From: an uncultured Christensenellaceae bacterium
GTDB lineage: Bacteria > Bacillota > Clostridia > Christensenellales > UBA3700
DNA length: 64,000 nucleotides
NCBI GenBank assembly: GCA_944383895.1
Contig: CALWRH010000009.1
Span: 1-64,000, forward strand
Reading direction: 5' to 3'
Shown here: piece after piece, positions 1-64,000 of the stretch
Position numbering within the stretch: the stretch's first letter is position 1
How the letters are laid out: each line of letters opens with the position of its first letter
Notes under the pieces: model-generated
What the model saw: only the letters and a program-made list of their open reading frames with translations
Database searches by the model: none
What the model was told of the DNA's origin: nothing
Made by a program: the position numbers and the translations under genes

Positions 1-1091
1 AGCGGTTTACGGCTTTTCTTAAAGATCATTATCTTATAGATAAGCCGATATCCGAAATCAGAGTGCGCGACGTGCAGTTGTTTCTCAATTCGTTTTCGCT
101 TTATCAGCATAACGGAATACAGTTTCGCCTGAAAAAAGACTTTCCGCCATCGGTCAGTCTGCGTGAATTGGCGGAGAAAAAGATCATCCCCAGAAGCACC
201 TCTTACAATCTCAGAAGAAAAGGCGCGCATATCGGTATCAAGATGGTCGAGAGTATTTGCGAATACTGCAAATTGAACAGAGACAAATACTTTGAAATGG
301 TTGACAACGTGAAAAGGTATTCTCCCGAAACGGTAAAGGGCTATCGCAGAGTATTGCGTACTCTGTTCAATGAAGCCGTTCGTTACGAATGGATAGAAAA
401 GAATCCCGTCTGTTCGACTAAAGTCGGAATAGGGAGCAACAACGTTTCGCTCCGTGCGGTACCTGAAAAAGAGGTATTCTCGTTTGCAGAGGCAAAGGAG
501 TTTGTAAAACAGCTTGACGCTTTGGACGATGAGTTTATTTATAAGAAAGTCGTCTTGAAGTTGATGTTGCTGACAGGCGTAAGAACGGCGGAGATGCACG
601 GGCTGAGATGGTCTGACGTCGATTTCGAAAGGAAAGTCATACACATCAGACGAAACAGACTGTATTCCAGGAATATCGGAAGTTACGAAAAAGAGCCGAA
701 GACAAGAACTTCCAGCAGAGAGATTCCGCTGACCGACACGCTGGTAGAAGATCTGAAAAAGTACTACAAATGGTTTGAGATAGCTTTCGACGACTTCGAA
801 AAGCAGCTCGACGATTTTTATCTCGCCGTAAATATTTACAGAGAACCTCTCGCATCCGGCGTGATCGGGAAGTGGCTCAAAAAGTTCGAAGAGCAATGGG
901 GATTGAAACACGTTACCTGTCACGGACTCAGACATACATATTGCAGCTTGCTCCTTTCGCAGAACGTGCCGATTCAGACTGTCACCAAATACATGGGGCA
1001 CAGTGATTCGACCGTAACGCTTCAGGTTTACGCGCATTTTATTCCCGACACCAAAGAAAAGGTCGTCAACGCCTTAAACAATATAATATAG
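1..1091 (+). CDS. Tyrosine recombinase (phage/ICE-type integrase), 5' end outside window
   Basis: Site-specific integrase that would cut and rejoin DNA through a catalytic tyrosine. The reading frame is open from base 3, so the N-terminus lies off the left edge; the GTG at 63 is an internal Val codon. An HTH-like insert (about nt 150-290) precedes the core-binding helices and catalytic domain. Visible catalytic residues are Arg in TGVRTAEMHGLRW (about nt 581), Lys in EPKTRTSS, the HGLRH box (about nt 928), MGHSD, and the Tyr of VYAHF (about nt 1028). It is followed by two excisionase-like genes, and a tRNA-Arg broken in its anticodon loop marks the likely attachment site at 2972-2980. Family assignment is firm. 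Confidence 0.93.
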   Translation, partial: RFTAFLKDHYLIDKPISEIRVRDVQLFLNSFSLYQHNGIQFRLKKDFPPSVSLRELAEKKIIPRSTSYNLRRKGAHIGIKMVESICEYCKLNRDKYFEMVDNVKRYSPETVKGYRRVLRTLFNEAVRYEWIEKNPVCSTKVGIGSNNVSLRAVPEKEVFSFAEAKEFVKQLDALDDEFIYKKVVLKLMLLTGVRTAEMHGLRWSDVDFERKVIHIRRNRLYSRNIGSYEKEPKTRTSSREIPLTDTLVEDLKKYYKWFEIAFDDFEKQLDDFYLAVNIYREPLASGVIGKWLKKFEEQWGLKHVTCHGLRHTYCSLLLSQNVPIQTVTKYMGHSDSTVTLQVYAHFIPDTKEKVVNALNNII

Positions 1092-1117
1092 ATATTGCAA
1101 AATACGGCAGGTGAAAC

Positions 1118-1315
1118 ATGTACATACCGAGGATAAGAAGGATCAACGACGTCTTGACTGAAATCAAAAAACAAGACCCTGAAACCGACTTGACTTGGAA
1201 ACTCGTTAAACGCCTTATAAAGGACAAAAGATTGACAGCTATGAAATTCGGCAATTCATGGCTGATCAATCTTGACGAGTTTTACGGATTTTTCAGGGCA
1301 GGAGGCAAAAAATGA
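1118..1315 (+). CDS. Small winged-helix, excisionase-like protein (65 aa)
   Basis: Small basic protein, probably a DNA-binding recombination directionality factor or regulator for the adjacent integrase. It has an N-terminal PRIRRINDVL helix, a second helix (VKRLIKD) and a terminal GNSWLINLDEF strand-turn, typical of MerR/excisionase-like wHTH domains. Its stop overlaps the next start (ATGA), implying translational coupling. The sequence aligns with the C-terminal half of the following protein (PRIRRIN versus PKVRRIE; WLINLDEF versus IIVNYDEL), so both come from one duplicated domain. Excisionase activity is inferred from size, fold and position. Confidence 0.65.
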   Translation: MYIPRIRRINDVLTEIKKQDPETDLTWKLVKRLIKDKRLTAMKFGNSWLINLDEFYGFFRAGGKK

Positions 1316-1707
1316 GATTTGTAACAAGCGGCTATCTTCAAAGACTGTTTGCAGAACAAGACAAACATACGATATTAAGACGTCCCAACATAAGGCGCTT
1401 TGTATTGCAGTACAATGTGCCTTACGAGCAACACAAGAAAGCATGGCTCATCGATTTCGACGCATTTATGAAAGCGATCGCGCCTAAAAAATATCCTGTT
1501 CAGGAAGGTGTTCCCAAAGTGCGGAGAATAGAAAATGCCTTGAAAGAATACAACGCTTCTCATAAGCAAAAAGCAACAATGGACGATGTAAAGGCTTGTC
1601 TTAAAAGCGGCAACGTGTTTTATTACAGTTTCCGTGGCAGGATTATAGTAAATTACGATGAGCTTGAGATTGAGTTGAGAAAGCTTATACGACTCAAACA
1701 AGTTTAG
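1312..1707 (+). CDS. Two-domain winged-helix, excisionase-like protein (131 aa)
   Basis: Unknown protein that appears to hold two tandem copies of the small wHTH domain encoded just upstream. Residues about 1-60 (RRPNIRRF, then AWLIDFDAF) form one copy. Residues about 64-125 (PKVRRIENALKEY, then GRIIVNYDEL) form the second. It overlaps the upstream gene by 4 nt. The likely role is binding to integrase arm sites or controlling excision. No catalytic motif is seen, and there is no further gene before the A+T-rich promoter region at 1750-1985. Confidence 0.6.
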   Translation: MRFVTSGYLQRLFAEQDKHTILRRPNIRRFVLQYNVPYEQHKKAWLIDFDAFMKAIAPKKYPVQEGVPKVRRIENALKEYNASHKQKATMDDVKACLKSGNVFYYSFRGRIIVNYDELEIELRKLIRLKQV

Positions 1708-1911
1708 CAGTATAATAAAACAATATGTAGCTTTTAACAAGTCAAAAAGTATTAACTTGCATTTTAACGAAGATTTTGAAATTTATAATGTAAAAGATTA
1801 TCAACATACTGACAATGTTTGATATAAAATATGTCAATTTGCATGTGAAATGAAAATAATAGAGATACACTATATTAAAGTAAAAATCTAATTGACAATT
1901 GTAGAAAAATG

Positions 1912-1940
1912 TTGACAAAAAAAGTATAAAAATGTATAAT
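1912..1940 (+). promoter_or_regulatory. Consensus sigma-A promoter of the AbiEi-like gene
   Basis: TTGACA at 1912-1917 and TATAAT at 1935-1940 are separated by 17 bp, a perfect consensus. The surrounding 1710-1985 is very A+T-rich and holds no gene. Confidence 0.8.
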
Positions 1941-1985
1941 TTTCTTAAGTAAAGGAATATAATATTTAATAAGAATAATAAGATC

Positions 1986-2618
1986 ATGAAAAATGTAATT
2001 GAAATATTAAAAAACAAATATTCTGAAAATGAGCCGATATCCATTCAGGATATACGCGTAGCTTTGCCCGAATATACGAGAGGCAGGATATATCAGATCA
2101 TTGATGAACTTGAGGATAAAGGCCAGCTTAAAAGGTTTGATCAAGGTATTTATTATATTCCTAAAAAAACAATATTCGGTGATTCGGTTTTAGATCCGAG
2201 AAAAATCATTAATAAAAAATATATTACAGACGGAGAGAATAATTACGGATATTATACCGGCATTGCTTTGTTGAATGCCTTTGGCATATCTACCCAATCT
2301 GCAAATATCGTTGAAATTCGTACGAATAATGAATCGACAAACAAAAGAACGGTATGTATCGGTAAGCAACAAGTAATCATAAAAAAATCAAGAGCGGAAT
2401 TGAATAACGACAATTGCGCGGCAATAATGATACTTGAGATATTTAACTTAATAACAGCGTCTGAAGTTAATTCAAAAGACTTTAGCAGAGTCATCGAATT
2501 TGCGAGGGGGAGAAATCTTACATCAGATAAAATTTTGCAATACTCAAAAGATATGCCCGCAAAAGCCGCAAAGAATTTTGTCATGAGCGAGGTAAACAAA
2601 GTGCTTTCATCAAAATAA
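1986..2618 (+). CDS. AbiEi-type antitoxin / DUF6088-like transcriptional regulator, without toxin
   Basis: Resembles the AbiEi antitoxins of type IV toxin-antitoxin systems, which carry an N-terminal winged helix that represses their own operon. Residues about 10-60 form the wHTH (ISIQDIRVALPEYTRGRIYQ, then GIYYIPKK). Residues about 60-200 match the AbiEi/DUF6088 body (YYTGIALLNAFGISTQ). The start ATG has only a weak ribosome site. The usual partner, an AbiEii nucleotidyltransferase, is absent: a terminator and a tRNA follow directly. It may be an orphan regulator or anti-addiction gene of the element. Confidence 0.7.
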   Translation: MKNVIEILKNKYSENEPISIQDIRVALPEYTRGRIYQIIDELEDKGQLKRFDQGIYYIPKKTIFGDSVLDPRKIINKKYITDGENNYGYYTGIALLNAFGISTQSANIVEIRTNNESTNKRTVCIGKQQVIIKKSRAELNNDNCAAIMILEIFNLITASEVNSKDFSRVIEFARGRNLTSDKILQYSKDMPAKAAKNFVMSEVNKVLSSK

Positions 2619-2709
2619 ATTTTTAACTGATAAATAAAAGCGTGTTATATTTGTATTTATTTTGTCGAGAACAAATAATAAATTCCATTTATCCTGATAG
2701 ACTGAGAAT

Positions 2710-2747
2710 AAAAAAGCAAGGCAATAAATCGTGCCTTGCTTTTTTTG
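2710..2747. terminator. Bidirectional intrinsic terminator
   Basis: AAAAAGCAAGGCA and TGCCTTGCTTTTT form a stem with A and T tracts on both sides. It serves the AbiEi-like gene on + and the tRNA-Arg on -. Confidence 0.88.
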
Positions 2748-2751
2748 TTGG

Positions 2752-2823
2752 CGTGCCCATAGGGAATCGAACCCCAAATTAAGCCTTAGGAGGGCTTCGT
2801 TATATCCGTTTAACTATGAGCAC
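2752..2823 (-). tRNA. tRNA-Arg (anticodon CCT), element-borne
   Basis: The minus strand folds as a cloverleaf. The acceptor GTGCTCA pairs with TGGGCAC. The D arm is GTTA/TAAC with GG in the loop. The anticodon stem AAGCC/GGCTT holds loop CTCCTAA, and the T arm has TTCGATT. It is about 72 nt long with no encoded CCA. The 5' half differs strongly from the broken tRNA-Arg at 2972-3012, so it is a distinct gene that probably travels with the element and replaces the disrupted copy. Confidence 0.82.
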
Positions 2824-2900
2824 ATTAGCAATTTTATTTGTCAATATGAAAGTGATTTTCTTTCATATTTTATACCAGAATTTATACCAGTTTTTCGTTT

Positions 2901-2954
2901 GACCACAATATATAGTGGTCGCTTGCCGTCAAAATCACAACATATTGTGGTTTT
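2901..2954. promoter_or_regulatory. Two palindromes next to the element junction
   Basis: GACCAC and GTGGTC flank an 8-bp A+T centre at 2901-2920. CACAACATATTGTG lies at 2934-2947 inside an AAAA/TTTT frame. The half-sites are related (CCACAATAT). They lie 20-80 bp inside the tRNA junction, as expected for integrase arm or excisionase sites. This is inference. Confidence 0.5.
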
Positions 2955-2971
2955 GGGTGGATAGGGCAACA

Positions 2972-3012
2972 GCTTAGGAGGCGAACGCTCTATCCTACTG
3001 AGCTACGGAAAC
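2972..3012 (-). pseudogene. 5' half of a tRNA-Arg(CCT), cut in the anticodon loop (att site)
   Basis: On the minus strand GTTTCCG, the D arm GCTC/GAGC, the anticodon stem TTCGC and loop CTCCTAA are intact. The sequence then changes (GCTGT instead of GCGAA), so the anticodon stem cannot close and no T arm follows. The break falls in CTCCTAAG, the normal crossover zone of tyrosine integrases. Host DNA starts on the right of it. Confidence 0.75.
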
Positions 3013-3266
3013 AAGTTGAGTGTTTGTTGCAGGAAAGCTGCGGGAGCTTTATTTGCTTAATGATTATACAATATTTGAATAGATAAATCAAGAAAGAAAA
3101 TAAAGATTGTGAAAAACGCATAAAATGGCAGAACTGTTATGTCGGCGGAGTCTGCGTTGACACAAAGACCGATTGATGATAAAATTTTTTTAGATCGTCA
3201 TCACGATGTGATGGTGAAACGCAAAAGATATTTGATTATCGTGAAAATCGTTTGTGGCAGGAGATT

Positions 3267-4664
3267 ATGGGAAAAATTTATTTGTGCGTTACGGCTGTTG
3301 TCATATTGGTTCTTGCAAGCATGTTGTTGTTTACGTCTTGCAGCAGTATCAAAATAAAAGATTATCCGGCGACGCGGACGTCATTTGAATACGAAACTGA
3401 CGATTCGGTCGCGTTATACGATCCCGAAAGCGGATATATAGCAAATCAAAGCAGAGGTTTCAGAGGCGAAGCATACATAAACCTCGGGACAGGCGAAGCG
3501 TATCCCGGCAGCGGAGAAAGTTATGTCGAAAGGCTGAAAAGTCAGGCGGAAACGTATGCAGACGACGGGATAACGCTTATGCAGGTCTACGTCTATATGG
3601 GCAAATATTGCAATACTGACATACCGCAAAGCGCGTTTGAGCAACTCAAGGAATATTTCGAACTTATTGAGAGCTACGGTTTCAAAATGCTGCTCAGATT
3701 CGCATATGAAACCGAGGCGTCCGAAGCAGGTCCGAAGACTGGCGATATCGAAAACCACTGTAAGCAGATAAAGACGTTTATTGCAAAAAACGAAGAACTC
3801 TTCTGTAAAACCGTTTATGCCGTACAGCTCGGTATGATAGGACTTTGGGGAGAAGGACACGGCAGTATACACAAAATAGACGTAAAAAAAGTTGCAGTTG
3901 CGCTTGCGGATGCTATTCCGGAGAACATACCGCTTATGGTCAGGACTCCCGAGTTTCTGAGCAAGATACCTGAAGAACTCGAAGGAAGATTCGGCGTACA
4001 CGACGATTTTCTCGTTGGATACGATCACGAGTGGGGCATGATGTCGTGGGACGACGAGAATTATCCGAAACTTCTCAACAAATGCAAATACACGGTAACG
4101 GACGGCGAGATGCCTTGGGGAAGAGCGGGCGAACGCATAGATGCCTTAGGCGTTGTTAAACAATGCGCAGGCTACGGCTTGACGAGCATGTCGATAGAAC
4201 ATAATTACAAAGAAGACGGCAATAGTTATTGCATCGAGCAATGGAAGACGCAGTATCTTACAGCGGAGCAGCTTAAGGAGAATAATTTACCATACAATCC
4301 CGTACTGCTCGAAGACGGAAAGATAAGCATTTACGATTATCTGAGGTGTCATCTCGGTTATCATCTGGTCGCCACTGATCTCAGAATTGGAGGCGGCAAA
4401 GCGTCTTTTATGATAACCAATTACGGTTTTGCGTGCCCGTATAATTATCAGATGAAGATATACGTCGACGGCGTAGAGGTTCAGCCTTACGAAAAGTATG
4501 ATTACATTGATCTCGTTCAATTCGGACAGAAGCTATACGAATTCGATTATAACGGCGGAGAGATATCGGTAGAGTTCGTGAACGCGAGAGATCGGGGCGA
4601 CAAAATAAGACTGTATAATTCAATCCCTTACGTCGACGGCAAGAACGTGATTTTATCGGCGTAA
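3267..4664 (+). CDS. Lipoprotein with DUF4874 and DUF4832 domains
   Basis: Secreted lipoprotein of about 465 aa resembling glycoside-hydrolase-like DUF4874-DUF4832 proteins. The signal peptide is hydrophobic at residues 8-23 with Cys25 in FTSCSS as lipidation site. The N-terminal half looks like a TIM barrel (GFRGEAYINLG, GLWGEGHG, then VHDDFLVGYDHEWG). The C-terminal part is beta-rich (DLRIGGGKASFMITNYG). I chose the ATG at 3267 over the upstream TTG because it gives a normal signal peptide; an AGGAG lies very close to it. It stands alone. Substrate unknown, possibly a glycan. Confidence 0.75.
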   Translation: MGKIYLCVTAVVILVLASMLLFTSCSSIKIKDYPATRTSFEYETDDSVALYDPESGYIANQSRGFRGEAYINLGTGEAYPGSGESYVERLKSQAETYADDGITLMQVYVYMGKYCNTDIPQSAFEQLKEYFELIESYGFKMLLRFAYETEASEAGPKTGDIENHCKQIKTFIAKNEELFCKTVYAVQLGMIGLWGEGHGSIHKIDVKKVAVALADAIPENIPLMVRTPEFLSKIPEELEGRFGVHDDFLVGYDHEWGMMSWDDENYPKLLNKCKYTVTDGEMPWGRAGERIDALGVVKQCAGYGLTSMSIEHNYKEDGNSYCIEQWKTQYLTAEQLKENNLPYNPVLLEDGKISIYDYLRCHLGYHLVATDLRIGGGKASFMITNYGFACPYNYQMKIYVDGVEVQPYEKYDYIDLVQFGQKLYEFDYNGGEISVEFVNARDRGDKIRLYNSIPYVDGKNVILSA

Positions 4665-4727
4665 TTCAAATGAATATTAATACATTTTAGTTATTCTGCG
4701 TGTTTTGCCTGCCTGAAACGGAGCAGG

Positions 4728-4756
4728 TTGACAAGCGGGCTGAAAAATGCTATAAT
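4728..4756 (+). promoter_or_regulatory. Consensus promoter for yqeY
   Basis: TTGACA (4728-4733), 17 bp, TATAAT (4751-4756). The start codon is 34 nt downstream. Confidence 0.8.
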
Positions 4757-4789
4757 ATTTGATAATTTATGCAAAGAAGGTAGATATTT

Positions 4790-5212
4790 ATGTTGGACGA
4801 AGAAATCAAAAAAGCAAGAATACAGGCAATGAAAGACCGCGACAGAAGTTCGTCGGACGTGCTGAGCGTAGTAATGAACAAGATAATGCTTGCAAAGATA
4901 GACAAGCGCGAAAAAGGGCAGGAACTGACAGACGCGGACGTGGTTTCGATTTTGCAGAAAACCGAAAAAGAACTTTACGACGAAAAAGAAAGCTTTGAAA
5001 AAGCGGGCAGACCCGAAAAGGTTGCAGAACTCGACGTTCAGATAAGCGCGGTCAAGAAATTTATCCCCGCAATGATGAGCGAAGAAGAAATAAAAGATAT
5101 CATCATGGCTCTTCCCGATAAGAGCATAGGATCCGTAATGAAACATTTCAAGACGAATTACGCCGGAAAATGCGATATGAAACTCGTCGGTGACGTATTC
5201 AAGAGGATCTGA
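4790..5212 (+). CDS. yqeY: GatB/YqeY domain-containing protein
   Basis: Small helical protein (140 aa) of the YqeY family, related to the tRNA-binding tail domain of GatB. Its exact role is unknown, though it is thought to interact with tRNA or amidotransferase components. The whole protein is one domain: N-terminal helices (KKARIQAMKDRDRSSSDVL) and the C-terminal GSVMKHFKTNYAGKCDMK stretch typical of the family. The gene is preceded by a perfect sigma-A promoter and followed after 1 nt by the P1 peptidase gene, so the two are probably co-transcribed. Confidence 0.9.
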   Translation: MLDEEIKKARIQAMKDRDRSSSDVLSVVMNKIMLAKIDKREKGQELTDADVVSILQKTEKELYDEKESFEKAGRPEKVAELDVQISAVKKFIPAMMSEEEIKDIIMALPDKSIGSVMKHFKTNYAGKCDMKLVGDVFKRI

Positions 5213-5213
5213 C

Positions 5214-6164
5214 ATGAATATTTCGATCCCAAAGGGCATAAAGATAGGACATTATAACGACGATTATACGGGCGTTACCGTAGTGCTCTGCGAAAAGGGA
5301 TGCATCTGCGGCGCAGACGTGCGCGGAGGGGCTCCCGGCACCCGGGAAACCGATTTGCTGCGCAGCGAAAAAGCGGCACAGGAAGTGCAAGCGGTAGTGC
5401 TTACGGGCGGGTCTGCGTACGGGCTCGAGAGTACATGTGGGGTAATGGAATATCTCAAGGAAAAAGGCGTCGGCGTAAAGGTTGGCGGCAAGCGCGTGCC
5501 GATAGTCTGCGGCGCGGTCATTTTCGATCTGATATACGACGACTATCATTGGCCTGATAAGAACGCAGGAAGAAAGGCGTGCGAAAACGCGGGATCCGAA
5601 AACGTAGAATTCGGGCAGGTAGGAGTAGGCAAGGGCGCGACCGTAGGCAAGCTGCGCGGCATGAAATACGCATGCAAGAGCGGCGTCGGAGCTGCAACGG
5701 TAAAGGTAGCGGGGGTCACGGTCACGGCAGTGGTCGCCGTCAATGCTTTAGGCGATGTAATAGACACGGATACGAGAAAAGTCGTTGCGGGTTGCAAAGG
5801 TAAAAACGGAAATTTCGTCGGTGCGGAAGAGCGCATTTTAAGCGGCGAATATCTCAGACTTCTCACCGGAAACACGACGATAGGTTGTATAATAACGGAC
5901 GCGAAATTGGATAAGGTCGCAGCAAACAAAGTTGCGAGTGTCGCGCATAACGGTCTGGCGAGAACGATATATCCCGTACACACCGATTATGACGGCGACA
6001 GCCTTTTCGTAATGGCTACGGGAAAAAAACTCGTAATCAATCCCGTTCTTGTCGAGATAGCTGCCGTCAAGGCAGTCGAAAGAGCGGTACTCAATGCGGT
6101 GGACGGCTCTGCTGAATACGATATAGAAATAAGCGACAGCGAGGACGATGGCGCGGAAGACTGA
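5214..6164 (+). CDS. P1 family peptidase (DmpA/NylC-type Ntn hydrolase)
   Basis: Self-processing N-terminal-nucleophile hydrolase of the DmpA/NylC/ornithine-acetyltransferase fold. The family releases N-terminal residues from peptides or opens amide bonds, and the substrate here is unknown. Hallmarks are the glycine-rich start (GADVRGGAPGTRETD), VVLTGGSAYGL, and the processing motif GNTTIGC with Asn220-Thr221; Thr221 would become the N-terminal nucleophile after autocleavage. The length (316 aa) is normal. The ATG at 5214 sits 1 nt after the yqeY stop with AAGAGGA as ribosome site. No signal peptide is visible. Confidence 0.88.
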   Translation: MNISIPKGIKIGHYNDDYTGVTVVLCEKGCICGADVRGGAPGTRETDLLRSEKAAQEVQAVVLTGGSAYGLESTCGVMEYLKEKGVGVKVGGKRVPIVCGAVIFDLIYDDYHWPDKNAGRKACENAGSENVEFGQVGVGKGATVGKLRGMKYACKSGVGAATVKVAGVTVTAVVAVNALGDVIDTDTRKVVAGCKGKNGNFVGAEERILSGEYLRLLTGNTTIGCIITDAKLDKVAANKVASVAHNGLARTIYPVHTDYDGDSLFVMATGKKLVINPVLVEIAAVKAVERAVLNAVDGSAEYDIEISDSEDDGAED

Positions 6165-6236
6165 CGTTTCGGATAATAACGGCGTTTGCCTGAAAATTTT
6201 CAAATTTTTATTTGCCGGGAGGCAAAGGAGGTAACC

Positions 6237-7583
6237 ATGACAGATAAGACCATATTGGATAAATACGAGCAGCAATGTCTGAACAGTTATCCTCTCGATA
6301 CTTCTCTTTACGACCAATTTCACGTCAAGCGCGGTTTGCGCGATAAATCCGGGCAGGGCGTGGTCGCAGGTATTACGAACATTTCCAAGATAGTTTCGTC
6401 AAAGGAAGTCGACGGCGAGCTTGTGCCGTGCGAGGGAGAGCTTTATTATCGCGGATACAGCATAGAACAGCTTGTAGACGGATTGATGAAGGACGATAGA
6501 TACGGGTTTGAAGAAATAGCGTATCTGCTATTGTTCGGGGAGTTGCCTGATAAAAATCAGCTCGAAGAACTTACCGCTACGCTTTCGGACTTGCGCAAAC
6601 TGCCTCGTAATTTCACTAAAGACGTAATTCTTAAAGCTCCGAGCAAAGACATGATGATGGGACTTTCGAGAAGCGTGCTGACGCTCGGTTCTTACGATAA
6701 GAGGGCGGACGATATAAGCGTGCACAACGTGATAAGACAATGTCTTATGCTGATAAGCGTATTCCCGATGATAAGCGTATACGGATATCACGCATACAAC
6801 CATTACGAGTGCGACGACAGTCTTTACATACATCATCCCGATCCGCATCTGAGCACGGCGCAGAACTTTTTGCGTATGTTGAGACCCGACAAGAAGTTTT
6901 CTGAGCTCGAGGCAAAAGTTCTCGATCTTGCGCTGATACTTCACATGGAGCACGGGGGAGGAAACAACTCCACGTTTACGACGAGAGTGGTCACGTCTTC
7001 GGGCACGGATACTTATTCTGCGATATCTGCCGCGCTCGCGTCGCTGAAGGGTCCCAAACACGGCGGAGCAAACCTCAAGGTAGTGCAGATGATGAAACAC
7101 ATAAGAGAGCACGTCGGAGATATTGAGGACGAAGACGAAATATATGATTATCTGATAAAGATATTGCGCAAGGAAGTCTTCGATCATAAAGGGTTGATAT
7201 ACGGTATGGGACATGCAGTCTATTCGCTGTCCGATCCGAGAGCGCAGGTGTTCAAACGTTTTGTCGGAGAGTTGTCTAAATCGAAAGGCAAGAGCAAGCT
7301 CTATACCTTCTACGAAACGGTGGAAAGACTTGCCGCAAAAGCGATAGCAAGCGAGCGCAGGATATATAAAGGCGTATCTGCCAACGTAGATTTTTACAGC
7401 GGTTTCGCTTACAGCATGCTGGGAGTGCCGAAGGAACTGTATACCCCGATGTTTGCGATAGCGCGTATAGTCGGCTGGTCGGCACACAGACTCGAAGAGC
7501 TGATAAACGCGGATAAAATAATAAGACCCGCGTATAAAGATATAGTACAGATAAGAGATTACAAGACGCTCGGAGAGAGATGA
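6237..7583 (+). CDS. gltA: Citrate synthase
   Basis: Condenses acetyl-CoA and oxaloacetate to citrate, feeding glutamate synthesis in an anaerobe with a partial TCA cycle. It is 448 aa. Motifs are LHMEHGGGNNSTFTTRV (catalytic His region), SLKGPKHGGAN and the C-terminal SAHRLEEL. The start is set by an excellent site, AAAGGAGGTAACC then ATG. The stop overlaps the next start by 4 nt (ATGA), which couples it to the CHR transporter pair downstream, an unusual partnership for citrate synthase. Confidence 0.95.
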   Translation: MTDKTILDKYEQQCLNSYPLDTSLYDQFHVKRGLRDKSGQGVVAGITNISKIVSSKEVDGELVPCEGELYYRGYSIEQLVDGLMKDDRYGFEEIAYLLLFGELPDKNQLEELTATLSDLRKLPRNFTKDVILKAPSKDMMMGLSRSVLTLGSYDKRADDISVHNVIRQCLMLISVFPMISVYGYHAYNHYECDDSLYIHHPDPHLSTAQNFLRMLRPDKKFSELEAKVLDLALILHMEHGGGNNSTFTTRVVTSSGTDTYSAISAALASLKGPKHGGANLKVVQMMKHIREHVGDIEDEDEIYDYLIKILRKEVFDHKGLIYGMGHAVYSLSDPRAQVFKRFVGELSKSKGKSKLYTFYETVERLAAKAIASERRIYKGVSANVDFYSGFAYSMLGVPKELYTPMFAIARIVGWSAHRLEELINADKIIRPAYKDIVQIRDYKTLGER

Positions 7584-8509
7584 AAAAAATATCCGCAGAC
7601 AGGGTCAGGCTTGCATTGACCCTGTTTTTGAGTTATCTGAAAATAGGCTTGTTTACGTTCGGGGGCGGCTATGCGATGATCGCGCTTATAGAGCGTGAAT
7701 TCGTCGTCCGCAAAAAATGGATCAACGAAGTCGAACTCTATGAGATAATCGCCATAGCAGAATCCACACCGGGACCGATAGCCATAAACTGCGCCACTTT
7801 CGTGGGATATAAGATACTAGGTTTTGTCGGATCTTTCCTTGCGACTCTTGCCGTATGCATACCGTCTTTCGTAATAATATATCTGATTTCCATATTTTAC
7901 GATACCTTCATGTCGCTTACGGTGATAGCCAACGCTTTCGAGGGCATAAAAGTCGGCATAGCGATAATGATCACTACCGCGGGCGTGAATATGATACGCA
8001 AGGCAAAAAAGAACGCGTTTGCGATAGGGATCTTTCTGTTGACATTTGCTGCGGCGGTCTGTATCGATATTTTTTCTCTCAACTTTTCTACGATATACAT
8101 CATACTTATAGGCGCTGCGCTCGGTATAGTATTGCAGATAGCGAGAGATATCGCGGCGATGAAAAAAGGAACGCCTACGGCAAGTTCTGATGCGGCGCGA
8201 GAAAACAGCAACAACGAAACGGGCGTGGTCAAGACGGGCAAAGCGTCCGAGATAATATGCCGTGACGGCGACTATTCATACGGCATGGGCGAAGAGCTCA
8301 GAAAAGAATTGTCGGTTTCTGAAGATAAAAAACAAAATAATGTTTCTGACATAGATGCTGAAATTATAGACACGGGTACAGAAAATTTATCTCAGAAATC
8401 TGTCGGGAAGTATACTGATGAGAAATCGGCGGCAAGCGGGAGCTTACCCGGACAAAGCGCTGCGGATGCAAGCGAAGACGGCAACGGCGGAAAGGAGGAC
8501 GAGACATGA
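7580..8509 (+). CDS. CHR (chromate) family transporter, first half, with hydrophilic tail
   Basis: Membrane protein of the chromate ion transporter family, short-chain type that works as a pair with the next gene. Residues 1-195 carry the CHR domain with FTFGGGYAMIALIERE, the AESTPGPIAINCATF signature and about six membrane segments. Residues about 200-309 form a charged, low-complexity tail (ASEIICRDGDYSYGMGEELR onward) not found in typical short CHR proteins. It overlaps gltA and the second half by 4 nt on each side. Chromate may not be the natural substrate. The tail might be regulatory. Confidence 0.88.
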   Translation: MKKISADRVRLALTLFLSYLKIGLFTFGGGYAMIALIEREFVVRKKWINEVELYEIIAIAESTPGPIAINCATFVGYKILGFVGSFLATLAVCIPSFVIIYLISIFYDTFMSLTVIANAFEGIKVGIAIMITTAGVNMIRKAKKNAFAIGIFLLTFAAAVCIDIFSLNFSTIYIILIGAALGIVLQIARDIAAMKKGTPTASSDAARENSNNETGVVKTGKASEIICRDGDYSYGMGEELRKELSVSEDKKQNNVSDIDAEIIDTGTENLSQKSVGKYTDEKSAASGSLPGQSAADASEDGNGGKEDET

Positions 8510-9081
8510 ACATTTATCTCGAACTCTTTCTCGTTTTTCTCAAGATAGGCGCGGTATCCTTCGGCGGCGGATACGGTATGATATCGTTTATTCAGCAGGA
8601 AGTCGTTTCACGCGGATGGCTTGATTACGATACGCTCTGGAATTATATCGCGATCGCAGAATCCACTCCCGGACCGATAGCAGTAAATATAGCTACGTTT
8701 ATAGGCAGTAATCAAGCTGGTTTCCTGGGCAGCCTTCTGGCAACGTTGGGCATAGTTCTGCCTGCGTTCTGCATAATTCTCATCATAGCGACCGTATTCA
8801 AGAACTTCGCAAAAAACAAATACGTCAAAGCGGCTTTCGAGGGTATTACGCCCGTGATATGGGGACTTATTATATCCACGGGACTTCTGCTCGTCGTACA
8901 GTGCCTTTACGCAAATTACAAGAATTTCGAAGTCGCTGGCACGTTCAATTGGCACGCTCTGATAATATTTGCTATCGTCGGCGTTACAATGATAGTGTAC
9001 AGGCTGATAAAGAAAAAGAGCATGCCCCCGATAGCTACTATACTTGTGTCCGCTGTTGCAGGTATGATATATTTTATTTAG
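8506..9081 (+). CDS. CHR (chromate) family transporter, second half
   Basis: Partner of the preceding CHR protein (191 aa, the standard short-chain length). It repeats the family motifs: AVSFGGGYGMISFIQQE and IAESTPGPIAVNIATFIGS, with about six hydrophobic segments. The two halves probably assemble in antiparallel fashion to form one transporter. ATGA overlap with the upstream gene indicates coupling; the ribosome site is GGAGGACGAGAC inside the upstream tail. Confidence 0.9.
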   Translation: MNIYLELFLVFLKIGAVSFGGGYGMISFIQQEVVSRGWLDYDTLWNYIAIAESTPGPIAVNIATFIGSNQAGFLGSLLATLGIVLPAFCIILIIATVFKNFAKNKYVKAAFEGITPVIWGLIISTGLLLVVQCLYANYKNFEVAGTFNWHALIIFAIVGVTMIVYRLIKKKSMPPIATILVSAVAGMIYFI

Positions 9082-9161
9082 ACAAAAGTAAGGACTGATT
9101 ATAATATGTAAAAACGCATTGCGTCGTAAAGATAGCGGATGCGTAACAGAGTAAAACGGTT

Positions 9162-9470
9162 ATGAAAAATTGCAGAATAACAGTAATAAGAAAAGCGAGA
9201 TACGACGATCTGATAGAAAAATACGAGAATCCTATCGAACACGCCTGCGATCTCGAGGAGGGCGACGTCTTCGTTTCTCTGAACGGAGAAAAGCCTGACG
9301 GACTCTGCGAGAGCGCGTGGGAAAGCATGAAAAATTTCGTAAAAGAGCTTGCAGATGGCGGCGGAAATTTTTACGACGGCTGGATGAAAGATCCGTATTC
9401 TGCGATGATATCGTGCAACGACGGCTTCAGACCCGTAAGTTTTTTAATCGAAACGTTGAAAGAGGATTGA
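9162..9470 (+). CDS. TIGR04076 family protein
   Basis: Small protein (102 aa) of the TIGR04076 family, whose function is not known. The pattern is an N-terminal KNCRITVIRKARYDDL strand-helix, a central ACDLEEGDVF region, and a C-terminal SCNDGFRPVSFLIETL close to the family signature. It has no signal or membrane segment. It lies 80 nt after the CHR pair and 9 nt before the next gene on the same strand. Confidence 0.75.
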   Translation: MKNCRITVIRKARYDDLIEKYENPIEHACDLEEGDVFVSLNGEKPDGLCESAWESMKNFVKELADGGGNFYDGWMKDPYSAMISCNDGFRPVSFLIETLKED

Positions 9471-9479
9471 GGTGGGATC

Positions 9480-9941
9480 ATGAATCAATTGGAACTGCTT
9501 GAAAAACTGCAGGATCATTTGCGCCGGGCAAAGCTGGATACCATGCTGACCGAAGTGCACGGCGTCAACGTGCTCAAAGTCACGTTGGTAGGCTTGGGAG
9601 ATAAAGAACAGGGCAGCGCTATCGCCGAAATAAATTTCATGAATTTCGACGAGATGGACGCGCCCGTATTTCAGATTTTTACCACGGTTGCGCTCAATAT
9701 AGACGAAAGCAACATAGAACCCTGCATAATTGAGCTCAGCAAATACAATCTCGAATACGTTCTTATCGGGACTTTTCAGGTGTACGCTCCGTACAGACAG
9801 ATATATCACCGCTACACGCAGGTGCTTATCGGCAGCGACGAAGAACAGACAGAGCAGGCGAAAGCCGCGCTCGACCTTGTGGCTACGCAGATATCCGCGG
9901 CTTACGACGATATTCTTGCTTACGCCGAGGATGCGAGTTGA
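9480..9941 (+). CDS. Hypothetical protein (153 aa)
   Basis: Not recognised with confidence. An acidic soluble protein with alternating helices and strands: an N-terminal helix (NQLELLEKLQDHLRRAKLD), a beta-rich middle (FQIFTTVALNI, EYVLIGTFQVYAP) and a C-terminal helix. This layout recalls YbjN or secretion-chaperone folds, but no motif proves it. The ribosome site GAGGTGGGATC precedes the ATG. It is the last gene before paired terminators. Confidence 0.6.
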   Translation: MNQLELLEKLQDHLRRAKLDTMLTEVHGVNVLKVTLVGLGDKEQGSAIAEINFMNFDEMDAPVFQIFTTVALNIDESNIEPCIIELSKYNLEYVLIGTFQVYAPYRQIYHRYTQVLIGSDEEQTEQAKAALDLVATQISAAYDDILAYAEDAS

Positions 9942-9963
9942 ACATCGGCTTGATTAAATATTG

Positions 9964-10035
9964 ATCCGCATGCTGTCTGCGTGCGGATTTTTATTGTTAC
10001 ACAATAAAAAAGACGGGGCAATGCCTCGTCTTTTT
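9964..10035. terminator. Paired terminators between convergent genes
   Basis: ATCCGCA/TGCGGAT followed by TTTTT (9964-9992) ends the + strand operon. AAAAAGACG...CGTCTTTTT (10006-10035) is a bidirectional hairpin that also ends the M28 peptidase gene on -. Confidence 0.85.
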
Positions 10036-10059
10036 GTTTGTATACCGCTTTGAAAGCTT

Positions 10060-11331
10060 TTATTTTGCGTTACGCTTATCGTCGTATTCCGCTACTGCAT
10101 CGACGGTCTTGACGAGAAGTTCGAAAGAGTCCGCAAGTACGTCTTCGTCAAGGTTTTCGACGGTGTCCTTTATCGTGTGATAATAATCCGTCGTGGTCGG
10201 GTTCTGCGCGTTCAGAGTTACGGTTTTTATGCCTATGCGCGAAAGAGGAGTGGAGTCGCAGCCGCCTGCGGGGTTCTTGATGATACTCGGCTTGAGGTTC
10301 ATATCCTCCATTACCTTATAACATACGTCGGTCAGATCTTTGTCGAAAGTACTTCTCAGCCACACGTCGCCGTTGACTACGTTGTAATAGTCTGCGTCTC
10401 TGAAAGAGTCGAGATTGAGGACGTATGTACGGTCGTTGAAGAATCCGTCGTCTTTATGCTTTTCGCAGAAGGCGGAGGCGCCTTTGAGTCCTGCCTCTTC
10501 GCTGCCGAATCCCATGCAGACTATGCGGCAGTCCTTGGGAGCTTTGTCGGGATTTTCTTTGTAATATTTCGCAATCGCGACGGCAAGCGCGCATCCTGTC
10601 AGATTGTCCATTGCTCCGGGGGACGCTTTGGTTTTGTCCCACGTCAGATAAATGCTGAGCCAATAACAGCCGGGCAGACACAGGAGGGGGAGGAAGTACA
10701 GCACGATCCTGAAAATGTCGAGGCCGCTGTATTCTTCGAGCGACGCTATTTCTTTGATCGACATAAAGCTGATGTTGCCTACGCAAATAGCCACTACCGA
10801 AATGATCATGATCGCCAATATACTGACGACGCCGATAACTGTTTTGGGTATGGCTGTTTTGGGATTTGTCAGAGAAAGATTCCAGTTCCAGCTGCTGTCC
10901 ATGTGTCCTGCAAGAACGATCGTGCGTTTTGTTTCTCCGCTTGCGGGATCGACGCTGTTGTATACGTTCTGCGATTGTCCCTTCCTGAACAGGAAGTCCA
11001 TTTTTGCTGAATATGTAAACACCTGTACCGCTGCGAGAATAAAGTCGAACACAGTCGTGATAAGGCTTGCGATAGGCGATACATAGTACAGTCCGAAGCT
11101 GATAATTCCAATAAGTCCGAGTATCGGGATCGCTGCAATGGATGCGCGGGGAGCGCATGTGAAAGTTTCCGTAACGGAAGGCTTGCCCGTTGCCTTTTCC
11201 ATCTTGTCTGCAATGATCTTTGCACCGAGTTTTTCTTCGGGCGACGTAGGCAGACGCGGACCCGTCTTGTCTATGACGTCTTTTGCAAATTCAATGACGA
11301 ACTTTGCGTTTTCTCGTTTGATTTTTTCCAT
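10060..11331 (-). CDS. Membrane-anchored M28 family zinc aminopeptidase
   Basis: Peptidase of the M28 family (423 aa) using two zinc ions. Candidate ligands are His in LAGHMDSS, Asp in GAMDNLTG, Glu pair in GFGSEEAGLKG, Asp in NLDSFRD and His in DYYHTIKD. Unusual for M28, the protein has two hydrophobic pairs: about residues 75-115 before the first ligand and a further pair before GAMDNLTG. This suggests a membrane-embedded enzyme with the active site formed by split segments. The start at 11331 has AAGGGAG upstream; the upstream ATG at 11349 is less likely. Confidence 0.85.
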   Translation of the reverse strand: MEKIKRENAKFVIEFAKDVIDKTGPRLPTSPEEKLGAKIIADKMEKATGKPSVTETFTCAPRASIAAIPILGLIGIISFGLYYVSPIASLITTVFDFILAAVQVFTYSAKMDFLFRKGQSQNVYNSVDPASGETKRTIVLAGHMDSSWNWNLSLTNPKTAIPKTVIGVVSILAIMIISVVAICVGNISFMSIKEIASLEEYSGLDIFRIVLYFLPLLCLPGCYWLSIYLTWDKTKASPGAMDNLTGCALAVAIAKYYKENPDKAPKDCRIVCMGFGSEEAGLKGASAFCEKHKDDGFFNDRTYVLNLDSFRDADYYNVVNGDVWLRSTFDKDLTDVCYKVMEDMNLKPSIIKNPAGGCDSTPLSRIGIKTVTLNAQNPTTTDYYHTIKDTVENLDEDVLADSFELLVKTVDAVAEYDDKRNAK

Positions 11332-11591
11332 AAACACTCCCTTATGCATTTAATAGTTTCATTATAGCATAGCGGCAATTGCCAAAACAATAGAAAGCCG
11401 AAACTAATTTTTTGAAATAATCGTACAAATCAAAGGGAAACGTCTTGTATTACCCATATAGAAAAAACACGATAAATAAAGGGCAAAACGGCTGAAAATT
11501 GGTCATGCAATGTAAAAAATTAATCATTGACTACACGCGCTGAAAGTGTTAAACTATATATAATGATTTTGTAATTATAGGAGGAATCACA

Positions 11592-13178
11592 ATGAAGGTT
11601 ACATATACCGAGCTCAAAGGCAAACAGGAAGCAGGTTACGGCGTTACCAGATGGGCTAATGCCAAAGAGATCAACGCAAGCCTTAAAGAGCTTACCGACG
11701 CCAACATATACAGCGTGCCGAAGGAAGAGTATGACAAGATAGTTTCTGAATACTATGACAAGAAATGCTCTAAGTCCAAGGCAATTACCGCAGAGGCAAA
11801 AGAGTACATCCCCGGCGGCGTACAGCACAATCTTGCGTTCAACAAGCCGTTCCCGATGTGCATGGTCAAGGCGGAGGGCGCGTATCTGACCGACATTGAC
11901 GGCAATCAATATATCGACTTCCTGCAGGCAGGCGGTCCGACTATCCTCGGCAGCAATTTTCCTGCGGTAAGAGACGAAGCGATAAAACTCATCAAGGAGT
12001 GCGGACCCGTTACCGGTCTTTTCCACGAGGCGGAGCTCCTTATCGCAAAAGAGATAAACAAGCACATGCCTAACGTTGAGAAATTCCGTATGCTGGGCAG
12101 CGGTACTGAATCCGTCATGGCTGCTATCCGTATCGCAAGATGCGCTACCAAGAACAAGAGAATAATCAAGGTAGGCGGCGCATATCACGGCTGGTCCGAC
12201 CAGATGGTTTACGGACTTAAAGTTCCCGGTACCAGACAGTTCCTCGAGTCTCACGGTATTCCTAACAACATTTTCTCCGTTGTGGACGAAGTAAGACCCA
12301 ACGATCTCAACATGCTCGAGACTTACCTCAAGCTCAACAAGATGAGAGGAGGCACAGCTGCAGTCATCGTAGAGCCTGTAGGACCCGAGTCCGGTACCAG
12401 ACCCGTTGACTGGGATTACAATGCAAACGTCAGAAAGCTTTGCGACGAATACGGATGTCTGTTCATATTCGACGAAGTCGTTACCGGTTTCAGAGTCGGT
12501 CTCGGCGGCGCGCAGGGCTTGTTCGGCGTAAAACCCGACCTTACCGTTTTCGGAAAGATCGTTGCAGGCGGATATCCTGCGGCAGGCGGCGTAGGCGGCA
12601 AGAGAGAATACGTCAACCTTATGGCGGCAGGCGTTGCAGGCGGCATGAAGAAAGCTTACGTCGGCGGTACGCTGGCAGCTAACCCGCTTTCCGCTATGGC
12701 AGGTTATGTCGCTATCAAAGAGATCGCAAAGAACAATGCTTGCGTAAAAGCAGGTCTTGCGGGCAACAGACTTACCGACGGTCTCGTAAGACTTATCGAC
12801 GCTTACAAACTGCCTTACGTTGCATATAACCAGGGCTCTATCGTTCACCTCGAGTGCACGGGCGCAATGAGCTACGACTTCTCGTCCATGAACATCCTCA
12901 ACCTGCTCAAGGTCCTCAAGAAGAAAGACATGATCATGGTAAGAAAAGAGGCTATGGAACACATGGGCGCTGCTTACATGTCTCGCGGCATAGTTACTCT
13001 CGCAGGCAGCCGTCTGTACACCTCTATGGCAGATACCGACGAAATCATCGACGAGGCACTCAACCGTTTCGAAGACGTATTCAAGCTCGTCAAAGAGCGC
13101 AAGACTCCGATGGAGCAGCAGGTTGCGGAATATCGCGCAAGAAAAGAGGCTTCCAAAGCGGCAGCGGCAAAGAAATAA
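11592..13178 (+). CDS. Class III PLP-dependent aminotransferase (GSA aminomutase-like)
   Basis: PLP fold-type I aminotransferase related to glutamate-1-semialdehyde aminomutase. The active-site Lys is in VFGKIVAGGYPAAGG; IFDEVVTGFRVG supplies the PLP-contacting Asp; MLGSGTESVMAAIRIAR and GGAYHGWSD are family motifs. At 528 aa it is about 100 residues longer than HemL, with an extra N-terminal 50 residues and a Lys/Ala-rich tail. No other heme genes are near. It heads a group with a sugar kinase and two class II aldolases, so an amino sugar or amino polyol substrate is more likely. Codon use (ATC, AAG, CTC) is biased, implying high expression. Confidence 0.85.
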   Translation: MKVTYTELKGKQEAGYGVTRWANAKEINASLKELTDANIYSVPKEEYDKIVSEYYDKKCSKSKAITAEAKEYIPGGVQHNLAFNKPFPMCMVKAEGAYLTDIDGNQYIDFLQAGGPTILGSNFPAVRDEAIKLIKECGPVTGLFHEAELLIAKEINKHMPNVEKFRMLGSGTESVMAAIRIARCATKNKRIIKVGGAYHGWSDQMVYGLKVPGTRQFLESHGIPNNIFSVVDEVRPNDLNMLETYLKLNKMRGGTAAVIVEPVGPESGTRPVDWDYNANVRKLCDEYGCLFIFDEVVTGFRVGLGGAQGLFGVKPDLTVFGKIVAGGYPAAGGVGGKREYVNLMAAGVAGGMKKAYVGGTLAANPLSAMAGYVAIKEIAKNNACVKAGLAGNRLTDGLVRLIDAYKLPYVAYNQGSIVHLECTGAMSYDFSSMNILNLLKVLKKKDMIMVRKEAMEHMGAAYMSRGIVTLAGSRLYTSMADTDEIIDEALNRFEDVFKLVKERKTPMEQQVAEYRARKEASKAAAAKK

Positions 13179-13210
13179 GCAAGATACGGATTTTAATATC
13201 CTGTGCGGAC

Positions 13211-13243
13211 GGGTTGCACACCGACAAGGTGCGCAACCCTTTT
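13211..13243 (+). terminator. Hairpin between aminotransferase and kinase genes
   Basis: GGGTTGC-A-CACC and GGTG-C-GCAACCC form a stem followed by TTTT. It would end or attenuate the aminotransferase transcript and lower expression of the kinase-aldolase genes. Confidence 0.7.
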
Positions 13244-13303
13244 CCATATATTTTCTGAAACACAATATATTTTGAAAACATACGACATCGAGGAGTGAAT
13301 TTT

Positions 13304-14845
13304 ATGGGCAGATACATTATCGCGCACGATATGGGCACGAGCTCTGACAAAGCGGTGCTTGTGGATTTCGAAGGTCATATCATAGGCACTAAGACAGAGC
13401 CTTATCCGACCTATTATCCCAGCCCCGGATTTGTGGAGCAGAATCCCGACGAATATTGGAACGCTGTTTGCGAGGCTACCAAAAAATTGGTCGAAGAACA
13501 GAAGATCGATCCCGCAGACGTAAAAGGCGTTGTATTTTCTACTCAGGCAATGGGCATTATACCGATCGATCAGTGGGGCAACGTTCTCCACAACAACATA
13601 ACCTGGGTCGACGGCAGAGCTGAAAATCAGGCACGCTCTATTATGCGCAAATTCGGCGGCAAACGCATATTCAAACTTCTTGCGGGCACGCCGATAATGG
13701 GCAAGGATGTTATAGCAAAACTTATCTGGCTCAAAGAAGAACGTCCCGACGTATACAACAATACGAAATACTTCCTCGACGTAAACGGATATCTGAAATT
13801 CAAGTGCACGGGCGAGATGGTCGCGGAATACAGCGGCGCGTCAAGCTACGGTCTCGATCTCAAGAAAAAGACGTGGCTGTCCGTACTCAGCCTTACGGGG
13901 CTCGATATGTCCAAACTTCCGCCGCTCGTCAAGAGTACGGATCAGATCGGCGCGGGACTTACTGCCAAGGCTGCAGAAAAGATGGGACTTCTCGAAGGTA
14001 CGGCGGTATTCGGCGGCTGCGACGATACGCAGAGCGCGTGCGTAGGCAGCGGTATGAACGGAGACGGCGACATACATATTTATCTCGGCACTTCGGCATG
14101 GGTCGGCGCGGCAAGCAAGGATCAGACGGCTTTCAAGCACGGCGCGGCGGCGATCCAGAGCGCGGACGTAAATATGAACCTCGTAGTAGGCATTACAGAG
14201 GCGGCAGGCAGCAATATCCAATGGCTTATCGATCAGTTCTTCCGCACAGAGCAGAAGGAACTCGGCGACGGTATATACGCATACATGGATAAAGTAATCG
14301 AGAGCATACCCGCGGGCAGCAATCACCTTATCTGCACGCCGTGGATGCTCGGCGAGAGATGCCCCGTCAGCACTACGACGACGCGTGCGACTCTGTTCAA
14401 TATAGGACCCGAACACACCAGAGAGCACCTGATGAGGGCGGTTTACGAAGGTATAGGATACAACCTTAGATGGATACTCGAAAACTTTGAAAAGGATTAC
14501 GGTTTCCATTGCAGACAGTTCCGCATAATCGGCGGCGGCGCGCTGGACAACGCGTGGATGCAGATCATTGCGGATATAACGGGCGCGGAATTCGCTATCG
14601 TGGACAATCCGCGCAACGCAGGCGCTCTCGGCGCCGCGATAATCGCGCTTATAGGACTCGGAGAACTCGAGAATTTCGAGGCGGCGAAACAGTTTGTCAA
14701 AGAAAGCAAGACTTATCGCCCCAATTCCGTAAACGCGCATATTTACGACGAAATGTTCATGACGTACAAGAGACTTTATAAGAGCCTCAAGAGAACGTAT
14801 TATAAGGCAAACGCATTGAGATTCGGAGGACAGGACAATGATTGA
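13304..14845 (+). CDS. FGGY-family carbohydrate kinase
   Basis: Sugar or polyol kinase (513 aa) of the FGGY family, closest in style to xylulokinases. The ATP-binding N-terminal motif is AHDMGTSSDKAVLVD, with GGCDDTQSACVGSG in the middle and the C-terminal adenosine region IIGGGALDNAWMQIIAD. ATG 13304 has GAGGAG 8 nt upstream. Its stop overlaps the next gene by 8 nt. With two aldolases directly downstream, it probably phosphorylates a ketose or keto-polyol that is then cleaved. The exact substrate cannot be read from the sequence. Confidence 0.88.
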   Translation: MGRYIIAHDMGTSSDKAVLVDFEGHIIGTKTEPYPTYYPSPGFVEQNPDEYWNAVCEATKKLVEEQKIDPADVKGVVFSTQAMGIIPIDQWGNVLHNNITWVDGRAENQARSIMRKFGGKRIFKLLAGTPIMGKDVIAKLIWLKEERPDVYNNTKYFLDVNGYLKFKCTGEMVAEYSGASSYGLDLKKKTWLSVLSLTGLDMSKLPPLVKSTDQIGAGLTAKAAEKMGLLEGTAVFGGCDDTQSACVGSGMNGDGDIHIYLGTSAWVGAASKDQTAFKHGAAAIQSADVNMNLVVGITEAAGSNIQWLIDQFFRTEQKELGDGIYAYMDKVIESIPAGSNHLICTPWMLGERCPVSTTTTRATLFNIGPEHTREHLMRAVYEGIGYNLRWILENFEKDYGFHCRQFRIIGGGALDNAWMQIIADITGAEFAIVDNPRNAGALGAAIIALIGLGELENFEAAKQFVKESKTYRPNSVNAHIYDEMFMTYKRLYKSLKRTYYKANALRFGGQDND

Positions 14846-15467
14846 CAACAAGACAAAAGAAGTGGTAATGCAGTATGCGGCTAAGATAGTCGCTGAGGGC
14901 ATGAACGGCAAGGGAGACCGCATTGCGATGCGTACAAAGGACGGCTTTTGCGTGAACGATGCGTCGGCAGCTCTCGACACGCTTAAAGAAGAAGATCTCA
15001 TCGAACTTCCGCTCGATACGGATGACAAGGATTTTGCCGTAATAGCGAAACTTTTCAGCAAGCGTCCCGAGATTCACGCACTGCTTTATACTCACGCGCC
15101 TTTCGTATGCGCGGTAGCGAGAGCAAAGGCGACTATTCCCGCAGTGCTTGACGATATGACTCAGATAGTCGGACTCAACTGCAAGACGTGCAAGAGCGCA
15201 ACGACGGACGATCTCGTAAAAGGACTCAGAAAGAGAAATTCAGTGCTCGTACCGGGCGGCGGCGCGCTTACCGTGGGCAGGACCATGGACGAGGCTTATA
15301 CCTGCGCGCTCGTACTCGACAAGGCGAGCCACGCTTACGTCTGCGGCAGCGTTATCGGCGGCAACAAGATAATAAATTGCATCGAGGCAAAACTCATGAA
15401 CTTCATCTATCAGAAGAAGTACAGCAAGGTAAATCAGGAAAACATCTCAAAAAGGGAGGGCGAATAA
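14838..15467 (+). CDS. Class II aldolase/adducin-like protein, metal site lost
   Basis: FucA/AraD-fold protein (209 aa) without the usual zinc ligands. The first His of the HxH pair is Tyr84 (YTHAPF, only His86 remains). The NHG position reads VPGGGALTVGR, and the catalytic Glu of the SSE motif is not found before KRPEIHALLY. It overlaps the kinase by 8 nt and lies one codon space before an intact paralogue. It is best read as a non-catalytic partner subunit or a regulator; a different chemistry cannot be excluded. Confidence 0.8.
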   Translation: MIDNKTKEVVMQYAAKIVAEGMNGKGDRIAMRTKDGFCVNDASAALDTLKEEDLIELPLDTDDKDFAVIAKLFSKRPEIHALLYTHAPFVCAVARAKATIPAVLDDMTQIVGLNCKTCKSATTDDLVKGLRKRNSVLVPGGGALTVGRTMDEAYTCALVLDKASHAYVCGSVIGGNKIINCIEAKLMNFIYQKKYSKVNQENISKREGE

Positions 15468-15468
15468 G

Positions 15469-16125
15469 ATGGCTTGGACTAAGGAAGAAGAACTCAGACT
15501 GCGCAAGGTCATCAAGGACAGCGGCGTAAATCTGCTCAAAGAAAATCTGGTACAGGGTACCTGGGGAAATACGGCGGTAAGACTCGACGAGGATCATATG
15601 CTCGTGACTCCCACCGGTCTTGACTACGTTGCACTTCAGCCCGAAGACATGCCCGTAGTTCAGATAAGCGATACGTCCGTATGGAGCAACGGCAAGAAAC
15701 CGACCAGCGAAAGAAAGATACACGCTGCCATCATGAGCGACAGACCCGAGATCAACGCGACGATACACTCTCACCCCGTATGGTGTTCAGTGCTTGCGTC
15801 CGCGCGCATCGAACTTCCCGTAATGAGTGACGAAATGCAGAAACTCGTCGGCGGACCCGCACGCGTGGGAGCTTACGGCTTGCCGGGCACGAAGACTCTC
15901 AAAGAAGGTACGGTTGCCGCTATGAAAGGCAGAAACGCTTGCTTTATGGCAAATCACGGCGTATTCTGCGCGGGCAGAGATATGGACGAGGCTTTCGAGA
16001 TCATCCGCGTTATGGAGAAGAGTTGCAGAGAATATATCAAGCAATGCACTCTCAAGATCACGGGACAGCTCGAATACAGCGACGAACTGCTGTTCGATTA
16101 TTTCGTAAGTAAATATGGCAAATAA
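15469..16125 (+). CDS. Class II aldolase (FucA/AraD family), intact
   Basis: Zinc-dependent aldolase or epimerase (218 aa) that would cleave a phosphorylated sugar, probably to DHAP and an aldehyde. Candidate metal ligands are His100 and His102 (ATIHSHPVW) and His163 (FMANHGVFCAG). Glu81 in PTSERKIH is the likely catalytic acid. GGGAGG precedes the start. It directly follows the degenerate paralogue, and its last codons overlap mrnC by 11 nt. The pairing suggests a mixed active/inactive oligomer. Confidence 0.88.
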   Translation: MAWTKEEELRLRKVIKDSGVNLLKENLVQGTWGNTAVRLDEDHMLVTPTGLDYVALQPEDMPVVQISDTSVWSNGKKPTSERKIHAAIMSDRPEINATIHSHPVWCSVLASARIELPVMSDEMQKLVGGPARVGAYGLPGTKTLKEGTVAAMKGRNACFMANHGVFCAGRDMDEAFEIIRVMEKSCREYIKQCTLKITGQLEYSDELLFDYFVSKYGK

Positions 16126-16549
16126 AACGGACTTTCTGCCTTTGGCGGGACATACCGTAACTGAAAAACAGGCGCGGGAGCTCAACCCTCTAGTGCTTGC
16201 GTATATAGGCGACAGCGTGCAGATGCTGTACGTCCGCACCCGTACCGCGCTCGAGTCGGGTTGCAAGGCGGGCGTTCTGCACAAGATGGTTTCTCAGGAA
16301 GTCAAGGCGCACTCGCAGGCAGTCGCGGCTGAAAAGATAATGCCGTTGCTCACCGAAGAGGAGCAGGGCGTCTATCGCCGCGCTAAAAACAGCCATACCA
16401 ACAATATAGCAAAAAACGCTACGAGCGTCGATTACAGAAAAGCGAGCGGACTTGAAGCTCTGATAGGATATCTGTATATCAGCGGGCAGAACGAAAGGCT
16501 CAGAGAACTGCTTGAAAAAGCGTCTGAAGACGCAGACAATGCGGACTGA
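16115..16549 (+). CDS. mrnC: Mini-ribonuclease 3
   Basis: Mini-III matures 23S rRNA ends in Bacillota; it is an RNase III catalytic domain without the dsRNA-binding domain. At 144 aa it is full length. The conserved ELNPLVLAYIGDSVQMLYVR carries the catalytic Asp, and KASGLEALIGYLYISG carries the second acidic site. It overlaps the aldolase by 11 nt and starts the housekeeping run mrnC-thyX-rlmB-sigH, the same order seen in other Clostridia. Confidence 0.93.
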   Translation: MANKTDFLPLAGHTVTEKQARELNPLVLAYIGDSVQMLYVRTRTALESGCKAGVLHKMVSQEVKAHSQAVAAEKIMPLLTEEEQGVYRRAKNSHTNNIAKNATSVDYRKASGLEALIGYLYISGQNERLRELLEKASEDADNAD

Positions 16550-16651
16550 AAAGAATTTGTTTGTAACTTCTGCATATTAAAATAAGGCGATTTATTGCCG
16601 TCGTCCGCAAAAACGTGCGGACGCGTTAACATAAGAATAAGGAGAAAGACT

Positions 16652-17383
16652 ATGCCACAGGTCAAACCCAAGGTAGTATTACTCAGTCATACGCCCAATC
16701 CTGAGCAGAGCGTCGCGCTTGCGGCAAAGCTCTGTTACAGCGATGCGGATATAATGGATCTCAAAGGAGGCGTCGATCAGAGCGACGTATCCAAGTTTAT
16801 AGCAAGACTCGTTTCTATGGGACATCTTTCGCCGATAGAGCACGCGTCTTTTACTTTCGGAATAGAAGGCGTTTCGAGAAGCCTTCTTGCACAGATAACA
16901 CGTCACCGTATCGCAAGTTTCAGCGTTAAATCTCAGAGATACGTTGCGGCGAACAAAAAAGGCTCTTTCAATTACGTCATACCCGAGTCAATTGAAGAAC
17001 TCGGTGCGGAATACGTCGAAAAATTCAAAAAGCAGATGGACGTATTGCAGGGCTGGTACGACGAGTGGCAGCAACTGCTCGGCGGAGATTGCGAAAAGTC
17101 CAACGAAGACGCGCGTTTTGTTCTCCCAAATGCGGCAGAAACCAAAATGGTAGTTACTATGAACGCGAGAGAGCTCATGCATTTCTTCAGCCTGAGATGT
17201 TGCAACAGAGCGCAGTGGGAAATACGCGACGTCGCGTGGCAGATGCTCGCGCTCGTTACCAAAGTCGCGCCGACTCTGTTTGAAAACTGCGGACCTTCGT
17301 GCGTAAAAGGCGCATGCGCAGAAGGCAAGATGAGCTGCGGAAAGATGCTCGAAGTCAGAGAAAAGAGGAAAAACCTGAAATAA
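16652..17383 (+). CDS. thyX: Flavin-dependent thymidylate synthase
   Basis: Makes dTMP from dUMP with FAD and methylene-tetrahydrofolate. The ThyX signature RHRxxSxxxxSxR is present as RHRIASFSVKSQR; SPIEHASFTFGIEGVSR and the C-terminal LRCCNRAQWEIR are also typical. It is 243 aa. The ATG at 16652 has AAGGAG upstream. A GC-rich hairpin CGTCCGC/GCGGACG (16602-16623) lies in the leader. The stop overlaps rlmB (TAATG). Confidence 0.95.
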   Translation: MPQVKPKVVLLSHTPNPEQSVALAAKLCYSDADIMDLKGGVDQSDVSKFIARLVSMGHLSPIEHASFTFGIEGVSRSLLAQITRHRIASFSVKSQRYVAANKKGSFNYVIPESIEELGAEYVEKFKKQMDVLQGWYDEWQQLLGGDCEKSNEDARFVLPNAAETKMVVTMNARELMHFFSLRCCNRAQWEIRDVAWQMLALVTKVAPTLFENCGPSCVKGACAEGKMSCGKMLEVREKRKNLK

Positions 17384-18105
17384 TGTTATCCATAGGCAAA
17401 AACGCTGTCAGAGAACTTCTTGACAGCGATAAAAAAATAAACAAGCTCTATGTGCTTAAAGGAGCGCACGATCTCGACAAGATCGTCGAAGGCGCACGTT
17501 CAAAAGGCGCGCGCGTCGAATTTTCCGACAAAAAAGTGCTGGACAAGCTTGCGGGAGGACTCAGACATCAGGGCGTGATAGCAGAAACTTCGGATTTCGA
17601 ATACTGCACTCTCGACGATATTCTTCTCACTGCGAAAAACAGAGGGGAAAAAGCTTTTATCCTGCTGCTCGACGGTATAGAAGATCCGCACAATCTCGGC
17701 AGTATACTCAGGGTCGCGGAGTGCGCCGGCGTTCACGGAGTGGTGATCCCTGCAAGAAGAAGCGCGAGCGTCAACGAAACAGTGATAAGGATCTCCGCAG
17801 GCGCGGCAAACCACGTCGCGGTAGCTAAAGTAGGCAACATAAACGACGCGATCAGAAAGCTTAAGGACGAATTCGTCAACGTATGCTGCGCAGATATGGG
17901 CGGAGAGAGCATATACGACGCGCATTTCGACGAGGATACGGCAATAGTCATAGGCAGCGAGGGATTCGGCGTAAAAGAACTCACCGCAAAACTTTGCGAC
18001 AAGACGGTCGCCATACCGCAGAGAGGAAAGGTAAACTCGCTCAATGCGTCTGTTGCATGCGGAATAATCTGCTACGAGGTAGTCAGACAGAGGTACAACA
18101 AGTGA
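17383..18105 (+). CDS. rlmB: 23S rRNA 2'-O-methyltransferase RlmB (SpoU family)
   Basis: SPOUT-class methyltransferase (240 aa) expected to methylate G2251 of 23S rRNA. It has an N-terminal ribosome-binding domain (LSIGKNAVRELLDS) and the SpoU motifs LLLDGIEDPHNLGSILRVAE, VIGSEGFGVK and VNSLNASVACGI that form the knotted SAM site. The start ATG overlaps the thyX stop by 1 nt (TAATG). The stop overlaps the sigma gene by 3 nt. Confidence 0.92.
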   Translation: MLSIGKNAVRELLDSDKKINKLYVLKGAHDLDKIVEGARSKGARVEFSDKKVLDKLAGGLRHQGVIAETSDFEYCTLDDILLTAKNRGEKAFILLLDGIEDPHNLGSILRVAECAGVHGVVIPARRSASVNETVIRISAGAANHVAVAKVGNINDAIRKLKDEFVNVCCADMGGESIYDAHFDEDTAIVIGSEGFGVKELTAKLCDKTVAIPQRGKVNSLNASVACGIICYEVVRQRYNK

Positions 18106-18668
18106 ACTTAAAGGATGACGTTGTACTTATCACAGAAAGCAGAGAAGGAAGTCTGCAGGCTACAGAAGAACTGCTCACGAGATATAAAAGTCTTGTGGTT
18201 TCGGTCGCAAGACAGTATTTTCTGGTCGGAGCAGGCGACGAAGACCTTATACAGGAAGGCATGATCGCGCTGTACAGAGCGATAGACGCTTACGATCTTT
18301 CAAGCAAAGTTCCTTTTTCAGCGTTCGCCTTCAGTTGCGTCAAAAACCGTATTATAGACGTTGTCAAGGCTGCAAATCGCGATAAACATAAGGCGCTCAA
18401 CAATTACGTTTCCATATACGACGTCGATTATTCTATGAGCGCGACGTCTGCCGAAGATACCGCAATTATGCGCGAAAACTCGATACAGGTCAAAAAAGAC
18501 ATTACAGAAAATCTTTCTCAGGAAGAAGTCGCTATCCTCAGACTTTATCTTGACGGCAGGAGTTACCGCGACATCGCTTTGCAGACGGGCAAGAGCGAGA
18601 AATTTATAGACAATTCACTTCAGAAAATAAAACGCAAAATACGCATTTCGCTTAAAAAGAACAAATGA
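18102..18668 (+). CDS. sigH: SigH-like RNA polymerase sigma factor
   Basis: Sigma-70 family factor (188 aa) in the usual sigH position after rlmB. Region 2 is seen in DEDLIQEGMIALYRAIDAYD and FSAFAFSCVKNRIID; region 4 in LSQEEVAILRLYLDGRSYRD and KSEKFIDNSLQKIKRKI. SigH drives early sporulation and stationary-phase genes in Bacillota. It starts with GTG (18102) overlapping the rlmB stop, with GAGGT upstream. A hairpin ATGCCGC/GCGGCAT (18669-18690) follows the stop and may terminate it. Confidence 0.88.
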   Translation: MNLKDDVVLITESREGSLQATEELLTRYKSLVVSVARQYFLVGAGDEDLIQEGMIALYRAIDAYDLSSKVPFSAFAFSCVKNRIIDVVKAANRDKHKALNNYVSIYDVDYSMSATSAEDTAIMRENSIQVKKDITENLSQEEVAILRLYLDGRSYRDIALQTGKSEKFIDNSLQKIKRKIRISLKKNK

Positions 18669-18726
18669 TATGCCGCCGAGTCAGCGGCATAATTATTAAG
18701 AGAAAAATAATCTGAGGAGGACGAAG

Positions 18727-19245
18727 ATGAAGAAGATATTGACGGCTTATTTTTCTCATAGCGGAGAAAACTATTTTTCAGGCAAAATTATCAAAATTGA
18801 AGAAGGCAACACGGCAATAGTTGCAAAGAAAATCGCGGCTATGACGGGGTGCGACTTATTTGAAATAAAGAGGGCAGAGCCGTATCCGGAAAAGTATACC
18901 GATTGCGTAAAAGAATCGAGAGAAGAACTCAAAGCGGACGCGCGTCCGAAGCTTTCTGAATACAAAGACGTAAGCGGTTACGACGTCGTCATACTCGGAT
19001 ATCCCAATTGGTGCGGTACTATGCCTATGCCGGTATTTGCTTTTCTCGAAAGCACAAACTTTGATGGCAAGAAAATATTCCCTCTTTGCACAAACGAGGG
19101 CAGCGGGCTTGCAAGGAGCGTAGACGATATTAAGAAACTGTGTCCTAATGCCGATGTGTGCGAAGGATTGTCCGTAAAGGGAAGTCAGGCAAAAGAAAGC
19201 GACGATACAGTGAGAGAGTGGCTTAAAAAGAGCGCATTGCTGTGA
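18727..19245 (+). CDS. Flavodoxin
   Basis: FMN-binding electron carrier (172 aa). The phosphate loop lies in TAYFSHSGENYFSG; the second FMN contact is ILGYPNWCGTMPMPVFAFLE. It belongs to the larger flavodoxin_4 type with an extended N-terminal loop (KIIKIEEGNTAIVAKKI). It has its own GAGGAGGACGAAG ribosome site and appears to be a single gene. The 19246-19439 stretch after it holds nothing I can recognise. Confidence 0.88.
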   Translation: MKKILTAYFSHSGENYFSGKIIKIEEGNTAIVAKKIAAMTGCDLFEIKRAEPYPEKYTDCVKESREELKADARPKLSEYKDVSGYDVVILGYPNWCGTMPMPVFAFLESTNFDGKKIFPLCTNEGSGLARSVDDIKKLCPNADVCEGLSVKGSQAKESDDTVREWLKKSALL

Positions 19246-19439
19246 AAGCGATATATAAGTAGACATGTCAACAGCTTTCAAGACATTTACATGAAATGCA
19301 GACCGAACAACGTTAAATACCAAAAAGGCAAAAGGGATAGCCATTGCACTGCAACAGAATTGCAATATGCTGAATAATCTACACGGGCACGAATATTTGA
19401 AACTGCGGTCGGAAATGTGCGTTCAATGGTCGAAAACGC

Positions 19440-19468
19440 TTTACCTTTATAGCTCGTTAAAGTATAAT
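19440..19468 (+). promoter_or_regulatory. Promoter of mgsA
   Basis: TTTACC (19440-19445), 17 bp, TATAAT (19463-19468), 38 nt before the start codon. AAAGGAG precedes the ATG. Confidence 0.7.
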
Positions 19469-19506
19469 AAAGTTGGATTAAGAGAAAGAGATAAAAGGAG
19501 AAACTT

Positions 19507-19887
19507 ATGAAGAAGATCACGACAGTCGCGCTTATAGCGCACGATCAGAAAAAAGCAGAAATGGTAAGCTGGGCGATGAAGAACAAAGAGTCGCTCTCAA
19601 GGTTCAATCTTTGCGGAACGGGTACAACGGCAAAACTCGTAGGCGACGCAACGGGACTCGATGTCAAGAGATATCTCTCGGGACCTCTCGGCGGCGACCA
19701 GCAAATAGGCGCAAAGATAGCTGAAGGCGAGATCGACGCGGTCGTATTCTTCTGGGATCCGCTCAACGCGCAGCCGCACGATCCCGACGTAAAGGCGTTG
19801 CTCCGTATCGCAGTCGTATACGATATCCCGATAGCGACCAATACCGCGACGGCAAACTACGTCATCACTTCTACGCTGATGAAATAA
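19507..19887 (+). CDS. mgsA: Methylglyoxal synthase
   Basis: Converts dihydroxyacetone phosphate to methylglyoxal and phosphate as a bypass when sugar phosphates accumulate. It is 126 aa. [20 protein letters not shown] (phosphate loop), [19 protein letters not shown] with the catalytic Asp region and [20 protein letters not shown] are all typical. It is monocistronic with its own promoter and terminator. Confidence 0.96.
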
Positions 19888-19892
19888 ATGAC

Positions 19893-19972
19893 AAAAGACC
19901 GCAAAAAACGCGGTCTTTTTTATTGCTTTTTACCATAAAACGCAAACAAAAAGACCGCCCGTAAGGCGGTCT
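19893..19972. terminator. Terminators of mgsA (+) and leuB (-)
   Basis: AAAAGACCGC/GCGGTCTTTT at 19893-19922 ends mgsA. AAGACCGCC/GGCGGTCTT at 19951-19972 with a T tract on the minus strand ends leuCDB. Confidence 0.88.
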
Positions 19973-19989
19973 TGTCGTTTTTACGGGTA

Positions 19990-21051
19990 TTACAGATTTT
20001 TGAGGATAGCCTCCGTCATCTCTTTCGTGCCGAGGACGGGTTTGCCTTCTTCTGCAAGATCTGCGGTACGCGCACCGTCATTGAGCGTCTTTTCTACCGC
20101 GCTTTCGAGAGCGTCAGCCTCTTCGGAGAGATCGAAAGCGTAGCGGAGCATCATTGCGGCGGAGAGTATAGTCGCTATCGGGTTGGCTATGTTCTTACCT
20201 GCGATCGTGGGCGCAGAGCCGTGTATGGGCTCGTAAAGACCTCTTGTCGTTTCGTTGAGGCTTGCTGACGGCAAAATGCCTATGCTGCCTACGCACTGCG
20301 ATGCGAGATCGGAGAGTATGTCACCGAACAGGTTGCCCGTAACGATTACGTCGAACTGCGACGGATCGCGTACGAGCTGCATAGCCATATTGTCTACGAG
20401 CACGTCTTCGAGCTGTACGTCGGGATAATCTTCATGGATATCGTGTACGACTTTTCTCCATACGCCCGAGGTCTTGAGCACGTTTGCCTTGTCGACGCTC
20501 GAAACCTTGTTTCTGCGTTTCTGTGCGAGTTCGAAAGCAAGACGGCATATACGCTCGACTTCGAGTTCTCCGTAAGCCATGACGTCGTAACCCTCTCTGC
20601 CGTATTTTCCTTCTCTTATGCCTTTTTCACCGAAGTAGATGCCGCCGATAAGTTCTCTGACTACGAGCATGTCTATGTTCTTGGGGTTCTTGAGCGGGCA
20701 TACGTTAGCGAGCGCGTCGAAAAGCTTGGCAGGACGTAGATTCGCGTAAAGACCCATTGCTTTTCTCACTCCGAGAAGAGCGCGTTCGGGGCGTTTTTCG
20801 TAGGGGAGAGAGTCGTACTGAGGACCACCTACTGCGCCGAGCAGAACGCTGTCGCTTTTAAGACATTTCTCAAGGCTTTCTGCGGGGAGAGGCTCGCCGT
20901 ATTTGTCGTAAGCCGCGCCGCCGCATATACTGTATTCGAAGTTGAAAGTGTGATTGAATTTGTTGCCTATTTCTTTGAGTACTTCGACTGCCGCCGAGGT
21001 GACCTCCGGACCTATACCGTCGCCGGGGATGACGGTGATATTGTATTTCAT
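19990..21051 (-). CDS. leuB: 3-isopropylmalate dehydrogenase
   Basis: Third step of leucine synthesis: NAD-dependent oxidation and decarboxylation of 3-isopropylmalate. 353 aa. [23 protein letters not shown], the substrate-contacting [10 protein letters not shown] and the [20 protein letters not shown] coenzyme region are present. It is the last gene of leuC-leuD-leuB on the minus strand, 10 nt after leuD. Confidence 0.96.
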
Positions 21052-21061
21052 TATTCCTCCG

Positions 21062-21553
21062 TCAGTTGAATTTGTCGGCTTTTATAGCGTTTATAAGACC
21101 GCCGCATTCAATAATGTTCTGTATGAATTTGGGGAAAGGCGCTGCCTGCCAGGTCTTGCCCGTAGTAACGTTCGTGATAACGCCTGTATCGACGTTGACT
21201 TCTACGGTATCGCCCGCGTTTATGCCGTCGACCGCGTCGGGGCACTCGAGGATGTAAAGACCTATGTTGAGCGCGTTGCGGTAGAAGATACGCGCAAAGG
21301 ACTTGGCTATAACGATGGATACGCCGCAGCCTTTTATCGCTATCGGAGCGTGTTCTCTCGACGAGCCGCAGCCGAAGTTCTTGCCGGCTACGATGATGTC
21401 GCCCTCTTTTACTTCGCCGTAAAATTCGGGGTTGGTATATTCCATGCAGTGCTTTGCGAGTTCCTTCGGGTCAAAAGTGGAAAGGTAGGTCGCAGGCACG
21501 ATTATGTCGGTATCGATGTCGTCACCGAATTTGAATACTTTTCCTTTTATCAT
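21062..21553 (-). CDS. leuD: 3-isopropylmalate dehydratase small subunit
   Basis: Small subunit of isopropylmalate isomerase (163 aa), swivelling domain that completes the active site on Leu[31 protein letters not shown] and [16 protein letters not shown] are diagnostic. It begins 3 nt after the leuC stop, so the two subunits are translationally coupled. Confidence 0.96.
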
Positions 21554-21556
21554 AAA

Positions 21557-22834
21557 TCAGTCCTCCAATTTGTCCGCGCTCGTGATTTTGCCAGCGATAG
21601 CGCTTGCCATTGCGGTAGCGGGTGATGCGAGATAGATGTAGCTGTCTTTTGCACCCATCCTGCCAATAAAGTTGCGGTTAGTGGTCGTGACGGCAACTTC
21701 GCCGCTTGCCAGGATACCCATGTGTCCGCCGAGGCAGGGACCGCAAGTGGGGGTGGAAACTATCGCGCCGCCCTTGATGAACGTGGAAATATATCCTTTT
21801 TCGAGTGCCTCGAGATATATCTTGTTTGTCGCGGGTATGACGATGGTGCGCACGTTTTTGTCGACGTGTCTGCCTTCGAGCACTTTAGCCGCCTGAGCAA
21901 GGTCGCTTATTCTGCCGTTGGTGCAGCTGCCGATAACGACCTGGTCGATTTTGATATCCTCTTTGAGTTCGTCCACAAACTCCGTGTTGGACGGCAGGTG
22001 AGGCTTTGCGACAATTGGGCGGATGGCTGACAGATCTATATCTATCGTCTGCTCGTAAGCGTCTTCGTCGCACGGCTCGAAACGCTCAAACGTCTTTCCG
22101 CACGATTCTTTCGTGTATTCGTCGGTTATCTCGTCGATAGGGAAGACACCGTTTTTTGCGCCGCACTCGATAGCCATGTTGCAGATCGTGAAACGGTCGT
22201 CGGCGGTCATATATTTTACGCCTTCGCCGAAGAATTCTATCGACTTATACAGCGCGCCGTCCACTCCTATCTTGCCGATTATATAAAGGATTACGTCCTT
22301 GCCGCTTATGCTTGATGAGGGCTTGCCTTTGAGGTTGAATCTTATCGCTGAAGGCACTTTGAGCCAGATCTTGCCGCTCATCATTATGCCCGCGATGTCG
22401 GTGCTGCCTACGCCCGTGGAGAACGCTCCGAGCGCGCCGTATGTACAGGTATGGCTGTCTGCACCGATGATGACGTCCCAGGGCTTTGCAATGCCTTTTT
22501 CAGGGAGAAGAGCGTGTTCTATGCCCATTTCTCCGACGTCGAAGAAGTTCTTGACGTCGTTTGCGCGTGCGAAGTCGCGCACGATCTTGCACTGTTTAGC
22601 AGACTGGATGTCGCGGTTGGGGGTGAAGTGGTCGAGCACGAAAGTGACTTTCTTCGAGTCGCAGAGTGCGCAGCCGCTTTTGTTGAACACGTCTATCGCA
22701 ACGGGCGCGGTGACATCGTTGGAGAGAGCGGTGTCAGCCTCTACCAATACGAGATTGCCTGCTTTGAGGGTCGGATCCGTAGCCTTTATGCCGAGCTTTT
22801 TGGCGAGGATCTGTTGAGTCATTGTAGCTTTCAT
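21557..22834 (-). CDS. leuC: 3-isopropylmalate dehydratase large subunit
   Basis: Large aconitase-family subunit (425 aa), 4Fe-4S enzyme that isomerises 2- to 3-isopropylmalate. Cluster cysteines are in [12 protein letters not shown] and [29 protein letters not shown] binds substrate. GAGGAATTTTTAT precedes the start. First gene of leuCDB; no leuA in the window. No T-box or attenuator is evident in the 92 nt leader. Confidence 0.96.
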
Positions 22835-22926
22835 ATAAAAATTCCTCGTTTTGAATTTTTTCCTTGATTGTTTTGCCTTGTGATCTCTTATAAAAGAAAA
22901 ACAGGAGGCGCATGCGCTTTAACGCA

Positions 22927-24756
22927 TCAATAATCGAATTTCTGTGCTTTGCGCTTTTTGACGACGAGTACGATCACTATCGCCGTTGCGACTATGACTA
23001 CCGCAAATACCACTATAAGCGTGATCTGAAGGGGAGTCAGGCCTTCCGTTATCAGATTTCCCGTCCTGACGTAGCCGATGAGGTCTTTGTAAACTATCTT
23101 CGTCCACTCTGAAGAAGAATCGAATTCTTCCTGCGCGAGCGTTACCTTGTCGCCGTCCGAGAGAGTGCCGAGAATTTCGCTGGATTCGTCGGGCAGGAGA
23201 TATACGTTTACCGTAGCTCCGCCGCCGAGCGATTCTGAAGACACGGTTGCGTCCTTAGAGAAAGACGGAAGTTTGAAATTGGTATACTTGCTGATGTTTT
23301 CGTCCTGCATATATCCGTAAGACGAGGGTCCGCCTTCCGTCATTATGCAGACTTTGTACCAGCCGTAAACGTGCTTGCCTCCGTCGGTAGCTACGTTGTT
23401 AATGATTATTATCAATTGGTCGATATCTATCGTTGCGACGATGTCGTCCGAAACGTAAGGGTAGAGATATACGTTCGTGCCGTCGTTGAGCGCCTGAGCG
23501 TATTTGCCCTTGTCTGTATCCGTTGACGCCTCGAGCAAAGCAAGACTGTCTTTTGCGATATACGCCGTCTTGCCTTCGTCGTTTCTGACGTAATAATATC
23601 CGTCCTGTTCGGCGAGCACGAGGATATAAGAGCCTTCTTCTACCGAAAATTCCGTTTTAAGATTTTTAGGAGAATAGTAAGCGTTCGTATCCGCTTTTGC
23701 TTTGCCTACTTTCAGGAGATCGTATCTTGCGGGATTGTTGTATATAATGCCGTCGAATACGTTGTAATAGGTGAGAGCCGCGTCGGCGAACGTGCCCGTG
23801 CAGATATACTGCTTTATAGATTTGCTCGCAACATCGTGCGCAAGCAGATAAGTTTCGTTTTCGGTCTTGAGGATCCTTATCTTTCCGTCCGACGTATCGT
23901 CCGACAATTTCTTGGAGTTGCGGGTGGACGGGTCTACGGCATATATTCCGTTGTCTGAAAGGACGTAGATGATGCCGTTTTCGTACGTTACAGAAAGCGC
24001 CGTCCCGTCGAACATCTTATATTTATCGGGGCGCAGAGAGTCGTCGGTATAATAAAGAGTGCTGCCCGATATGAAGTATATCATCTTGTCGGCTACGACG
24101 AAATCCGTTGCCGCGGCAAGGTCTTTCATCGTGATCGGAGTTCTGCTCCATTGTTTTGTCTGAAGATTGCCCGAATAGATAAAATCGTTGTGGGTGCCGC
24201 TTTCCGACGTTTCGTCGTCGCGGGAAATACAGTATACGGTATCTCCGTAAAGGTACAGGAGATCGTATCCGCCCCAGCCGTTTTTGTCTTCGTTTACAAG
24301 GAAGTAGTTGCTGTCTATTTCCGACTGGTCAACGTTGTCAAAAAGTTTAAGAGCGTCGGTCTTGCTGTTCTTTATGCCTATGGAGCCGAGCGTATAGTCA
24401 AAGGCTGTAAACGAAATTTTATAACTGCTTTCGTTCTTGACTGCGGAGAGCAGAAGTATGTATTTTGAATTCATTACGATACTGCGGCACTCTCCGGCAT
24501 AGGCGTCTTCGATAGTTATCAGGTCGCCTTTTGTTGCGATCACAAGGTCGTTGTTCGCCGTGGTGTAAGCTATCACGTCGCCGTAAGCTGCATAATTGGA
24601 CTTGTCGTCGAGATAAATTTTTATCTCGTCTTTGACGGTCTGATTTGTCGAGTCCGATTGCGCCGCAAACGCCTTACCGGACGGCAAATAAACCGCCGTA
24701 AAGGCAATTGCGCAACAGATTATTATAAGAACCAAAACGAAAGCCGATTTTTTCAT
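22927..24756 (-). CDS. Secreted SH3-domain protein with C-terminal membrane anchor
   Basis: Unknown surface protein (about 609 aa). Residues 5-30 form a signal peptide ending near AFAAQSD. The middle (about 50-340) is a beta-propeller-like run of short repeats around IYFISGSTLYYT and IYVLSDNGIYAVD. SH3-like domains follow (VEEGSYILVLAEQDGYYYVR; then LPDESSEILGTLSDGDKVTL near residue 530). A C-terminal transmembrane helix (PLQITLIVVFAVVIVATAIV) is followed by a Lys/Arg stop. A TATAAT box ends 7 nt before the ATG, so the mRNA may be leaderless. Confidence 0.75.
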   Translation of the reverse strand: MKKSAFVLVLIIICCAIAFTAVYLPSGKAFAAQSDSTNQTVKDEIKIYLDDKSNYAAYGDVIAYTTANNDLVIATKGDLITIEDAYAGECRSIVMNSKYILLLSAVKNESSYKISFTAFDYTLGSIGIKNSKTDALKLFDNVDQSEIDSNYFLVNEDKNGWGGYDLLYLYGDTVYCISRDDETSESGTHNDFIYSGNLQTKQWSRTPITMKDLAAATDFVVADKMIYFISGSTLYYTDDSLRPDKYKMFDGTALSVTYENGIIYVLSDNGIYAVDPSTRNSKKLSDDTSDGKIRILKTENETYLLAHDVASKSIKQYICTGTFADAALTYYNVFDGIIYNNPARYDLLKVGKAKADTNAYYSPKNLKTEFSVEEGSYILVLAEQDGYYYVRNDEGKTAYIAKDSLALLEASTDTDKGKYAQALNDGTNVYLYPYVSDDIVATIDIDQLIIIINNVATDGGKHVYGWYKVCIMTEGGPSSYGYMQDENISKYTNFKLPSFSKDATVSSESLGGGATVNVYLLPDESSEILGTLSDGDKVTLAQEEFDSSSEWTKIVYKDLIGYVRTGNLITEGLTPLQITLIVVFAVVIVATAIVIVLVVKKRKAQKFDY

Positions 24757-24762
24757 AGTCAA

Positions 24763-27949
<3,187 letters not shown>

Positions 27950-28035
27950 TAAAATTCGAGCAAAACGGCAATCTTTTGCGGTAGGCGTAGCGGATATAAG
28001 TTGCTTTAACTGCAAAAATGTGGTAATATCGAGGT

Positions 28036-29019
28036 ATGGCTAAAGACAACAGAAGACGCAATAAAAAGAGAATAAACGACAATTACGAGCCGCAGGGAGA
28101 TCCCAAGGCTCTCGCTACCGCACTCGACGATCTCGGACTGTCTGAAAAGACGGTCGGTATCCTGAAAGACGGCGGAATAGCTACCGCGAGGGATCTGGCA
28201 AAAAGGCGCATGAGCGAGATGTACCGCATAAGGTACGTCGGCAGACGCGAGTGCAACGAGGTTGCGAACGCGCTCAGAAAAATAGGTCTTGCTTACAGAG
28301 AAGAACCCGAAAAGGCAGAGGGTGCAGAGCAGGAAAAGAAAGGCGTTTCAGAAAACCGCGGCGACAATAAGAACGCACAGGCTGATCAGAAACAACAAAA
28401 ACCGCAGAAACAGCAAAACGTTGCGGGTAAACAGCCGGGTCCTCAAGGGAAACAGCATAATCAGCAGAAACAGGATAAAAATCCGAAAAACAAGCAGAAC
28501 GAAAAACAGCAGGATAAAAACGGCAGACCCAAGTACGATTACAAGCCTTATGACAACATAAGCCTTTACGAGCTCGTATACGGCAAGAGGGAAAGACCCG
28601 TCGCTGAAAAACCGCAGAAAGAACAGCTTACCCCGGACAGTATCGTCAAGTTCTGCAGGCAAGGAAAATGGGGATACAAGGATTGGAAAGGCAACGTTCT
28701 CATCCGGCCCGTATACGACGACGCATATTCCTTCCACGAGGACAGAGCATGCGTTGAAAAAGACGGTTTGCTCGGCTATATAGACAGAAAGAATCAGCTT
28801 GTGATCGATTACAAGTACGACAGCGCGACAAGTTTCAGCGAAGGGCTTGCAGCAGTCAGCATAGGAGAAAAAAGCGGCTATATTGACAAAGACGGCGCAG
28901 AAGTGCTGCCGATGGAGTTCGACGTCGCGACTGCTTTCGAAAACGGCAAGGCGATAGTCAGACAGGACGGCAGATGGGGGGTCCTCGACAGAGAAACGCT
29001 TAAAGTTCTTTGGAGATAA
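28036..29019 (+). CDS. Fusion of an RpoA C-terminal-like helical domain with WG repeats
   Basis: Unusual three-part protein (327 aa). Residues about 28-85 match the RNA polymerase alpha C-terminal domain fold (LGLSEKTVGILKDGGIATAR, then RIRYVGRRECNEVANALRKI). Residues about 95-180 are a Gln/Lys/Asn-rich linker. Residues about 205-327 hold three WG repeats (GKWGYKDWKGNVLIRPVYDD, LGYIDRKNQLVIDYKY, GRWGVLDRETLKVLW). No signal peptide, so it is probably cytoplasmic and possibly DNA- or polymerase-associated. It follows the beta-galactosidase after 86 nt. Confidence 0.75.
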   Translation: MAKDNRRRNKKRINDNYEPQGDPKALATALDDLGLSEKTVGILKDGGIATARDLAKRRMSEMYRIRYVGRRECNEVANALRKIGLAYREEPEKAEGAEQEKKGVSENRGDNKNAQADQKQQKPQKQQNVAGKQPGPQGKQHNQQKQDKNPKNKQNEKQQDKNGRPKYDYKPYDNISLYELVYGKRERPVAEKPQKEQLTPDSIVKFCRQGKWGYKDWKGNVLIRPVYDDAYSFHEDRACVEKDGLLGYIDRKNQLVIDYKYDSATSFSEGLAAVSIGEKSGYIDKDGAEVLPMEFDVATAFENGKAIVRQDGRWGVLDRETLKVLWR

Positions 29020-29040
29020 AGTATAATAGTCAATAAAATT

Positions 29041-29068
29041 AAAATTACGGGCGCGACCCCGTAATTTT
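29041..29068. terminator. Bidirectional terminator between convergent genes
   Basis: AAAATTACGGG and CCCGTAATTTT form an 11-bp stem with loop CGCGAC between the WG-repeat gene (+) and the TetR gene (-). Confidence 0.9.
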
Positions 29069-29085
29069 TATGTGCAGATAAAATT

Positions 29086-29691
29086 TCAGTCTACGTCTAT
29101 GAGTGCGATGATCGAATCCGTGACCAGCTTTTTCATGCGATCGTAATCTATATAGTCGTGGTGATCGTAAATATATTCGTGCGCAAAAGACTGAAGCATA
29201 TCCATAGCGAAATGTACCTTTTCTTTTGCGTCTTTTTTTATCACGTTCAGACGGCTCAGCCTGCCAGCGATATTGAGCGTGAGCTCGTCTTCAAGACTTA
29301 TGAACTGTGCGCTTATTTCTGAGTCGGTGTGTGTAAGTGCATGCAATGCCTCGTGTATGCCGGCATTTTCTCTGTGTGCCGCTATCACGAGTTCGACTAT
29401 TTCAGCAACAAATCCTCTTACGTCGAACGGAGCGCAAAGCTCGTCAAAAAGTTGCAAGATAGGTTTTGTTACTTTTGCCATATAAAGCGAGGTAACTTCT
29501 CTCAGGATATCTTTTTTATCTCTGAAATAGCCGTATACGATCCCGGTGGAAACGCCTGCGCGTTTCGCTATCTGGACCGTATTGGTGTTATAATAACCGT
29601 TTTCGGAGAACAACTCGTATCCCGCAGTGATTATGCGGTTTTTTTTGTCTATAGAGCGTTCTTGTTGAGGATTGCGTACTGTCTTTGGCAT
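29086..29691 (-). CDS. TetR/AcrR family regulator
   Basis: Repressor-type protein (201 aa). The N-terminal HTH reads ITAGYELFSENGYYNTNTVQ, AKRAGVSTGIVYGYFRDK. The ligand-binding helices that follow are not assignable. I chose the ATG at 29691 because AAGGAAACTT precedes it; a longer reading frame upstream has no ribosome site. It is transcribed away from the feo operon with a shared intergenic region carrying two similar palindromes, so it is a candidate iron-operon regulator. Confidence 0.88.
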   Translation of the reverse strand: MPKTVRNPQQERSIDKKNRIITAGYELFSENGYYNTNTVQIAKRAGVSTGIVYGYFRDKKDILREVTSLYMAKVTKPILQLFDELCAPFDVRGFVAEIVELVIAAHRENAGIHEALHALTHTDSEISAQFISLEDELTLNIAGRLSRLNVIKKDAKEKVHFAMDMLQSFAHEYIYDHHDYIDYDRMKKLVTDSIIALIDVD

Positions 29692-29710
29692 AAGTTTCCT
29701 TGATATATCA

Positions 29711-29829
29711 ATTATAATATATCCGACGCAAAATTGCAATATTAAAAACATGAAAATAATTTCACATTTTGCTTGACTTAAAAAAAATGTGTTGATATAA
29801 TTTAGTCGAAAATATGAAAGAAACTTCAT
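29711..29829. promoter_or_regulatory. tetR-feo intergenic region: two promoters and two operator palindromes
   Basis: feo promoter: TTGACT (29773-29778), 17 bp, TATAAT (29796-29801). tetR promoter on minus: TTGCAA (29739-29734), 17 bp, TATAAT (29716-29711). Palindromes TGAAAATAATTTCA (29751-29764) and TGAAAGAAACTTCA (29815-29828) share half-sites TGAAA/TTCA; the second covers the feo start of transcription. Confidence 0.7.
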
Positions 29830-29863
29830 GTTTTACTGCTTTTAGTTGAAAGGAGAGGAATGT

Positions 29864-30079
29864 ATGCCGATAATATTTGCGCCGCAAGGCGAAACGGTAA
29901 AAGTGATTCGCGTATTGACAGACGATAAGACAAAAAAACATCTTGAAAATCTCGGAATAACAGTCGGGACGGAACTCAGCGTTCTGTCTGTAAGCGGCGG
30001 CAGCATAATCGTTCTTGTCAGGCAGTTCAGACTTGCTTTGGACAAAAGCGTCGCAACGAAAATTCTTGTAGCGGTATAA
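29864..30079 (+). CDS. feoA: FeoA-type SH3 protein, first copy
   Basis: Small SH3-like protein (71 aa) of ferrous iron uptake, thought to modulate FeoB. FeoA features: KHLENLGITVGTELSVLSVS and the final ATKILVAV. The ATG at 29864 follows AAAGGAGAGGAATGT. First gene of feoA-feoA-feoB-Cys-rich protein; 9 nt separate it from the second copy. Confidence 0.9.
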   Translation: MPIIFAPQGETVKVIRVLTDDKTKKHLENLGITVGTELSVLSVSGGSIIVLVRQFRLALDKSVATKILVAV

Positions 30080-30088
30080 GGAGGTAAT

Positions 30089-30322
30089 ATGCAATTAAAA
30101 CTAAGCGAGTTCGCAGTAGGGCAGTCCGGGGTTATAAAAAGCGTGTCCGGAGAGGGTAAAATACGTCGCAGGCTGTTTGATATGGGCATTACGCCCGGTG
30201 CGGAAATATATCTCAGGAAGCGTGCTCCGTTGGGAGATCCAATCGAGGTTACGATACGAGATTACGAACTGACTTTGCGTAAAAACGAAGCGGAACTTGT
30301 TATTACGGAGGTGAAAAAATGA
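30089..30322 (+). CDS. feoA: FeoA-type SH3 protein, second copy
   Basis: Second FeoA (77 aa), closer to the canonical form: KLSEFAVGQSGVIKSVSGEG, RRRLFDMGITPGAEIYLRKR, APLGDPIEVTIRDYELTLRK. AAGGAGG precedes it. The stop overlaps the feoB start by 4 nt. Twin feoA genes are common in Clostridia and suggest distinct roles. Confidence 0.93.
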   Translation: MQLKLSEFAVGQSGVIKSVSGEGKIRRRLFDMGITPGAEIYLRKRAPLGDPIEVTIRDYELTLRKNEAELVITEVKK

Positions 30323-32610
30323 AAAAGTTTGCACTCGCAGGCAATCCGAACAGCGGGAAAACGACATTGTTTAACAGTCTTACCGGATCTACGGCTCATG
30401 TGGGAAACTGGCCGGGCGTAACGGTAGACAAGCGCGAAGGTATTTACAAAAAGCTTAAAGAACCTGTCGCGATAATAGATCTTCCAGGTATATATTCTCT
30501 TTCTCCGTACACACCTGAAGAAGTTATTTCACGAAATTACATACTTGACGAAAAGCCGGATTGCGTTGTGAACATTGTCGACGCGACCAATCTTGAAAGA
30601 AACCTTTATCTTACCACACAGTTGCTTGAAATAGACGTGCCTGTGATAGTCGCTCTGAATATGATCGACGAAGTACAGAAGGCGGGCGACAAGATAGACG
30701 CGCAAAAGCTCGAACAGAAGATAGGCGTGCCCGTCGTCGCTATATCCGCGCTGAAAGGCGACGGCATAGATCAATTGATGAAACGCGCTTACGAATGTTC
30801 TAAGGTTGGTCGCAACGCTAGGACGGTATTGGAAGGAGGTGCTCTTTCTCATCTTATAAGAGACTGCAGGATCGCTCTTGAAGGCGCAGGCGTTGAAAAC
30901 GCACTGTTTCATGCGGTCAAGCTTGTAGAGCAGGACGAAATAGAAACAAAGCAGCATCCGCAGGCGGCGGAAACTGTACAGAAGTTCAAAGAGACTTTTG
31001 ACGATGAAACTTTCGGATCAGACTTTGAGGCTATAGTAGCAGATTCGCGTTACAAATACATATCGCAGAATTATTCCAATGCGCTCATTCGCAGTGGTAA
31101 ATCAGGAAAAGAAAAGCTGACGCGCTCAGACAAGGCTGACAGGATACTAACTCACAGGATATGGGGTATACCGATATTTCTCGTTATACTTTTCGCGGTT
31201 TTCCATCTGACCTTTTCAGAAGATCTATTTTATTTAGGATCGATGGGTGCTCTGGGAAAAGACTGGGTGTCGCTTCAGGGTATGTGGGGCGAAGGAGTTT
31301 TCGGATCGGCAGAGGGTATAGCTTCTCCCGGTGTGATATTGTTTAATCTGCTTGATTGCATAACGTCATCGATATCCGGCGCGATATCAAGTGCGATGAA
31401 TAACGGTGGCGTAGCGCAATGGGCAACGGGACTCGTGGTCGACGGCGTACTTGGAGGATTGTTCTCTGTACTATCTTTTCTGCCTCAGATACTGTTGCTG
31501 TTCATGTTCTTTTCACTGCTCGAAGATTCGGGGTATATGGCGAGAGTCGCGTTTATCCTTGACAGGTTGTTCCGCAGATTCGGTTTGTCGGGTAGGGCGT
31601 TTATGCCGATGATCATGGGATTCGGCTGCTCGGTACCCGCTATGGCAAACACGCGTACGCTTGCCGACGAAAACGAAAGACTCGCAACCATAAGGGTAAT
31701 ACCTTTCTTCAGTTGCGGTGCGAAGTTGCCGATACTCACCGCCATTGCGGGAGGGATCGCCCAAATGACGGGGACGGGCAATGCGGACATTATAACATAT
31801 TCGATGTATTTGCTCGGAATTATCGTTGCTATATGCGCTGTGCTTTTGATGCGCTCGACAACGATGAGAGGAGAAGTTTCTCCGTTTATAATGGAGCTTC
31901 CTTCGTACAGGATTCCGCAGGCACACAGCTTGGTCATGTTGCTTTGGGATAAGATGAAACACTTTATCAAAAAGGCATTTACGATAATCCTTGCGTCGAC
32001 TATCCTGATCTGGTTTGTCAGCCATTTTTCTTTCAGTTGGGAGTATCTGTCCGACGAAAAAATGAACGAAAGCATACTTGCCGGTATCGGTAAGTTGATG
32101 CAGCCTCTGTTTACGCCCGTAGGATTCGGTTCGCAGCTCGGAGAGTGGGGCTGGGTGTTTGTTGTTGCGGCGATAACCGGACTTATCGCCAAGGAAAACG
32201 TTATTGCGACTTTCGGTACTCTTGCCACATGTATTACGGGGACCTTTGTCGCGGATGAAACGCTCGGCGGAGTGGATTCAGTCGCGCAGATGATAAGTGC
32301 GACAGGTATTGGAGTCCCTGCACTGATAGCGTTTATAGCCTTCAACATGCTTACCATACCGTGTTTTGCCGCAGTAGCGACGGCAAGGGCTGAAATGCCG
32401 AGCAAAAAGAAGTTCAATTATACGTTGCTTTTCTGGGTGGCAAGTTCTTACATCGTATCCTCGATGATATATCTTATCGGGCAATGGTGGTGGACTGTGT
32501 TTATCTGGGCAGGTTTGTGGGCAGCGGCAATCACTGTCGTGGTGCTTTATAATAAAGGCAAGATAAATTTCAGAATAAAGAAAAATAAAATTACCGACAA
32601 AAGGAGCTAG
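30319..32610 (+). CDS. feoB: Ferrous iron transport protein B
   Basis: Inner-membrane Fe(II) transporter (763 aa). The N-terminal G domain has G1 GNPNSGKTT, the G2/G3 region VGNWPGVTVDKREG and DLPGIYSL, and G4 NMIDE. The C-terminal part has two Gate motifs (FFSLLEDSGYMARVAFILDR; GFGCSVPAM) and about eleven membrane segments. GGAGG precedes the ATG, which overlaps feoA. It is followed by the FeoB-associated Cys-rich protein. Confidence 0.96.
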   Translation: MKKFALAGNPNSGKTTLFNSLTGSTAHVGNWPGVTVDKREGIYKKLKEPVAIIDLPGIYSLSPYTPEEVISRNYILDEKPDCVVNIVDATNLERNLYLTTQLLEIDVPVIVALNMIDEVQKAGDKIDAQKLEQKIGVPVVAISALKGDGIDQLMKRAYECSKVGRNARTVLEGGALSHLIRDCRIALEGAGVENALFHAVKLVEQDEIETKQHPQAAETVQKFKETFDDETFGSDFEAIVADSRYKYISQNYSNALIRSGKSGKEKLTRSDKADRILTHRIWGIPIFLVILFAVFHLTFSEDLFYLGSMGALGKDWVSLQGMWGEGVFGSAEGIASPGVILFNLLDCITSSISGAISSAMNNGGVAQWATGLVVDGVLGGLFSVLSFLPQILLLFMFFSLLEDSGYMARVAFILDRLFRRFGLSGRAFMPMIMGFGCSVPAMANTRTLADENERLATIRVIPFFSCGAKLPILTAIAGGIAQMTGTGNADIITYSMYLLGIIVAICAVLLMRSTTMRGEVSPFIMELPSYRIPQAHSLVMLLWDKMKHFIKKAFTIILASTILIWFVSHFSFSWEYLSDEKMNESILAGIGKLMQPLFTPVGFGSQLGEWGWVFVVAAITGLIAKENVIATFGTLATCITGTFVADETLGGVDSVAQMISATGIGVPALIAFIAFNMLTIPCFAAVATARAEMPSKKKFNYTLLFWVASSYIVSSMIYLIGQWWWTVFIWAGLWAAAITVVVLYNKGKINFRIKKNKITDKRS

Positions 32611-32614
32611 TTAT

Positions 32615-32812
32615 ATGGGCGTGCCGGAGATAATAATTATCGTATCAGCCGTACTGATCGTCGGCGGAGTAGCCGCATCGGCGATAGTGCGCAAATTGAA
32701 AGGGAAGAGAGGATGTTCCGGTTGCGGTTGTGCAGGGTGTCCTTATGGCTCGTCCTGCGGCGGCAGAAGGGAAAGGAAAAGGGATAATGATAAAAAACAA
32801 GATGTCGTATAA
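32615..32812 (+). CDS. FeoB-associated Cys-rich membrane protein
   Basis: Short membrane protein (65 aa) regularly found after feoB. One N-terminal transmembrane helix (EIIIIVSAVLIVGGVAASAI) and a cysteine cluster CSGCGCAGCPYGSSCG that may bind iron. It lies 4 nt after the feoB stop, at the end of the operon. Confidence 0.9.
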   Translation: MGVPEIIIIVSAVLIVGGVAASAIVRKLKGKRGCSGCGCAGCPYGSSCGGRRERKRDNDKKQDVV

Positions 32813-32818
32813 CGGCAA

Positions 32819-32916
32819 AAAAGAGAAAGCGAGGCTTTCTCTTTTTTTATTCGGTCAGATGCCTATAATCATGATAAGCATCAATTAATAAAAAGAGCCG
32901 CGTATATTCGCGGCTC
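32819..32916. terminator. Terminators of the feo operon (+) and rpsT (-)
   Basis: AAAGAGAAAGC/GCTTTCTCTTT with a T tract at 32819-32848 ends feo. GAGCCGCG/CGCGGCTC at 32895-32916, with T tract on minus, ends rpsT. Confidence 0.9.
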
Positions 32917-32935
32917 ACGTTTCAGTGCTATTTTG

Positions 32936-33208
32936 TTACTCGGCTTTCTTCAGATCGTCCAACTTCTTAGAAAGTCTGCCGACGTATCTGCTGACTGTAT
33001 TTGCATGATATACGCCGTCCAGTCTTGCACGATCGAGAAGAGATACGGTTTCTGCGAGCAATGCGGTAGCAGACTCTACGTTCTTTTCAGCAACTGCAGC
33101 TTCGAACTTCTTGATGCTGTTGCGGACGCGGGTGCGCTTAGCAGAATTGATAGCGTTCTCCTTTTTCGTAATCAAAACTCTTTTTTTCTGGGACTTAATG
33201 TTAGGCAT
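32936..33208 (-). CDS. rpsT: 30S ribosomal protein S20
   Basis: Binds 16S rRNA early in 30S assembly. 90 aa, all helical and basic: MPNIKSQKKRVLITKKEN, AKRTRVRNSIKKFE, and the conserved GVYHANTVSRYVGRLSKKL. GAGGGAAACT is the ribosome site. It lies back to back with gpr, as in many Bacillota. Confidence 0.97.
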   Translation of the reverse strand: MPNIKSQKKRVLITKKENAINSAKRTRVRNSIKKFEAAVAEKNVESATALLAETVSLLDRARLDGVYHANTVSRYVGRLSKKLDDLKKAE

Positions 33209-33429
33209 AGTTTCCCTCCATTTTCGTATTTGCTAAATTATTCTATCACAAGAAATTTGATAAAGCAATAAAAATCGTACAAATTTACGACTTTTTTTGC
33301 AATTATTTTTTAACGCGTTCAACTTGAGGAAATAATATAACGGCATACCCGTCGGATTTATCTCGATGACTATATCAAAATAAGTTAGCGCGACTTTTAC
33401 ATAAATATATGAAATCAAGAGGAAATCGG

Positions 33430-34134
33430 ATGCAGAATCTTATCATAGAGACGGACGAAATAAAAACGCTGAAAGGCAGAGAGTTTGAAAAGTTCGGCGC
33501 AGAGTTCAATTGTTGCGAGCTCAACGCAAAGCTTGCGGCGAAAAGCGGCAGAAGAGAGGGAAATTATATCACCGTGCAGACTTACGGCGATACGCAGATA
33601 TGCAAGTCGCTCGTATACGCTTTGCGCGAATTCGTAAAAAGAGGCAAAAGGGTGCTCGTTGCAGGCATGGGCAACGGCGACGTCGTTGCAGACGCTCTCG
33701 GCAGGAGAGTTGTAGAATATCTCAAAAAACACGAGCTTAAAGACAGCAGGATAAGCGTATTCGCCCCCGACGTAGGCGCGCTTACCAATCTCGATTCGGT
33801 AAAGCTCGTGCAGTCGGTATCATACGGGTTTTCGCCCGATTATGTCGTAGCGGTCGACGCGCTCGCGACTGCCCGCGCAGAAAGACTCGGGACGTGTTAT
33901 CAGTTTACAGACAGTTGTCTGAGACCTGGAGGAGGAACGGGAAAGGGTAGCCTTCTCGATTCTGCCACGCTGAAGACGAGGTTTATCGCAATAGGGGTGC
34001 CGTTCATAATTTCGATAAACGATCTTTGCAGATGCGGCGACGATAACGGTTATTACGTCCCTTACGACGCGGATAAGACGGTCGATATATGTGCTGAATA
34101 TATCGCAGAGGCGATATTTGAAGTGTTTTCTTAG
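33430..34134 (+). CDS. gpr: Germination protease (GPR), short form
   Basis: Aspartate-type protease that degrades small acid-soluble spore proteins at germination. Family motifs: VLVAGMGNGDVVADALG, FAPDVGALTNLDS, PDYVVAVDALATARAERL, RPGGGTGKG and IAIGVPFIISI. The protein has 234 residues against roughly 320-370 in Bacillus and many Clostridia, so it lacks part of the N-terminal and C-terminal regions. I chose ATG 33430 because AGAGGAAATCGG precedes it. Its presence supports spore formation. Confidence 0.87.
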   Translation: MQNLIIETDEIKTLKGREFEKFGAEFNCCELNAKLAAKSGRREGNYITVQTYGDTQICKSLVYALREFVKRGKRVLVAGMGNGDVVADALGRRVVEYLKKHELKDSRISVFAPDVGALTNLDSVKLVQSVSYGFSPDYVVAVDALATARAERLGTCYQFTDSCLRPGGGTGKGSLLDSATLKTRFIAIGVPFIISINDLCRCGDDNGYYVPYDADKTVDICAEYIAEAIFEVFS

Positions 34135-34166
34135 CATATCCTTGCCTCTTGAGCATAAGTAATAAT

Positions 34167-34916
34167 ATGAAAATCGCATTTCTTGACAGTGGCATAGGCG
34201 GACTTTGCGTTGCCGCAAAACTTTTTGAAAAGAGGCAAGGAGAGTTTTTGTATTATGCCGACAGCGACTATATGCCTTACGGGGCGCTTACTGAAAACGT
34301 GCTCAGAAATCATCTTAAAAAAGTGTCGGCAAAACTGATATCGCTCGGAGCTACCGTGATCGTGCTTGCTTGCAATACCGCTACGGCAGTCGCGATAGAC
34401 GATTTGAGAGAGGAATTTCCGCAAACGACTTTTGTAGGCACAGAGCCTGCCGTAAAACCCGCGCTGTGTTTTGACGGAAACGTTATAGTACTTGCAACGC
34501 CGCTTACGCTCAGACAAAAAAGATTTTCGCGTTTGCTCGCATCTGATGACGGTAGGAGATTTATAACTCCCGACTGCGGCAGGTTGGCGTACCTGATAGA
34601 ACGCGATTATCCCGATATTAAAGAGGCGTCGCAGCTTGTCGACGAGATACTCGAGCCTTATGCGGATTCGGATGCCAAAACGGTCGTGATAGGATGCACT
34701 CATTACACTTATCTCGAAGAATATATAAAAAGACGTTACGCTTTCAACGTGGTAAGCGGCACGGGCGGAGTAGTCAGACAGATAATCAGAGTTGCAGACA
34801 AAGGCTGTTTTTCGTCGCCGTCGCTGCTCAGGGTTTACAGCGGTATAAGTGCCGAACAAAGCGTGCTGCAGGACAGAGCAAAAAGGGTATGCAACGTCGA
34901 AGTCGCTCCGTTCTGA
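34167..34916 (+). CDS. murI: Glutamate racemase
   Basis: Produces D-glutamate for peptidoglycan. 249 aa. FLDSGIGGLCVA, the first catalytic Cys in VLACNTATA, the second in VIGCTHYTYLE, and YMPYG are diagnostic. The ATG at 34167 lacks a clear AGGAGG; an upstream TTG at 34149 is possible but adds residues not found in the family. It follows gpr by 32 nt and is probably co-transcribed. Confidence 0.93.
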   Translation: MKIAFLDSGIGGLCVAAKLFEKRQGEFLYYADSDYMPYGALTENVLRNHLKKVSAKLISLGATVIVLACNTATAVAIDDLREEFPQTTFVGTEPAVKPALCFDGNVIVLATPLTLRQKRFSRLLASDDGRRFITPDCGRLAYLIERDYPDIKEASQLVDEILEPYADSDAKTVVIGCTHYTYLEEYIKRRYAFNVVSGTGGVVRQIIRVADKGCFSSPSLLRVYSGISAEQSVLQDRAKRVCNVEVAPF

Positions 34917-34950
34917 TATAATTTAACAGACACGGACACGAAAAAATTAA

Positions 34951-34972
34951 CGGGGAGCATTTCTGCTCCCCG
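34951..34972 (+). terminator. GC-rich hairpin after murI
   Basis: CGGGGAGCA and TGCTCCCCG form a perfect 9-bp stem with loop TTTC. The T tract is weak (CGATTTT). Confidence 0.7.
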
Positions 34973-35115
34973 CGATTTTAGCTTTTGCTCGATAGAGGAT
35001 ATTTTATGACTGAAAGGTAGCTTTTTCTTTTGTACAGTACATACTATGCGCATATCGCATATAACGTTACCGCAAGAGTACGCGATTTTTACCGTGTAAT
35101 GATTTCGCTGGCAGC

Positions 35116-35745
35116 TCACGGCAGCGAAACAGACCCGAGCGGAGCGTTCGCGACCTCTGCGGGCAAGGATACCGTTGTCGAATTTACAGAGAAAAATTCG
35201 ACGCTGTAATATGACGAATACATATTGAAAGTCGCAATGAGAGAGTTGTTGTCGTAACGCAAAGTAAAATTCTTTACGGTATCGAATGCCGTCGTTGCCA
35301 TGACGTATCTGTCGTCGGCATAAGCCATGACCGTGTCAAAATTGTCGTACACGTATTGCAACAACGTCCTTGCGTATTCTTCTATCCCGTAGGCATCGGA
35401 GATCATTGTCGTGTATTCATCATAATCAGAAGCGGACATCGGCATTTTCGTCCAGTTACCGTAAGAATTTTTTCCGTACGCGTAATATGAGTTTCCTGTC
35501 GAGTCGAAATAATATTCGTCTGAAAAGTTGTCGTAAACGTCGCAAAAATAGATCGTGTTATCATCGGCGACGAATACCGTTTTGCCGTTGCATTTGACTG
35601 TAATGCTGTCGGCTTTGAGAACTCTGTTCAACATCTCTTTGCACGTTAGGTTTTCTTGTTCGGTTTCTTTTTCCGCACACGCGGTCAGACAAAACGTCAG
35701 CAGCAGCAACAACAAAGTGCAGATAACGATAATAGATTTTTTCAT
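35116..35745 (-). CDS. Small lipoprotein under XRE-repressor control
   Basis: Exported lipoprotein (209 aa) with signal peptide and lipobox LTACAEKE (Cys about 23). The mature part is Tyr/Asp-rich and beta-like (IYFCDVYDNFSDEYYFDSTG, FNMYSSYYSVEFFSVNS), not matching a family I know. AAGGAGGAGC precedes the ATG. Its promoter carries two copies of a 16-bp palindrome and is divergent from an XRE gene, so expression is probably repressed until a signal arrives. Confidence 0.75.
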   Translation of the reverse strand: MKKSIIVICTLLLLLLTFCLTACAEKETEQENLTCKEMLNRVLKADSITVKCNGKTVFVADDNTIYFCDVYDNFSDEYYFDSTGNSYYAYGKNSYGNWTKMPMSASDYDEYTTMISDAYGIEEYARTLLQYVYDNFDTVMAYADDRYVMATTAFDTVKNFTLRYDNNSLIATFNMYSSYYSVEFFSVNSTTVSLPAEVANAPLGSVSLP

Positions 35746-35763
35746 ATGCTCCTCCTTATTGTG

Positions 35764-35818
35764 TAGCACCAAGGTGCTACTTGCCAATAATAATATCACC
35801 ATAGTGCTAATATGTCAA
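35764..35818 (-). promoter_or_regulatory. Lipoprotein promoter with two 16-bp XRE operators
   Basis: On minus, TTGACA (35818-35813), 17 bp, TATTAT (35795-35790). Operator 1 TAGCACCAAGGTGCTA (35764-35779) is a perfect palindrome just downstream of the expected transcription start. Operator 2 TATCACCATAGTGCTA (35794-35809) fills the -35/-10 spacer. The two are 30 bp apart, three helical turns. Confidence 0.82.
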
Positions 35819-35846
35819 CGGAAAACGTAAAAAAAGGAGAGCTTAT

Positions 35847-36056
35847 ATGGAGATAAAAATAGACGAGAGAATAAAAGAATTGATGACAGAGCAGGGACTG
35901 AATCAAGTCAGACTTGCCGCAAAGATAGGCGTAAAGCAAAACACAGTCAGCGCCTGGGTGCTCGGCAAAAAAGAGCCTTGTATTTCCAGCCTCTGGGCGC
36001 TTGCCGATTTTTTCAATACTACGATCGACTATCTTGTCGGCAGGCAGGATTATTGA
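35847..36056 (+). CDS. XRE-family HTH repressor (69 aa)
   Basis: Single-domain Cro/CI-type regulator: RIKELMTEQGLNQVRLAAKI is the first part of the HTH, GVKQNTVSAWVLGKKEPC the recognition helix, and LADFFNTTIDYLVGRQ the closing helix. AAAGGAGAGCTTAT precedes the ATG. It lies divergent from the lipoprotein gene and very probably binds the two 16-bp palindromes between them. Confidence 0.9.
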   Translation: MEIKIDERIKELMTEQGLNQVRLAAKIGVKQNTVSAWVLGKKEPCISSLWALADFFNTTIDYLVGRQDY

Positions 36057-36109
36057 TATTGCGATGTACATAAGCAAAGGATCAATGCAAAGAGACAAGA
36101 CTTGAAACA

Positions 36110-36681
36110 CAAGGTGTCTCCACCGGGGGATTGCGACAGAAACTTTGTACGCAGAAAAGACATAGTGCGGGTGTGTCGCAAAGCTCTTACGAGCACGAAC
36201 GCGTCGCGCGAAAGCGGTTGGGTAATGAGAGAAATATAAGCTCCGCGTTCGCTACCGTCTGAGTAATGCAACAAAAAAAGCACCTGAAAACAGGTGACTC
36301 CACCGGGGGATTGCGACAAAAACTTTGTACGCAGAAAAGACATAGTGCGGGTGTGTCGCAAAGCTCTACGAGCACGAACGCTCGCTTGAGAGTTTTTTGC
36401 AAAAGAGGATTTGAGGTAGCTACGCGTTCGCTTTCCTTTGCGGAGTAACAAAAAACAGACACTCGATAAATCGGTGTCTGTTTTTTGGTGACTCCACCGG
36501 GGGATTGCGACAAAACTCATTGCAGATAGCGAAAATATCTGCATCGTGTCGCAAAGCTCTACGAGCACGAACGCTCGCTTGAGAGTTTTTTGCAAACAGA
36601 GGATTTGAGGTAGCTACGCGTTCGCTTTCCTTTGCGGAGTAACAAAAAAAGACACCCTGAAAAAAGGTGTCTTTTTTTGGT
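36110..36681 (-). repeat. Three tandem degenerate units, each ending in a tRNA-Glu 3' end and terminator
   Basis: Units of about 175-197 bp start near 36118, 36292 and 36489 in + coordinates. Read on minus, each has ACTCCGCAAAGG, CTCGTAGAGC, a stem TTGCGACA/TGTCGCAA with variable inner sequence, then CCCGGTGGAGTCACC, which is the 3' end of the adjacent tRNA-Glu. Two are followed by a terminator-like GACACC/GGTGTC hairpin with A and T tracts. The region has no credible protein gene. Origin unknown. Confidence 0.75.
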
Positions 36682-36753
36682 GACTCCACCGGGAATCGAA
36701 CCCGGGTTACCGCCGTGAAAGGGCGATGTCTTAACCGCTTGACCATGGAGCCG
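36682..36753 (-). tRNA. tRNA-Glu (anticodon TTC)
   Basis: Minus strand cloverleaf: acceptor GGCTCCA/TGGAGTC, D loop with AGCGG, anticodon stem ATCGCC, loop CTTTCAC, T arm CCGGGTTCGATTCCCGG. Discriminator A. CCA is not fully encoded. Confidence 0.95.
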
Positions 36754-36880
36754 CATAAAATTGCTTTTACAATATAATATAATCTTGGCAAATTGTCAAC
36801 TAAAAAATCGGGAAATACGAAAAATTTGTTTTTTGTTATCGCTTTACGGCGCGCGTGGCAATAATATATAATATCGGTAT

Positions 36881-37744
36881 ATGAAATATGCAGTAGTAGA
36901 TATTGGCTCAAACAGCGTAAGACTTCTGATAACCGACGGCGAGAGATCGCTGCTCAGAAGACTCGAAATAACAAGACTTTCTCAAGGTCTGAACTCAAGC
37001 GGTGTGCTTTGCGAAGAGGCGATGCAGCGCACGAGAGCGGCAATTCTTTCTTTTGATAAAATCGCAAAAGAGAATAAGTGCGACGAATTTTACGCGTTCG
37101 CTACCGAGGCGGTGAGGAGTGCGAAAAACGGCTCTGACTTTGCAGGTATGCTTAAAAAGGACGGCGTGGATATCGACGTGATAGCAGGAGAAGTAGAGGC
37201 GAAAATCGGCTTTATGGGAGCTTACACGTCAGGCAGAGTTGCTCTTGCCGATATAGGCGGGGCGTCGACTGAGCTTGCTATCGGTGACGATAAGGGTCTT
37301 ATATTCGGCAAAAGTCTGAAAGTCGGCTGCGTGAGGCTCAAGGAAAGTTTCGGAGAAAACGTGCAAAAATTGAGAGAGTATTGCTCCGAAAAGGTAAAGG
37401 AGTACGGAGCGGCAGGGATAAAGTTCGACAAGCTGTACAGCATAGGCGGATCTGCCTCCACGCTTGCGAGCGTAGACGCAGAACTCGAAGAATACGACGA
37501 AAAAACGCTGCATCACAGAGTGCTTTCTGCGGTAAGGATCGAGAATATAGTCGACATGATCCATAATACACCTATGGAAAAAAGACACCTCATAAAGGGT
37601 CTGGAAGACGGGCGCAAGGATATAATAGTAGGCAGCGGAATACTTTTGCTTTGTATTATGGAATATCTCGGTGTAAACGAGGTGATAAACAGCGAAACGA
37701 GCAATATAGAAGGATATCTGAAATACCGTCTTGCGCAAAAATAA
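36881..37744 (+). CDS. Ppx/GppA family phosphatase
   Basis: Exopolyphosphatase/guanosine pentaphosphate phosphatase family (287 aa), actin-like ATPase fold. VDIGSNSVRLLI is the first phosphate loop; ALADIGGASTELAIGD the second; YSIGGSASTLAS the third. Only the core two-subdomain part is present, without C-terminal HD domain, matching the short clostridial type. It degrades polyphosphate or pppGpp. Single gene; a weak GGTAT spacing precedes the ATG and the ribosome site is not obvious. Confidence 0.88.
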   Translation: MKYAVVDIGSNSVRLLITDGERSLLRRLEITRLSQGLNSSGVLCEEAMQRTRAAILSFDKIAKENKCDEFYAFATEAVRSAKNGSDFAGMLKKDGVDIDVIAGEVEAKIGFMGAYTSGRVALADIGGASTELAIGDDKGLIFGKSLKVGCVRLKESFGENVQKLREYCSEKVKEYGAAGIKFDKLYSIGGSASTLASVDAELEEYDEKTLHHRVLSAVRIENIVDMIHNTPMEKRHLIKGLEDGRKDIIVGSGILLLCIMEYLGVNEVINSETSNIEGYLKYRLAQK

Positions 37745-37841
37745 TGTCTTGATGGCGAATTTATAAAAATATCGTCAAACCTCTTGACAAAAGGCATTTT
37801 TTATTTTATTATAATACAGCATCAAGAAACGCGATGTTCGT

Positions 37842-37916
<75 letters not shown>

Positions 37917-37919
37917 TTT

Positions 37920-37996
37920 GGCGGCGTAGCTTAGTTGGTTAGAGCGGCCGGTTCATACCCGGCAGGTCATTGGTTCGACTCCGATCGCCGCTACCA
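37920..37996 (+). tRNA. Elongator tRNA-Met (CAT)
   Basis: GGCGGCG/CGCCGCT acceptor, D loop AGTTGGTTA, anticodon loop TTCATAC, T arm GGTTCGACTCC, encoded CCA. 3 nt after tRNA-fMet and probably in one transcript. Confidence 0.94.
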
Positions 37997-37997
37997 G

Positions 37998-38030
37998 AAA
38001 AGCTCAGGTCTTAACGATCTGAGCTTTTTT
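37998..38030 (+). terminator. Terminator of the tRNA-Met pair
   Basis: AAAAGCTCAG and CTGAGCTTTT with GTC/GAT extension, followed by TTTTTT. Confidence 0.9.
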
Positions 38031-38159
38031 GTTTGTCTATAAATATATATAATTAATTTAATCAATATAAAGTGCGTTTTGCAGAACACGCGGAGAGACC
38101 CCGTAGGTTTTTATTGTCTTATATAATTGCAAAATTTTAATTATTTTTTATAAAAGGTG

Positions 38160-38221
38160 TTGACAAATACCCTATTGGGGTATATATTGTATATAGAAAA
38201 TGAGATACCCCCTAAGGGTAT
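38160..38221 (+). promoter_or_regulatory. csoR promoter with two metal-repressor operators
   Basis: TTGACA (38160-38165), 17 bp, TATATT (38183-38188). Operator ATACCCTATTGGGGTAT (38167-38183) fills the spacer; a second, ATACCCCCTAAGGGTAT (38205-38221), lies at about +10. These G-tract palindromes match the CsoR class. Confidence 0.82.
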
Positions 38222-38231
38222 GGAGGTAAAT

Positions 38232-38516
38232 ATGGATTGCAAATTGCAGGACGAACTTTCGAAACAGATCGAAAAGAAACTCAACAGAATTCAGGGACAG
38301 GTCAACGGTATAAGCAAGATGGTGCTTGACAACCGTTCTTGCGACGATATCCTGACGCAGATAAGCGCGGTAAGGTGTGCGCTGGACGGCGTAGCCAAAG
38401 ACGTAATGTTCAACCATATCGGACACTGCGTAAAAGAGGGATTGGAAGACGGTAACTATGACAAGACGGTAGAAAATCTTGTCAGCACCGTTGGCAAATA
38501 CATAAAATCCAAGTGA
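38232..38516 (+). CDS. csoR: CsoR-family metal-sensing repressor
   Basis: Helical tetrameric repressor (94 aa) that releases DNA on Cu(I) or a similar metal. KLNRIQGQVNGISKMVLDNR is the family core; the metal triad appears as Cys37, His62 and Cys66 (NHIGHC), the Cu(I)-type C-H-C set. GGAGGTAAAT precedes the ATG. It is the first gene of an operon with the P1B ATPase, so it senses the metal exported by the pump and represses its own promoter. Confidence 0.9.
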   Translation: MDCKLQDELSKQIEKKLNRIQGQVNGISKMVLDNRSCDDILTQISAVRCALDGVAKDVMFNHIGHCVKEGLEDGNYDKTVENLVSTVGKYIKSK

Positions 38517-38524
38517 GGAAGACT

Positions 38525-40693
38525 ATGGACAACGTAGATAAGAATAAAGACAGCGCACAGGCGGCAGATGACAAAGTTTGCTTATCTGACGGACACTGCA
38601 ATCTTTGCAGTCAAGACCATAAGCACGAACACGGTGACTGCTGCGGACACGATCATAAGCACGAACACGGTGACTGCTGCGGACACGATCATAAGCACGA
38701 GCATGGCAACTGCTGCGGACATGACCATAAGCACGAACACGGTGATTGCTGCGGACACAATCATGAACACGACCACGGAGAGGAGTGCGCTTGCTGTGCG
38801 ACAAAGGGACACGTCGACCTGAACGCGACGAAAAAACTCAGTCTTGCTGACTTCAAGATCCCTTTGATAAAGATAGGCGTTTCCGCAGTGCTCACTGCGA
38901 TAGCGGCTGTTTGTCAATTCGCGTTGAAAGGCAAGGCTGCGGAGATATCTGCGATAGTACTTTATTGCGCGGCGTATCTCGTAGTAGGTTTCGAATATAT
39001 CGTTCAGGCTGTAAAAGGAGTTGCGAAAGGCGACGTCTTCAATGAAAACATGCTTATGACTGTTGCTTCGATAGGTGCGATGGCACTCGGAGAATACGTT
39101 GAAGGCGTAGCGGTCATGTTGCTGTATTGTATCGGAGAAACTCTTCAGGATGCTGCAATAGCAAAATCGAAAGGAGATATCGTCAGACTGCTCGGACTCA
39201 AAGTGGACAGCTGTCTTAAGCTCGTAGGAGAAAATACAGTAGAAGTCAACAGTGAAAGTCTTGATATCGGAGATACGGTCGTCGTTCGTCGCGGCGAGAA
39301 GATACCGTCCGACGGTATAGTAGAGGAAGGCGAAAGCGCGATAGATTGCAGCAGTATGACGGGAGAAAGCGTTCCCGTTGCGGTGGCAAAGGGCAGCGAA
39401 GTCGCAGGCGGCACCGTGAATACGGGAAACACTCTCAAAGTAAAGATAACCAAAAAATTCGAGGATACGCAGGCGTCCAAAATACTCAGGCTTGTAGAAG
39501 ACGCGCAGGAGAACAAGCCCAGGGCGCAAAAGCTTATTACTAAATTTGCGGCAATTTATACTCCCGCGGTATTCGCACTCGCGCTCATAGTTGCGTTTTT
39601 GCCGCCGCTTTTCTACGAAAGTTACGCTGCAGCGCTGACGGGTATTTGGCTCAAGAAAGCTCTCGTATTCCTCGTCATCTCGTGCCCGTGTGCTTTGGTA
39701 ATTTCTATTCCGCTTGCGTTTTTTGCAGGCATAGGAAAATGCTCTAAAAAAGGTGTGCTTGTCAAAGGCGGCAATTATCTCGAGGCGATGAGAAATATAG
39801 ATACCGTGTGTATGGACAAGACGGGGACTATTACGAAAGGCGTGTTCGAAGTAACTTCAGCCGTCACGGCTGACGGGATATCTCTCGAGAGGCTCAAAGA
39901 GGCGGCAGGCGTATGCGAGAGCATGTCGACGCATCCGATTGCTGTTTCGGTAATGAAATACGTCGGCACGAACGACGTGAGCGGAATCGGGGAATACAGA
40001 GAATTTTCCGGAAGAGGCGTGAGTTGCGAGTATAAAGGCAAACGTCTGCTTGCAGGCAATCTAAAACTTATGAAGGAAAACGGCGTAGAGATAAATAACG
40101 TACACGAAGGTTACGGCAGCGTAGTGTATTTTGCAGAAGAAGGAAAAGAACTCGGATACGTCACTCTCAGCGATACCGTCAAGGACGGGGCAAAAGATGT
40201 GATAGCAGCCTTGAAAGCGCAGGGAAAACGCGTGATAATGCTTACGGGAGATACCGAGAATAACGCGAAGTTCGTTGCAGAAGAGGCGGGTATAGAAGAA
40301 TACAGAGCGGCGCTTTTGCCTCAGGATAAATACGACATAGTCGAGCAGTTGAAAAGAGAAGGCGCAAAAGTTATGTTCGTAGGCGACGGACTAAACGACG
40401 CTCCCGCAATAAAAGCTGCAAATCTCGGAGTATGCGTAGGAGGGCTCGGCAACGATGCGTCTGTCGAGGCGAGCGACGTGGTTCTCTCTACGGGTACTGT
40501 TGACGGAATACCTGCGGCGTTCGAGACGGCAAAACAGACTAAAAAGAGGGTTGTCGAGAACATAGCTTTGTCGCTTGTCGCAAAAGCAGCTATCATGATC
40601 GTATCGCTCGCATGGATACCTATGATGTGGCTGGCGGTTATAGCAGACGTGGGCGTATGTATAGTTGCCATAATCAATAGTGTAAGGCACTAA
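38525..40693 (+). CDS. P1B-type heavy metal ATPase with His/Cys repeat N-terminus
   Basis: Metal-exporting P-type ATPase (722 aa). Residues 27-90 hold about five HDHKHEHGDCCG repeats in place of a normal HMA domain. Membrane motif ISCPCALVISIPLAFF (CPC), phosphorylation site DKTGTITKG, TGES, HP locus (STHPIA) and MLTGDTENNAK, GDGLNDAPAIKAA are present. WLAVIADVGVCIVAIIN in the last helix has the Asp typical of the Zn/Cd/Pb (ZntA-like) group. The CsoR partner has a Cu-type triad, so the cargo is uncertain. Confidence 0.92.
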   Translation: MDNVDKNKDSAQAADDKVCLSDGHCNLCSQDHKHEHGDCCGHDHKHEHGDCCGHDHKHEHGNCCGHDHKHEHGDCCGHNHEHDHGEECACCATKGHVDLNATKKLSLADFKIPLIKIGVSAVLTAIAAVCQFALKGKAAEISAIVLYCAAYLVVGFEYIVQAVKGVAKGDVFNENMLMTVASIGAMALGEYVEGVAVMLLYCIGETLQDAAIAKSKGDIVRLLGLKVDSCLKLVGENTVEVNSESLDIGDTVVVRRGEKIPSDGIVEEGESAIDCSSMTGESVPVAVAKGSEVAGGTVNTGNTLKVKITKKFEDTQASKILRLVEDAQENKPRAQKLITKFAAIYTPAVFALALIVAFLPPLFYESYAAALTGIWLKKALVFLVISCPCALVISIPLAFFAGIGKCSKKGVLVKGGNYLEAMRNIDTVCMDKTGTITKGVFEVTSAVTADGISLERLKEAAGVCESMSTHPIAVSVMKYVGTNDVSGIGEYREFSGRGVSCEYKGKRLLAGNLKLMKENGVEINNVHEGYGSVVYFAEEGKELGYVTLSDTVKDGAKDVIAALKAQGKRVIMLTGDTENNAKFVAEEAGIEEYRAALLPQDKYDIVEQLKREGAKVMFVGDGLNDAPAIKAANLGVCVGGLGNDASVEASDVVLSTGTVDGIPAAFETAKQTKKRVVENIALSLVAKAAIMIVSLAWIPMMWLAVIADVGVCIVAIINSVRH
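38614..38790 (+). repeat. 36-bp in-frame tandem repeat in the ATPase gene
   Basis: Copies of a unit such as CATAAGCACGAACACGG plus TGACTGCTGCGGACACGA run about five times with few base changes, encoding HDHKHEHGDCCG. Copy number could vary by slippage. Confidence 0.85.
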
Positions 40694-41051
40694 AACTTTA
40701 AGTTAAAATTAAGGTGCGGACGATTGATAAAATCAACGTGAATAAAAATAACGTTTAATTATCAATTAGCCGCGCCTTTACGCTTTTATGAAATATGTTA
40801 GCATTTTTATGGCTATCTATGCAAAAATTGTTGACAAATCGACTGAATTTTGATACTATAATTTACAGATATAAATCCGATGCTTTTGTTACAACTCTTT
40901 GCAGAGGTTTTATCGATTGCACTTTCTAAACGTAAAAAGCACCGTTCGGGCAATCGCAGAGAGTCTTTTGCAGATACCGGCTGACAGAAAATTAGTTCAA
41001 AATCTTTGACAAATATAGCGAAATAGCGGATAATAGTTTTTAGGGTAAAAA
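40694..41051 (+). promoter_or_regulatory. Gene-free stretch with two promoters before the kinase-like gene
   Basis: Promoter 1: TTGACA (40831-40836), 17 bp, TACTAT (40854-40859). Promoter 2: TTGACA (41006-41011), 17 bp, GATAAT (41029-41034), very close to the start codon. The roughly 140 nt between could be a leader or small RNA; I see no riboswitch I recognise. Confidence 0.5.
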
Positions 41052-41747
41052 ATGTCGCAAGGTTATAATACACTTAAGCATTTGCACAGCGACCGCAAGA
41101 GTCTTTCGATCATAAGTTACAAGGGCTGCAAATGCGTGATAAAAATTTATAGCGAAAACGAACGTCCGCAAAATGAAGCGCGGATCATGGACGTTATTTC
41201 AAAAACGGGTTACGCTCCTAAAGTTCTTGAGAGCAGAGACAATTATCTGATTGCCGAATATATAGAAGGAGTGTCTTTTGCAGACGCATACAGGTCGGCG
41301 ACAATGAGCGACGACGAGCACGCGCTTGAAAATCTGGCAAGCAGACTTTGTATCTTTTTACAGATGTTTTATTCTCTCAACGAAGGTCTTATTCTTGGTA
41401 AAGCGGATTTTGACGACTTTATCATGGTCGACGACAGATGTTGTTGCGTCAGTTTTTCAGGGGTAAAAGAAGGATTGCCTTTTCAGGACATCGCTGGCAT
41501 GGTTGCATACGCTTTGTGCAATGCTGCCGGCAATTATTACAGCGCTTATCCGTTTGTCAAAAAGGTCCTCGATTGCTTTCATCTTACGGCACTCGACGTG
41601 ATAAACGATATGGACGAATATTTTGACATCTTTTCGGACGAGAAAGGTCTGCCTGTCGATAAAGAGAGTATAGAGGCGGTGCTTATGAGTTTTGAGGACA
41701 ATGCGTTTGATTGGGAGATGATTTCTTCTCAGCAGTCAAACGAATAA
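41052..41747 (+). CDS. Protein-kinase-fold protein lacking catalytic residues (pseudokinase-like)
   Basis: Cytoplasmic protein (231 aa) resembling RIO/aminoglycoside-phosphotransferase folds. The N-lobe is intact in outline: KCVIKIYSENERPQNEARIM supplies the ATP Lys and helix C Glu, then the hinge NYLIAEYIEGVSF. In the C-lobe the usual HxDxxxxN and D-F/Y-D boxes are replaced (GKADFDDFIMVDDRCCCVSF). Thus it likely binds but does not transfer phosphate, or uses altered residues. It is followed after 35 nt by an XRE gene. Confidence 0.6.
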   Translation: MSQGYNTLKHLHSDRKSLSIISYKGCKCVIKIYSENERPQNEARIMDVISKTGYAPKVLESRDNYLIAEYIEGVSFADAYRSATMSDDEHALENLASRLCIFLQMFYSLNEGLILGKADFDDFIMVDDRCCCVSFSGVKEGLPFQDIAGMVAYALCNAAGNYYSAYPFVKKVLDCFHLTALDVINDMDEYFDIFSDEKGLPVDKESIEAVLMSFEDNAFDWEMISSQQSNE

Positions 41748-41782
41748 AATAATTAAGCCGTTATGCGGCGAAGGAGGCAACA

Positions 41783-41998
41783 ATGAAATTCGCAGAAAGA
41801 TTGAAGGAGCAAAGAATCAAACACGGTTACAACCAGCAGTATGTTGCAAATTATATGCGTGTATCTCAGGTTTCGATCAGCAACTGGGAAAGAGGTCTCA
41901 AGGAACCCAGCTATCAGGCATTGATAGATCTGTCTCAGCTGTTCGGAAAGAGCACCGACTACATGCTTGGTTACGATGAGAAGAACGAAGAGAAATAA
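41783..41998 (+). CDS. XRE-family HTH protein (71 aa)
   Basis: Cro/CI-type regulator: RLKEQRIKHGYNQQYVANYM, RVSQVSISNWERGLKEPSYQ and LSQLFGKSTDYMLGYDE. GAAGGAGGCAAC precedes the ATG. Probably co-transcribed with the kinase-like gene upstream. Target unknown; no palindrome like that at 35764 is present here. Confidence 0.9.
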   Translation: MKFAERLKEQRIKHGYNQQYVANYMRVSQVSISNWERGLKEPSYQALIDLSQLFGKSTDYMLGYDEKNEEK

Positions 41999-42040
41999 GT
42001 TTTTCTTGCATACGTTTTGATTTTTATAATGATAGGTCAG

Positions 42041-42064
42041 AGAGAGGCGGTGATGCCTCTCTTT
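42041..42064 (+). terminator. Terminator after the XRE gene
   Basis: AGAGAGGC and GCCTCTCT around GGTGAT, followed by TTTTG. Confidence 0.88.
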
Positions 42065-42590
42065 TGATTTATTGAAAATCGGATCGAGTTATTCTGAATC
42101 TTTGATAACACATATTTAATTTTGAATAATCGGCAAGAGGGAAACTATCAGATAATCACTGCGTGCATATTACGGCGATAGTTGTTATTTCTGAGGAGAT
42201 CTTAACGGCGATCCGGCAAATTATTAAACGGCAGATACGATATAATAAGACCCGTTACGGCATTGGTTACGGTATCGACGACATTTCCATAATTAATCGA
42301 GTCAATAAAAAACACCGGTCAAGGTGCCGTTTTGATGTCCTGACGGAGCATAAAAAAGAAAACGAATATAAGTATATGTTTTCTGATGGCATTTGTTGCG
42401 TTATAGCATAAAACATTATATAATTACGTTGGATCGAGAGTATCTGCGTCAAATGCAAATAAGACGACTTAATTACATAAAGATTATTTGATGCATATTC
42501 GTATATAAGAAAGTCTGAACCTGCGATATCTATCACGATATGGGAGATAACAGATATGAAAAGAGAATATAATGCGATAAAAGTTAAAGT
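42065..42590. other. Gene-free boundary zone before the mobile region
   Basis: About 520 A+T-rich bases. One 82-codon open frame (42163-42411) has no ribosome site and odd composition, so I do not call it. The left end of the mobile mosaic must lie here or just to the right, but no attachment repeat is obvious. Confidence 0.5.
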
Positions 42591-44210
42591 CTAAAAGATA
42601 AAATATCCGAACAGTAAGAAATAAGGCAACCCGAGATATTTCGGATTGCCTTGTTCTATGCCTGCAAAAAGGTGATAAAAGAAAAAGCAAACAAAGACAG
42701 GTTCGACTTTGTTTGCGTATGGTGGAACGACAGATTTCAAACTCGATTTGAAGGAAACGTTATAAGCCCGACAGTCTTCGGTCGGGAAGTTGTCGGGCTC
42801 GTCGTTTTGAGGCGTATCGCAGAAGTTAAAGTGAATATCAATTTTGTCATCATAAAGAATCACCTTGCGGATCATCGTATCTATAATAAGCTGAGGTTCC
42901 AGCTCGGGCAGAATTGTAAGGAATTCGATAATTTGCTCTCGCGTAATTAAGTTGGCATCCTTGTTTTCCTCTTCGAGGATTTTGCGGTTGAGAATATTGA
43001 TCTCGTCTTCAAGTTCTGTCATTCGTTGCTTTGTTGTCGAGGTGATGATACCTTCTTCAATTGCCGCAAGAAGGTTTTTCAGTGACTTTTGTTTCTTATC
43101 CCTGTCTTCTTTCAAAAGATTTAGAACATATTGATTCTGATGGCGTTTGCGGTGAATGTCAGCAACAGAATCGGCAATGCGTTCAACTATTTCAGGCGTA
43201 TTCAATATGTCCATTGTTGTTTGCAAGACAATTTTTTCGATATCGTCTTTACGCACAGTTTTTTTAGGACAAGCAGAGCTTTTCTTTTTCTTTGTAGAAC
43301 ATTTATAGTAATAGTTGACTTTTCCATTGTTGGAAGTGCCGCTTTCTCCGTTCATATTTTTACCGCAAAAACCGCAAAAGAGTTTTCCTTTCAAAAGAAA
43401 AACAGTATCCCTGCTGTGAGAGCCAAGTTTGTTTTTGGCAAGTATTGTTTGAATTGTCTTAAACAACTCCGTAGCAACAATTTGAGGAAATGCGTTTGTA
43501 TACTTTTTGCCGTTATGGAAGTAATAGCCGATATATCGGGTGTTTCTCAATATCTTGTAAATCGCATTGGGCAGGAAAGGTTTGCCTCTATGGGACAGCC
43601 CCTGATTATGTAGGATATCAATGATCTCTCGTGCGGACAGACCGGATGCGTATTGACTGAAGATGTAACGTACAGCTTCTGCCTCATCGTCGTCAACAAC
43701 AACTTTTTTGTTTATGACTTTGTATCCGTAAGTGATACCGCCTCCGACAAAGTTTCCTTTTTCTCGGCTTTCGTTTTGTCCTCGGCGAATCTTTTGTGAG
43801 AGTTCTGCAGAATAATATTCGGCTATGCCGATCATTACGTTTTCGAGGATTATCCCGTCAAGGTTTTGAGAACCGTCAATATTTTGAGACGTTCTTTGAG
43901 TTGCAGATATAAGAATTTTGCCGTTTTTCTGCAAACGTTGCTTATTGATTGCTATTTCAATAGAATTTCTACCGAATCTATCGAGAGCGTAAACGAGAAC
44001 GATGTCCCATTCATGCGAGGTATCGCTATCTGATAACATTCTTTGAAATTCCGCTCTATGGTCGTTAGTCCCGGTCATAGCACGATCAATATAAGTTCCT
44101 ACGATTTGCAATTCGTTACGCTCGGCAAATTCATTACATACTCTGAGCTGACCTTCAATGGATTGCTCAGATTGTCTTTCGCTTGAGTATCTCGCATATA
44201 TCACTGTCAC
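42591..44210 (-). CDS. Large serine recombinase (site-specific integrase)
   Basis: Large serine recombinase (539 aa). The resolvase domain starts VIYARYSSERQSEQSIEGQL with catalytic Ser in YSSER; YALDRFGRNSIEI is the Arg-containing helix. The recombinase domain (GGGITYGYKVINKK) follows, then the zinc ribbon CGFCGKNMNGESGTSNNGK plus CSTKKKKSSACPKK, then a coiled coil (about 365-430). The last 60 residues (FVCFFFYHLFAG onward) read through two hairpins (42623-42652 and near 42690), so the natural end was probably earlier. Related to the recombinase at 47.4-49.1 kb. Confidence 0.9.
   Translation of the reverse strand: MTVIYARYSSERQSEQSIEGQLRVCNEFAERNELQIVGTYIDRAMTGTNDHRAEFQRMLSDSDTSHEWDIVLVYALDRFGRNSIEIAINKQRLQKNGKILISATQRTSQNIDGSQNLDGIILENVMIGIAEYYSAELSQKIRRGQNESREKGNFVGGGITYGYKVINKKVVVDDDEAEAVRYIFSQYASGLSAREIIDILHNQGLSHRGKPFLPNAIYKILRNTRYIGYYFHNGKKYTNAFPQIVATELFKTIQTILAKNKLGSHSRDTVFLLKGKLFCGFCGKNMNGESGTSNNGKVNYYYKCSTKKKKSSACPKKTVRKDDIEKIVLQTTMDILNTPEIVERIADSVADIHRKRHQNQYVLNLLKEDRDKKQKSLKNLLAAIEEGIITSTTKQRMTELEDEINILNRKILEEENKDANLITREQIIEFLTILPELEPQLIIDTMIRKVILYDDKIDIHFNFCDTPQNDEPDNFPTEDCRAYNVSFKSSLKSVVPPYANKVEPVFVCFFFYHLFAGIEQGNPKYLGLPYFLLFGYFIF
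42623..42652. terminator. Hairpin at the recombinase 3' end
   Basis: AAGGCAA-C-CCGA and TCGG-A-TTGCCTT form a stem; T-rich or A-rich on both sides. A second hairpin GCAAACAAAG/CTTTGTTTGC lies at about 42687-42716. Confidence 0.65.
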
Positions 44211-44324
44211 ATATTTTTATGGATACTTACTAAAAAGGATAAATTTTCGGATTTTGGAATCAAAAATTGAAAAGCCTCTCCGAATTTGTTTTTTCGGGTG
44301 GCTATGGTAGCATTAGTTCCTCGT

Positions 44325-44477
44325 GGAAGTCAACGGTCGAAAAATCGTTGCCGAAAACACCAATATAAACGAATCGAGAGCCGAGTAAGGAAGTTTTCCT
44401 TGCTCGGCTCTTTTGCTGTTTGTGAGGCTATTGCACGTTCAAAACGCAACGATTTTGGCTTTGCCCCGTTGACTTCC
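44325..44477 (+). other. Structured element upstream of sigma-like gene, copy A
   Basis: Arms GGAAGTCAACGG (44325-44336) and CCGTTGACTTCC (44466-44477) are exact inverse complements. Inside is the hairpin GAGCCGAG..AAGGAA/TTCCTT..CTCGGCTC followed by TTTT (about 44373-44413). The same layout occurs at 50066-50126 and, on minus, at 63297-63148, each upstream of a copy of the same gene family. Confidence 0.7.
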
Positions 44478-44493
44478 GCAGACCAATCGAGAA

Positions 44494-44949
44494 CATGCTT
44501 TTATCGGATGGCTACGACGTAGCGCAGACCGCCATCTGCTTCTGTATCAATTCATAGGTAAGAAGGTATCGGACATTTACGGAAAAGACCGTAGAGGAAA
44601 AGAGATCATAATCAAACTTGCCTGCTATTGGAAAGTAGACGGCGAACTGATGCGTTACCGCAGAAAGATGGAGAACATTTCATACATTGATTTTAACAGT
44701 TACAAGGCATTGCCGATGGATCCCGTAAACTGCTTTGAAAAAGAACAGACGGATTACAACAAATACAATACACTTGTCGAAGCCCTGTGCTTGACAGAAT
44801 TGGAGCTTGCTATTCCAAACTGCTATATGAACGGAATGAGACAATCCGAAGTCTGCGCCGAACTCGGCATCGGCAGAGACGCGATCCACCATAGAAAAGC
44901 AAGCATCCAACAGAGATGTTATACGCTTTACGGCGCGTATTTGATTTGA
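44494..44949 (+). pseudogene. Truncated, frameshifted copy of the sigma-like HTH gene
   Basis: Remnant of the gene family seen intact at 50218 and 62391. SDGYDVAQTAICF (from 44494) matches TDGYDCAQIAICF; a one-base shift near 44536 moves the match to LYQFIGKKVSDIYGKDRRGK and on to YKALPMDPVNCFEKEQ and the final HTH (MRQSEVCAELGIGRDAIHH). About 70 N-terminal codons are missing. The structured element copy A sits directly upstream. Confidence 0.8.
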
Positions 44950-45065
44950 CATATTTCATACTGTGAAGAAATGCAGTCTACTTGTTGAAGTGACTACCTT
45001 TTTACGTCAATATTTATTGAAAAAGAGAATACAGCCTGCGCGAGTAGTGAAAAACATTAAGAGAA

Positions 45066-45365
45066 TTACAAGTAATTATTTAAGCCATCGCGGTATAATG
45101 AGCGAAACTTGTCCCGTAATGATTGCGGCTCTATAATTTCCGCATCTTTGGCAAAGCGGAAGAAGAAATATAGTGCTTGCAACTCAGAACAGTTGAAAAC
45201 ATAGATATCATTTTCTTCTATGGCGACATGCATAGGGCGGTGAATGACGGAATACTCATAACTTTTTAAGCCGTCGTCGGTAAATCTGACTTTAATTACA
45301 GTTTTTGGAGCGGTTATAAAAGTTGCTCCGAATTCTGACAAATTTTCAACAACCTCTTTTTTCAT
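45066..45365 (-). pseudogene. C-terminal fragment of a WYL-domain regulator
   Basis: 99 residues matching the C-terminal extension of WYL-domain transcription factors: TVIKVRFTDDGLKSYEYSVI, then EENDIYVFNCSELQALYFFF, and AEIIEPQSLRDKFRSLYRDG. No HTH or WYL core is present; upstream sequence changes abruptly near 45415 into a luxS remnant. It is the remainder of a gene broken by deletion or insertion. Confidence 0.6.
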
Positions 45366-45426
45366 GCTTTCTGATACAAGAGATGCCTTACCGGTCGCCC
45401 TGATTTTTTCGATACAAGACTCCCGC

Positions 45427-45619
45427 CGACGCGTACGGGCTCGTCGTCGGGATGTGCGAGTTCATTCTAGGCTACGACGGAGAGATCCCGGGAGCGAAAG
45501 CTGCGGAATGCGGCAATTATCTCGAACAAAACCTGTCCGAGGCAAAGTATTACGTCCGTAGATATCTGAACGAACTCAAGGAAAACAAAAGATACGACTA
45601 TCCGACCGCGACCGAATGA
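45427..45619 (+). pseudogene. luxS: 3' fragment of luxS (S-ribosylhomocysteine lyase)
   Basis: Open frame without a start reading DAYGLVVGMCEFILGYDGEI, then PGAKAAECGNYLEQNLSEAK, as in the C-terminus of LuxS of Clostridia (the ECGNY box holds the second Cys region). The N-terminal half with the HxxEH iron site is missing. The codon use is that of the chromosome, not of the mobile genes. It abuts the WYL fragment at about 45415. Confidence 0.72.
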
Positions 45620-45662
45620 GAGTTGCGCTTCGGCGCAGAAAACCGAAAAGGATGCCAAACGC

Positions 45663-45691
45663 TTGATTGCCCGCCGTCCGTCTGCTATAAT
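45663..45691 (+). promoter_or_regulatory. Promoter of the ABC-F gene leader
   Basis: TTGATT (45663-45668), 17 bp, TATAAT (45686-45691). It gives a leader of about 175 nt before the ABC-F start. Confidence 0.75.
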
Positions 45692-45724
45692 TGATTTATC
45701 CGCAAAACGACGAGGTGAAACGAA

Positions 45725-45742
45725 ATGTATTTTCTTGCATAA
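45725..45742 (+). CDS. Five-residue leader peptide MYFLA
   Basis: ATG TAT TTT CTT GCA TAA preceded by GAGGTG at 7 nt spacing. Short leader peptides with strong ribosome sites commonly control ABC-F resistance genes by ribosome stalling. A later small hairpin GTAAGA/TCTTAC with GGTTTTTTG (about 45826-45855) could be the conditional terminator. Role inferred from position. Confidence 0.6.
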   Translation: MYFLA

Positions 45743-45871
45743 AAGTTATCTATGACGGGGGCTCCCGTTACTTTGCAGGAAAATCGAGAGATCGGCAAAA
45801 CCGAAATACGTGTATACGAGAACAGTAAGATTGATTTTCTTACGGTTTTTTGTTTTAAGGAGAAACGCTAT

Positions 45872-47338
45872 ATGTCAATGATAAAGATAGAAGACCTTAC
45901 CTTCGGATATCCCGCAAGCGCAGAAAACGTGTTCGAAGAGCTCAACGCGGTGATCGACACCGACTGGAAGTTGGCTTTGACCGGCAGAAACGGCAGAGGC
46001 AAGACGACTTTGCTCAAATTGCTTAGCGGAGAATACGAGTATAAAGGCAAGATAAAAGGCGGCGTACGGTGCGACTATTTTCCGTATACGGTAAAAGAGA
46101 TCGACGCGACCGTGTCGGAAGCGGTCTTCGGCATATGTCCGTCCGCCGAGGAATGGGAGGTCGCGAGGGAGTTCTCGTGCCTGGGATTGGACAGGTCGGC
46201 TTTGTATATGCCGTTCGGGCGGCTTTCCGACGGAGAAAAGACGAAGGTTTTGCTTGCCGCGATGTTTCTTAACGACGGACGGTTCATGTTGATAGACGAA
46301 CCTACCAATCATCTCGACGCGAAAGCGCGAGCTCAGGTGGCGGCATATCTGAACAAAAAGAGAGGTTTCGTACTCGTATCTCACGACAGAGCGTTTGCGG
46401 ACGCATGCGTGGATCACGTAATGGCGTTGAACAGAACCGGCGTCGAGATTAGGAGCGGAAATCTGACCGCGTGGCTGAACGATTTCGAGGACAGACAGAA
46501 CGCAGAGCAAAAACAGAACGAAAAACTGCAAACCGAGATCAAAAGGCTCAGGCAGTCCGCCGTGCGCAGCGCGGAGTGGGCAAGACGTACCGAAGCCGAA
46601 AAGACGGGCTGCGGACCCGTAGACAGAGGTTATATAGGACATAAAGCCGCGAAAATGATGAAACACGCCAAAGTCATTGAAGACAGACAGCGCAGGTTGA
46701 TCGGCGAGAAGGAATCGCTTTTGCGGGATACGGAGATCGCGGACAGGTTGAAAATGAACGCCTTGCAATATCGATCGGACGTTTTGGCGGACTTGTCGTC
46801 CGTGCAGATCGTTTATGACGGCGTTGCCGTCAACAAGCCTGTTTCGTTTGCGGTGACCAAAGGAAAAAGGATAGCGTTAAACGGCTGTAACGGCTGCGGA
46901 AAAAGCAGTATCGTCAAAGCTTTGCTCGGACGGAAAACGGAATATACGGGGCGGATAAGCGTCGGCAGCGGGCTGACGATATCGTACGTGCCGCAGGACG
47001 CGTCGGCATTCTCGGGCAATATCCGCGAAAAACTGAAAGACGACGGAGTCGAAGAAAGTCTGTTCATGGCTACGCTTTTCAAAATGGGCGTGGAGGAAAA
47101 TCCTCTCGGCAAGGATATCCGCGAACTGTCCGACGGGCAGCGAAAAAAGGTCTTGCTTGCCGAAAGTATGTGCCAAAGAGCGCATCTGTATATCTGGGAC
47201 GAACCGTTGAACTATATCGATATATATACCCGAGTCCAGATAGAGCGCCTTATAAAAGAATTTTGCCCCACAATGGTGTTTATCGAACACGACTCCGCTT
47301 TCCGCGATTCGGTCGCGACCGAAGTGATAGATATGTGA
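45872..47338 (+). CDS. ABC-F ribosomal protection protein, Lsa type
   Basis: Soluble twin-ATPase (488 aa) expected to displace lincosamide, pleuromutilin or streptogramin A antibiotics from the ribosome. Walker A motifs GRNGRGKTTLLKL and GCNGCGKSSIVKA; signatures RLSDGEKTK and LSDGQRKKV; Walker B LIDEPTNHLD and WDEPLNYID. The interdomain linker is charged and helical (about 195-285). AAGGAGAAACGCTAT sets the ATG. Lsa(A) has a similar length. G+C-rich codons suggest a chromosomal or related-host origin. Confidence 0.88.
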   Translation: MSMIKIEDLTFGYPASAENVFEELNAVIDTDWKLALTGRNGRGKTTLLKLLSGEYEYKGKIKGGVRCDYFPYTVKEIDATVSEAVFGICPSAEEWEVAREFSCLGLDRSALYMPFGRLSDGEKTKVLLAAMFLNDGRFMLIDEPTNHLDAKARAQVAAYLNKKRGFVLVSHDRAFADACVDHVMALNRTGVEIRSGNLTAWLNDFEDRQNAEQKQNEKLQTEIKRLRQSAVRSAEWARRTEAEKTGCGPVDRGYIGHKAAKMMKHAKVIEDRQRRLIGEKESLLRDTEIADRLKMNALQYRSDVLADLSSVQIVYDGVAVNKPVSFAVTKGKRIALNGCNGCGKSSIVKALLGRKTEYTGRISVGSGLTISYVPQDASAFSGNIREKLKDDGVEESLFMATLFKMGVEENPLGKDIRELSDGQRKKVLLAESMCQRAHLYIWDEPLNYIDIYTRVQIERLIKEFCPTMVFIEHDSAFRDSVATEVIDM

Positions 47339-47375
47339 CCGATCCTCGTCGTTCGCGCAGGCATAGAGGAGCGGT

Positions 47376-47606
47376 GCGACGGAGTCGCCGTGCAGGGGAA
47401 GTCCTTTCGTGAAAAAGCCCGAGTCAAACGACTCGGGTAGTGGTGCGGACAACAGGACTTGCCTTACAGCGAGCGCCCGACAGGGGAACGGCGAGCCGCT
47501 CGGTCGGCGAGACGCGCGAGGGTGCACTGCACAGGGCGACGGAGTCGTCGTGCAGGGAAAGTCCTTTCGTGAAAAAGCCCGAGTCAAACGACTCGGGTAG
47601 TGGTGC
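47376..47606. repeat. 71-bp direct repeat with strong hairpin
   Basis: Copies at 47376-47446 and 47536-47606 differ at two bases. Each contains the perfect stem CCCGAGTC AAAC GACTCGGG. They overlap the 3' end of the recombinase frame on minus, which therefore ends in repeat-coded residues (PLPESFDSGFF twice). Confidence 0.85.
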
Positions 47607-49130
47607 CGAGTGCCGGAATTTGTACGAACACAAGGAGAAAGAAGAAGCAGATCGGGAAGCCTCCCCGACCTGCTTTTCTAATTGCTCGACATAGGATTTG
47701 CAGAACCTCTCCATTGTCGCATACTCTTGGAAGTTGTAGGTGATGACAATGTGGTCGCCGTACCAAAGGATGTCGCGGATAAAGGTGTTTACGAGCAGTT
47801 TTCGTGTCTTGATGTCGTCCGGGTCTTCGAAGACTTTGGAAAGCAGATACTTTTCCACGTCTTCCACGGTGACGTGGGCGTAGGTTTTCTGTGATTCCTT
47901 GTTTATCTCGATGTCCAGCCTGTTCAATTCTTCCTGCAATGCCGCGAGTCTATCCTTCGTAAAGTCCATGATGATGCCTTGTTCGATGGCTTTTACGATA
48001 TTGTCGGCGGCTCGTTTTGCTTCGTCTCTCTTCTTGATGAGGATTTGCAATCCTGAATTGTCGCGCATGATCTTTTCATGCACTTTGACTATGGTTTCCG
48101 CAATTTTCGTGATGATGCTGTTTCGTTGCAACATAGAGACGGTAGCGTCGATGACATAATCTTCTAACTCTTGCTTTTTGACGGCTTTGCAATCGCAGTC
48201 CGCCTTCCCGCGCCGTTTGGAAAGGCAGACATAGTAGTAATGGATCTCTCCGTTTCGCGATGTTCCGCTTTCTCCGCTCATGCGGTGTTTGCAATTTCCG
48301 CAGATAAGTTTTCCCGAAAGGATGTAATCGAATATTTCTTTTTTGCGGCTGGGTGCTATCTTGTTTTCCTGATTGATGGCGTCCACTTGGTTCCAGAACT
48401 CCTTTGCGATGATGGGCGGGAAAATATTGTAGTAAGTCGTTCCCTGATGAGTGACTTCTCCGATATAGCGTTTATCGTGCAGGATGACATAGACGTATTT
48501 GTGATTGATATGCTTTCCGCATTTGCGACGGACATTCCGCGCTTTCAGGTCTTCGGCAATGGCGACGGCTTTGTAGCCTTGCGCGTATTTCATAAATATC
48601 TCGCGCACGGTTTCCGCCTCGGCTTCGTCTATGACGTATTTTTTGTCCTTGATAATATATCCGTAAGGCGGATGCCCGCCCGTGGCGTTGCCTTTGAGCC
48701 AGCTTTCCCGTAAACCGCGGTTGACTTTTTGTTTGAGGTCTTCCGAGAAGTATTCGTTGAAGCCCTCTATAACTGCGAGAAAGAGCTTTCCTTCCGGCGT
48801 GTCGGGAATATTCTCCATCGCGGAAACGAGTTCCACGCCGTTGTCTTTGAGTTTCTTGCGGTTGACGACGGATTCGTATTTGTTGCGGGCGAACCTATCT
48901 AATTTGTAAACGATGACCGCGCCCCATTGGGCTTTTTTGCTGTCTCGCAGCATTTGCTGAAATGCCGCACGATTGTCGTTTGTTCCCGTGGTCGCTCTGT
49001 CTATGTAGCTGTCCACAACGAGCAAATCGTTCTTTTCCGCGAATTGTTTGCACACGCGGACTTGTCCTTCGATGGATTGTTCCGTTTGGCTGTCAGACGA
49101 ATATCTGGCATAGATGACCGCTGTTTTCAT
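47424..49130 (-). CDS. Large serine recombinase, C-terminus altered
   Basis: Second large serine recombinase. TAVIYARYSSDSQTEQSIEG holds the catalytic Ser; YKLDRFARNKYESV, GGHPPYGYIIKDKK and the zinc ribbon CGNCKHRMSGESGTS with CLSKRRGKADC follow, then a coiled coil. The ATG at 49130 has AGGAGG at 9 nt. True homology probably ends near YATMERFCKSYVEQLEKQ (about nt 47680); the last 70-80 residues are read from the 71-bp repeats. It may still be functional. Confidence 0.88.
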   Translation of the reverse strand: MKTAVIYARYSSDSQTEQSIEGQVRVCKQFAEKNDLLVVDSYIDRATTGTNDNRAAFQQMLRDSKKAQWGAVIVYKLDRFARNKYESVVNRKKLKDNGVELVSAMENIPDTPEGKLFLAVIEGFNEYFSEDLKQKVNRGLRESWLKGNATGGHPPYGYIIKDKKYVIDEAEAETVREIFMKYAQGYKAVAIAEDLKARNVRRKCGKHINHKYVYVILHDKRYIGEVTHQGTTYYNIFPPIIAKEFWNQVDAINQENKIAPSRKKEIFDYILSGKLICGNCKHRMSGESGTSRNGEIHYYYVCLSKRRGKADCDCKAVKKQELEDYVIDATVSMLQRNSIITKIAETIVKVHEKIMRDNSGLQILIKKRDEAKRAADNIVKAIEQGIIMDFTKDRLAALQEELNRLDIEINKESQKTYAHVTVEDVEKYLLSKVFEDPDDIKTRKLLVNTFIRDILWYGDHIVITYNFQEYATMERFCKSYVEQLEKQVGEASRSASSFSLCSYKFRHSAPLPESFDSGFFTKGLSLHDDSVALCSAPSRVSPTERLAVPLSGARCKASPVVRTTTRVV

Positions 49131-49149
49131 TGGCAGTATTCCTCCTGAA

Positions 49150-49460
49150 ATTTTTTGCTTACATTGTACGCCTTTACGGCAGGGATGAACAGGCACGGAA
49201 AGCATAGTGTTTCCCACCCGTTTCCCAACGTACCGGTACAAAATCCCAACGGAATAGATATTGTTTCGGTTCGTTTTTCTGCCTTTCGGCGCACCCGAAA
49301 ACGGGAGAGCAAAGCGCAGTCTGTCAAAGGTCTGCCCGCAAGGGACGCACGGGAATTTTATTTGTGTTTTTCCTTTTGCGATTTTCTCGAAATTGCCGCG
49401 CGCCTTTGACGGACAAAGCCGCTCTCCCAACATCCCGAAGACGAAAGGCAGAATCGGCTT
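49150..49460 (-). other. Structured region upstream of serine recombinase (copy 1)
   Basis: About 300 nt without a gene. Long-range arms GGGAGAGC.../GCTCTCCC (about 49301 and 49421) and GTCTGTCAAAGG/CCTTTGACGGAC (about 49318 and 49403) enclose a hairpin TGCCC/GGGAC. The same arrangement is at 54430-54735 with compensated changes in the arms. Confidence 0.65.
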
Positions 49461-49494
49461 GCCGTTTAAGTTCGCGGGAAAAGTATCGCCGAGT

Positions 49495-49687
49495 GCGGTA
49501 TGTAAAGTTCGACTCGGACAAGACGGGCACATTCATCGTCTGTATCCCCGGCGTGGCGTTCGTCATGCCGATGTGGGGGTATGCGCTCATTGCCGTCGCC
49601 TGCGTCCTCGTAGTGGCTGTGGCGATCACTGTTACGATTATTCTCGTCCGCAAAAAGAAAAAAGCGAAGAAAACTGTTGAGGTATAA
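49495..49687 (+). pseudogene. 3' remnant of a surface-protein gene
   Basis: Open frame lacking its start: KFDSDKTGTFIVCIPGVAFV, MPMWGYALIAVACVLVVAVA, ending in a KKKKAKK stop-transfer tail. This is a typical C-terminal membrane anchor of a large extracellular protein. The rest is absent, probably displaced by the recombinase element. Confidence 0.6.
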
Positions 49688-49788
49688 TGAGGTATAGCAA
49701 GCCAAGGCAATATGCATACTCGTAAATCGCAGGGATGTTTTAGATAATCGATCTGAATCGGTAATTATATATTGCTTTGGCACCATGA

Positions 49789-49950
49789 CGTGTGCTTGGC
49801 ATAGACAAGTGGCGTCGCTTCGCTCCGCCAGACAAGCACACGCCTGCATAGCTCTAGAGGGTCGCAGAACGGAAAAGCGAGGGCGAGCGGAGATGCCCGC
49901 TGAACCGCTTTGGGCATTTCTCCGCTTTTCGCCTTCTCGCTTATTTTCCG
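49789..49950 (+). other. Two-hairpin element, copy 1
   Basis: Hairpin H (49789-49842): CGTGTGCTTG/CAAGCACACG outer stem, TGGCG/CGCCA inner stem, loop TCGCTTCGCTC. Long hairpin L (49870-49950): arms CGGAAAA, GCGAG, GGCG, AGCGGAG, TGCCC pair in order with GGGCA, CTCCGC, CGCC, CTCGC, TTTTCCG; apical loop GCTGAACCGCTTT. The same pair is on minus at 57212-57059. Confidence 0.72.
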
Positions 49951-50065
49951 TTTCATTGCGTACCTTATTCCGAACTGCTTATTCGCAGAAAACGTGTTTT
50001 CTTGTCCCATGGCTTTTCTTTTCCTTCGAATTTGCCTTTTCGTTTGGCATTGTCCCATAATCCTC

Positions 50066-50126
50066 CCGAAAGTAAACGGCGAAAAATCCTGTTTCAGGAT
50101 TTTTCTTTTTGTCCGTTGACTTTCGG
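50066..50126 (+). other. Structured element upstream of sigma-like gene, copy B
   Basis: Arms CCGAAAGTAAACGG and CCGTTGACTTTCGG (13 of 14 paired) enclose the hairpin AAATCCTG/CAGGATTTTT. It is a compact version of copies A and C, 90 nt before the gene at 50218. Confidence 0.68.
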
Positions 50127-50217
50127 ATAGCGATTAAAATTTATCTTTACCTCAATTCGGCTTATGTTCCTTTTCTTGCCTGCCGAAAGGCAAATATATT
50201 TTTCGGAGGTAAAGAAA

Positions 50218-50838
50218 ATGGAAACAAAAAGAAACTGTTACGATGTATTAGATGAGGTCATCTCCCCGGATAACGTAATGCAGATCGGAGAGCTTATTGC
50301 GCTGAAAACGGTGCAGAAATTGGTGCTTATTAAAGTGCCCAGAAGCGTGTATGTCGGACTTGTAAGAGACATCAACTACAAGAACGTACCCGGTTACATA
50401 ATTACGGACGGATACGACCTTGCTCAATCTGCAATTTGTTTTTTATGCGAACATTACGGAAAGCGTGTTATCGACTTATGCTTAGATCCGAAAACGGGCG
50501 AACCTGTTACGTTGTACAGATTATGCAGCCGAGTTGTAAGCAACGAGATTTACAAGAGATGGCTTTTTAATAGAAACACCCGTGGAATAGATATAAAGAA
50601 AGATTGCTATGAACAGGACTTTTTCAAAGACGATCTGGAAGAATCCTTTAAGAAATGCGCCAAGATAATACGCAACATGAAACTTACCAAAGGCGAAAGA
50701 CAGACACTGGATTGCTATATAGCAGGTATGCGTTTTGTTGACATAGCGGATACATTAAAAATAGACCGCTCCAACGTATGGAGAAGACGAGATAGAATAC
50801 AACAGAAATGTCGTAAAGTTTACGAAGAATTAAATTAA
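50218..50838 (+). CDS. Sigma-70-like HTH protein of mobile elements (intact copy)
   Basis: 206 aa protein with a C-terminal sigma region 4-like HTH (LTKGERQTLDCYIAGMRFVD, then DTLKIDRSNVWRRRDRIQQK). The N-terminal 130 residues hold the family block YIITDGYDLAQSAICFLCEH and RLCSRVVSNEIYKR. It is probably a transcription factor for element genes. GGAGGTAAAGAAA precedes the ATG, and a small GNRA-type hairpin TGCCGAAAGGCA lies about 15 nt further up. A paralogue is intact at 62391-63059 and broken at 44494. Confidence 0.75.
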   Translation: METKRNCYDVLDEVISPDNVMQIGELIALKTVQKLVLIKVPRSVYVGLVRDINYKNVPGYIITDGYDLAQSAICFLCEHYGKRVIDLCLDPKTGEPVTLYRLCSRVVSNEIYKRWLFNRNTRGIDIKKDCYEQDFFKDDLEESFKKCAKIIRNMKLTKGERQTLDCYIAGMRFVDIADTLKIDRSNVWRRRDRIQQKCRKVYEELN

Positions 50839-50844
50839 TCAAAG

Positions 50845-50872
50845 ACGGAGCCGTAACAAGCTCCGTTTTTTC
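50845..50872 (+). terminator. Terminator of the sigma-like gene
   Basis: ACGGAGC/GCTCCGT with loop CGTAACAA, followed by TTTTTTC. Confidence 0.9.
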
Positions 50873-50950
50873 ATGCTTCCCAAAACACTAATTTCCAAAA
50901 CAGACTTGACTTTTGCTTTTTTCGTGCCTTTTAGAAAATTTTTGCAAAAA

Positions 50951-51228
50951 AACCGTTTACATTTGCCTTTTTCGTGGCTAATAAGTGAGGGGCAATGAAA
51001 AAACGTAAAATATTTGGCTCGAAGGGGTCCATTTTTACTGCTTTCGTTCCCTTATAAGTGAGGGGGTAAAAATTATTGAAAAAGTTACGCAAAAAGGGGT
51101 CCCTTTTCGTCTTTTTCATGGCTTATAAGTAGAGGGGTTTTCACTTAAAAGCCATTTTGCAAAATTGTACAAAAACTTTTCTCGAAAACCGTGGACTTTT
51201 GCGTTTTTCGTGGCTAATAAGTGAGGAC
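50951..51228 (+). repeat. Iteron-like array upstream of rep
   Basis: Four imperfect units of about 42 bp at 50951-50992, 51024-51066, 51096-51137 and 51187-51228, each ending in a version of TTTTTCGTGGCTAATAAGTG followed by AGGGG. A decayed fifth unit lies near 50905. Starts are 73, 72 and 91 bp apart. The array lies in a 570-base gene-free zone before a replication initiator. Confidence 0.75.
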
Positions 51229-51240
51229 CTTTTTTGCGAA

Positions 51241-51316
51241 GCGGACATTAGGTGTCCGGTTCAGAGTGTAAACTGATAAAAAATTTATCTGAACCGGAAA
51301 TTAGGTTTCCGGTTTG
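51241..51316 (+). other. Candidate double-strand origin (dso) upstream of rep
   Basis: CCGGTTCAGA and TCTGAACCGG form a perfect 10-bp inverted repeat (51257-51266 and 51288-51297). ATTAGGTGTCCGGTTCAGA and ATTAGGTTTCCGGTTTGAA are direct repeats 50 bp apart, the first inside a GGACA/TGTCC and the second inside a GGAAA/TTTCC hairpin. This fits a nick/bind site for the HUH initiator downstream. Inference. Confidence 0.6.
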
Positions 51317-51408
51317 AAAGATATAATCGGTAAAAAGTAAAGTCGCAATCAACCTTGCAGCTCAGGGTTAAAAATACAGACAAAAAAAATAACAGGAGGT
51401 ACAAAACA

Positions 51409-52299
51409 ATGTCTTACAGAGCAGCAAAAATTTCATTTGACGGAAGTCATTACATCGCAACGCCGAAAGAGAACTTCCCGAGAGGGCGAAAGCGACGACG
51501 ACCTTCTCGTCCTATGTCAGATAAAGAAGCAGAACAAAAAGAACAGTTCGAAACCGCGTATAAGGAGAGCCAAAAACTTCCGCGTAAAGAGCGAAAAGAG
51601 TTCGTGCAGAAAGCAATGGAAGAAGCTATACCCGACAAGGAGCAATTAAAAGATTACGTAAACCGCAACAGCGAACGCAAGAAGATAAACGCCATATGCA
51701 GAAAAGTCCGTTTGTCTAAAAAGGCGTATTTGCAGGAATGGAGCTTCTTTTGCACTTTTACATACTCAGACCTTAAGCATACGGAAGAAAGCTTCAGAAA
51801 GTCGCTCAGGAACACCTTGAAACATCTTGTAAACCGCAGAGGCTGGAAACACATAGGAGTATGGGAACGCGGCGGAGATACAAACCGATTGCATTTCCAC
51901 GGGCTTTTCTACGTTCCGCAGAACGGTATGATCGGAGAGATTGTAGAAACCAAAGATTACAGCACAAAAGACGGCAGAATGCAGACGGCACATCAAAACA
52001 CATACTTTCTCGAACGCTACGGCAGAAACGATTTTGAGCCTATCGGTTCGCCTATGGAAGTTAAAAGGTCTCTCGGCTATCTGATGAAGTACATAGAGAA
52101 ATCGGGCGAGAAACTAATTTACGGCGGTAAATTGCCTGCCTATTTTGAATCTGACGTTCTGGACGAAGATGTTCTCTGTCCGTTCGGAATAGACGATAGA
52201 AAGGCAATCCTTGCAGACGATTTTCTCTGCATGGTAGACGGCGAAGTTATCGGCAAAGTAAGCTCGGAAGTCATAGCCAAAATGCCGAAAGTAAATTGA
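51409..52299 (+). CDS. HUH-type rolling-circle replication initiator (Rep), copy 1
   Basis: Initiator endonuclease (296 aa). Motif I FFCTFTYSDLKH, motif II TNRLHFHGLFYV (HxH metal pair), motif III RSLGYLMKYIEKSGEK with the nicking Tyr(s). The N-terminal 90 residues are highly charged; the C-terminal 60 (DEDVLCPFGIDDRKAILADD) are shared with copy 2 at 56034. ACAGGAGGTACAAAACA sets the ATG. Iterons and an origin-like repeat lie upstream. It would allow an excised element to replicate as a circle. Confidence 0.85.
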   Translation: MSYRAAKISFDGSHYIATPKENFPRGRKRRRPSRPMSDKEAEQKEQFETAYKESQKLPRKERKEFVQKAMEEAIPDKEQLKDYVNRNSERKKINAICRKVRLSKKAYLQEWSFFCTFTYSDLKHTEESFRKSLRNTLKHLVNRRGWKHIGVWERGGDTNRLHFHGLFYVPQNGMIGEIVETKDYSTKDGRMQTAHQNTYFLERYGRNDFEPIGSPMEVKRSLGYLMKYIEKSGEKLIYGGKLPAYFESDVLDEDVLCPFGIDDRKAILADDFLCMVDGEVIGKVSSEVIAKMPKVN

Positions 52300-52303
52300 T
52301 TTA

Positions 52304-52448
52304 CCTTTCGCCCCCGGAGCGTAAACGGTTGCGCACTTTTTCGCAAGGGTAAAGTGAATTGCTGTTTAGCAACCCTTGCAAAAAAGAACGGCAAAATTCG
52401 AAGCGTAAAGACGTTTGCTCAACCGTTTATTTTCGCTCCGTCGAAAGG
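52304..52448 (+). other. Large stem structure between rep and the tnpW-like gene
   Basis: Nested arms CCTTTCG, CGGAGCG, TAAACGGTTG (52304-52331) pair with CAACCGTTTA, CGCTCCG, CGAAAGG (52420-52448). Inside is a second stem GCAAGGGT/ACCCTTGC (52353-52379). 145 nt, no gene. It could be a single-strand origin, attenuator or sRNA. Confidence 0.7.
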
Positions 52449-52485
52449 CAAATACAAAAAATAAATGAACAAGGAGGATAAAAGA

Positions 52486-52677
52486 ATGATGACAAATACG
52501 ATTAAAGTTTTCTGCAATATCGATGATTACGAGAATTGTTATATCTTTTCCCCGTCGATAAGCAGACGAAAAGCAATAGGCGGAAAAACATATTACGTCC
52601 GCGGTTATTTCAAAGGCGGTAAGGACTTTGAAAAGACAATGCAGACTCTTGCAGTAAAAAATACTTACAACAAGTGA
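52486..52677 (+). CDS. TnpW-like small protein
   Basis: 63 aa. The C-terminal GGKTYYVRGYFKGGKDFEKT followed by MQTLAVKN resembles the short TnpW-type proteins that precede tnpX recombinases in Tn4451-like elements. Function unknown. AAGGAGGATAAAAGA sets the ATG at 52486. 9 nt before the recombinase, so co-translated. Confidence 0.62.
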   Translation: MMTNTIKVFCNIDDYENCYIFSPSISRRKAIGGKTYYVRGYFKGGKDFEKTMQTLAVKNTYNK

Positions 52678-52686
52678 GGTGATCAT

Positions 52687-54318
52687 ATGAAACCAAAGAA
52701 CTACATAGCGGGATTATATCTCAGGCTTTCTCAAGAAGACGAACGTCAAGGCGAATCAATATCCATTGACAACCAGAGAACGATGCTTCGCAAGTATGCA
52801 GAAGAACACGGCTTCGAGATCCACGACGAATATATAGACGACGGCGTTTCGGGAACGACATTTCAACGCCCCGAAGTACAGCGACTTTTGGACGATGCCA
52901 AAACCGGAGTGATAAACACAATAATAGTCAAAGACTTGTCGCGTTTCGGAAGAAACTATATCGAAGTCGGACAATACGTCGATTATGTCTTCCCGACTTT
53001 CGGAATACGATTTATAGCCATACAGGACAACGTAGATACGGCAAAGCGTGACAGCAGCGCAATGGATATGATGCCTATTATGAACGTATTCAACGAATGG
53101 CATGCAGCTAATACCAGCAAGAAGATACGCGCAGTAAAAAGATCTCATGCCTTAGAAGGTAAATTCAGCGGTTCAAGAACGCCGTATGGTTATTTGAAAG
53201 GCACAGACGAGAAAAGGACGTTTCAGATCGATGAGGAAACGGCACCTACGGTTCGTCGGATATTTGAAATGTATGCTTCGGGCATAAGTCCGCAGAGAAT
53301 TGCCGAAATCTTTAATGAAGAAGATATACCTAGCGCGGGAAGACTTGCTTTCTTAAGAACCGGGAGAAAGTATAACAATAATGAGCATCCCTATTGGGAG
53401 CAATCAACGATTAGACCGATACTGAAAAATATTGCATATATCGGGCATTTAGCGCAACAAAAGACTTCTGCTATTTCGTACAAAAACCATGGGCTGATAA
53501 GAAAAGACAAAAGCGACTGGGTAATCGTTTATAATACGCACGAACCTATAATTTCACAAGAATTGTGGGATAGAGTTCAGGCTAGAATGGTATCACAATC
53601 GCATGGAAGGAAAATGCATACCGGGATTACTCATCCGCTTTCTGGATTTTTATACTGTGCGGATTGCGGCGCAAAACTTAAAATGGGATATGTTTGGAAT
53701 AAAAGAAAAAATGATTATAGATACAATTTCAATTGCGGACGTCATGTTCGTTATGGAAAGACATATTGCTTTTCTCACTATATCACCTCAAATATTTTGG
53801 AAAAAATTGTACTGGACGATATAAGAGAAATGGCGAAAATGATTGTTCTCGACGAAGATTCTATAAGAGAAGAATACGCGCGGCATAATGCTGAATTGAA
53901 AGAACAAAGTATAAAGTCTATCAAGAGAGAATTGCAGACAAAGCGCAAACGCACAGAGGAGCTATCCCGATTGATTCAGGTTGCATATGAAGACAGAGTG
54001 AAAGGCAAAATGCCTGAAGATATTTGCATAAGTTTTATACAAAAATATTCCGATGAACAAAAATTGCTCGAACCGGAAATAAAAGCAGCAGAGACAAAGT
54101 TAAACGAAATAGAAACCGCACGACAGAATGCAGACGACTTTATCCGCAGTATAAAGAAATATCTTGACGCGCCGGCGCTTACCCGAGAAATGTGTTATGA
54201 GCTTATAGAAAAAGTCGTAGTCGGTGGACTGCCAAAAATAACTGGAAAAGAACGTGAAATACATATTGTCTACAAGGTAGATATAGCATCCGTTCTACGC
54301 TACAAGTTTAATAAATAA
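52687..54318 (+). CDS. TnpX-type large serine recombinase
   Basis: Recombinase of the Tn4451/TnpX group (543 aa). The resolvase domain reads YIAGLYLRLSQEDERQGESI with catalytic Ser in RLSQED; VKDLSRFGRNYIEVGQYV follows. Recombinase domain near RTPYGYLKGTDEKR; zinc ribbon CADCGAKLKM with CGRHVRYGKTYC; coiled coil at 400-480; C-terminal DUF4368-like block REIHIVYKVDIASVLRY. All parts are present. It differs clearly from the other two recombinases. GAGGTGATCAT precedes the ATG. Confidence 0.92.
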   Translation: MKPKNYIAGLYLRLSQEDERQGESISIDNQRTMLRKYAEEHGFEIHDEYIDDGVSGTTFQRPEVQRLLDDAKTGVINTIIVKDLSRFGRNYIEVGQYVDYVFPTFGIRFIAIQDNVDTAKRDSSAMDMMPIMNVFNEWHAANTSKKIRAVKRSHALEGKFSGSRTPYGYLKGTDEKRTFQIDEETAPTVRRIFEMYASGISPQRIAEIFNEEDIPSAGRLAFLRTGRKYNNNEHPYWEQSTIRPILKNIAYIGHLAQQKTSAISYKNHGLIRKDKSDWVIVYNTHEPIISQELWDRVQARMVSQSHGRKMHTGITHPLSGFLYCADCGAKLKMGYVWNKRKNDYRYNFNCGRHVRYGKTYCFSHYITSNILEKIVLDDIREMAKMIVLDEDSIREEYARHNAELKEQSIKSIKRELQTKRKRTEELSRLIQVAYEDRVKGKMPEDICISFIQKYSDEQKLLEPEIKAAETKLNEIETARQNADDFIRSIKKYLDAPALTREMCYELIEKVVVGGLPKITGKEREIHIVYKVDIASVLRYKFNK

Positions 54319-54323
54319 AAAAG

Positions 54324-54358
54324 AGCGTATGGGTTTACATCAACTCATACGCTTTTAT
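54324..54358 (+). terminator. Terminator of tnpX-like gene
   Basis: AGCGTATG and CATACGCT with a 14-nt loop, then TTTATAA. Confidence 0.8.
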
Positions 54359-54374
54359 AATGCACTCCAATAAA

Positions 54375-54740
54375 GTGTCCATAAAATAAAACGGCAACTG
54401 CATTTTTCATAATTGGTACCTCCTGAAATTTTTTACTTACAGTATATCCCTTAACGGCAAGGGTTAACAGGCACGGAACACGTCAGAGAAAGTATTAAGG
54501 CATAACCTGATCCGAAGTGAACCCCAACGGACTCATATGCTATCCGTACCTTATTATGCTGTTCTGACCTTTCGGCAAACAAAACCGAGGGAGAGAAAAG
54601 CGCAAAGTCAAAGGTCTGCCCTAAGGGACAAGCAAGAATTTGTATTGTCTTTTCCACTGTATCATCGACAAATTGTTGCGTGCCTTTGACTTTGTGAGAT
54701 TCTCTCCCAAAATGCAGAGCCGAAAGGTTAAGCATGATAC
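54375..54740 (-). pseudogene. Relic of a recombinase 5' end and its structured upstream region (copy 2)
   Basis: On minus a start region reads AGGAGGTACCAATTATG followed by codons MKNAVAVLFYG, like the MKTAVIYAR start at 49130, then coding similarity is lost. Upstream (54430-54735) the long-range arms CTCTCCC/GGGAGAG and CAAAGTCAAAGG/CCTTTGACTTTG match the structure at 49150-49460, with compensated base changes. So a fourth recombinase gene was mostly deleted. Confidence 0.68.
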
Positions 54741-54982
54741 TTTTGTAACGATTAAGTGTTATTTAGTACCTGTTTAGTTCCTATTTTGGGACGGTAAAGT
54801 TGTGGCACAAAACATTGATTTTGAGTAAAATTCGTGATAAAATAAACGCACAACAAACAAGCCTTCCGCAGGCTTCATATTTACATTTACACGGTGATAA
54901 GATTTCTGATAGTTGGAATAAGATCGCAAAGTAGTCGGGCGAGAGTGCCTATGAAAATCTAAATACGACGAAAAAATGGGTT

Positions 54983-55053
54983 GACCGTGGCTGTCAGGCA
55001 AAACGAATGCATAGTCATTCGCTTTTTTTGCCTGCGGTCACGGTCTTTTTTTG
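54983..55053 (+). terminator. Long hairpin with T tract (attenuator-like) before the small-gene operon
   Basis: GACCGTG/CACGGTC, CAGGCAAAA/TTTTGCCTG and CGAATG/CATTCG stack into one long stem (54983-55045), followed by TTTTTTT. It stands 80 nt before the gene at 55132 and may stop read-through or attenuate it. The rest of 54741-54982 shows nothing recognisable. Confidence 0.7.
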
Positions 55054-55131
55054 TTGTCTGAAATCGGAATACGCAACAAGCGCCGTTGTCGTATTTGCGG
55101 TTTCGCCAAATTTATTTTCAGGAGGTAGCAA

Positions 55132-55449
55132 ATGACAACAACACTCGATCAGATCCGTTCGGATCTCAAAACCCTGCGTCTGTATTATTCAAACCAGGAA
55201 CAATGCGACAATCTTTTCCGCTTTATACCGCATAAGGCTACGGAACTTGTCCAAACGTATTCGGAAATGATAAAAACTGCACCGCTTGACTTATATTTGC
55301 TTTACTGCGAACTGTACGTCAACGGCAGCACGCAGGAATCTGCGGCAGAACAATTCGATTTCAGCACGGAATACGTCAGAAGAAGAAACAAGGTGCTTTT
55401 GGAGTATTTCCAAAGCAGACTCGAAGAAAAAAGGAGGACCGCGGTATGA
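55132..55449 (+). CDS. Small sigma region 4-like HTH protein (105 aa)
   Basis: Hypothetical DNA-binding protein. The C-terminal half has the order helix-turn-helix of sigma region 4: APLDLYLLYCELYVNGSTQE, SAAEQFDFSTEYVRRRNKVL. The N-terminal half is helical. CAGGAGGTAGCAA precedes the ATG. First gene of a run of four ending with the second rep; its stop overlaps the next start (ATGA). Confidence 0.6.
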   Translation: MTTTLDQIRSDLKTLRLYYSNQEQCDNLFRFIPHKATELVQTYSEMIKTAPLDLYLLYCELYVNGSTQESAAEQFDFSTEYVRRRNKVLLEYFQSRLEEKRRTAV

Positions 55450-55694
55450 CAAAAGAAAAGTTTTTAGCTTATTGCAGATCTTACAATACGTATCGCACAA
55501 AAAAGTATATCGTTGCGCAACGTATCGGCTGGGTCACGGACGACATAAACGGAAACTATACTCTCGGTATAGATTACCGCTTCCGCCGTACTCCTGAGCT
55601 TGACAAGTTATACGATAATTGTTTTGCTCAAAGGAGAAACCTCGAAGGCGTTCGCCTCAGAATGGATGAAAGCATCGTAAAACAAATGAATTAA
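55446..55694 (+). CDS. Hypothetical protein (82 aa)
   Basis: Not recognised. Basic, Arg/Tyr-rich: AYCRSYNTYRTKKYIVAQRI, GNYTLGIDYRFRRTPELDKL. No membrane segment. Overlaps the upstream gene by 4 nt, ribosome site AGGAGGACC inside it, so translation is coupled. The context suggests an element accessory gene for replication or regulation. Confidence 0.6.
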   Translation: MTKEKFLAYCRSYNTYRTKKYIVAQRIGWVTDDINGNYTLGIDYRFRRTPELDKLYDNCFAQRRNLEGVRLRMDESIVKQMN

Positions 55695-55725
55695 ACAATT
55701 AAATACAATCGGGAGGTGATTTTCG

Positions 55726-55890
55726 TTGGAGGAAATCGAGGTCGAAAACAATCCTCTCGGCATTAAGATCTATGTCAACGGACAACCGAGCATAGACAAT
55801 ATGTCGGACGAGGAATACGACCTCTTTGTTTCTTCCCTTGAATTGAGGATGAGTGAATATACAGAAAAATCAAATACAGGTAAATCATAA
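55726..55890 (+). CDS. Very small acidic protein (54 aa), TTG start
   Basis: Open frame of 55 codons starting TTG with an excellent ribosome site GGGAGGTGAT at 8 nt. The peptide begins MEEIEVENNPLGIKIYVNGQ and continues PSIDNMSDEEYDLFVSSLEL; it is acidic with a helix at the end. The same strand and spacing as the flanking genes support it. Function unknown. Confidence 0.6.
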   Translation: MEEIEVENNPLGIKIYVNGQPSIDNMSDEEYDLFVSSLELRMSEYTEKSNTGKS

Positions 55891-56033
55891 TTTCGGCACG
55901 GACGGTGCATGACTGCGAATACAAAAGCGGCGACCGTTTGTTCCGTGCTATATAACAAATACAAAAAACAAAACCGTCATCCTTCTTTGGGAGAAATGAA
56001 GAGGAAACATTTATTTTCAAGGAGGACATGGCA

Positions 56034-57026
56034 ATGCCATACAGCAAAGTGAAAGTATATTCGGACGGCGGTCATTATATCGGGATACCGTATAAGCCCA
56101 ATCCTTCCACAGGTAAAAGGCGCGTACAGGCGGAAGAGACGGTTACGGTATTCCCAAAAACGGCAGATAAAGATAAAAGCATTATCGAAAAACAACCGTC
56201 CGAGCACAAAACAAACGATACGTCGGGAGAGGCTGTTTCGCCCTCTCCCAAGCAAATGACCCGCAAGGAGTTGTTTGACGATCTTTATGACAACAGCAGA
56301 GATATGAAACGTAAAGAACGAAAGGAATATATCCGAAAACAAATGCAGCCTTATTTCAAACAAGAGCAAAGTTGCAGCGATTTCGTTGAGCAGAATTTCG
56401 AACGTAAGCACCGCAATCTTGTATGCCGTAAAATCAGAATGTGGCGCAAGATAAATCAGCAAACGTTCAACTTTTTCGTAACGCTTACTTTCGACGATAA
56501 ACTGCATACGGAAGAAAGTTTTCAGAAAGCCTTAAAACATTGTCTGCAACATTTCAGTTCGCGTAAAAGCTGGAGGTATATCGGAGTCTGGGAGCGCTCT
56601 CCCGAAAAGCAAAGACTGCATTTTCACGGCATATTCTATATCCCCGAAGGCACGATGCCGGGCAAGTGTGAAAGTGTTACTGATTTCGATACAAGGGCAA
56701 AGAAAATGCGTGCCACTATGCAGAACGAATTTTTCGGCAAGAAGTTCGGCAGAAACGATTTCAAAGCGATACGGCACGATTCCGAAGTTCCGCAAGCGAT
56801 AAAATATCTTACGAAGTATCTTGAAAAAACAGGTGAAAAACTTGTATATTCGAGAGGGCTGTATCAGTATTTCGTAACCGATGTTATGGACGAAGATATT
56901 CTCTGTCCCTACGGGCAGGAAGACAGAAAGTTCATACTTTCCGACAACTTTTCCTGTTGGGACGAAGGCGAATATATCGGTCCCGTAAGCCCTGAAACGA
57001 TAGCAAAACTTCCGAAAAGCAACTGA
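56034..57026 (+). CDS. HUH-type rolling-circle replication initiator (Rep), copy 2
   Basis: Second initiator (330 aa). Motif I FFVTLTFDDKLHTEES, motif II KQRLHFHGIFYIPEG, motif III QAIKYLTKYLEKTGEK with catalytic Tyr. It shares ICR/LHTEESF/IGVWER/GRNDF blocks with the copy at 51409 but is clearly diverged, so the two belong to separate replicons or were brought together by recombination. ATG 56034 is chosen since AAGGAGG is 8 nt upstream; ATG 56028 is too close. Confidence 0.85.
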   Translation: MPYSKVKVYSDGGHYIGIPYKPNPSTGKRRVQAEETVTVFPKTADKDKSIIEKQPSEHKTNDTSGEAVSPSPKQMTRKELFDDLYDNSRDMKRKERKEYIRKQMQPYFKQEQSCSDFVEQNFERKHRNLVCRKIRMWRKINQQTFNFFVTLTFDDKLHTEESFQKALKHCLQHFSSRKSWRYIGVWERSPEKQRLHFHGIFYIPEGTMPGKCESVTDFDTRAKKMRATMQNEFFGKKFGRNDFKAIRHDSEVPQAIKYLTKYLEKTGEKLVYSRGLYQYFVTDVMDEDILCPYGQEDRKFILSDNFSCWDEGEYIGPVSPETIAKLPKSN

Positions 57027-57058
57027 CGGGTAATTAACGGAAAAACAAAAAGCAAGGC

Positions 57059-57212
57059 GCGACGATATGGGCGGAAGATTTCGCAAGCGGATCAGCGCGA
57101 AACTCCGCCCCGTCGCCGCCGTTTTGTTCCGTTTATCCGTTCAGCCTTCGGAAGTGCGTGCGCTTGGCTTCGGCGAGCAAAGCGAGCCGACTTGTATATA
57201 GCCAAGCGCACG
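57059..57212 (-). other. Two-hairpin element, copy 2 (inverted)
   Basis: Read on minus: hairpin H (57212-57157) CGTGCGCTTGGCT/AGCCAAGCGCACG with inner stem TCGGC/GCCGA and loop TCGCTTTGCTC; then hairpin L (57116-57059) GCGACG, GGGCGGA, TTTCGC arms with apical loop GCTGATCCGCTTGC. Order and loops match the copy at 49789-49950 while stems differ. The rest of 57213-57545 holds only the promoter of the next gene. Confidence 0.72.
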
Positions 57213-57545
57213 TCTAACTGCCATTTCCTTAAATTTGGAAGAAAAAATGAAATATAGGAGTGGTTAAACAAATGACTAAAAAATAACGTTCTGCCGTTCG
57301 CCAAAATACGAACGTATGATGGAAATTCTCTCATAGTAAATTTACATATATGGGACAAGTCGGATCATTGAAGTCTAACGATTCGAATTGTCTTATTTTA
57401 TAGCAATACATCGCCGATATTTATACGAGTTTTTTGTTTTCGTTTCTTTGAAGAAAATTGACTTTGACCCATTTTTTGTGCTAAAATAAAACATAAGTTA
57501 TCATAGTAATGTCATTTTTAAGATCAAAAATCGCGGAGGTTTAGC

Positions 57546-57857
57546 ATGCCGTCGTTCTATTTAAAAATCGCAGGAGTAACTTTTGAAGGTAGGCAAAGAT
57601 TGATTTCAGGTCTTTCTAGAAAAGGGGAATTAAATCCTGGAACTTTACTTCGTATTGTCGCAGAGCCGAATAATCCGTATGATTCTAATGCGGTCAAGGT
57701 TATGACTATAAGTGGAGAGACTCTCGGCTATATTCCTAAACAGCACAATTCCACAATTGCTTATAATCTCCGCATGGGAAAGCAATATAAGGTGACCGTT
57801 TTGGCTGTGACTGGTGGGGATGAGTTTCTCGGTATAAATATTATGTTGGAGTATTAA
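57546..57857 (+). CDS. HIRAN-domain protein
   Basis: Single HIRAN domain (103 aa), a fold that binds ssDNA 3' ends or damaged DNA. Motifs: KIAGVTFEGRQRLI, LLRIVAEPNNPYDSNAVKVM and GETLGYIPKQHNSTIAYNLR. CGGAGGTTTAGC precedes the ATG. It ends 1 nt before the helicase gene, so the two probably act together in DNA repair, restart or defence. TTGACT...TAAAAT near 57459-57489 may be the promoter. Confidence 0.85.
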   Translation: MPSFYLKIAGVTFEGRQRLISGLSRKGELNPGTLLRIVAEPNNPYDSNAVKVMTISGETLGYIPKQHNSTIAYNLRMGKQYKVTVLAVTGGDEFLGINIMLEY

Positions 57858-57858
57858 G

Positions 57859-60327
57859 ATGAAGTTGACTGACAGACAAATGGAGGTAATTCAATCTGAG
57901 CATAAAAAGCTGATTGTTTTATCTTGCGCGGGAAGCGGAAAGACCACCGTTATAGTAAATCGCATTAATCATATTATTACCGATAAGGGAATCGTTCCGA
58001 CACAAATTTTAGCCCTGACATTTAGCAATAAGGCAGCGCAGGATATGCGTGATAGAGTGTTGAGAGAAGTAAAAACGCTTATCCCCTTAAAGGTCAGCAC
58101 TTTTCATGCTTTTGGATTGGAGCTTATCAGGCGATATCATGAGGAGCTTGGGTTCGAAAAAAGAATTGCAATAATAAGCGCAAACGAGCAAAAGGAGATA
58201 GTTAAGCCCTTACTTCATATGGGCGATGATATTGAAAAGGTGCTTAACTTCATCAGACATTCAAAGTCATTTTCGTTAACTACAGAGGATGATGCTTTGC
58301 AAAAAGTTGCTCCTCATATAGATAACATAGTCGCTGCGTATAATCGTCAACTAAATATTGAAAATAAGGTGGATATGGAAGATATGCTGTATTTGCCTTA
58401 TAACTTGATGCGGAAAAACAAAGACGTTCGGTCAGCAATCACTGAAACTTACAGATATATTTTTGTTGATGAGTATCAGGATACAAATGAAATTCAAAAC
58501 AAATTTCTCGACCTTATATGCGATATCGAAACCAATGTGTGTTTAGTCGGTGATGACGATCAAGCTATATATGAGTGGAGAGGGGCGAAGCCTCAATATA
58601 TTCGTGAGAGGGCTTCCGATCCTTCATACCATTGTATAAAACTTGAGACGAACTTCCGTTCGCAAGGAGCAATAATTAAGATTGCGAATAGGATAATTCA
58701 AAACAATACAAATAGAGTACCGAAACAGATAAGCTCCAATAGACCATGCGAAACGCCGCCATATTTCAAACGCTTCAAAACCGATGAGGAGGAAGCGGCT
58801 TTCGTCGCAAGCAAGATCGGTGAGCTCATTAAATCTAATAGATTCCATCCGTCTGAAATTGCCGTTTTATACCGAGGAGAAAAGCAGTCTGAGGTATTAA
58901 AAAGTGCTTTTGAGAGTAGGAATATTAAGTATGAGGTACGAAACGTTGATAAAAAATACGGGCACAGCAAGTTTTTAGCAGTGTTGCGCTGCGTCGATGC
59001 GTTATCCTCAATAAAGGATGTCATGGATGCAGTTAATTTCCCGACGCGTTGTCTTGACAGATTTGTTTTACAGGACGCAAAGGATATTTATAACCGCGAA
59101 ACAGGCAATACACAGGATTTTGCTCCGCTTGAGTGGATCAATAGGATTTATATGTCGTCTTTTGATTACGATGACGATATCAAGCTGTTCAAGAGCCGTT
59201 ACAAGGCAATAACGGAATTGCAAATGGCGCAGGGCTTAAGTGCAAAGCAAGCCATAGCATTTCTCCTGTCGAAGTATGAAGCGGAAGGGCTGGAAACTGC
59301 TCAACCGATGGAATATCACTTTGCCCTGCAGACTTTGGATTTAGCCGGAACCTTTGAAAAAACCTTCGGGCAGCAGACGCTTAAGGAGTTTATTGCCGAT
59401 TTGAATACGGCGATAGAGCAAGACGAATTTGAAACGCCTATTGATAGAGATTCAGTTTCAATCATGACCATGCACCGTTCCAAGGGATTGGAATACAAGG
59501 TTGTGTTTATAATAGGTATTCAGGTTGGCGTATGCCCAAACGATTACTTTATTAAAACCATTGACGATTTAGAGGCGGAGCGTCGGCTGTTCTATGTGGC
59601 TATGACAAGAGCGAAAGAGCTGCTTTTCTTATCGTCATATGACGATCAGTTAAAGGGTAGCGATGATGAGAAGAGTGTAGTTAAGCATGGCTTCATGGCT
59701 GAAATACCAGAGCTGTTTCTTTCGAGGAAGCCCATTGATAGAGAGATAATCGAAACCTTCCCTATAAAGGAAGATATAGAGGTTGTAAAAGAAAGTGCTG
59801 CCGAAATCAATACGGAAACTTTCAGCGAAATACCGGCTGATGTCGTTGCTGAAATTGAGGAACTTGTTCATGATGAAATTGAGGAGGGCATTGTCCAGCT
59901 CGGCGATTTGAACGAGGATTTGATTGTCAAGCACAGACAAGAGTCGTATGAACTTCTTAGTCAATATAAAATTCCCAAAGATAAAAAGATTGTCATCCTT
60001 GGTGCGGTTGACCTGAAAGTTGATAAAATGTATGGAATACTCAAGGTTGCTGGCTTTACAAAAGACATGGTGGAGTATTATGATTATGAGGGCAGAAACT
60101 TCAACGCAGCAAGACTGGCAAATAATTTGAGGTATGTTGGTATTATAGTTGGACCAGTTGCACACAAAATTCCGTCTGTTGGTACGAGGTCGGTCAAGGA
60201 ATTGCTCGAGATGCCAGGCTACCCGTACATGATCAATTTGATAGACAGAAAAATTACAAAGACATCATTGCAAGACGCTCTGTCTATAATTAAGTGGCAT
60301 TACTTTACAAACAACGATGATAACTAA
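57859..60327 (+). CDS. UvrD/PcrA-like SF1 helicase with extra C-terminal domain
   Basis: 3'-5' DNA helicase (822 aa). Q motif LTDRQMEVIQ, Walker A CAGSGKTTVIV, motif Ia TFSNKAAQDM, Walker B VDEYQDTNEIQ, motif III VGDDDQAIYEWRGA, motif IV TNFRSQ, motif V TMHRSKGLEYKVVFI, motif VI VAMTRAKELL. From about residue 710 there is an added Rossmann-like domain (KIVILGAVDLKVDKMYGILK, VGIIVGPVAHKIPSVG). A HIRAN gene precedes it. Lower G+C than the chromosome indicates transfer. Confidence 0.93.
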   Translation: MKLTDRQMEVIQSEHKKLIVLSCAGSGKTTVIVNRINHIITDKGIVPTQILALTFSNKAAQDMRDRVLREVKTLIPLKVSTFHAFGLELIRRYHEELGFEKRIAIISANEQKEIVKPLLHMGDDIEKVLNFIRHSKSFSLTTEDDALQKVAPHIDNIVAAYNRQLNIENKVDMEDMLYLPYNLMRKNKDVRSAITETYRYIFVDEYQDTNEIQNKFLDLICDIETNVCLVGDDDQAIYEWRGAKPQYIRERASDPSYHCIKLETNFRSQGAIIKIANRIIQNNTNRVPKQISSNRPCETPPYFKRFKTDEEEAAFVASKIGELIKSNRFHPSEIAVLYRGEKQSEVLKSAFESRNIKYEVRNVDKKYGHSKFLAVLRCVDALSSIKDVMDAVNFPTRCLDRFVLQDAKDIYNRETGNTQDFAPLEWINRIYMSSFDYDDDIKLFKSRYKAITELQMAQGLSAKQAIAFLLSKYEAEGLETAQPMEYHFALQTLDLAGTFEKTFGQQTLKEFIADLNTAIEQDEFETPIDRDSVSIMTMHRSKGLEYKVVFIIGIQVGVCPNDYFIKTIDDLEAERRLFYVAMTRAKELLFLSSYDDQLKGSDDEKSVVKHGFMAEIPELFLSRKPIDREIIETFPIKEDIEVVKESAAEINTETFSEIPADVVAEIEELVHDEIEEGIVQLGDLNEDLIVKHRQESYELLSQYKIPKDKKIVILGAVDLKVDKMYGILKVAGFTKDMVEYYDYEGRNFNAARLANNLRYVGIIVGPVAHKIPSVGTRSVKELLEMPGYPYMINLIDRKITKTSLQDALSIIKWHYFTNNDDN

Positions 60328-60339
60328 TAATAGGAACGC

Positions 60340-60908
60340 ATGGTAGCATATACGGTTTCACAAGTAAATACATATGTTAAATCATTGCTTGATAGTAGTG
60401 CAATATTGAGAAATGTGACCGTTATGAGCGAGATTACCAATTTGAGCTTATTTATAGGCGGAAATATTTATTTTCGATAAAGGATGAGTATGCTCAGAGG
60501 GTTGTTATGTTTCAGTCCACAAAGAGCACTAAAGTCATAATCAAGGGTTCAACATTGGTTCATACCATGCAGGGCATATATCGGCTTACTGTCAAAAAGA
60601 GGCAGACAGATAGGCTTGGTGCACTTCATTTGGCGTATGAGCAATTAAAGACTAAGCTTCAACATCGGGGTCTCTTTGATCCAGAGTACAAGAAGCCGAT
60701 TTCTGCTATGACGAAAAAGGTTGTTGTAATTACTACTGCGACGGGTGGGGCAGTTCACGATATCGTTACCATCATAGGTAGGCGACGAGCGGCTGCAGAA
60801 ATATATATATCCCGCAACATCTTAGGGGATAATGCCGAGCAACAGGTAGAATTGATGTCAGAGGATGGTGAGAGAGAATATTGTCTCAAGCCATTTACTG
60901 GGAGTTAG
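60340..60908 (+). pseudogene. Broken xseA-like gene (exonuclease VII large subunit), frameshifted and truncated
   Basis: The first frame (60340-60480) encodes AYTVSQVNTYVKSLLDSS, then VMSEITNLSLFIGGNIYF, the OB-fold start of XseA. A one-base deletion in a T run near 60474 shifts to a second frame reading KDEYAQRVVMFQS, then LAYEQLKTKLQHRGLFDPEY, VVVITTATGGAVHDI. The match then stops; the catalytic and coiled-coil two thirds are missing and the frame ends by TAG 1 nt before the radical SAM gene. Confidence 0.75.
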
Positions 60909-60909
60909 T

Positions 60910-61938
60910 ATGGATTATAAATCTTGCTGGTTGACCGTAAATCGAGCTTGTAATTTGCGGTGTAAATGGTGCTATGCGAAGAGTACCAACTTTGAAAAGT
61001 CGGAAGATATGCCGATAAATTTGGCGTATCAAATTTTAAATATTTGTGAACAACTTCAACTGAAACATATAACAATCATAGGAGGCGAGCCTACCATATA
61101 TCCGCATTTGCACGAAGTGATGGATTATTGCAACAAGAAACGCCTAAAATTTGGGATGGTCACAAATGGGATTAGGTTGGCTGACGAGTCGTTTGTAGAG
61201 GAAATGATTTCTTTGGGAATGAGATCGTTTTCTGTCTCCCTTAAAGGTGAAACACCAGAAATTTTTAAAGATGTATCGGGATTTGATTGCTTTGAAAAGG
61301 TAGTTAGTGGTATTAAAATATGCAAATCGAAAGGGTGCAGAGTTTCTGTTTCAATGGTTTTAACAGAGCAGAATGTTCGCTCGTACTTACAAGGAATAAA
61401 GGCAATGAAGGCGGCGGGAGCGGATGGCTTTCATTTAGCCTTCTGCTATGAGTTTGACCTTAATCCTGATTATAAAACATTCCTTGCGAATACGAATCCT
61501 AAGAAAATAGTAAAAGGTTTCGTTGAAGGATACGATGAGTTGAGCGAAATAACAGAAGGTAAGTTCGAGCTGTTTCAAGCATATCCACTTTGTTTGTGGG
61601 ACAAGGGCTTTATAGAAAAATTGAACGCGCGCGGACAAATATCTACGGTTTGCCAGTTGCTGCACCAAAGCGGGCTGATCTTTGATACGCAGGGCAACAT
61701 AATTCCTTGTAATGCAATGCCGCAAATTAAGCTAGGAAAATTGAATGATGATTTTTCAACGGTTGATGGTCTCCTGAAACATATGAATCAGGATGAAGTG
61801 AAGAATGTCTATAATAGACTTTGCGCAATTCCAGACGAAAAGTGTATGCAGTGCGGAGATTTAGTAAACTGCGGCGGTGGGTGTGTTTGTCAATACACCA
61901 ATTATTCATACAAACAGCTGATGAGCATGGAGGACTGA
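60910..61938 (+). CDS. Radical SAM/SPASM peptide maturase
   Basis: Radical SAM enzyme (342 aa). The 4Fe-4S/SAM motif CNLRCKWC is Cys14, Cys18, Cys21; IIGGEPTIYP is the SAM-contacting GGE box. The C-terminal SPASM region has CQLLHQSGLIFDTQGNIIPC, CAIPDEKCMQCGDLVNCGGG and CVCQ, enough for auxiliary clusters. GGGAGTTAGT sets the ATG. The neighbour 2 nt downstream encodes a Cys-rich peptide, the usual layout for enzymes that make thioether links in RiPPs (sacti- or ranthipeptides). The exact reaction is inferred. Confidence 0.88.
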   Translation: MDYKSCWLTVNRACNLRCKWCYAKSTNFEKSEDMPINLAYQILNICEQLQLKHITIIGGEPTIYPHLHEVMDYCNKKRLKFGMVTNGIRLADESFVEEMISLGMRSFSVSLKGETPEIFKDVSGFDCFEKVVSGIKICKSKGCRVSVSMVLTEQNVRSYLQGIKAMKAAGADGFHLAFCYEFDLNPDYKTFLANTNPKKIVKGFVEGYDELSEITEGKFELFQAYPLCLWDKGFIEKLNARGQISTVCQLLHQSGLIFDTQGNIIPCNAMPQIKLGKLNDDFSTVDGLLKHMNQDEVKNVYNRLCAIPDEKCMQCGDLVNCGGGCVCQYTNYSYKQLMSMED

Positions 61939-61940
61939 AA

Positions 61941-62240
61941 ATGGATACGCATTTTGTAAATTGTATTTCAAAAACTGAAATTCAGCCACAAATAAAACTA
62001 ATGGGCTATGGGCGTAAAAAGAAGAAGGAGTGGATTCCTTCTGATTGCCATTGCAATCAATATGGCGAATGCGACTGCGCAAATTGCTATGTGTGCGACG
62101 AGTGTTTTGTGCCAAATGACTGCCATTGTAATCGATATGGAGAGTGTGATTGTTCCAACTGCATGGTTTGCACGGATTGTCGCGACAGTGACTGTGATTG
62201 CGAACTCGACTGTGATTGCGATTGTGATTACGATTGCTAA
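61941..62240 (+). CDS. Cys-rich candidate RiPP precursor (99 aa)
   Basis: Probable substrate of the adjacent radical SAM enzyme. Residues 1-33 form a leader (EIQPQIKLMGYGRKKKKEWI). The core has two repeats, SDCHCNQYGECDCANC-YVCDEC and NDCHCNRYGECDCSNC-MVCTDC, 7 Cys each, then the tail DSDCDCELDCDCDCDYDC with 6 Cys. So 20 of about 66 core residues are Cys and many are Asp. GGAGGACTGAAA precedes the ATG. A metallothionein-like metal binder is an alternative. Confidence 0.72.
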   Translation: MDTHFVNCISKTEIQPQIKLMGYGRKKKKEWIPSDCHCNQYGECDCANCYVCDECFVPNDCHCNRYGECDCSNCMVCTDCRDSDCDCELDCDCDCDYDC

Positions 62241-62278
62241 TGTGGTGGTAATATGGAAAAGTAGGGTTTGTAAAGCGT

Positions 62279-62313
62279 AAGAGGAAAACTGTATTAATAC
62301 AGCATTTCCTCTT
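62279..62313 (+). terminator. Terminator of the radical SAM-peptide operon
   Basis: AAGAGGAAA/TTTCCTCTT outer stem with inner CTGTATTAATACAG palindrome, then T-rich. Confidence 0.85.
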
Positions 62314-62390
62314 TCATGGTTGTATCTTAAAAGCTTTCAACTTTAAAGGTATATATGATTGTATTAGATTACAGCTTTTAATAAATATAT

Positions 62391-63059
62391 TTATAGCTTT
62401 TGGCATTTTCCAATATAGATATGATATTTATTTCTAATACAATGCTTTCTGTAATCCATACCGCTCAGACTTAAGGGCAGAATTCTTGCAATATCAGCGC
62501 GTTTCCAACCACTCATGTAATATTCCAACATTTCCATTTCTTTTTTGGTTAGGCGCATGGCATTCATTAATTCGTCTGCCTTGTCGTAATTCCATTCTTC
62601 TTTTTCAAAGCAATTCACGGGATCTACCGGATATGCCTTGTAGCTTGTAACGTCGATATGCTCCGTTCGTTTAGCTTTTCTGCACAATCCGTCAATATAT
62701 CTGCTGACTTCTCTGTAACAAGCTAATTTTATAGTGATGTTCTTTCCGATGCGGTCCTTTCCGTAATCGTCGTAAACGCTTTTCCCTGCAAATTGCCAAA
62801 GGAAGCATATTGCGATCTGTGCGCAGTCATATCCATCTGTAACGACGTAATCTCTTTCGCCCATATGGTGCAAGTCTTTTATGTAATCGACATACAGTTT
62901 ATCCGCAACGTCAAAATCGTATTTTTTGATTGTGCGTAAAGACTGCAACGCAATCATTTCACCCATCAATTTGATCGTTTCTTCTGAGATGGGCTCTGCA
63001 AAGAGTTCGCTTTCGTTTTCGTACTTCCCGTTAGAGAATTTTTTTACCAGTAATTCCAT
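62391..63059 (-). CDS. Sigma-70-like HTH protein of mobile elements (second intact copy)
   Basis: 222 aa paralogue of the protein at 50218. Shared blocks: YVVTDGYDCAQIAICFLWQF, GKNITIKLACYREVSRYIDG, YKAYPVDPVNCFEKEE; C-terminal HTH LTKKEMEMLEYYMSGWKRAD and MDYRKHCIRNKYH. Closest to the broken copy at 44494 (YKALPMDPVNCFEKEQ). The ATG at 63059 follows CGGAGGTATTGAAT; a TGCCG/CGGCA hairpin lies about 15 nt further up as in the other copy. Structured element C is upstream. Confidence 0.75.
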   Translation of the reverse strand: MELLVKKFSNGKYENESELFAEPISEETIKLMGEMIALQSLRTIKKYDFDVADKLYVDYIKDLHHMGERDYVVTDGYDCAQIAICFLWQFAGKSVYDDYGKDRIGKNITIKLACYREVSRYIDGLCRKAKRTEHIDVTSYKAYPVDPVNCFEKEEWNYDKADELMNAMRLTKKEMEMLEYYMSGWKRADIARILPLSLSGMDYRKHCIRNKYHIYIGKCQKL

Positions 63060-63147
63060 ATTCAATACCTCCGAAATTTTCTGCCGTTTTCGGCAAAGAG
63101 CGGAGGTGCATAGGACGATAAAACTCTATAACTTGCAAATACAATCT

Positions 63148-63297
63148 GCAAAAGTCAACGGAACAAAGCCAAAATCGTTGTGTTCAATTTTCCTACCTCC
63201 AATACATAAAAAAGCCGAGTAAGAAAACCTTCTTACCCGGCATAATTACTTTATATTCTATTTATTCCTCAACGATTTTGCGACCGTTGACTTCTGC
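63148..63297 (-). other. Structured element upstream of sigma-like gene, copy C
   Basis: On minus: arms GCAGAAGTCAACGG and CCGTTGACTTTTGC enclose GCCGGGTAAGAA/TTCTTACTCGGC followed by TTTTTT. GCTATGGTAGCAT just outside the arm (63316-63304) is also outside copy A (44301-44313). The 63060-63504 stretch holds otherwise only an ATACCCAG/CTGGGTAT hairpin near 63399-63444. Confidence 0.7.
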
Positions 63298-63504
63298 GAG
63301 AACTATGCTACCATAGCGAAACGGAAACGGCAAATTTCGGAAGGAAAAAAATGAAATAAAACATAAAAACTCAATTACTGGATATCAGACAATAAAATAC
63401 CCAGCCAAAACTCTTTGTCGTTTACAAAAAGGTTCGACTGGGTATCGTGTGGTGGAGCGTATTTGCACAAAGTCGAATAGTTTCATAGACAGTCGTGCAA
63501 CAAG

Positions 63505-63864
63505 TTATTCTCTTGTTGTGTTCGCTATCGTATGTACGATATTTTCAACGGATGACTTGATAGGCAAAGGTAGTTTCTTATATTCCGAAAAGAAGATGGC
63601 TTCTTCCGGGGTTACACGCAGAACCAATTCGTCTTCGGTAAAGAATTGCGCGAGAGTCAGTCCTAAAGTCTGGCAGATGATCTCCAGATTCTGAATAGAA
63701 GGGACGATTCCTCTTGAAAAGGTGTTGGCAAGCGTGGACTGGTTCAATCCCGAAAGTTCGGCGAGCCGTAAACGCTCATATTTCTTTCTAAACGCAATCT
63801 GTTCAATTTGGCAATTAATTTCATCTGAATATTTTTCTAATATCGAATTTACTACGTTATCCAA
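63505..63864 (-). CDS. XRE-family HTH protein (119 aa)
   Basis: Cro/CI-type regulator with a C-terminal tail. HTH: FRKKYERLRLAELSGLNQST, LANTFSRGIVPSIQNLEIIC; LGLTLAQFFTEDE closes the domain. The C-terminal 45 residues (VTPEEAIFFSEYKKLPLPIK) resemble those of small element repressors. No clear AGGAGG precedes its ATG (ATTATCTATAG...). Divergent from the partial gene at 63957. Confidence 0.85.
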   Translation of the reverse strand: MDNVVNSILEKYSDEINCQIEQIAFRKKYERLRLAELSGLNQSTLANTFSRGIVPSIQNLEIICQTLGLTLAQFFTEDELVLRVTPEEAIFFSEYKKLPLPIKSSVENIVHTIANTTRE

Positions 63865-63956
63865 CTATAGATAATTATAACTGATTGACAATAAAGTTAG
63901 ATTTAACTATACTGATAGCGAAGGTTACAATATTTGTCGTGAGAGGAAAATAAAAA

Positions 63957-64000
63957 ATGAAGAAGTATTTGTCACTGATTTTGATTATTGCATTTATATT
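63957..64000 (+). CDS. Start of an exported protein gene, cut by window end
   Basis: ATG preceded by GAGAGGAAAATAAAA; the first 14 codons read MKKYLSLILIIAFI, a signal peptide start. Nothing more can be said of the product. Confidence 0.55.
   Translation, partial: MKKYLSLILIIAFI

Follow-up and report, generated by a model that had tools for sequence, protein, structure and literature searches.

In the window (the whole stretch of DNA that was analysed, 64,000 nucleotides of contig CALWRH010000009.1 from an uncultured Christensenellaceae bacterium), a class III aminotransferase (AT), an FGGY carbohydrate kinase (KIN) and two proteins of the class II aldolase family (ALD1 and ALD2) are encoded one after another, which raises the question of what compound such a set of enzymes could break down. 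A sequence-only reading had described the four genes as contiguous, strongly codon-biased and matching no named pathway, and all three points were borne out. The four genes most likely constitute a conserved, undescribed breakdown pathway, which is found in uncultured anaerobic Clostridia, those of gut and rumen among them; a Burkholderia plasmid carries a gene set that has diverged further.

The reading frames of KIN, ALD1 and ALD2 overlap or abut (Table 1), the start codon of KIN having been chosen from the position of its Shine-Dalgarno sequence, and the end of ALD2 overlaps the gene of an MrnC-type RNase III by 11 bp. The housekeeping genes for ThyX, RlmB and SigH lie downstream, and the same trail was found after the set in many relatives. 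When the 43 genes of the window were ranked by effective number of codons, lowest first, AT came 1st, KIN 3rd, ALD2 7th and ALD1 8th; such a strong bias fits high expression of the four genes, of which it is no proof. A 581-aa antisense ORF over AT was read as a by-product of this codon bias. The candidate promoter ahead of AT was rated weak, because promoter-like sites near AT were no more numerous than in shuffled sequence. A riboswitch was also sought as a clue to the substrate, but neither this region of the window nor five relatives gave an Rfam match at the gathering score.

Table 1. Features of the cluster and its immediate surroundings, with positions in the window.
Feature	Position	Strand	Basis and remarks
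AT, class III PLP aminotransferase, GSA-aminomutase-like, separate family	11592..13178	+	Aminotran_3 182 bits; Pfam/NCBIfam, PDB alignment, family alignment; conserved PGGVQHNLAFNxPFP, GGAYHGWSDQ and EPxGPESGTRP; PLP lysine K322
KIN (KIN-A type), FGGY carbohydrate kinase, xylulokinase-like, below cut-off	13304..14845	+	FGGY_N and FGGY_C
ALD1, class II aldolase pseudoenzyme, FucA fold	14838..15467	+	Aldolase_II 58 bits; incomplete metal site
ALD2, class II (FucA/Ru1P-type) aldolase, catalytic residues intact	15469..16125	+	Aldolase_II 151 bits
M28-family hydrolase, membrane-anchored, divergent from AT	10060..11349	-	probable functional neighbour (putative role)
Candidate promoter ahead of AT, extended -10, TTGACT-17-TAAACT	11527..11555	+	weak
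MrnC-type RNase III gene, next after ALD2	16115-16549		

Co-inheritance of the four genes

A protein scan for relatives of AT in 84,980 species genomes gave 488 confirmed loci, and the best 80 of these were read. In 54 of these best 80 loci the order AT-KIN-ALD1-ALD2 was retained, and one further locus carried a second type of kinase (KIN-B) instead. The set was observed in at least four surroundings, namely with mrnC-thyX-sigH, with genes for a xanthine phosphoribosyltransferase (PRT) and a BMP transporter, behind a TetR gene, and between unrelated flanks. The genome-neighbourhood search that the sequence-only reading had proposed thus found the same order against several different genomic backgrounds, which is far more than chance would produce. 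Many other relatives have AT behind a TetR gene, with no kinase within 10 kb. This AT is encoded at hundreds of loci (488 matches) in anaerobic Clostridia, including those of gut and rumen; the set is also carried by pNP243, a plasmid of Butyrivibrio fibrisolvens D1. The available family models name the members of the set only as HemL-like, xylulokinase-like and aldolase-like.

Co-inheritance was determined in 151 genomes of the same order, 28 with AT and 123 without it. ALD2 was present in 28/28 of the former and in 5/123 of the latter (Fisher p = 1e-25, a value which, like the one below, overstates independence since the sampled genomes are related), and in 27 of the 28 AT genomes it lay within 10 kb of AT on the same contig. 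A kinase with at least 70% identity to that of the window (KIN-A) was found in 18/28 AT genomes, every time near AT on the same contig. For the remaining ten, the best FGGY matches all belonged to one second family, KIN-B, which is about 535 aa long, is 34-36% identical to KIN-A and adjoins AT and the aldolase in three genomes (G199, G237 and G260). A dedicated search for KIN-B gave orthologues in these ten genomes and in none of the others among the 151, so that each AT genome has exactly one of the two kinases: 28/28 genomes with AT carry one of them, and 0/123 without AT carry either (p = 4e-31, with the same overstatement). This complementary pattern of KIN-A and KIN-B is hard to get by descent alone.

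Identity of the enzymes and the aldolase pair

In overall similarity AT is closest to glutamate-1-semialdehyde aminomutase (GSAM, HemL), as had been recognized from the letters alone, where no heme genes were seen beside it. This similarity speaks for AT being HemL itself, its neighbours then being unrelated sugar genes, and the sequence-only reading had named that case, with a full heme pathway elsewhere and unconserved neighbours, as the one against its own proposal. Both are class III PLP enzymes of the same fold, and AT has kept the PLP lysine and the PLP-site residues (YHG, DEV, K322 in GKIVAGGYP, and GGTLAANP). However, AT scored 275 bits against the HemL equivalog TIGR00713, which has a cut-off of 527, and it carries an N-terminal extension. 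The arginine of the HemL motif PGGVNSPVR binds the substrate carboxylate; in AT this motif is replaced by PGGVQHNLAF, which is almost invariant over 94 members of the AT family including that of Burkholderia, and the substrate arginine is missing. Furthermore, HemB (ALAD, PF00490) gave no match in the source genome, which is 94% complete, while 11 of 14 control genomes gave one; only one other class III aminotransferase was found there besides AT. With this score, the missing arginine, no HemB, and the complete co-inheritance of AT with the kinase and the aldolase in the order sample, the HemL assignment was ruled out as scarcely credible.

KIN belongs to the FGGY kinase fold (173 bits for FGGY_N and 108 bits for FGGY_C), and its GGCDD aligns with the catalytic Asp region of XylB. 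Its score against the XylB model TIGR01312 was 322 bits, below the xylulokinase cut-off of 380, and the XylB substrate motif GQMHG is changed to STQ(A/S)(M/Q)G in 55 KIN-A sequences.

The known aldolase FucA uses a bound zinc ion to split L-fuculose 1-phosphate between C3 and C4; Glu73 acts on the hydrogen at C3, the C4 hydroxyl is the target of Tyr113, a residue contributed by the adjacent subunit, and Asn29, Thr43, Gly44, Ser71 and Ser72 are the phosphate ligands (PMC11841055). The corresponding E73, H92, H94, H155, G28 and N29 were found to be invariant in 69/69 copies of ALD2, and the remaining phosphate ligands hardly vary among these copies. At the position of Phe131, which lies on the aldehyde side of the FucA site, 69/69 copies have Pro, Ser or Ala instead, with Pro in the window. 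The profile scores of the window aldolase were 116 of 264 bits for PRK06833 and 85 of 400 for TIGR01086.

Two class II aldolases had been counted before, which holds for ALD2; ALD1, on the other hand, is a degenerate paralogue whose active site is lost. It lacks the complete metal site (E73, H92, H94, H155), H155 being missing from 58/58 separate or N-terminally fused ALD1-type copies, those of Burkholderia included, and ALD1-type domains are without the FucA phosphate residues. At the level of sequence, ALD1 is a pseudoenzyme and ALD2 the catalytic partner. The column of FucA Tyr113 is Asp in 63 and Glu in 5 of the 68 ALD1 copies, and it is not conserved in ALD2. In ALD1 of the window, two adjacent Asp residues, D105 and D106, align with this position. 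The predicted structure of ALD1 is a FucA fold (pLDDT 88; best match 4c25, TM 0.84); the value of 0.84 is also given for its comparison with FucA.

ALD1 may have a gene of its own or be fused to ALD2, ahead of it at 15 loci and behind it in KIN-B clusters, and the ALD1-like protein of Burkholderia, a 215-aa 'hypothetical', matched the ALD1 profile with E = 1.6e-7 in a small test set. As ALD1 is retained in every gene order and has an invariant acidic residue at the cross-subunit catalytic position, the two proteins probably form a catalytic/pseudoenzyme heteromer with a shared site, of which ALD1 would be best explained as one half. A model of the fused ALD1-ALD2 protein gave a pTM of 0.85 over both domains, which fits some fixed arrangement, the pTM not telling which one. 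Should the heteromer be real, ALD1 would offer a clear example of a pseudoenzyme that has been retained because it contributes to a shared active site.

Proposed reactions and candidate substrates

A transaminase making a keto sugar, a kinase phosphorylating it and an aldolase cleaving the product had been suggested as the logic of the set. The order aminotransferase, kinase, aldolase is well supported by the co-inheritance and the intact catalytic residues, and we infer it as probable. In such a route, AT would take off the C2 amino group of an amino-polyol, a keto acceptor such as pyruvate being assumed, and leave a ketose-like 1-hydroxy-2-keto-3,4-dihydroxy head. The FGGY kinase would phosphorylate C1 to give a ketose 1-phosphate analogue, and the ALD1/ALD2 heteromer would cut C3-C4 to give DHAP, which would go to glycolysis, and an aldehyde. 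In this heteromer, ALD2 would supply the metal, the phosphate site and Glu73, and ALD1, in the place of the neighbouring subunit, an acid/base group for Tyr113'. The aldehyde would then be cleared by an aldehyde or alcohol dehydrogenase; such genes are linked to the set in relatives, and in the source genome an ALDH gene and several Fe-ADH genes lie elsewhere.

A substrate of these steps must carry an amine, an adjacent hydroxyl that can be phosphorylated, and two more hydroxyls; the 2-amino-1,3,4-triol of phytosphingosine is an exact match. Phytosphingosine (2-amino-1,3,4-octadecanetriol) would be converted to the 1,3,4-trihydroxy-2-ketone, its 1-phosphate, and finally DHAP and pentadecanal. 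It has the D-ribo configuration, with C3/C4 as in D-ribulose or L-fuculose (D-erythro), which is cleaved by FucA-type and not by RhuA-type aldolases. For the catabolic deaminate-phosphorylate-cleave route as a whole, with phytosphingosine as the best-fitting substrate of the amino-polyol type, we consider the case nearly, not quite, balanced.

The genes found near the set in relatives bear on this substrate. In both Clostridia and Burkholderia, TetR genes are found ahead of the set or at its edges. Burkholderia and four clostridial loci (L109, L117, L118 and L123, the family being tested on L118) also have a class 3 aldehyde dehydrogenase gene next to it, and the PDB matches of this enzyme include human fatty aldehyde dehydrogenase (442 and 320 bits); the window cluster is without such a gene, which counts against a lipid substrate. 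The Burkholderia ambifaria plasmid has the arrangement TetR / kinase-aldolase-AT-ALD1-like-SDR-ALDH, and at this single locus an Mpo1-like gene (PF06127) adjoins it on the opposite strand, beside an IS element. Class 3 ALDH and Mpo1 enzyme types finish the breakdown of phytosphingosine in yeast; an Mpo1-like protein would be of no use to anaerobes, as the enzyme type is O2-dependent. The M28 hydrolase has about four hydrophobic segments; among the 45 KIN-A clusters whose upstream gene could be seen, it lies directly upstream of AT in 34, in either orientation. An SCP2 protein and alpha/beta hydrolases occur near some copies of the set. Together, these genes suggest a lipid-like context in the relatives. 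The class 3 ALDH, the Mpo1-like protein and the membrane M28 hydrolase favour a lipid-like amine at least as strongly as the amino-sugar-type substrate of the earlier idea. Alkaline ceramidase (PF04734) was found in none of the 28 AT genomes, which counts against a lipid substrate, and other amidases such as M28 are possible.

The main rival substrate is an amino sugar or aminopolyol. The same deaminate-phosphorylate-cleave chemistry could act on a small amino sugar, aminodeoxy-alditol or amino-ketose imported by an MFS_2/GPH symporter, with a short-chain aldehyde as product, which we regard as possible if doubtful. The substrates known for FGGY kinases and FucA-type aldolases are small sugars, and bacterial MFS_2/GPH proteins are usually sugar symporters; both points count against a lipid. 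Neither a transporter nor a regulator had been noticed with the set before, and its relatives carry both, the TetR genes above and MFS_2/GPH transporters beside or near KIN-B or AT (L105, L106, L108, L110 and L112). GH27/GH95 glycosidases lie near KIN-B at two loci (L103 and L106), and an Fe-ADH gene adjoins some copies of the set. However, the regulators are of TetR and not of LacI/GntR/DeoR types, the ALDH belongs to class 3, whose typical substrates are hydrophobic aldehydes, neither an amino-sugar deacetylase nor an ABC sugar transporter is found repeatedly, and the loss of Phe131 throughout ALD2 also speaks against a small substrate.

In one genome, two contigs share an overlap of 127 bp and were joined; the resulting locus encodes AT twice, KIN-A as well as KIN-B, a fused aldolase, an MtnW-like RuBisCO-like protein, a HAD phosphatase, an amidohydrolase and an ALDH. 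The presence of the MtnW-like protein and the HAD phosphatase in the same operon would fit a disposal route like methionine salvage or 5-deoxyribose breakdown, in which a nucleoside-derived aminodeoxy sugar would be the source of the ketose 1-phosphate, and so would the matches of ALD1 and ALD2 to DrdA (6btd) in PDB searches and the nucleoside operon beside KIN-B in one genome (L104). The genes for xanthine PRT and the BMP transporter downstream of the set point the same way, but they are confined to one lineage, at gaps of 229-663 bp, and this link was set aside as lineage-specific synteny. Moreover, no MtnA/DrdI isomerase recurs in the neighbourhoods read, the window cluster has no nucleosidase, and an amino group has no place in either pathway; such a disposal route is thus quite unlikely.

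Returning to the deamination of a lipid-like amino-polyol, a hydrophobic substrate is slightly favoured by the sequence evidence, and phytosphingosine itself is put forward tentatively, from chemistry and neighbour genes. These levels of confidence, and that in the reaction order, were set by weighing the sugar-type transporters and the lack of alkaline ceramidase against the lipid context. If the substrate is indeed phytosphingosine, anaerobic gut bacteria could consume dietary and host sphingolipid bases without S1P lyase; sphingolipid bases are antimicrobial (PMC11893366). For any substrate, the strict exchange of the kinases together with the live/dead aldolase pair gives a three-enzyme pathway that is directly testable.

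Comparison with known systems

The available literature was searched for the gene set and for the combination of fuculose and phytosphingosine, and nothing relevant was found. The individual reactions are known; three features are apparently new, as far as the tools show, namely the entry by an aminotransferase, the exchange of one kinase for another and the conserved pairing of a live with a dead aldolase. Still more tentatively than the substrate, the set may represent a new bacterial route for long-chain bases, in which phytosphingosine would be treated like a sugar: transamination would make it a lipid ketose, the FGGY kinase would phosphorylate this, and a retro-aldol reaction would yield DHAP and pentadecanal. 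The class II aldolase of such a route would be a heteromer in which the dead subunit provides the live one with an acid/base residue. The periplasmic oxidoreductase/cytochrome system for sphingosine in Pseudomonas (sphBC) was considered and differs from this cluster.

FumI, the aminopentol aminotransferase of fumonisin detoxification, is a class III enzyme which deaminates hydrolysed fumonisin, a sphingoid analogue, at C2 (PMC2933618; PDB 6hbs), and this precedent shows that a class III transaminase can act at C2 of a sphingoid-like aminopolyol. Its similarity to AT is weak, however (E = 1.6e-19), and its substrate is a 1-deoxy base. We know of no linked FGGY kinase and aldolase for FumI.

The closest parallels for the later steps are FucK-FucA and DrdK-DrdI-DrdA (PMC6079011), where a metal aldolase of the FucA fold splits a ketose 1-phosphate into DHAP and an aldehyde, and ALD2 keeps the FucA site. 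In contrast to those systems, entry here would be by an aminotransferase instead of an isomerase, there are two exchangeable FGGY kinase families and a conserved pseudoenzyme partner, and relatives carry a class 3 ALDH. The breakdown of long-chain bases in eukaryotes (sphingosine kinase, S1P lyase, Hfd1/ALDH3 and Mpo1) resembles the set in the class 3 ALDH and, in Burkholderia, the Mpo1-like gene beside it. Unlike in that pathway, the amine would here leave first and the phosphate be placed on the ketone, with DHAP and an aldehyde as products in place of phosphoethanolamine and an aldehyde.

Gene order and spacing in relatives

The distance between the aminotransferase gene (AT) and the FGGY kinase gene (KIN) was long, about 1-2 kb, in some relatives (loci L014, L019, L022 and L026). 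No clear conserved gene was observed inside these four gaps, and a scan of those of L014, L022 and L026 returned no Rfam family at gathering score. The AT of several genomes (loci L113 and L115, also genomes G300 and G311) contains about 40 additional residues, inserted in frame immediately ahead of the PLP-lysine loop; in the window AT this site is near residue 312.

Near KIN-B, the second FGGY family, loci L106 and L107 carried a pair of genes for an SCP2 sterol-carrier-like protein and another class III aminotransferase, the latter 25% identical to AT. In L106, an MFS_2 transporter gene lies after KIN-B in the same orientation.

Features in the window and in relatives
Feature	Position	Remark
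Chromate-transporter pair (split), overlapping citrate synthase gene	window 6237-9081	apparent operon
Methylglyoxal synthase	window 19507-19887	3.4 kb downstream of four-gene set
Several large recombinase-like ORFs	window 42591-54318	second half of window
AT with ~40-residue insertion	L113:8579-10222	
AT with ~40-residue insertion	L115:6846-8465	
Class III aminotransferase, SCP2-like pair	L106:12132-14164	
Class III aminotransferase, SCP2-like pair	L107:12630-14663	
Kinase-aldolase-GtrA-AT	L121:11885-16482	plasmid pNP243, Butyrivibrio fibrisolvens D1
Joined G019 operon	L116:706-8878 + L117:1-3847	127-bp contig end overlap

Other genes of the window

Methylglyoxal synthase, whose substrate is DHAP, was retained in the closest relatives only; the chromate-transporter and citrate synthase arrangement was kept in close relatives. 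From the recombinase-like ORFs, at least one mobile element seems to have integrated into the second half of the window.

Plasmid-borne gene set and joined operon

The tabulated plasmid gene order comes from a cultured rumen bacterium, which offers a ready laboratory model for pathway tests. In genome G019, two contigs sharing their ends were joined into one operon encoding two AT, one window-type kinase and an ALD2-ALD1 aldolase fusion, together with an MtnW-like RuBisCO-like protein, a HAD phosphatase, an Fd-nitroreductase and an amidohydrolase. This operon may represent a second, methionine-salvage-like fate of the same ketose 1-phosphate, the proposed pathway intermediate.

Follow-up and report, generated by a model that had tools for sequence, protein, structure and literature searches.

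Several described systems pair a radical SAM enzyme with a small peptide. In the PapB/PapA (freyrasin) ranthipeptide system (NF047865), a radical SAM/SPASM enzyme is paired with a small Cys/Asp-rich peptide in which Cys and Asp are spaced as Cys-x3-Asp, and an RRE binds the PapA leader (PMC9413430). The NxxcA/NxxcB ranthipeptide system forms one bridge, to Asn (PMC8326336), with the acceptor N-terminal to the donor cysteine. The SCIFF peptide has six cysteines in ~45 residues, and its maturase CteB (TIGR03974) has SPASM-type cysteines as well as an N-terminal domain. Clo7bot, CefB and TIGR04463 maturases likewise have Cys-rich partner peptides.

We analyzed a 64,000-nucleotide stretch of an uncultured Christensenellaceae genome (hereafter the window), which contains a two-gene locus with the following features:

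60910..61938, + strand: radical SAM/SPASM-type enzyme gene, 342 aa (ORF; GGAG 5' of the ATG)
61941..62240, + strand: Cys/Asp-rich putative precursor peptide gene, 99 aa, without a database family
61941..62042, + strand: putative leader MDTHFVNCISKTEIQPQIKLMGYGRKKKKEWIPS, residues 1-34 (predicted boundary)
62043..62105, + strand: repeat 1 DCHCNQYGECDCANCYVCDEC, residues 35-55
62118..62180, + strand: repeat 2 DCHCNRYGECDCSNCMVCTDC, residues 60-80
62181..62237, + strand: Asp-Cys tail RDSDCDCELDCDCDCDYDC, residues 81-99
62279..62313, + strand: stable hairpin 3' of the peptide gene, possible shared terminator (z -3.6)

The enzyme stop codon and the peptide ATG lie 2 nt apart on the same strand, and the GGAGG ribosome site of the peptide gene is embedded in the last codons of the enzyme gene. 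The ORF coordinates and translations agree with a preliminary description of this DNA, which had reported the 342-aa enzyme, the 2-nt gap, and a 99-aa peptide bearing an Asp-Cys tail behind two repeats of seven cysteines each. That description also placed a shared terminator behind the peptide gene; a stable hairpin is indeed found there and is a plausible terminator, but it is missing from the terminator scan, as it lacks a clear T-run behind it. That description noted no protease or exporter beside the pair, and none is recognized within several kilobases.

The window enzyme contains a CX3CX2C motif and a GGEP motif, and Pfam Radical_SAM matches its residues 10-155 with 80 bits (cut-off 29.5), placing it in the radical SAM superfamily. 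Its RS cluster cysteines, Cys 14, 18 and 21, are invariant in the aligned relatives, as is GGEP. An alignment with eight relatives reveals ten invariant cysteines in all (14, 18, 21, 228, 248, 267, 312, 315, 321 and 325). Using the auxiliary-cluster ligands of AhbD as a spacing reference (PMC10452713), Cys 228, 248, 267 and 325 would ligate AuxI and Cys 312, 315 and 321 would ligate AuxII. The usual last ligand of AuxII, the fourth, is present in AhbD and absent from the window enzyme; the related enzyme of genome G818 has a candidate for it. SPASM domains have seven or eight C-terminal cysteines serving two auxiliary clusters, and the window enzyme has seven, all invariant and in AhbD-like spacing. 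These features are in keeping with the earlier assignment as a radical SAM/SPASM-type enzyme, but its SPASM domain is putative, the last AuxII ligand being missing.

Among solved enzymes, those nearest by profile and by fold are in most cases peptide maturases (CteB, SkfB and SuiB), together with MoaA, the fold side of this comparison resting on a weak model. Our AlphaFold model was built from a two-sequence input, has a mean pLDDT of 60 and is unreliable in its C-terminal half, so we did not take cluster geometry from it; the structures that match its fold are radical SAM enzymes, SkfB ranking first and SuiB third. In NCBIfam, every model scores far under its cut-off. The top matches include NirJ, ScmE, MoaA, TIGR04317 and PapB, with ScmE the highest at 76.7 bits. 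Enzyme and peptide are outside the named families of NCBIfam, Pfam and PHROGs.

Each of the described systems differs from the window pair. The PapB profile aligns with nearly the full length of the enzyme (residues 5-327), but with 65.5 bits against a curated cut-off of 340. PapB itself joins Cys to the beta-carbon of Asp in a thioether. The radical SAM domain begins at about residue 6, so an RRE cannot fit within the enzyme, and no Pfam match to an RRE is found in its neighboring ORFs. CteB is the closest sequence in the PDB (5wgg), but is ~110 aa longer and has an N-terminal domain. The SCIFF model (maturase cut-off 425 bits) is not among the best 25 matches, and the window peptide has 21 cysteines in 99 aa; by peptide size, cysteine count and enzyme score, the pair is not a SCIFF system. 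Enzymes nearest the Clo7bot, CefB and TIGR04463 models, which include some discussed below, are 424-437 aa long, carry an N-terminal region and reach ~135-185 bits against these models. The window enzyme lacks such a region, these models are not among its best 25 matches, and its top NCBIfam score of 76.7 bits compares with cut-offs of 525-600, so we rejected membership here as well. Prokaryotic viperins share the radical SAM core, and the window enzyme scores 59.7 bits against their curated cut-off of 180 bits. To our knowledge viperins have no SPASM domain, and the partner peptide in the window is unrelated.

The putative leader of the window peptide contains GRKKKK, and its tail is DSDCDCELDCDCDCDYDC. 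The repeats DCHCNQYGECDCANCYVCDEC and DCHCNRYGECDCSNCMVCTDC each comprise 21 residues with seven cysteines and are spaced 25 aa apart. At the DNA level the two are separated by 19 base differences, of which 13 fall in third codon positions, and nine codon changes are synonymous and five non-synonymous; this bias is as expected of a protein-coding repeat that would be under selection. Asp immediately precedes Cys 11 times in the peptide, compared with 4.3 times in shuffled sequences, whereas Cys-x3-Asp is rarer in its core than in shuffles (2 observed, 4.1 expected). On score, on the absence of an RRE and on this spacing we rejected identity with PapB, and the link to PapB drawn in the preliminary description is not supported in that form: where PapA has CX3D, the window peptide has Asp directly before Cys.

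We identified four related enzymes in other Clostridia genomes, each adjoining an Asp/Cys-rich peptide of its own. Three of the enzymes are 26-31% identical to the window enzyme, and the fourth, from G1360, is 50% identical to the enzyme of G1302. In Pumilibacter muris (31% identity), the 3' end of the enzyme gene is overlapped by the gene of an 82-aa peptide, which contains NEYGDCDSNDC as well as long runs of CxC. In G818, a 52-aa peptide with the C-terminus NCDYDCDRDCACACWDCK lies 5' of the enzyme gene and ends 3 nt before it. In G1302 (26% identity), three DCHC repeats occur in a 76-aa peptide encoded 36 nt downstream of the enzyme gene, and in G1360 a peptide of ~50 aa with four cysteines, including DCNCIDCGDDADC, overlaps the enzyme gene. 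A sixth and simplest partner is possibly found in G1304, where a 34-aa candidate ORF with one Cys, ending in YDCDP, lies ~85 nt upstream with a good ribosome site. The precursor gene is thus kept beside the enzyme gene clearly in five genomes and possibly in a sixth, as is characteristic of RiPPs. The peptide lies before or after the enzyme gene depending on the genome, so this is not a single frozen arrangement.

Could the two genes be chance neighbors, with the peptide not a substrate? Serine recombinases and Rep genes abound in the window tract, and a broken xseA gene lies immediately upstream, but equivalent pairs are found in four further genomes, with either gene first and with unrelated neighbors. 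In addition, when small ORFs were scored for stretches of 20 residues rich in Asp and Cys, just 9 of 6,356 (from 630 kb comprising background DNA and related loci) were comparably rich. Five of the nine accompany enzymes of this group, two belong to the radical SAM cluster on contig C4 of the same genome, and two lie on one viral contig that had been chosen for carrying the motif. We consider a chance association highly improbable; given its recurrence in four further genomes, the pairing is well supported. Pairs of a radical SAM enzyme and an unnamed Cys/Asp-rich peptide, as reported earlier for the window, thereby extend to P. muris, G818, G1302 and G1360.

The enzyme group is of low prevalence, with one to four members per few hundred genomes searched. 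When 84,980 genomes were scanned at the protein level with the window enzyme, no relatives were returned. In the same genomes, the DNA pattern NxYG[E/D]CDxxxC gave 47 matches, and a small peptide beside a radical SAM gene was found only in P. muris; the repeat pattern CxCN.YGECDC, proposed earlier as a search handle across genomes, is thus not a family signature in this set of ~85,000. No relatives turned up in viral contigs when the enzymes, the peptide and two motifs served as queries, and phages and plasmids yielded only distant radical SAM proteins (22-29% identity).

Not every relative has a partner of this kind. No such Asp/Cys-rich peptide lies beside the related enzymes of G473, the closest at 42% identity, or G1361. 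The G473 enzyme gene faces one for a Clo7bot-like enzyme, behind which lies a 27-aa ORF with ISDCCDDCDWGID. A related clade in G660 and G1236, in which a UvrA-like ABC protein is followed by a related radical SAM enzyme (L071:5086-8498 and L078:51-2547), likewise has no Cys-rich peptide. In the enzyme tree, peptide-bearing and peptide-less members are interleaved and three label changes are needed, so a single origin of the association is not borne out. As the peptide-bearing enzymes do not form one clean clade, we allow for gain or loss of partners, or for partners elsewhere in the genome. A same-genus genome (G008, L013:1468-2490) encodes a further relative that lacks the CX3CX2C motif and is apparently decayed.

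The peptides themselves are diverse. No NCBIfam or PHROGs model matches those tested, and no Pfam model matches the window peptide, in agreement with the earlier placement of this peptide outside named families. Leaders can be aligned only between G1302 and G1360 (p 0.0005), which led us to reject a leader shared across the peptides; the basic leader of the window peptide, pointed out previously, is not conserved among its relatives. Asp-before-Cys exceeds shuffles in four of the five peptides (window, P. muris, G1302 and G1360; p 0.0005 to 0.04) and gives p 0.14 in G818, these p-values being guides, since several spacings were tried and core boundaries were set by the analyst. DCxC is present in all five. 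At the level of sequence, the feature common to the peptides is therefore Asp directly N-terminal to Cys (DC, DCxC). The D-x-x-C within DCxC would also allow an acceptor N-terminal to the donor Cys, as in NxxcA/NxxcB.

Beyond the adjacent D-C pair, Asp-Cys distances vary among the peptides, a point that bears on which bond is formed. The enzyme might instead carry out other chemistry, such as epimerization, conversion of Asp or Asn to a dehydro residue, C-C bond formation or decarboxylation, with the cysteines reacting later without an enzyme. Variable spacing is in keeping with this, as is the range of reactions covered by enzymes of this general architecture and the diversity of profile matches, all far below cut-off. 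However, almost all partner peptides have multiplied cysteines, and cysteine is the usual donor in radical SAM/SPASM thioether enzymes, and we regard such chemistry as possible but unlikely.

A different role for the peptide itself has also to be weighed. The main rival here is metal binding, in which the peptide would be a metallothionein-like protein or a RiPP metallophore, holding Cu, Zn or Fe through Cys, Asp or His, and the enzyme would make a small change or none. Dense CxC and DCHC motifs look like metal sites, and Cys-rich RiPPs made by MNIO enzymes (bufferins) are reported to chelate copper (PMC12452194). Moreover, a DUF1292 protein of the same genome (L098:1198-1614) has an Asp/Cys-rich C-terminus, DDCDCDDCDCEDCGSCGCEGC, with no radical SAM gene within 1.5 kb (3-kb locus), so composition alone is no proof of modification. 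Against metal binding, the pairing with a radical SAM enzyme recurs, some partners carry four cysteines or one, too few for a cluster-type chelator, and no metal transporter or sensor is recognized beside the genes examined. On balance we judge this role decidedly unlikely.

We instead favor, as the probable reading, a two-gene RiPP-type module in which the enzyme would modify cysteines within the Asp-Cys runs of the peptide, probably forming thioethers. Sequence comparison shows the enzyme class, the adjacency of the genes, their recurrence in unrelated neighborhoods and the Asp-before-Cys feature. As the pair recurs, the peptide is likely the substrate of the adjacent enzyme; given the cysteine density and the type of enzyme, a Cys thioether is a moderately likely product. 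Counting against the module are the peptide-less relatives in G473 and G1361, the interleaved tree, the absence of an RRE, the mostly unalignable leaders and the Asp/Cys-rich tail of the DUF1292 protein. In the proposed mechanism, the two genes are probably co-transcribed and the enzyme would bind the small peptide encoded directly 3' of its own gene. It would most likely remove a hydrogen atom from carbon in a residue close by, with Asp the best candidate, and that carbon would then be joined to a Cys sulfur to give several thioether rings. A leader may also be cleaved off, the locus having no protease or exporter next to it. The product may be secreted, as a signal or antimicrobial, or may bind metal and be retained in the cell.

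Overall, the pair appears to be a peptide-modifying system that has so far gone unnamed, from a Clostridia genome of gut type. It defines an unnamed group of enzymes of ~335-350 aa that lack an RRE, and an unnamed group of peptides with unusually high Cys and Asp density. If every DC unit were modified, one small enzyme would install many consecutive rings, which would be useful in peptide engineering and would test how an RRE-less enzyme locates its substrate. Partners ranging from one to more than 20 cysteines offer simple substrates for identifying the bond formed. A more speculative extension, which we hold to be rather unlikely, is a new ranthipeptide-like class in which RRE-less radical SAM enzymes act on the Asp-Cys dipeptide to make dense, small Cys-Asp thioether rings, possibly between adjacent residues, on precursors that grow by DC repeats from one to more than 20 cysteines.

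The same genome encodes three more radical SAM genes on contig C4, each next to a small Cys peptide:

L076:6307-6408, + strand: small Cys peptide beside its own radical SAM gene
L076:9547-9735, - strand: small Cys peptide beside its own radical SAM gene
L076:11261-11440, - strand: small Cys peptide beside its own radical SAM gene

One of these peptides contains CKCDDYCSDC, another is 62 aa long and contains CRCDCDDCNCDYYCSCDCD, and the third has repeated Cys-x-Pro-Asp in the form of C-N/G-P-D motifs (Cys-x-x-Asp). Two of the three enzymes are nearest CefB/TIGR04463-type models, and these two and the G473 neighbor are the enzymes nearest the Clo7bot, CefB and TIGR04463 models referred to above. 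Two of the genome's four Rep genes lie in the window tract and a third lies beside the contig C4 cluster; the Rep protein beside that cluster and one upstream of the window pair are 46% identical, and the shared Rep DNA stops near 57212. A common mobile carrier for the window pair and the contig C4 cluster is suggested by these similarities.

Upstream, on the same strand as the radical SAM gene, 57546-60327 holds a HIRAN-domain gene and, immediately behind it, the gene of a UvrD helicase that PADLOC finds similar to GajB; no GajA was seen. The xseA (exonuclease VII large subunit) remnant spans 60340-60908 in two frames and is cut short immediately 5' of the radical SAM gene. Downstream, a regulator-like gene 3' of the peptide is covered by inverted stretches (44301-44762 and 62581-63317) that are 67-76% similar.
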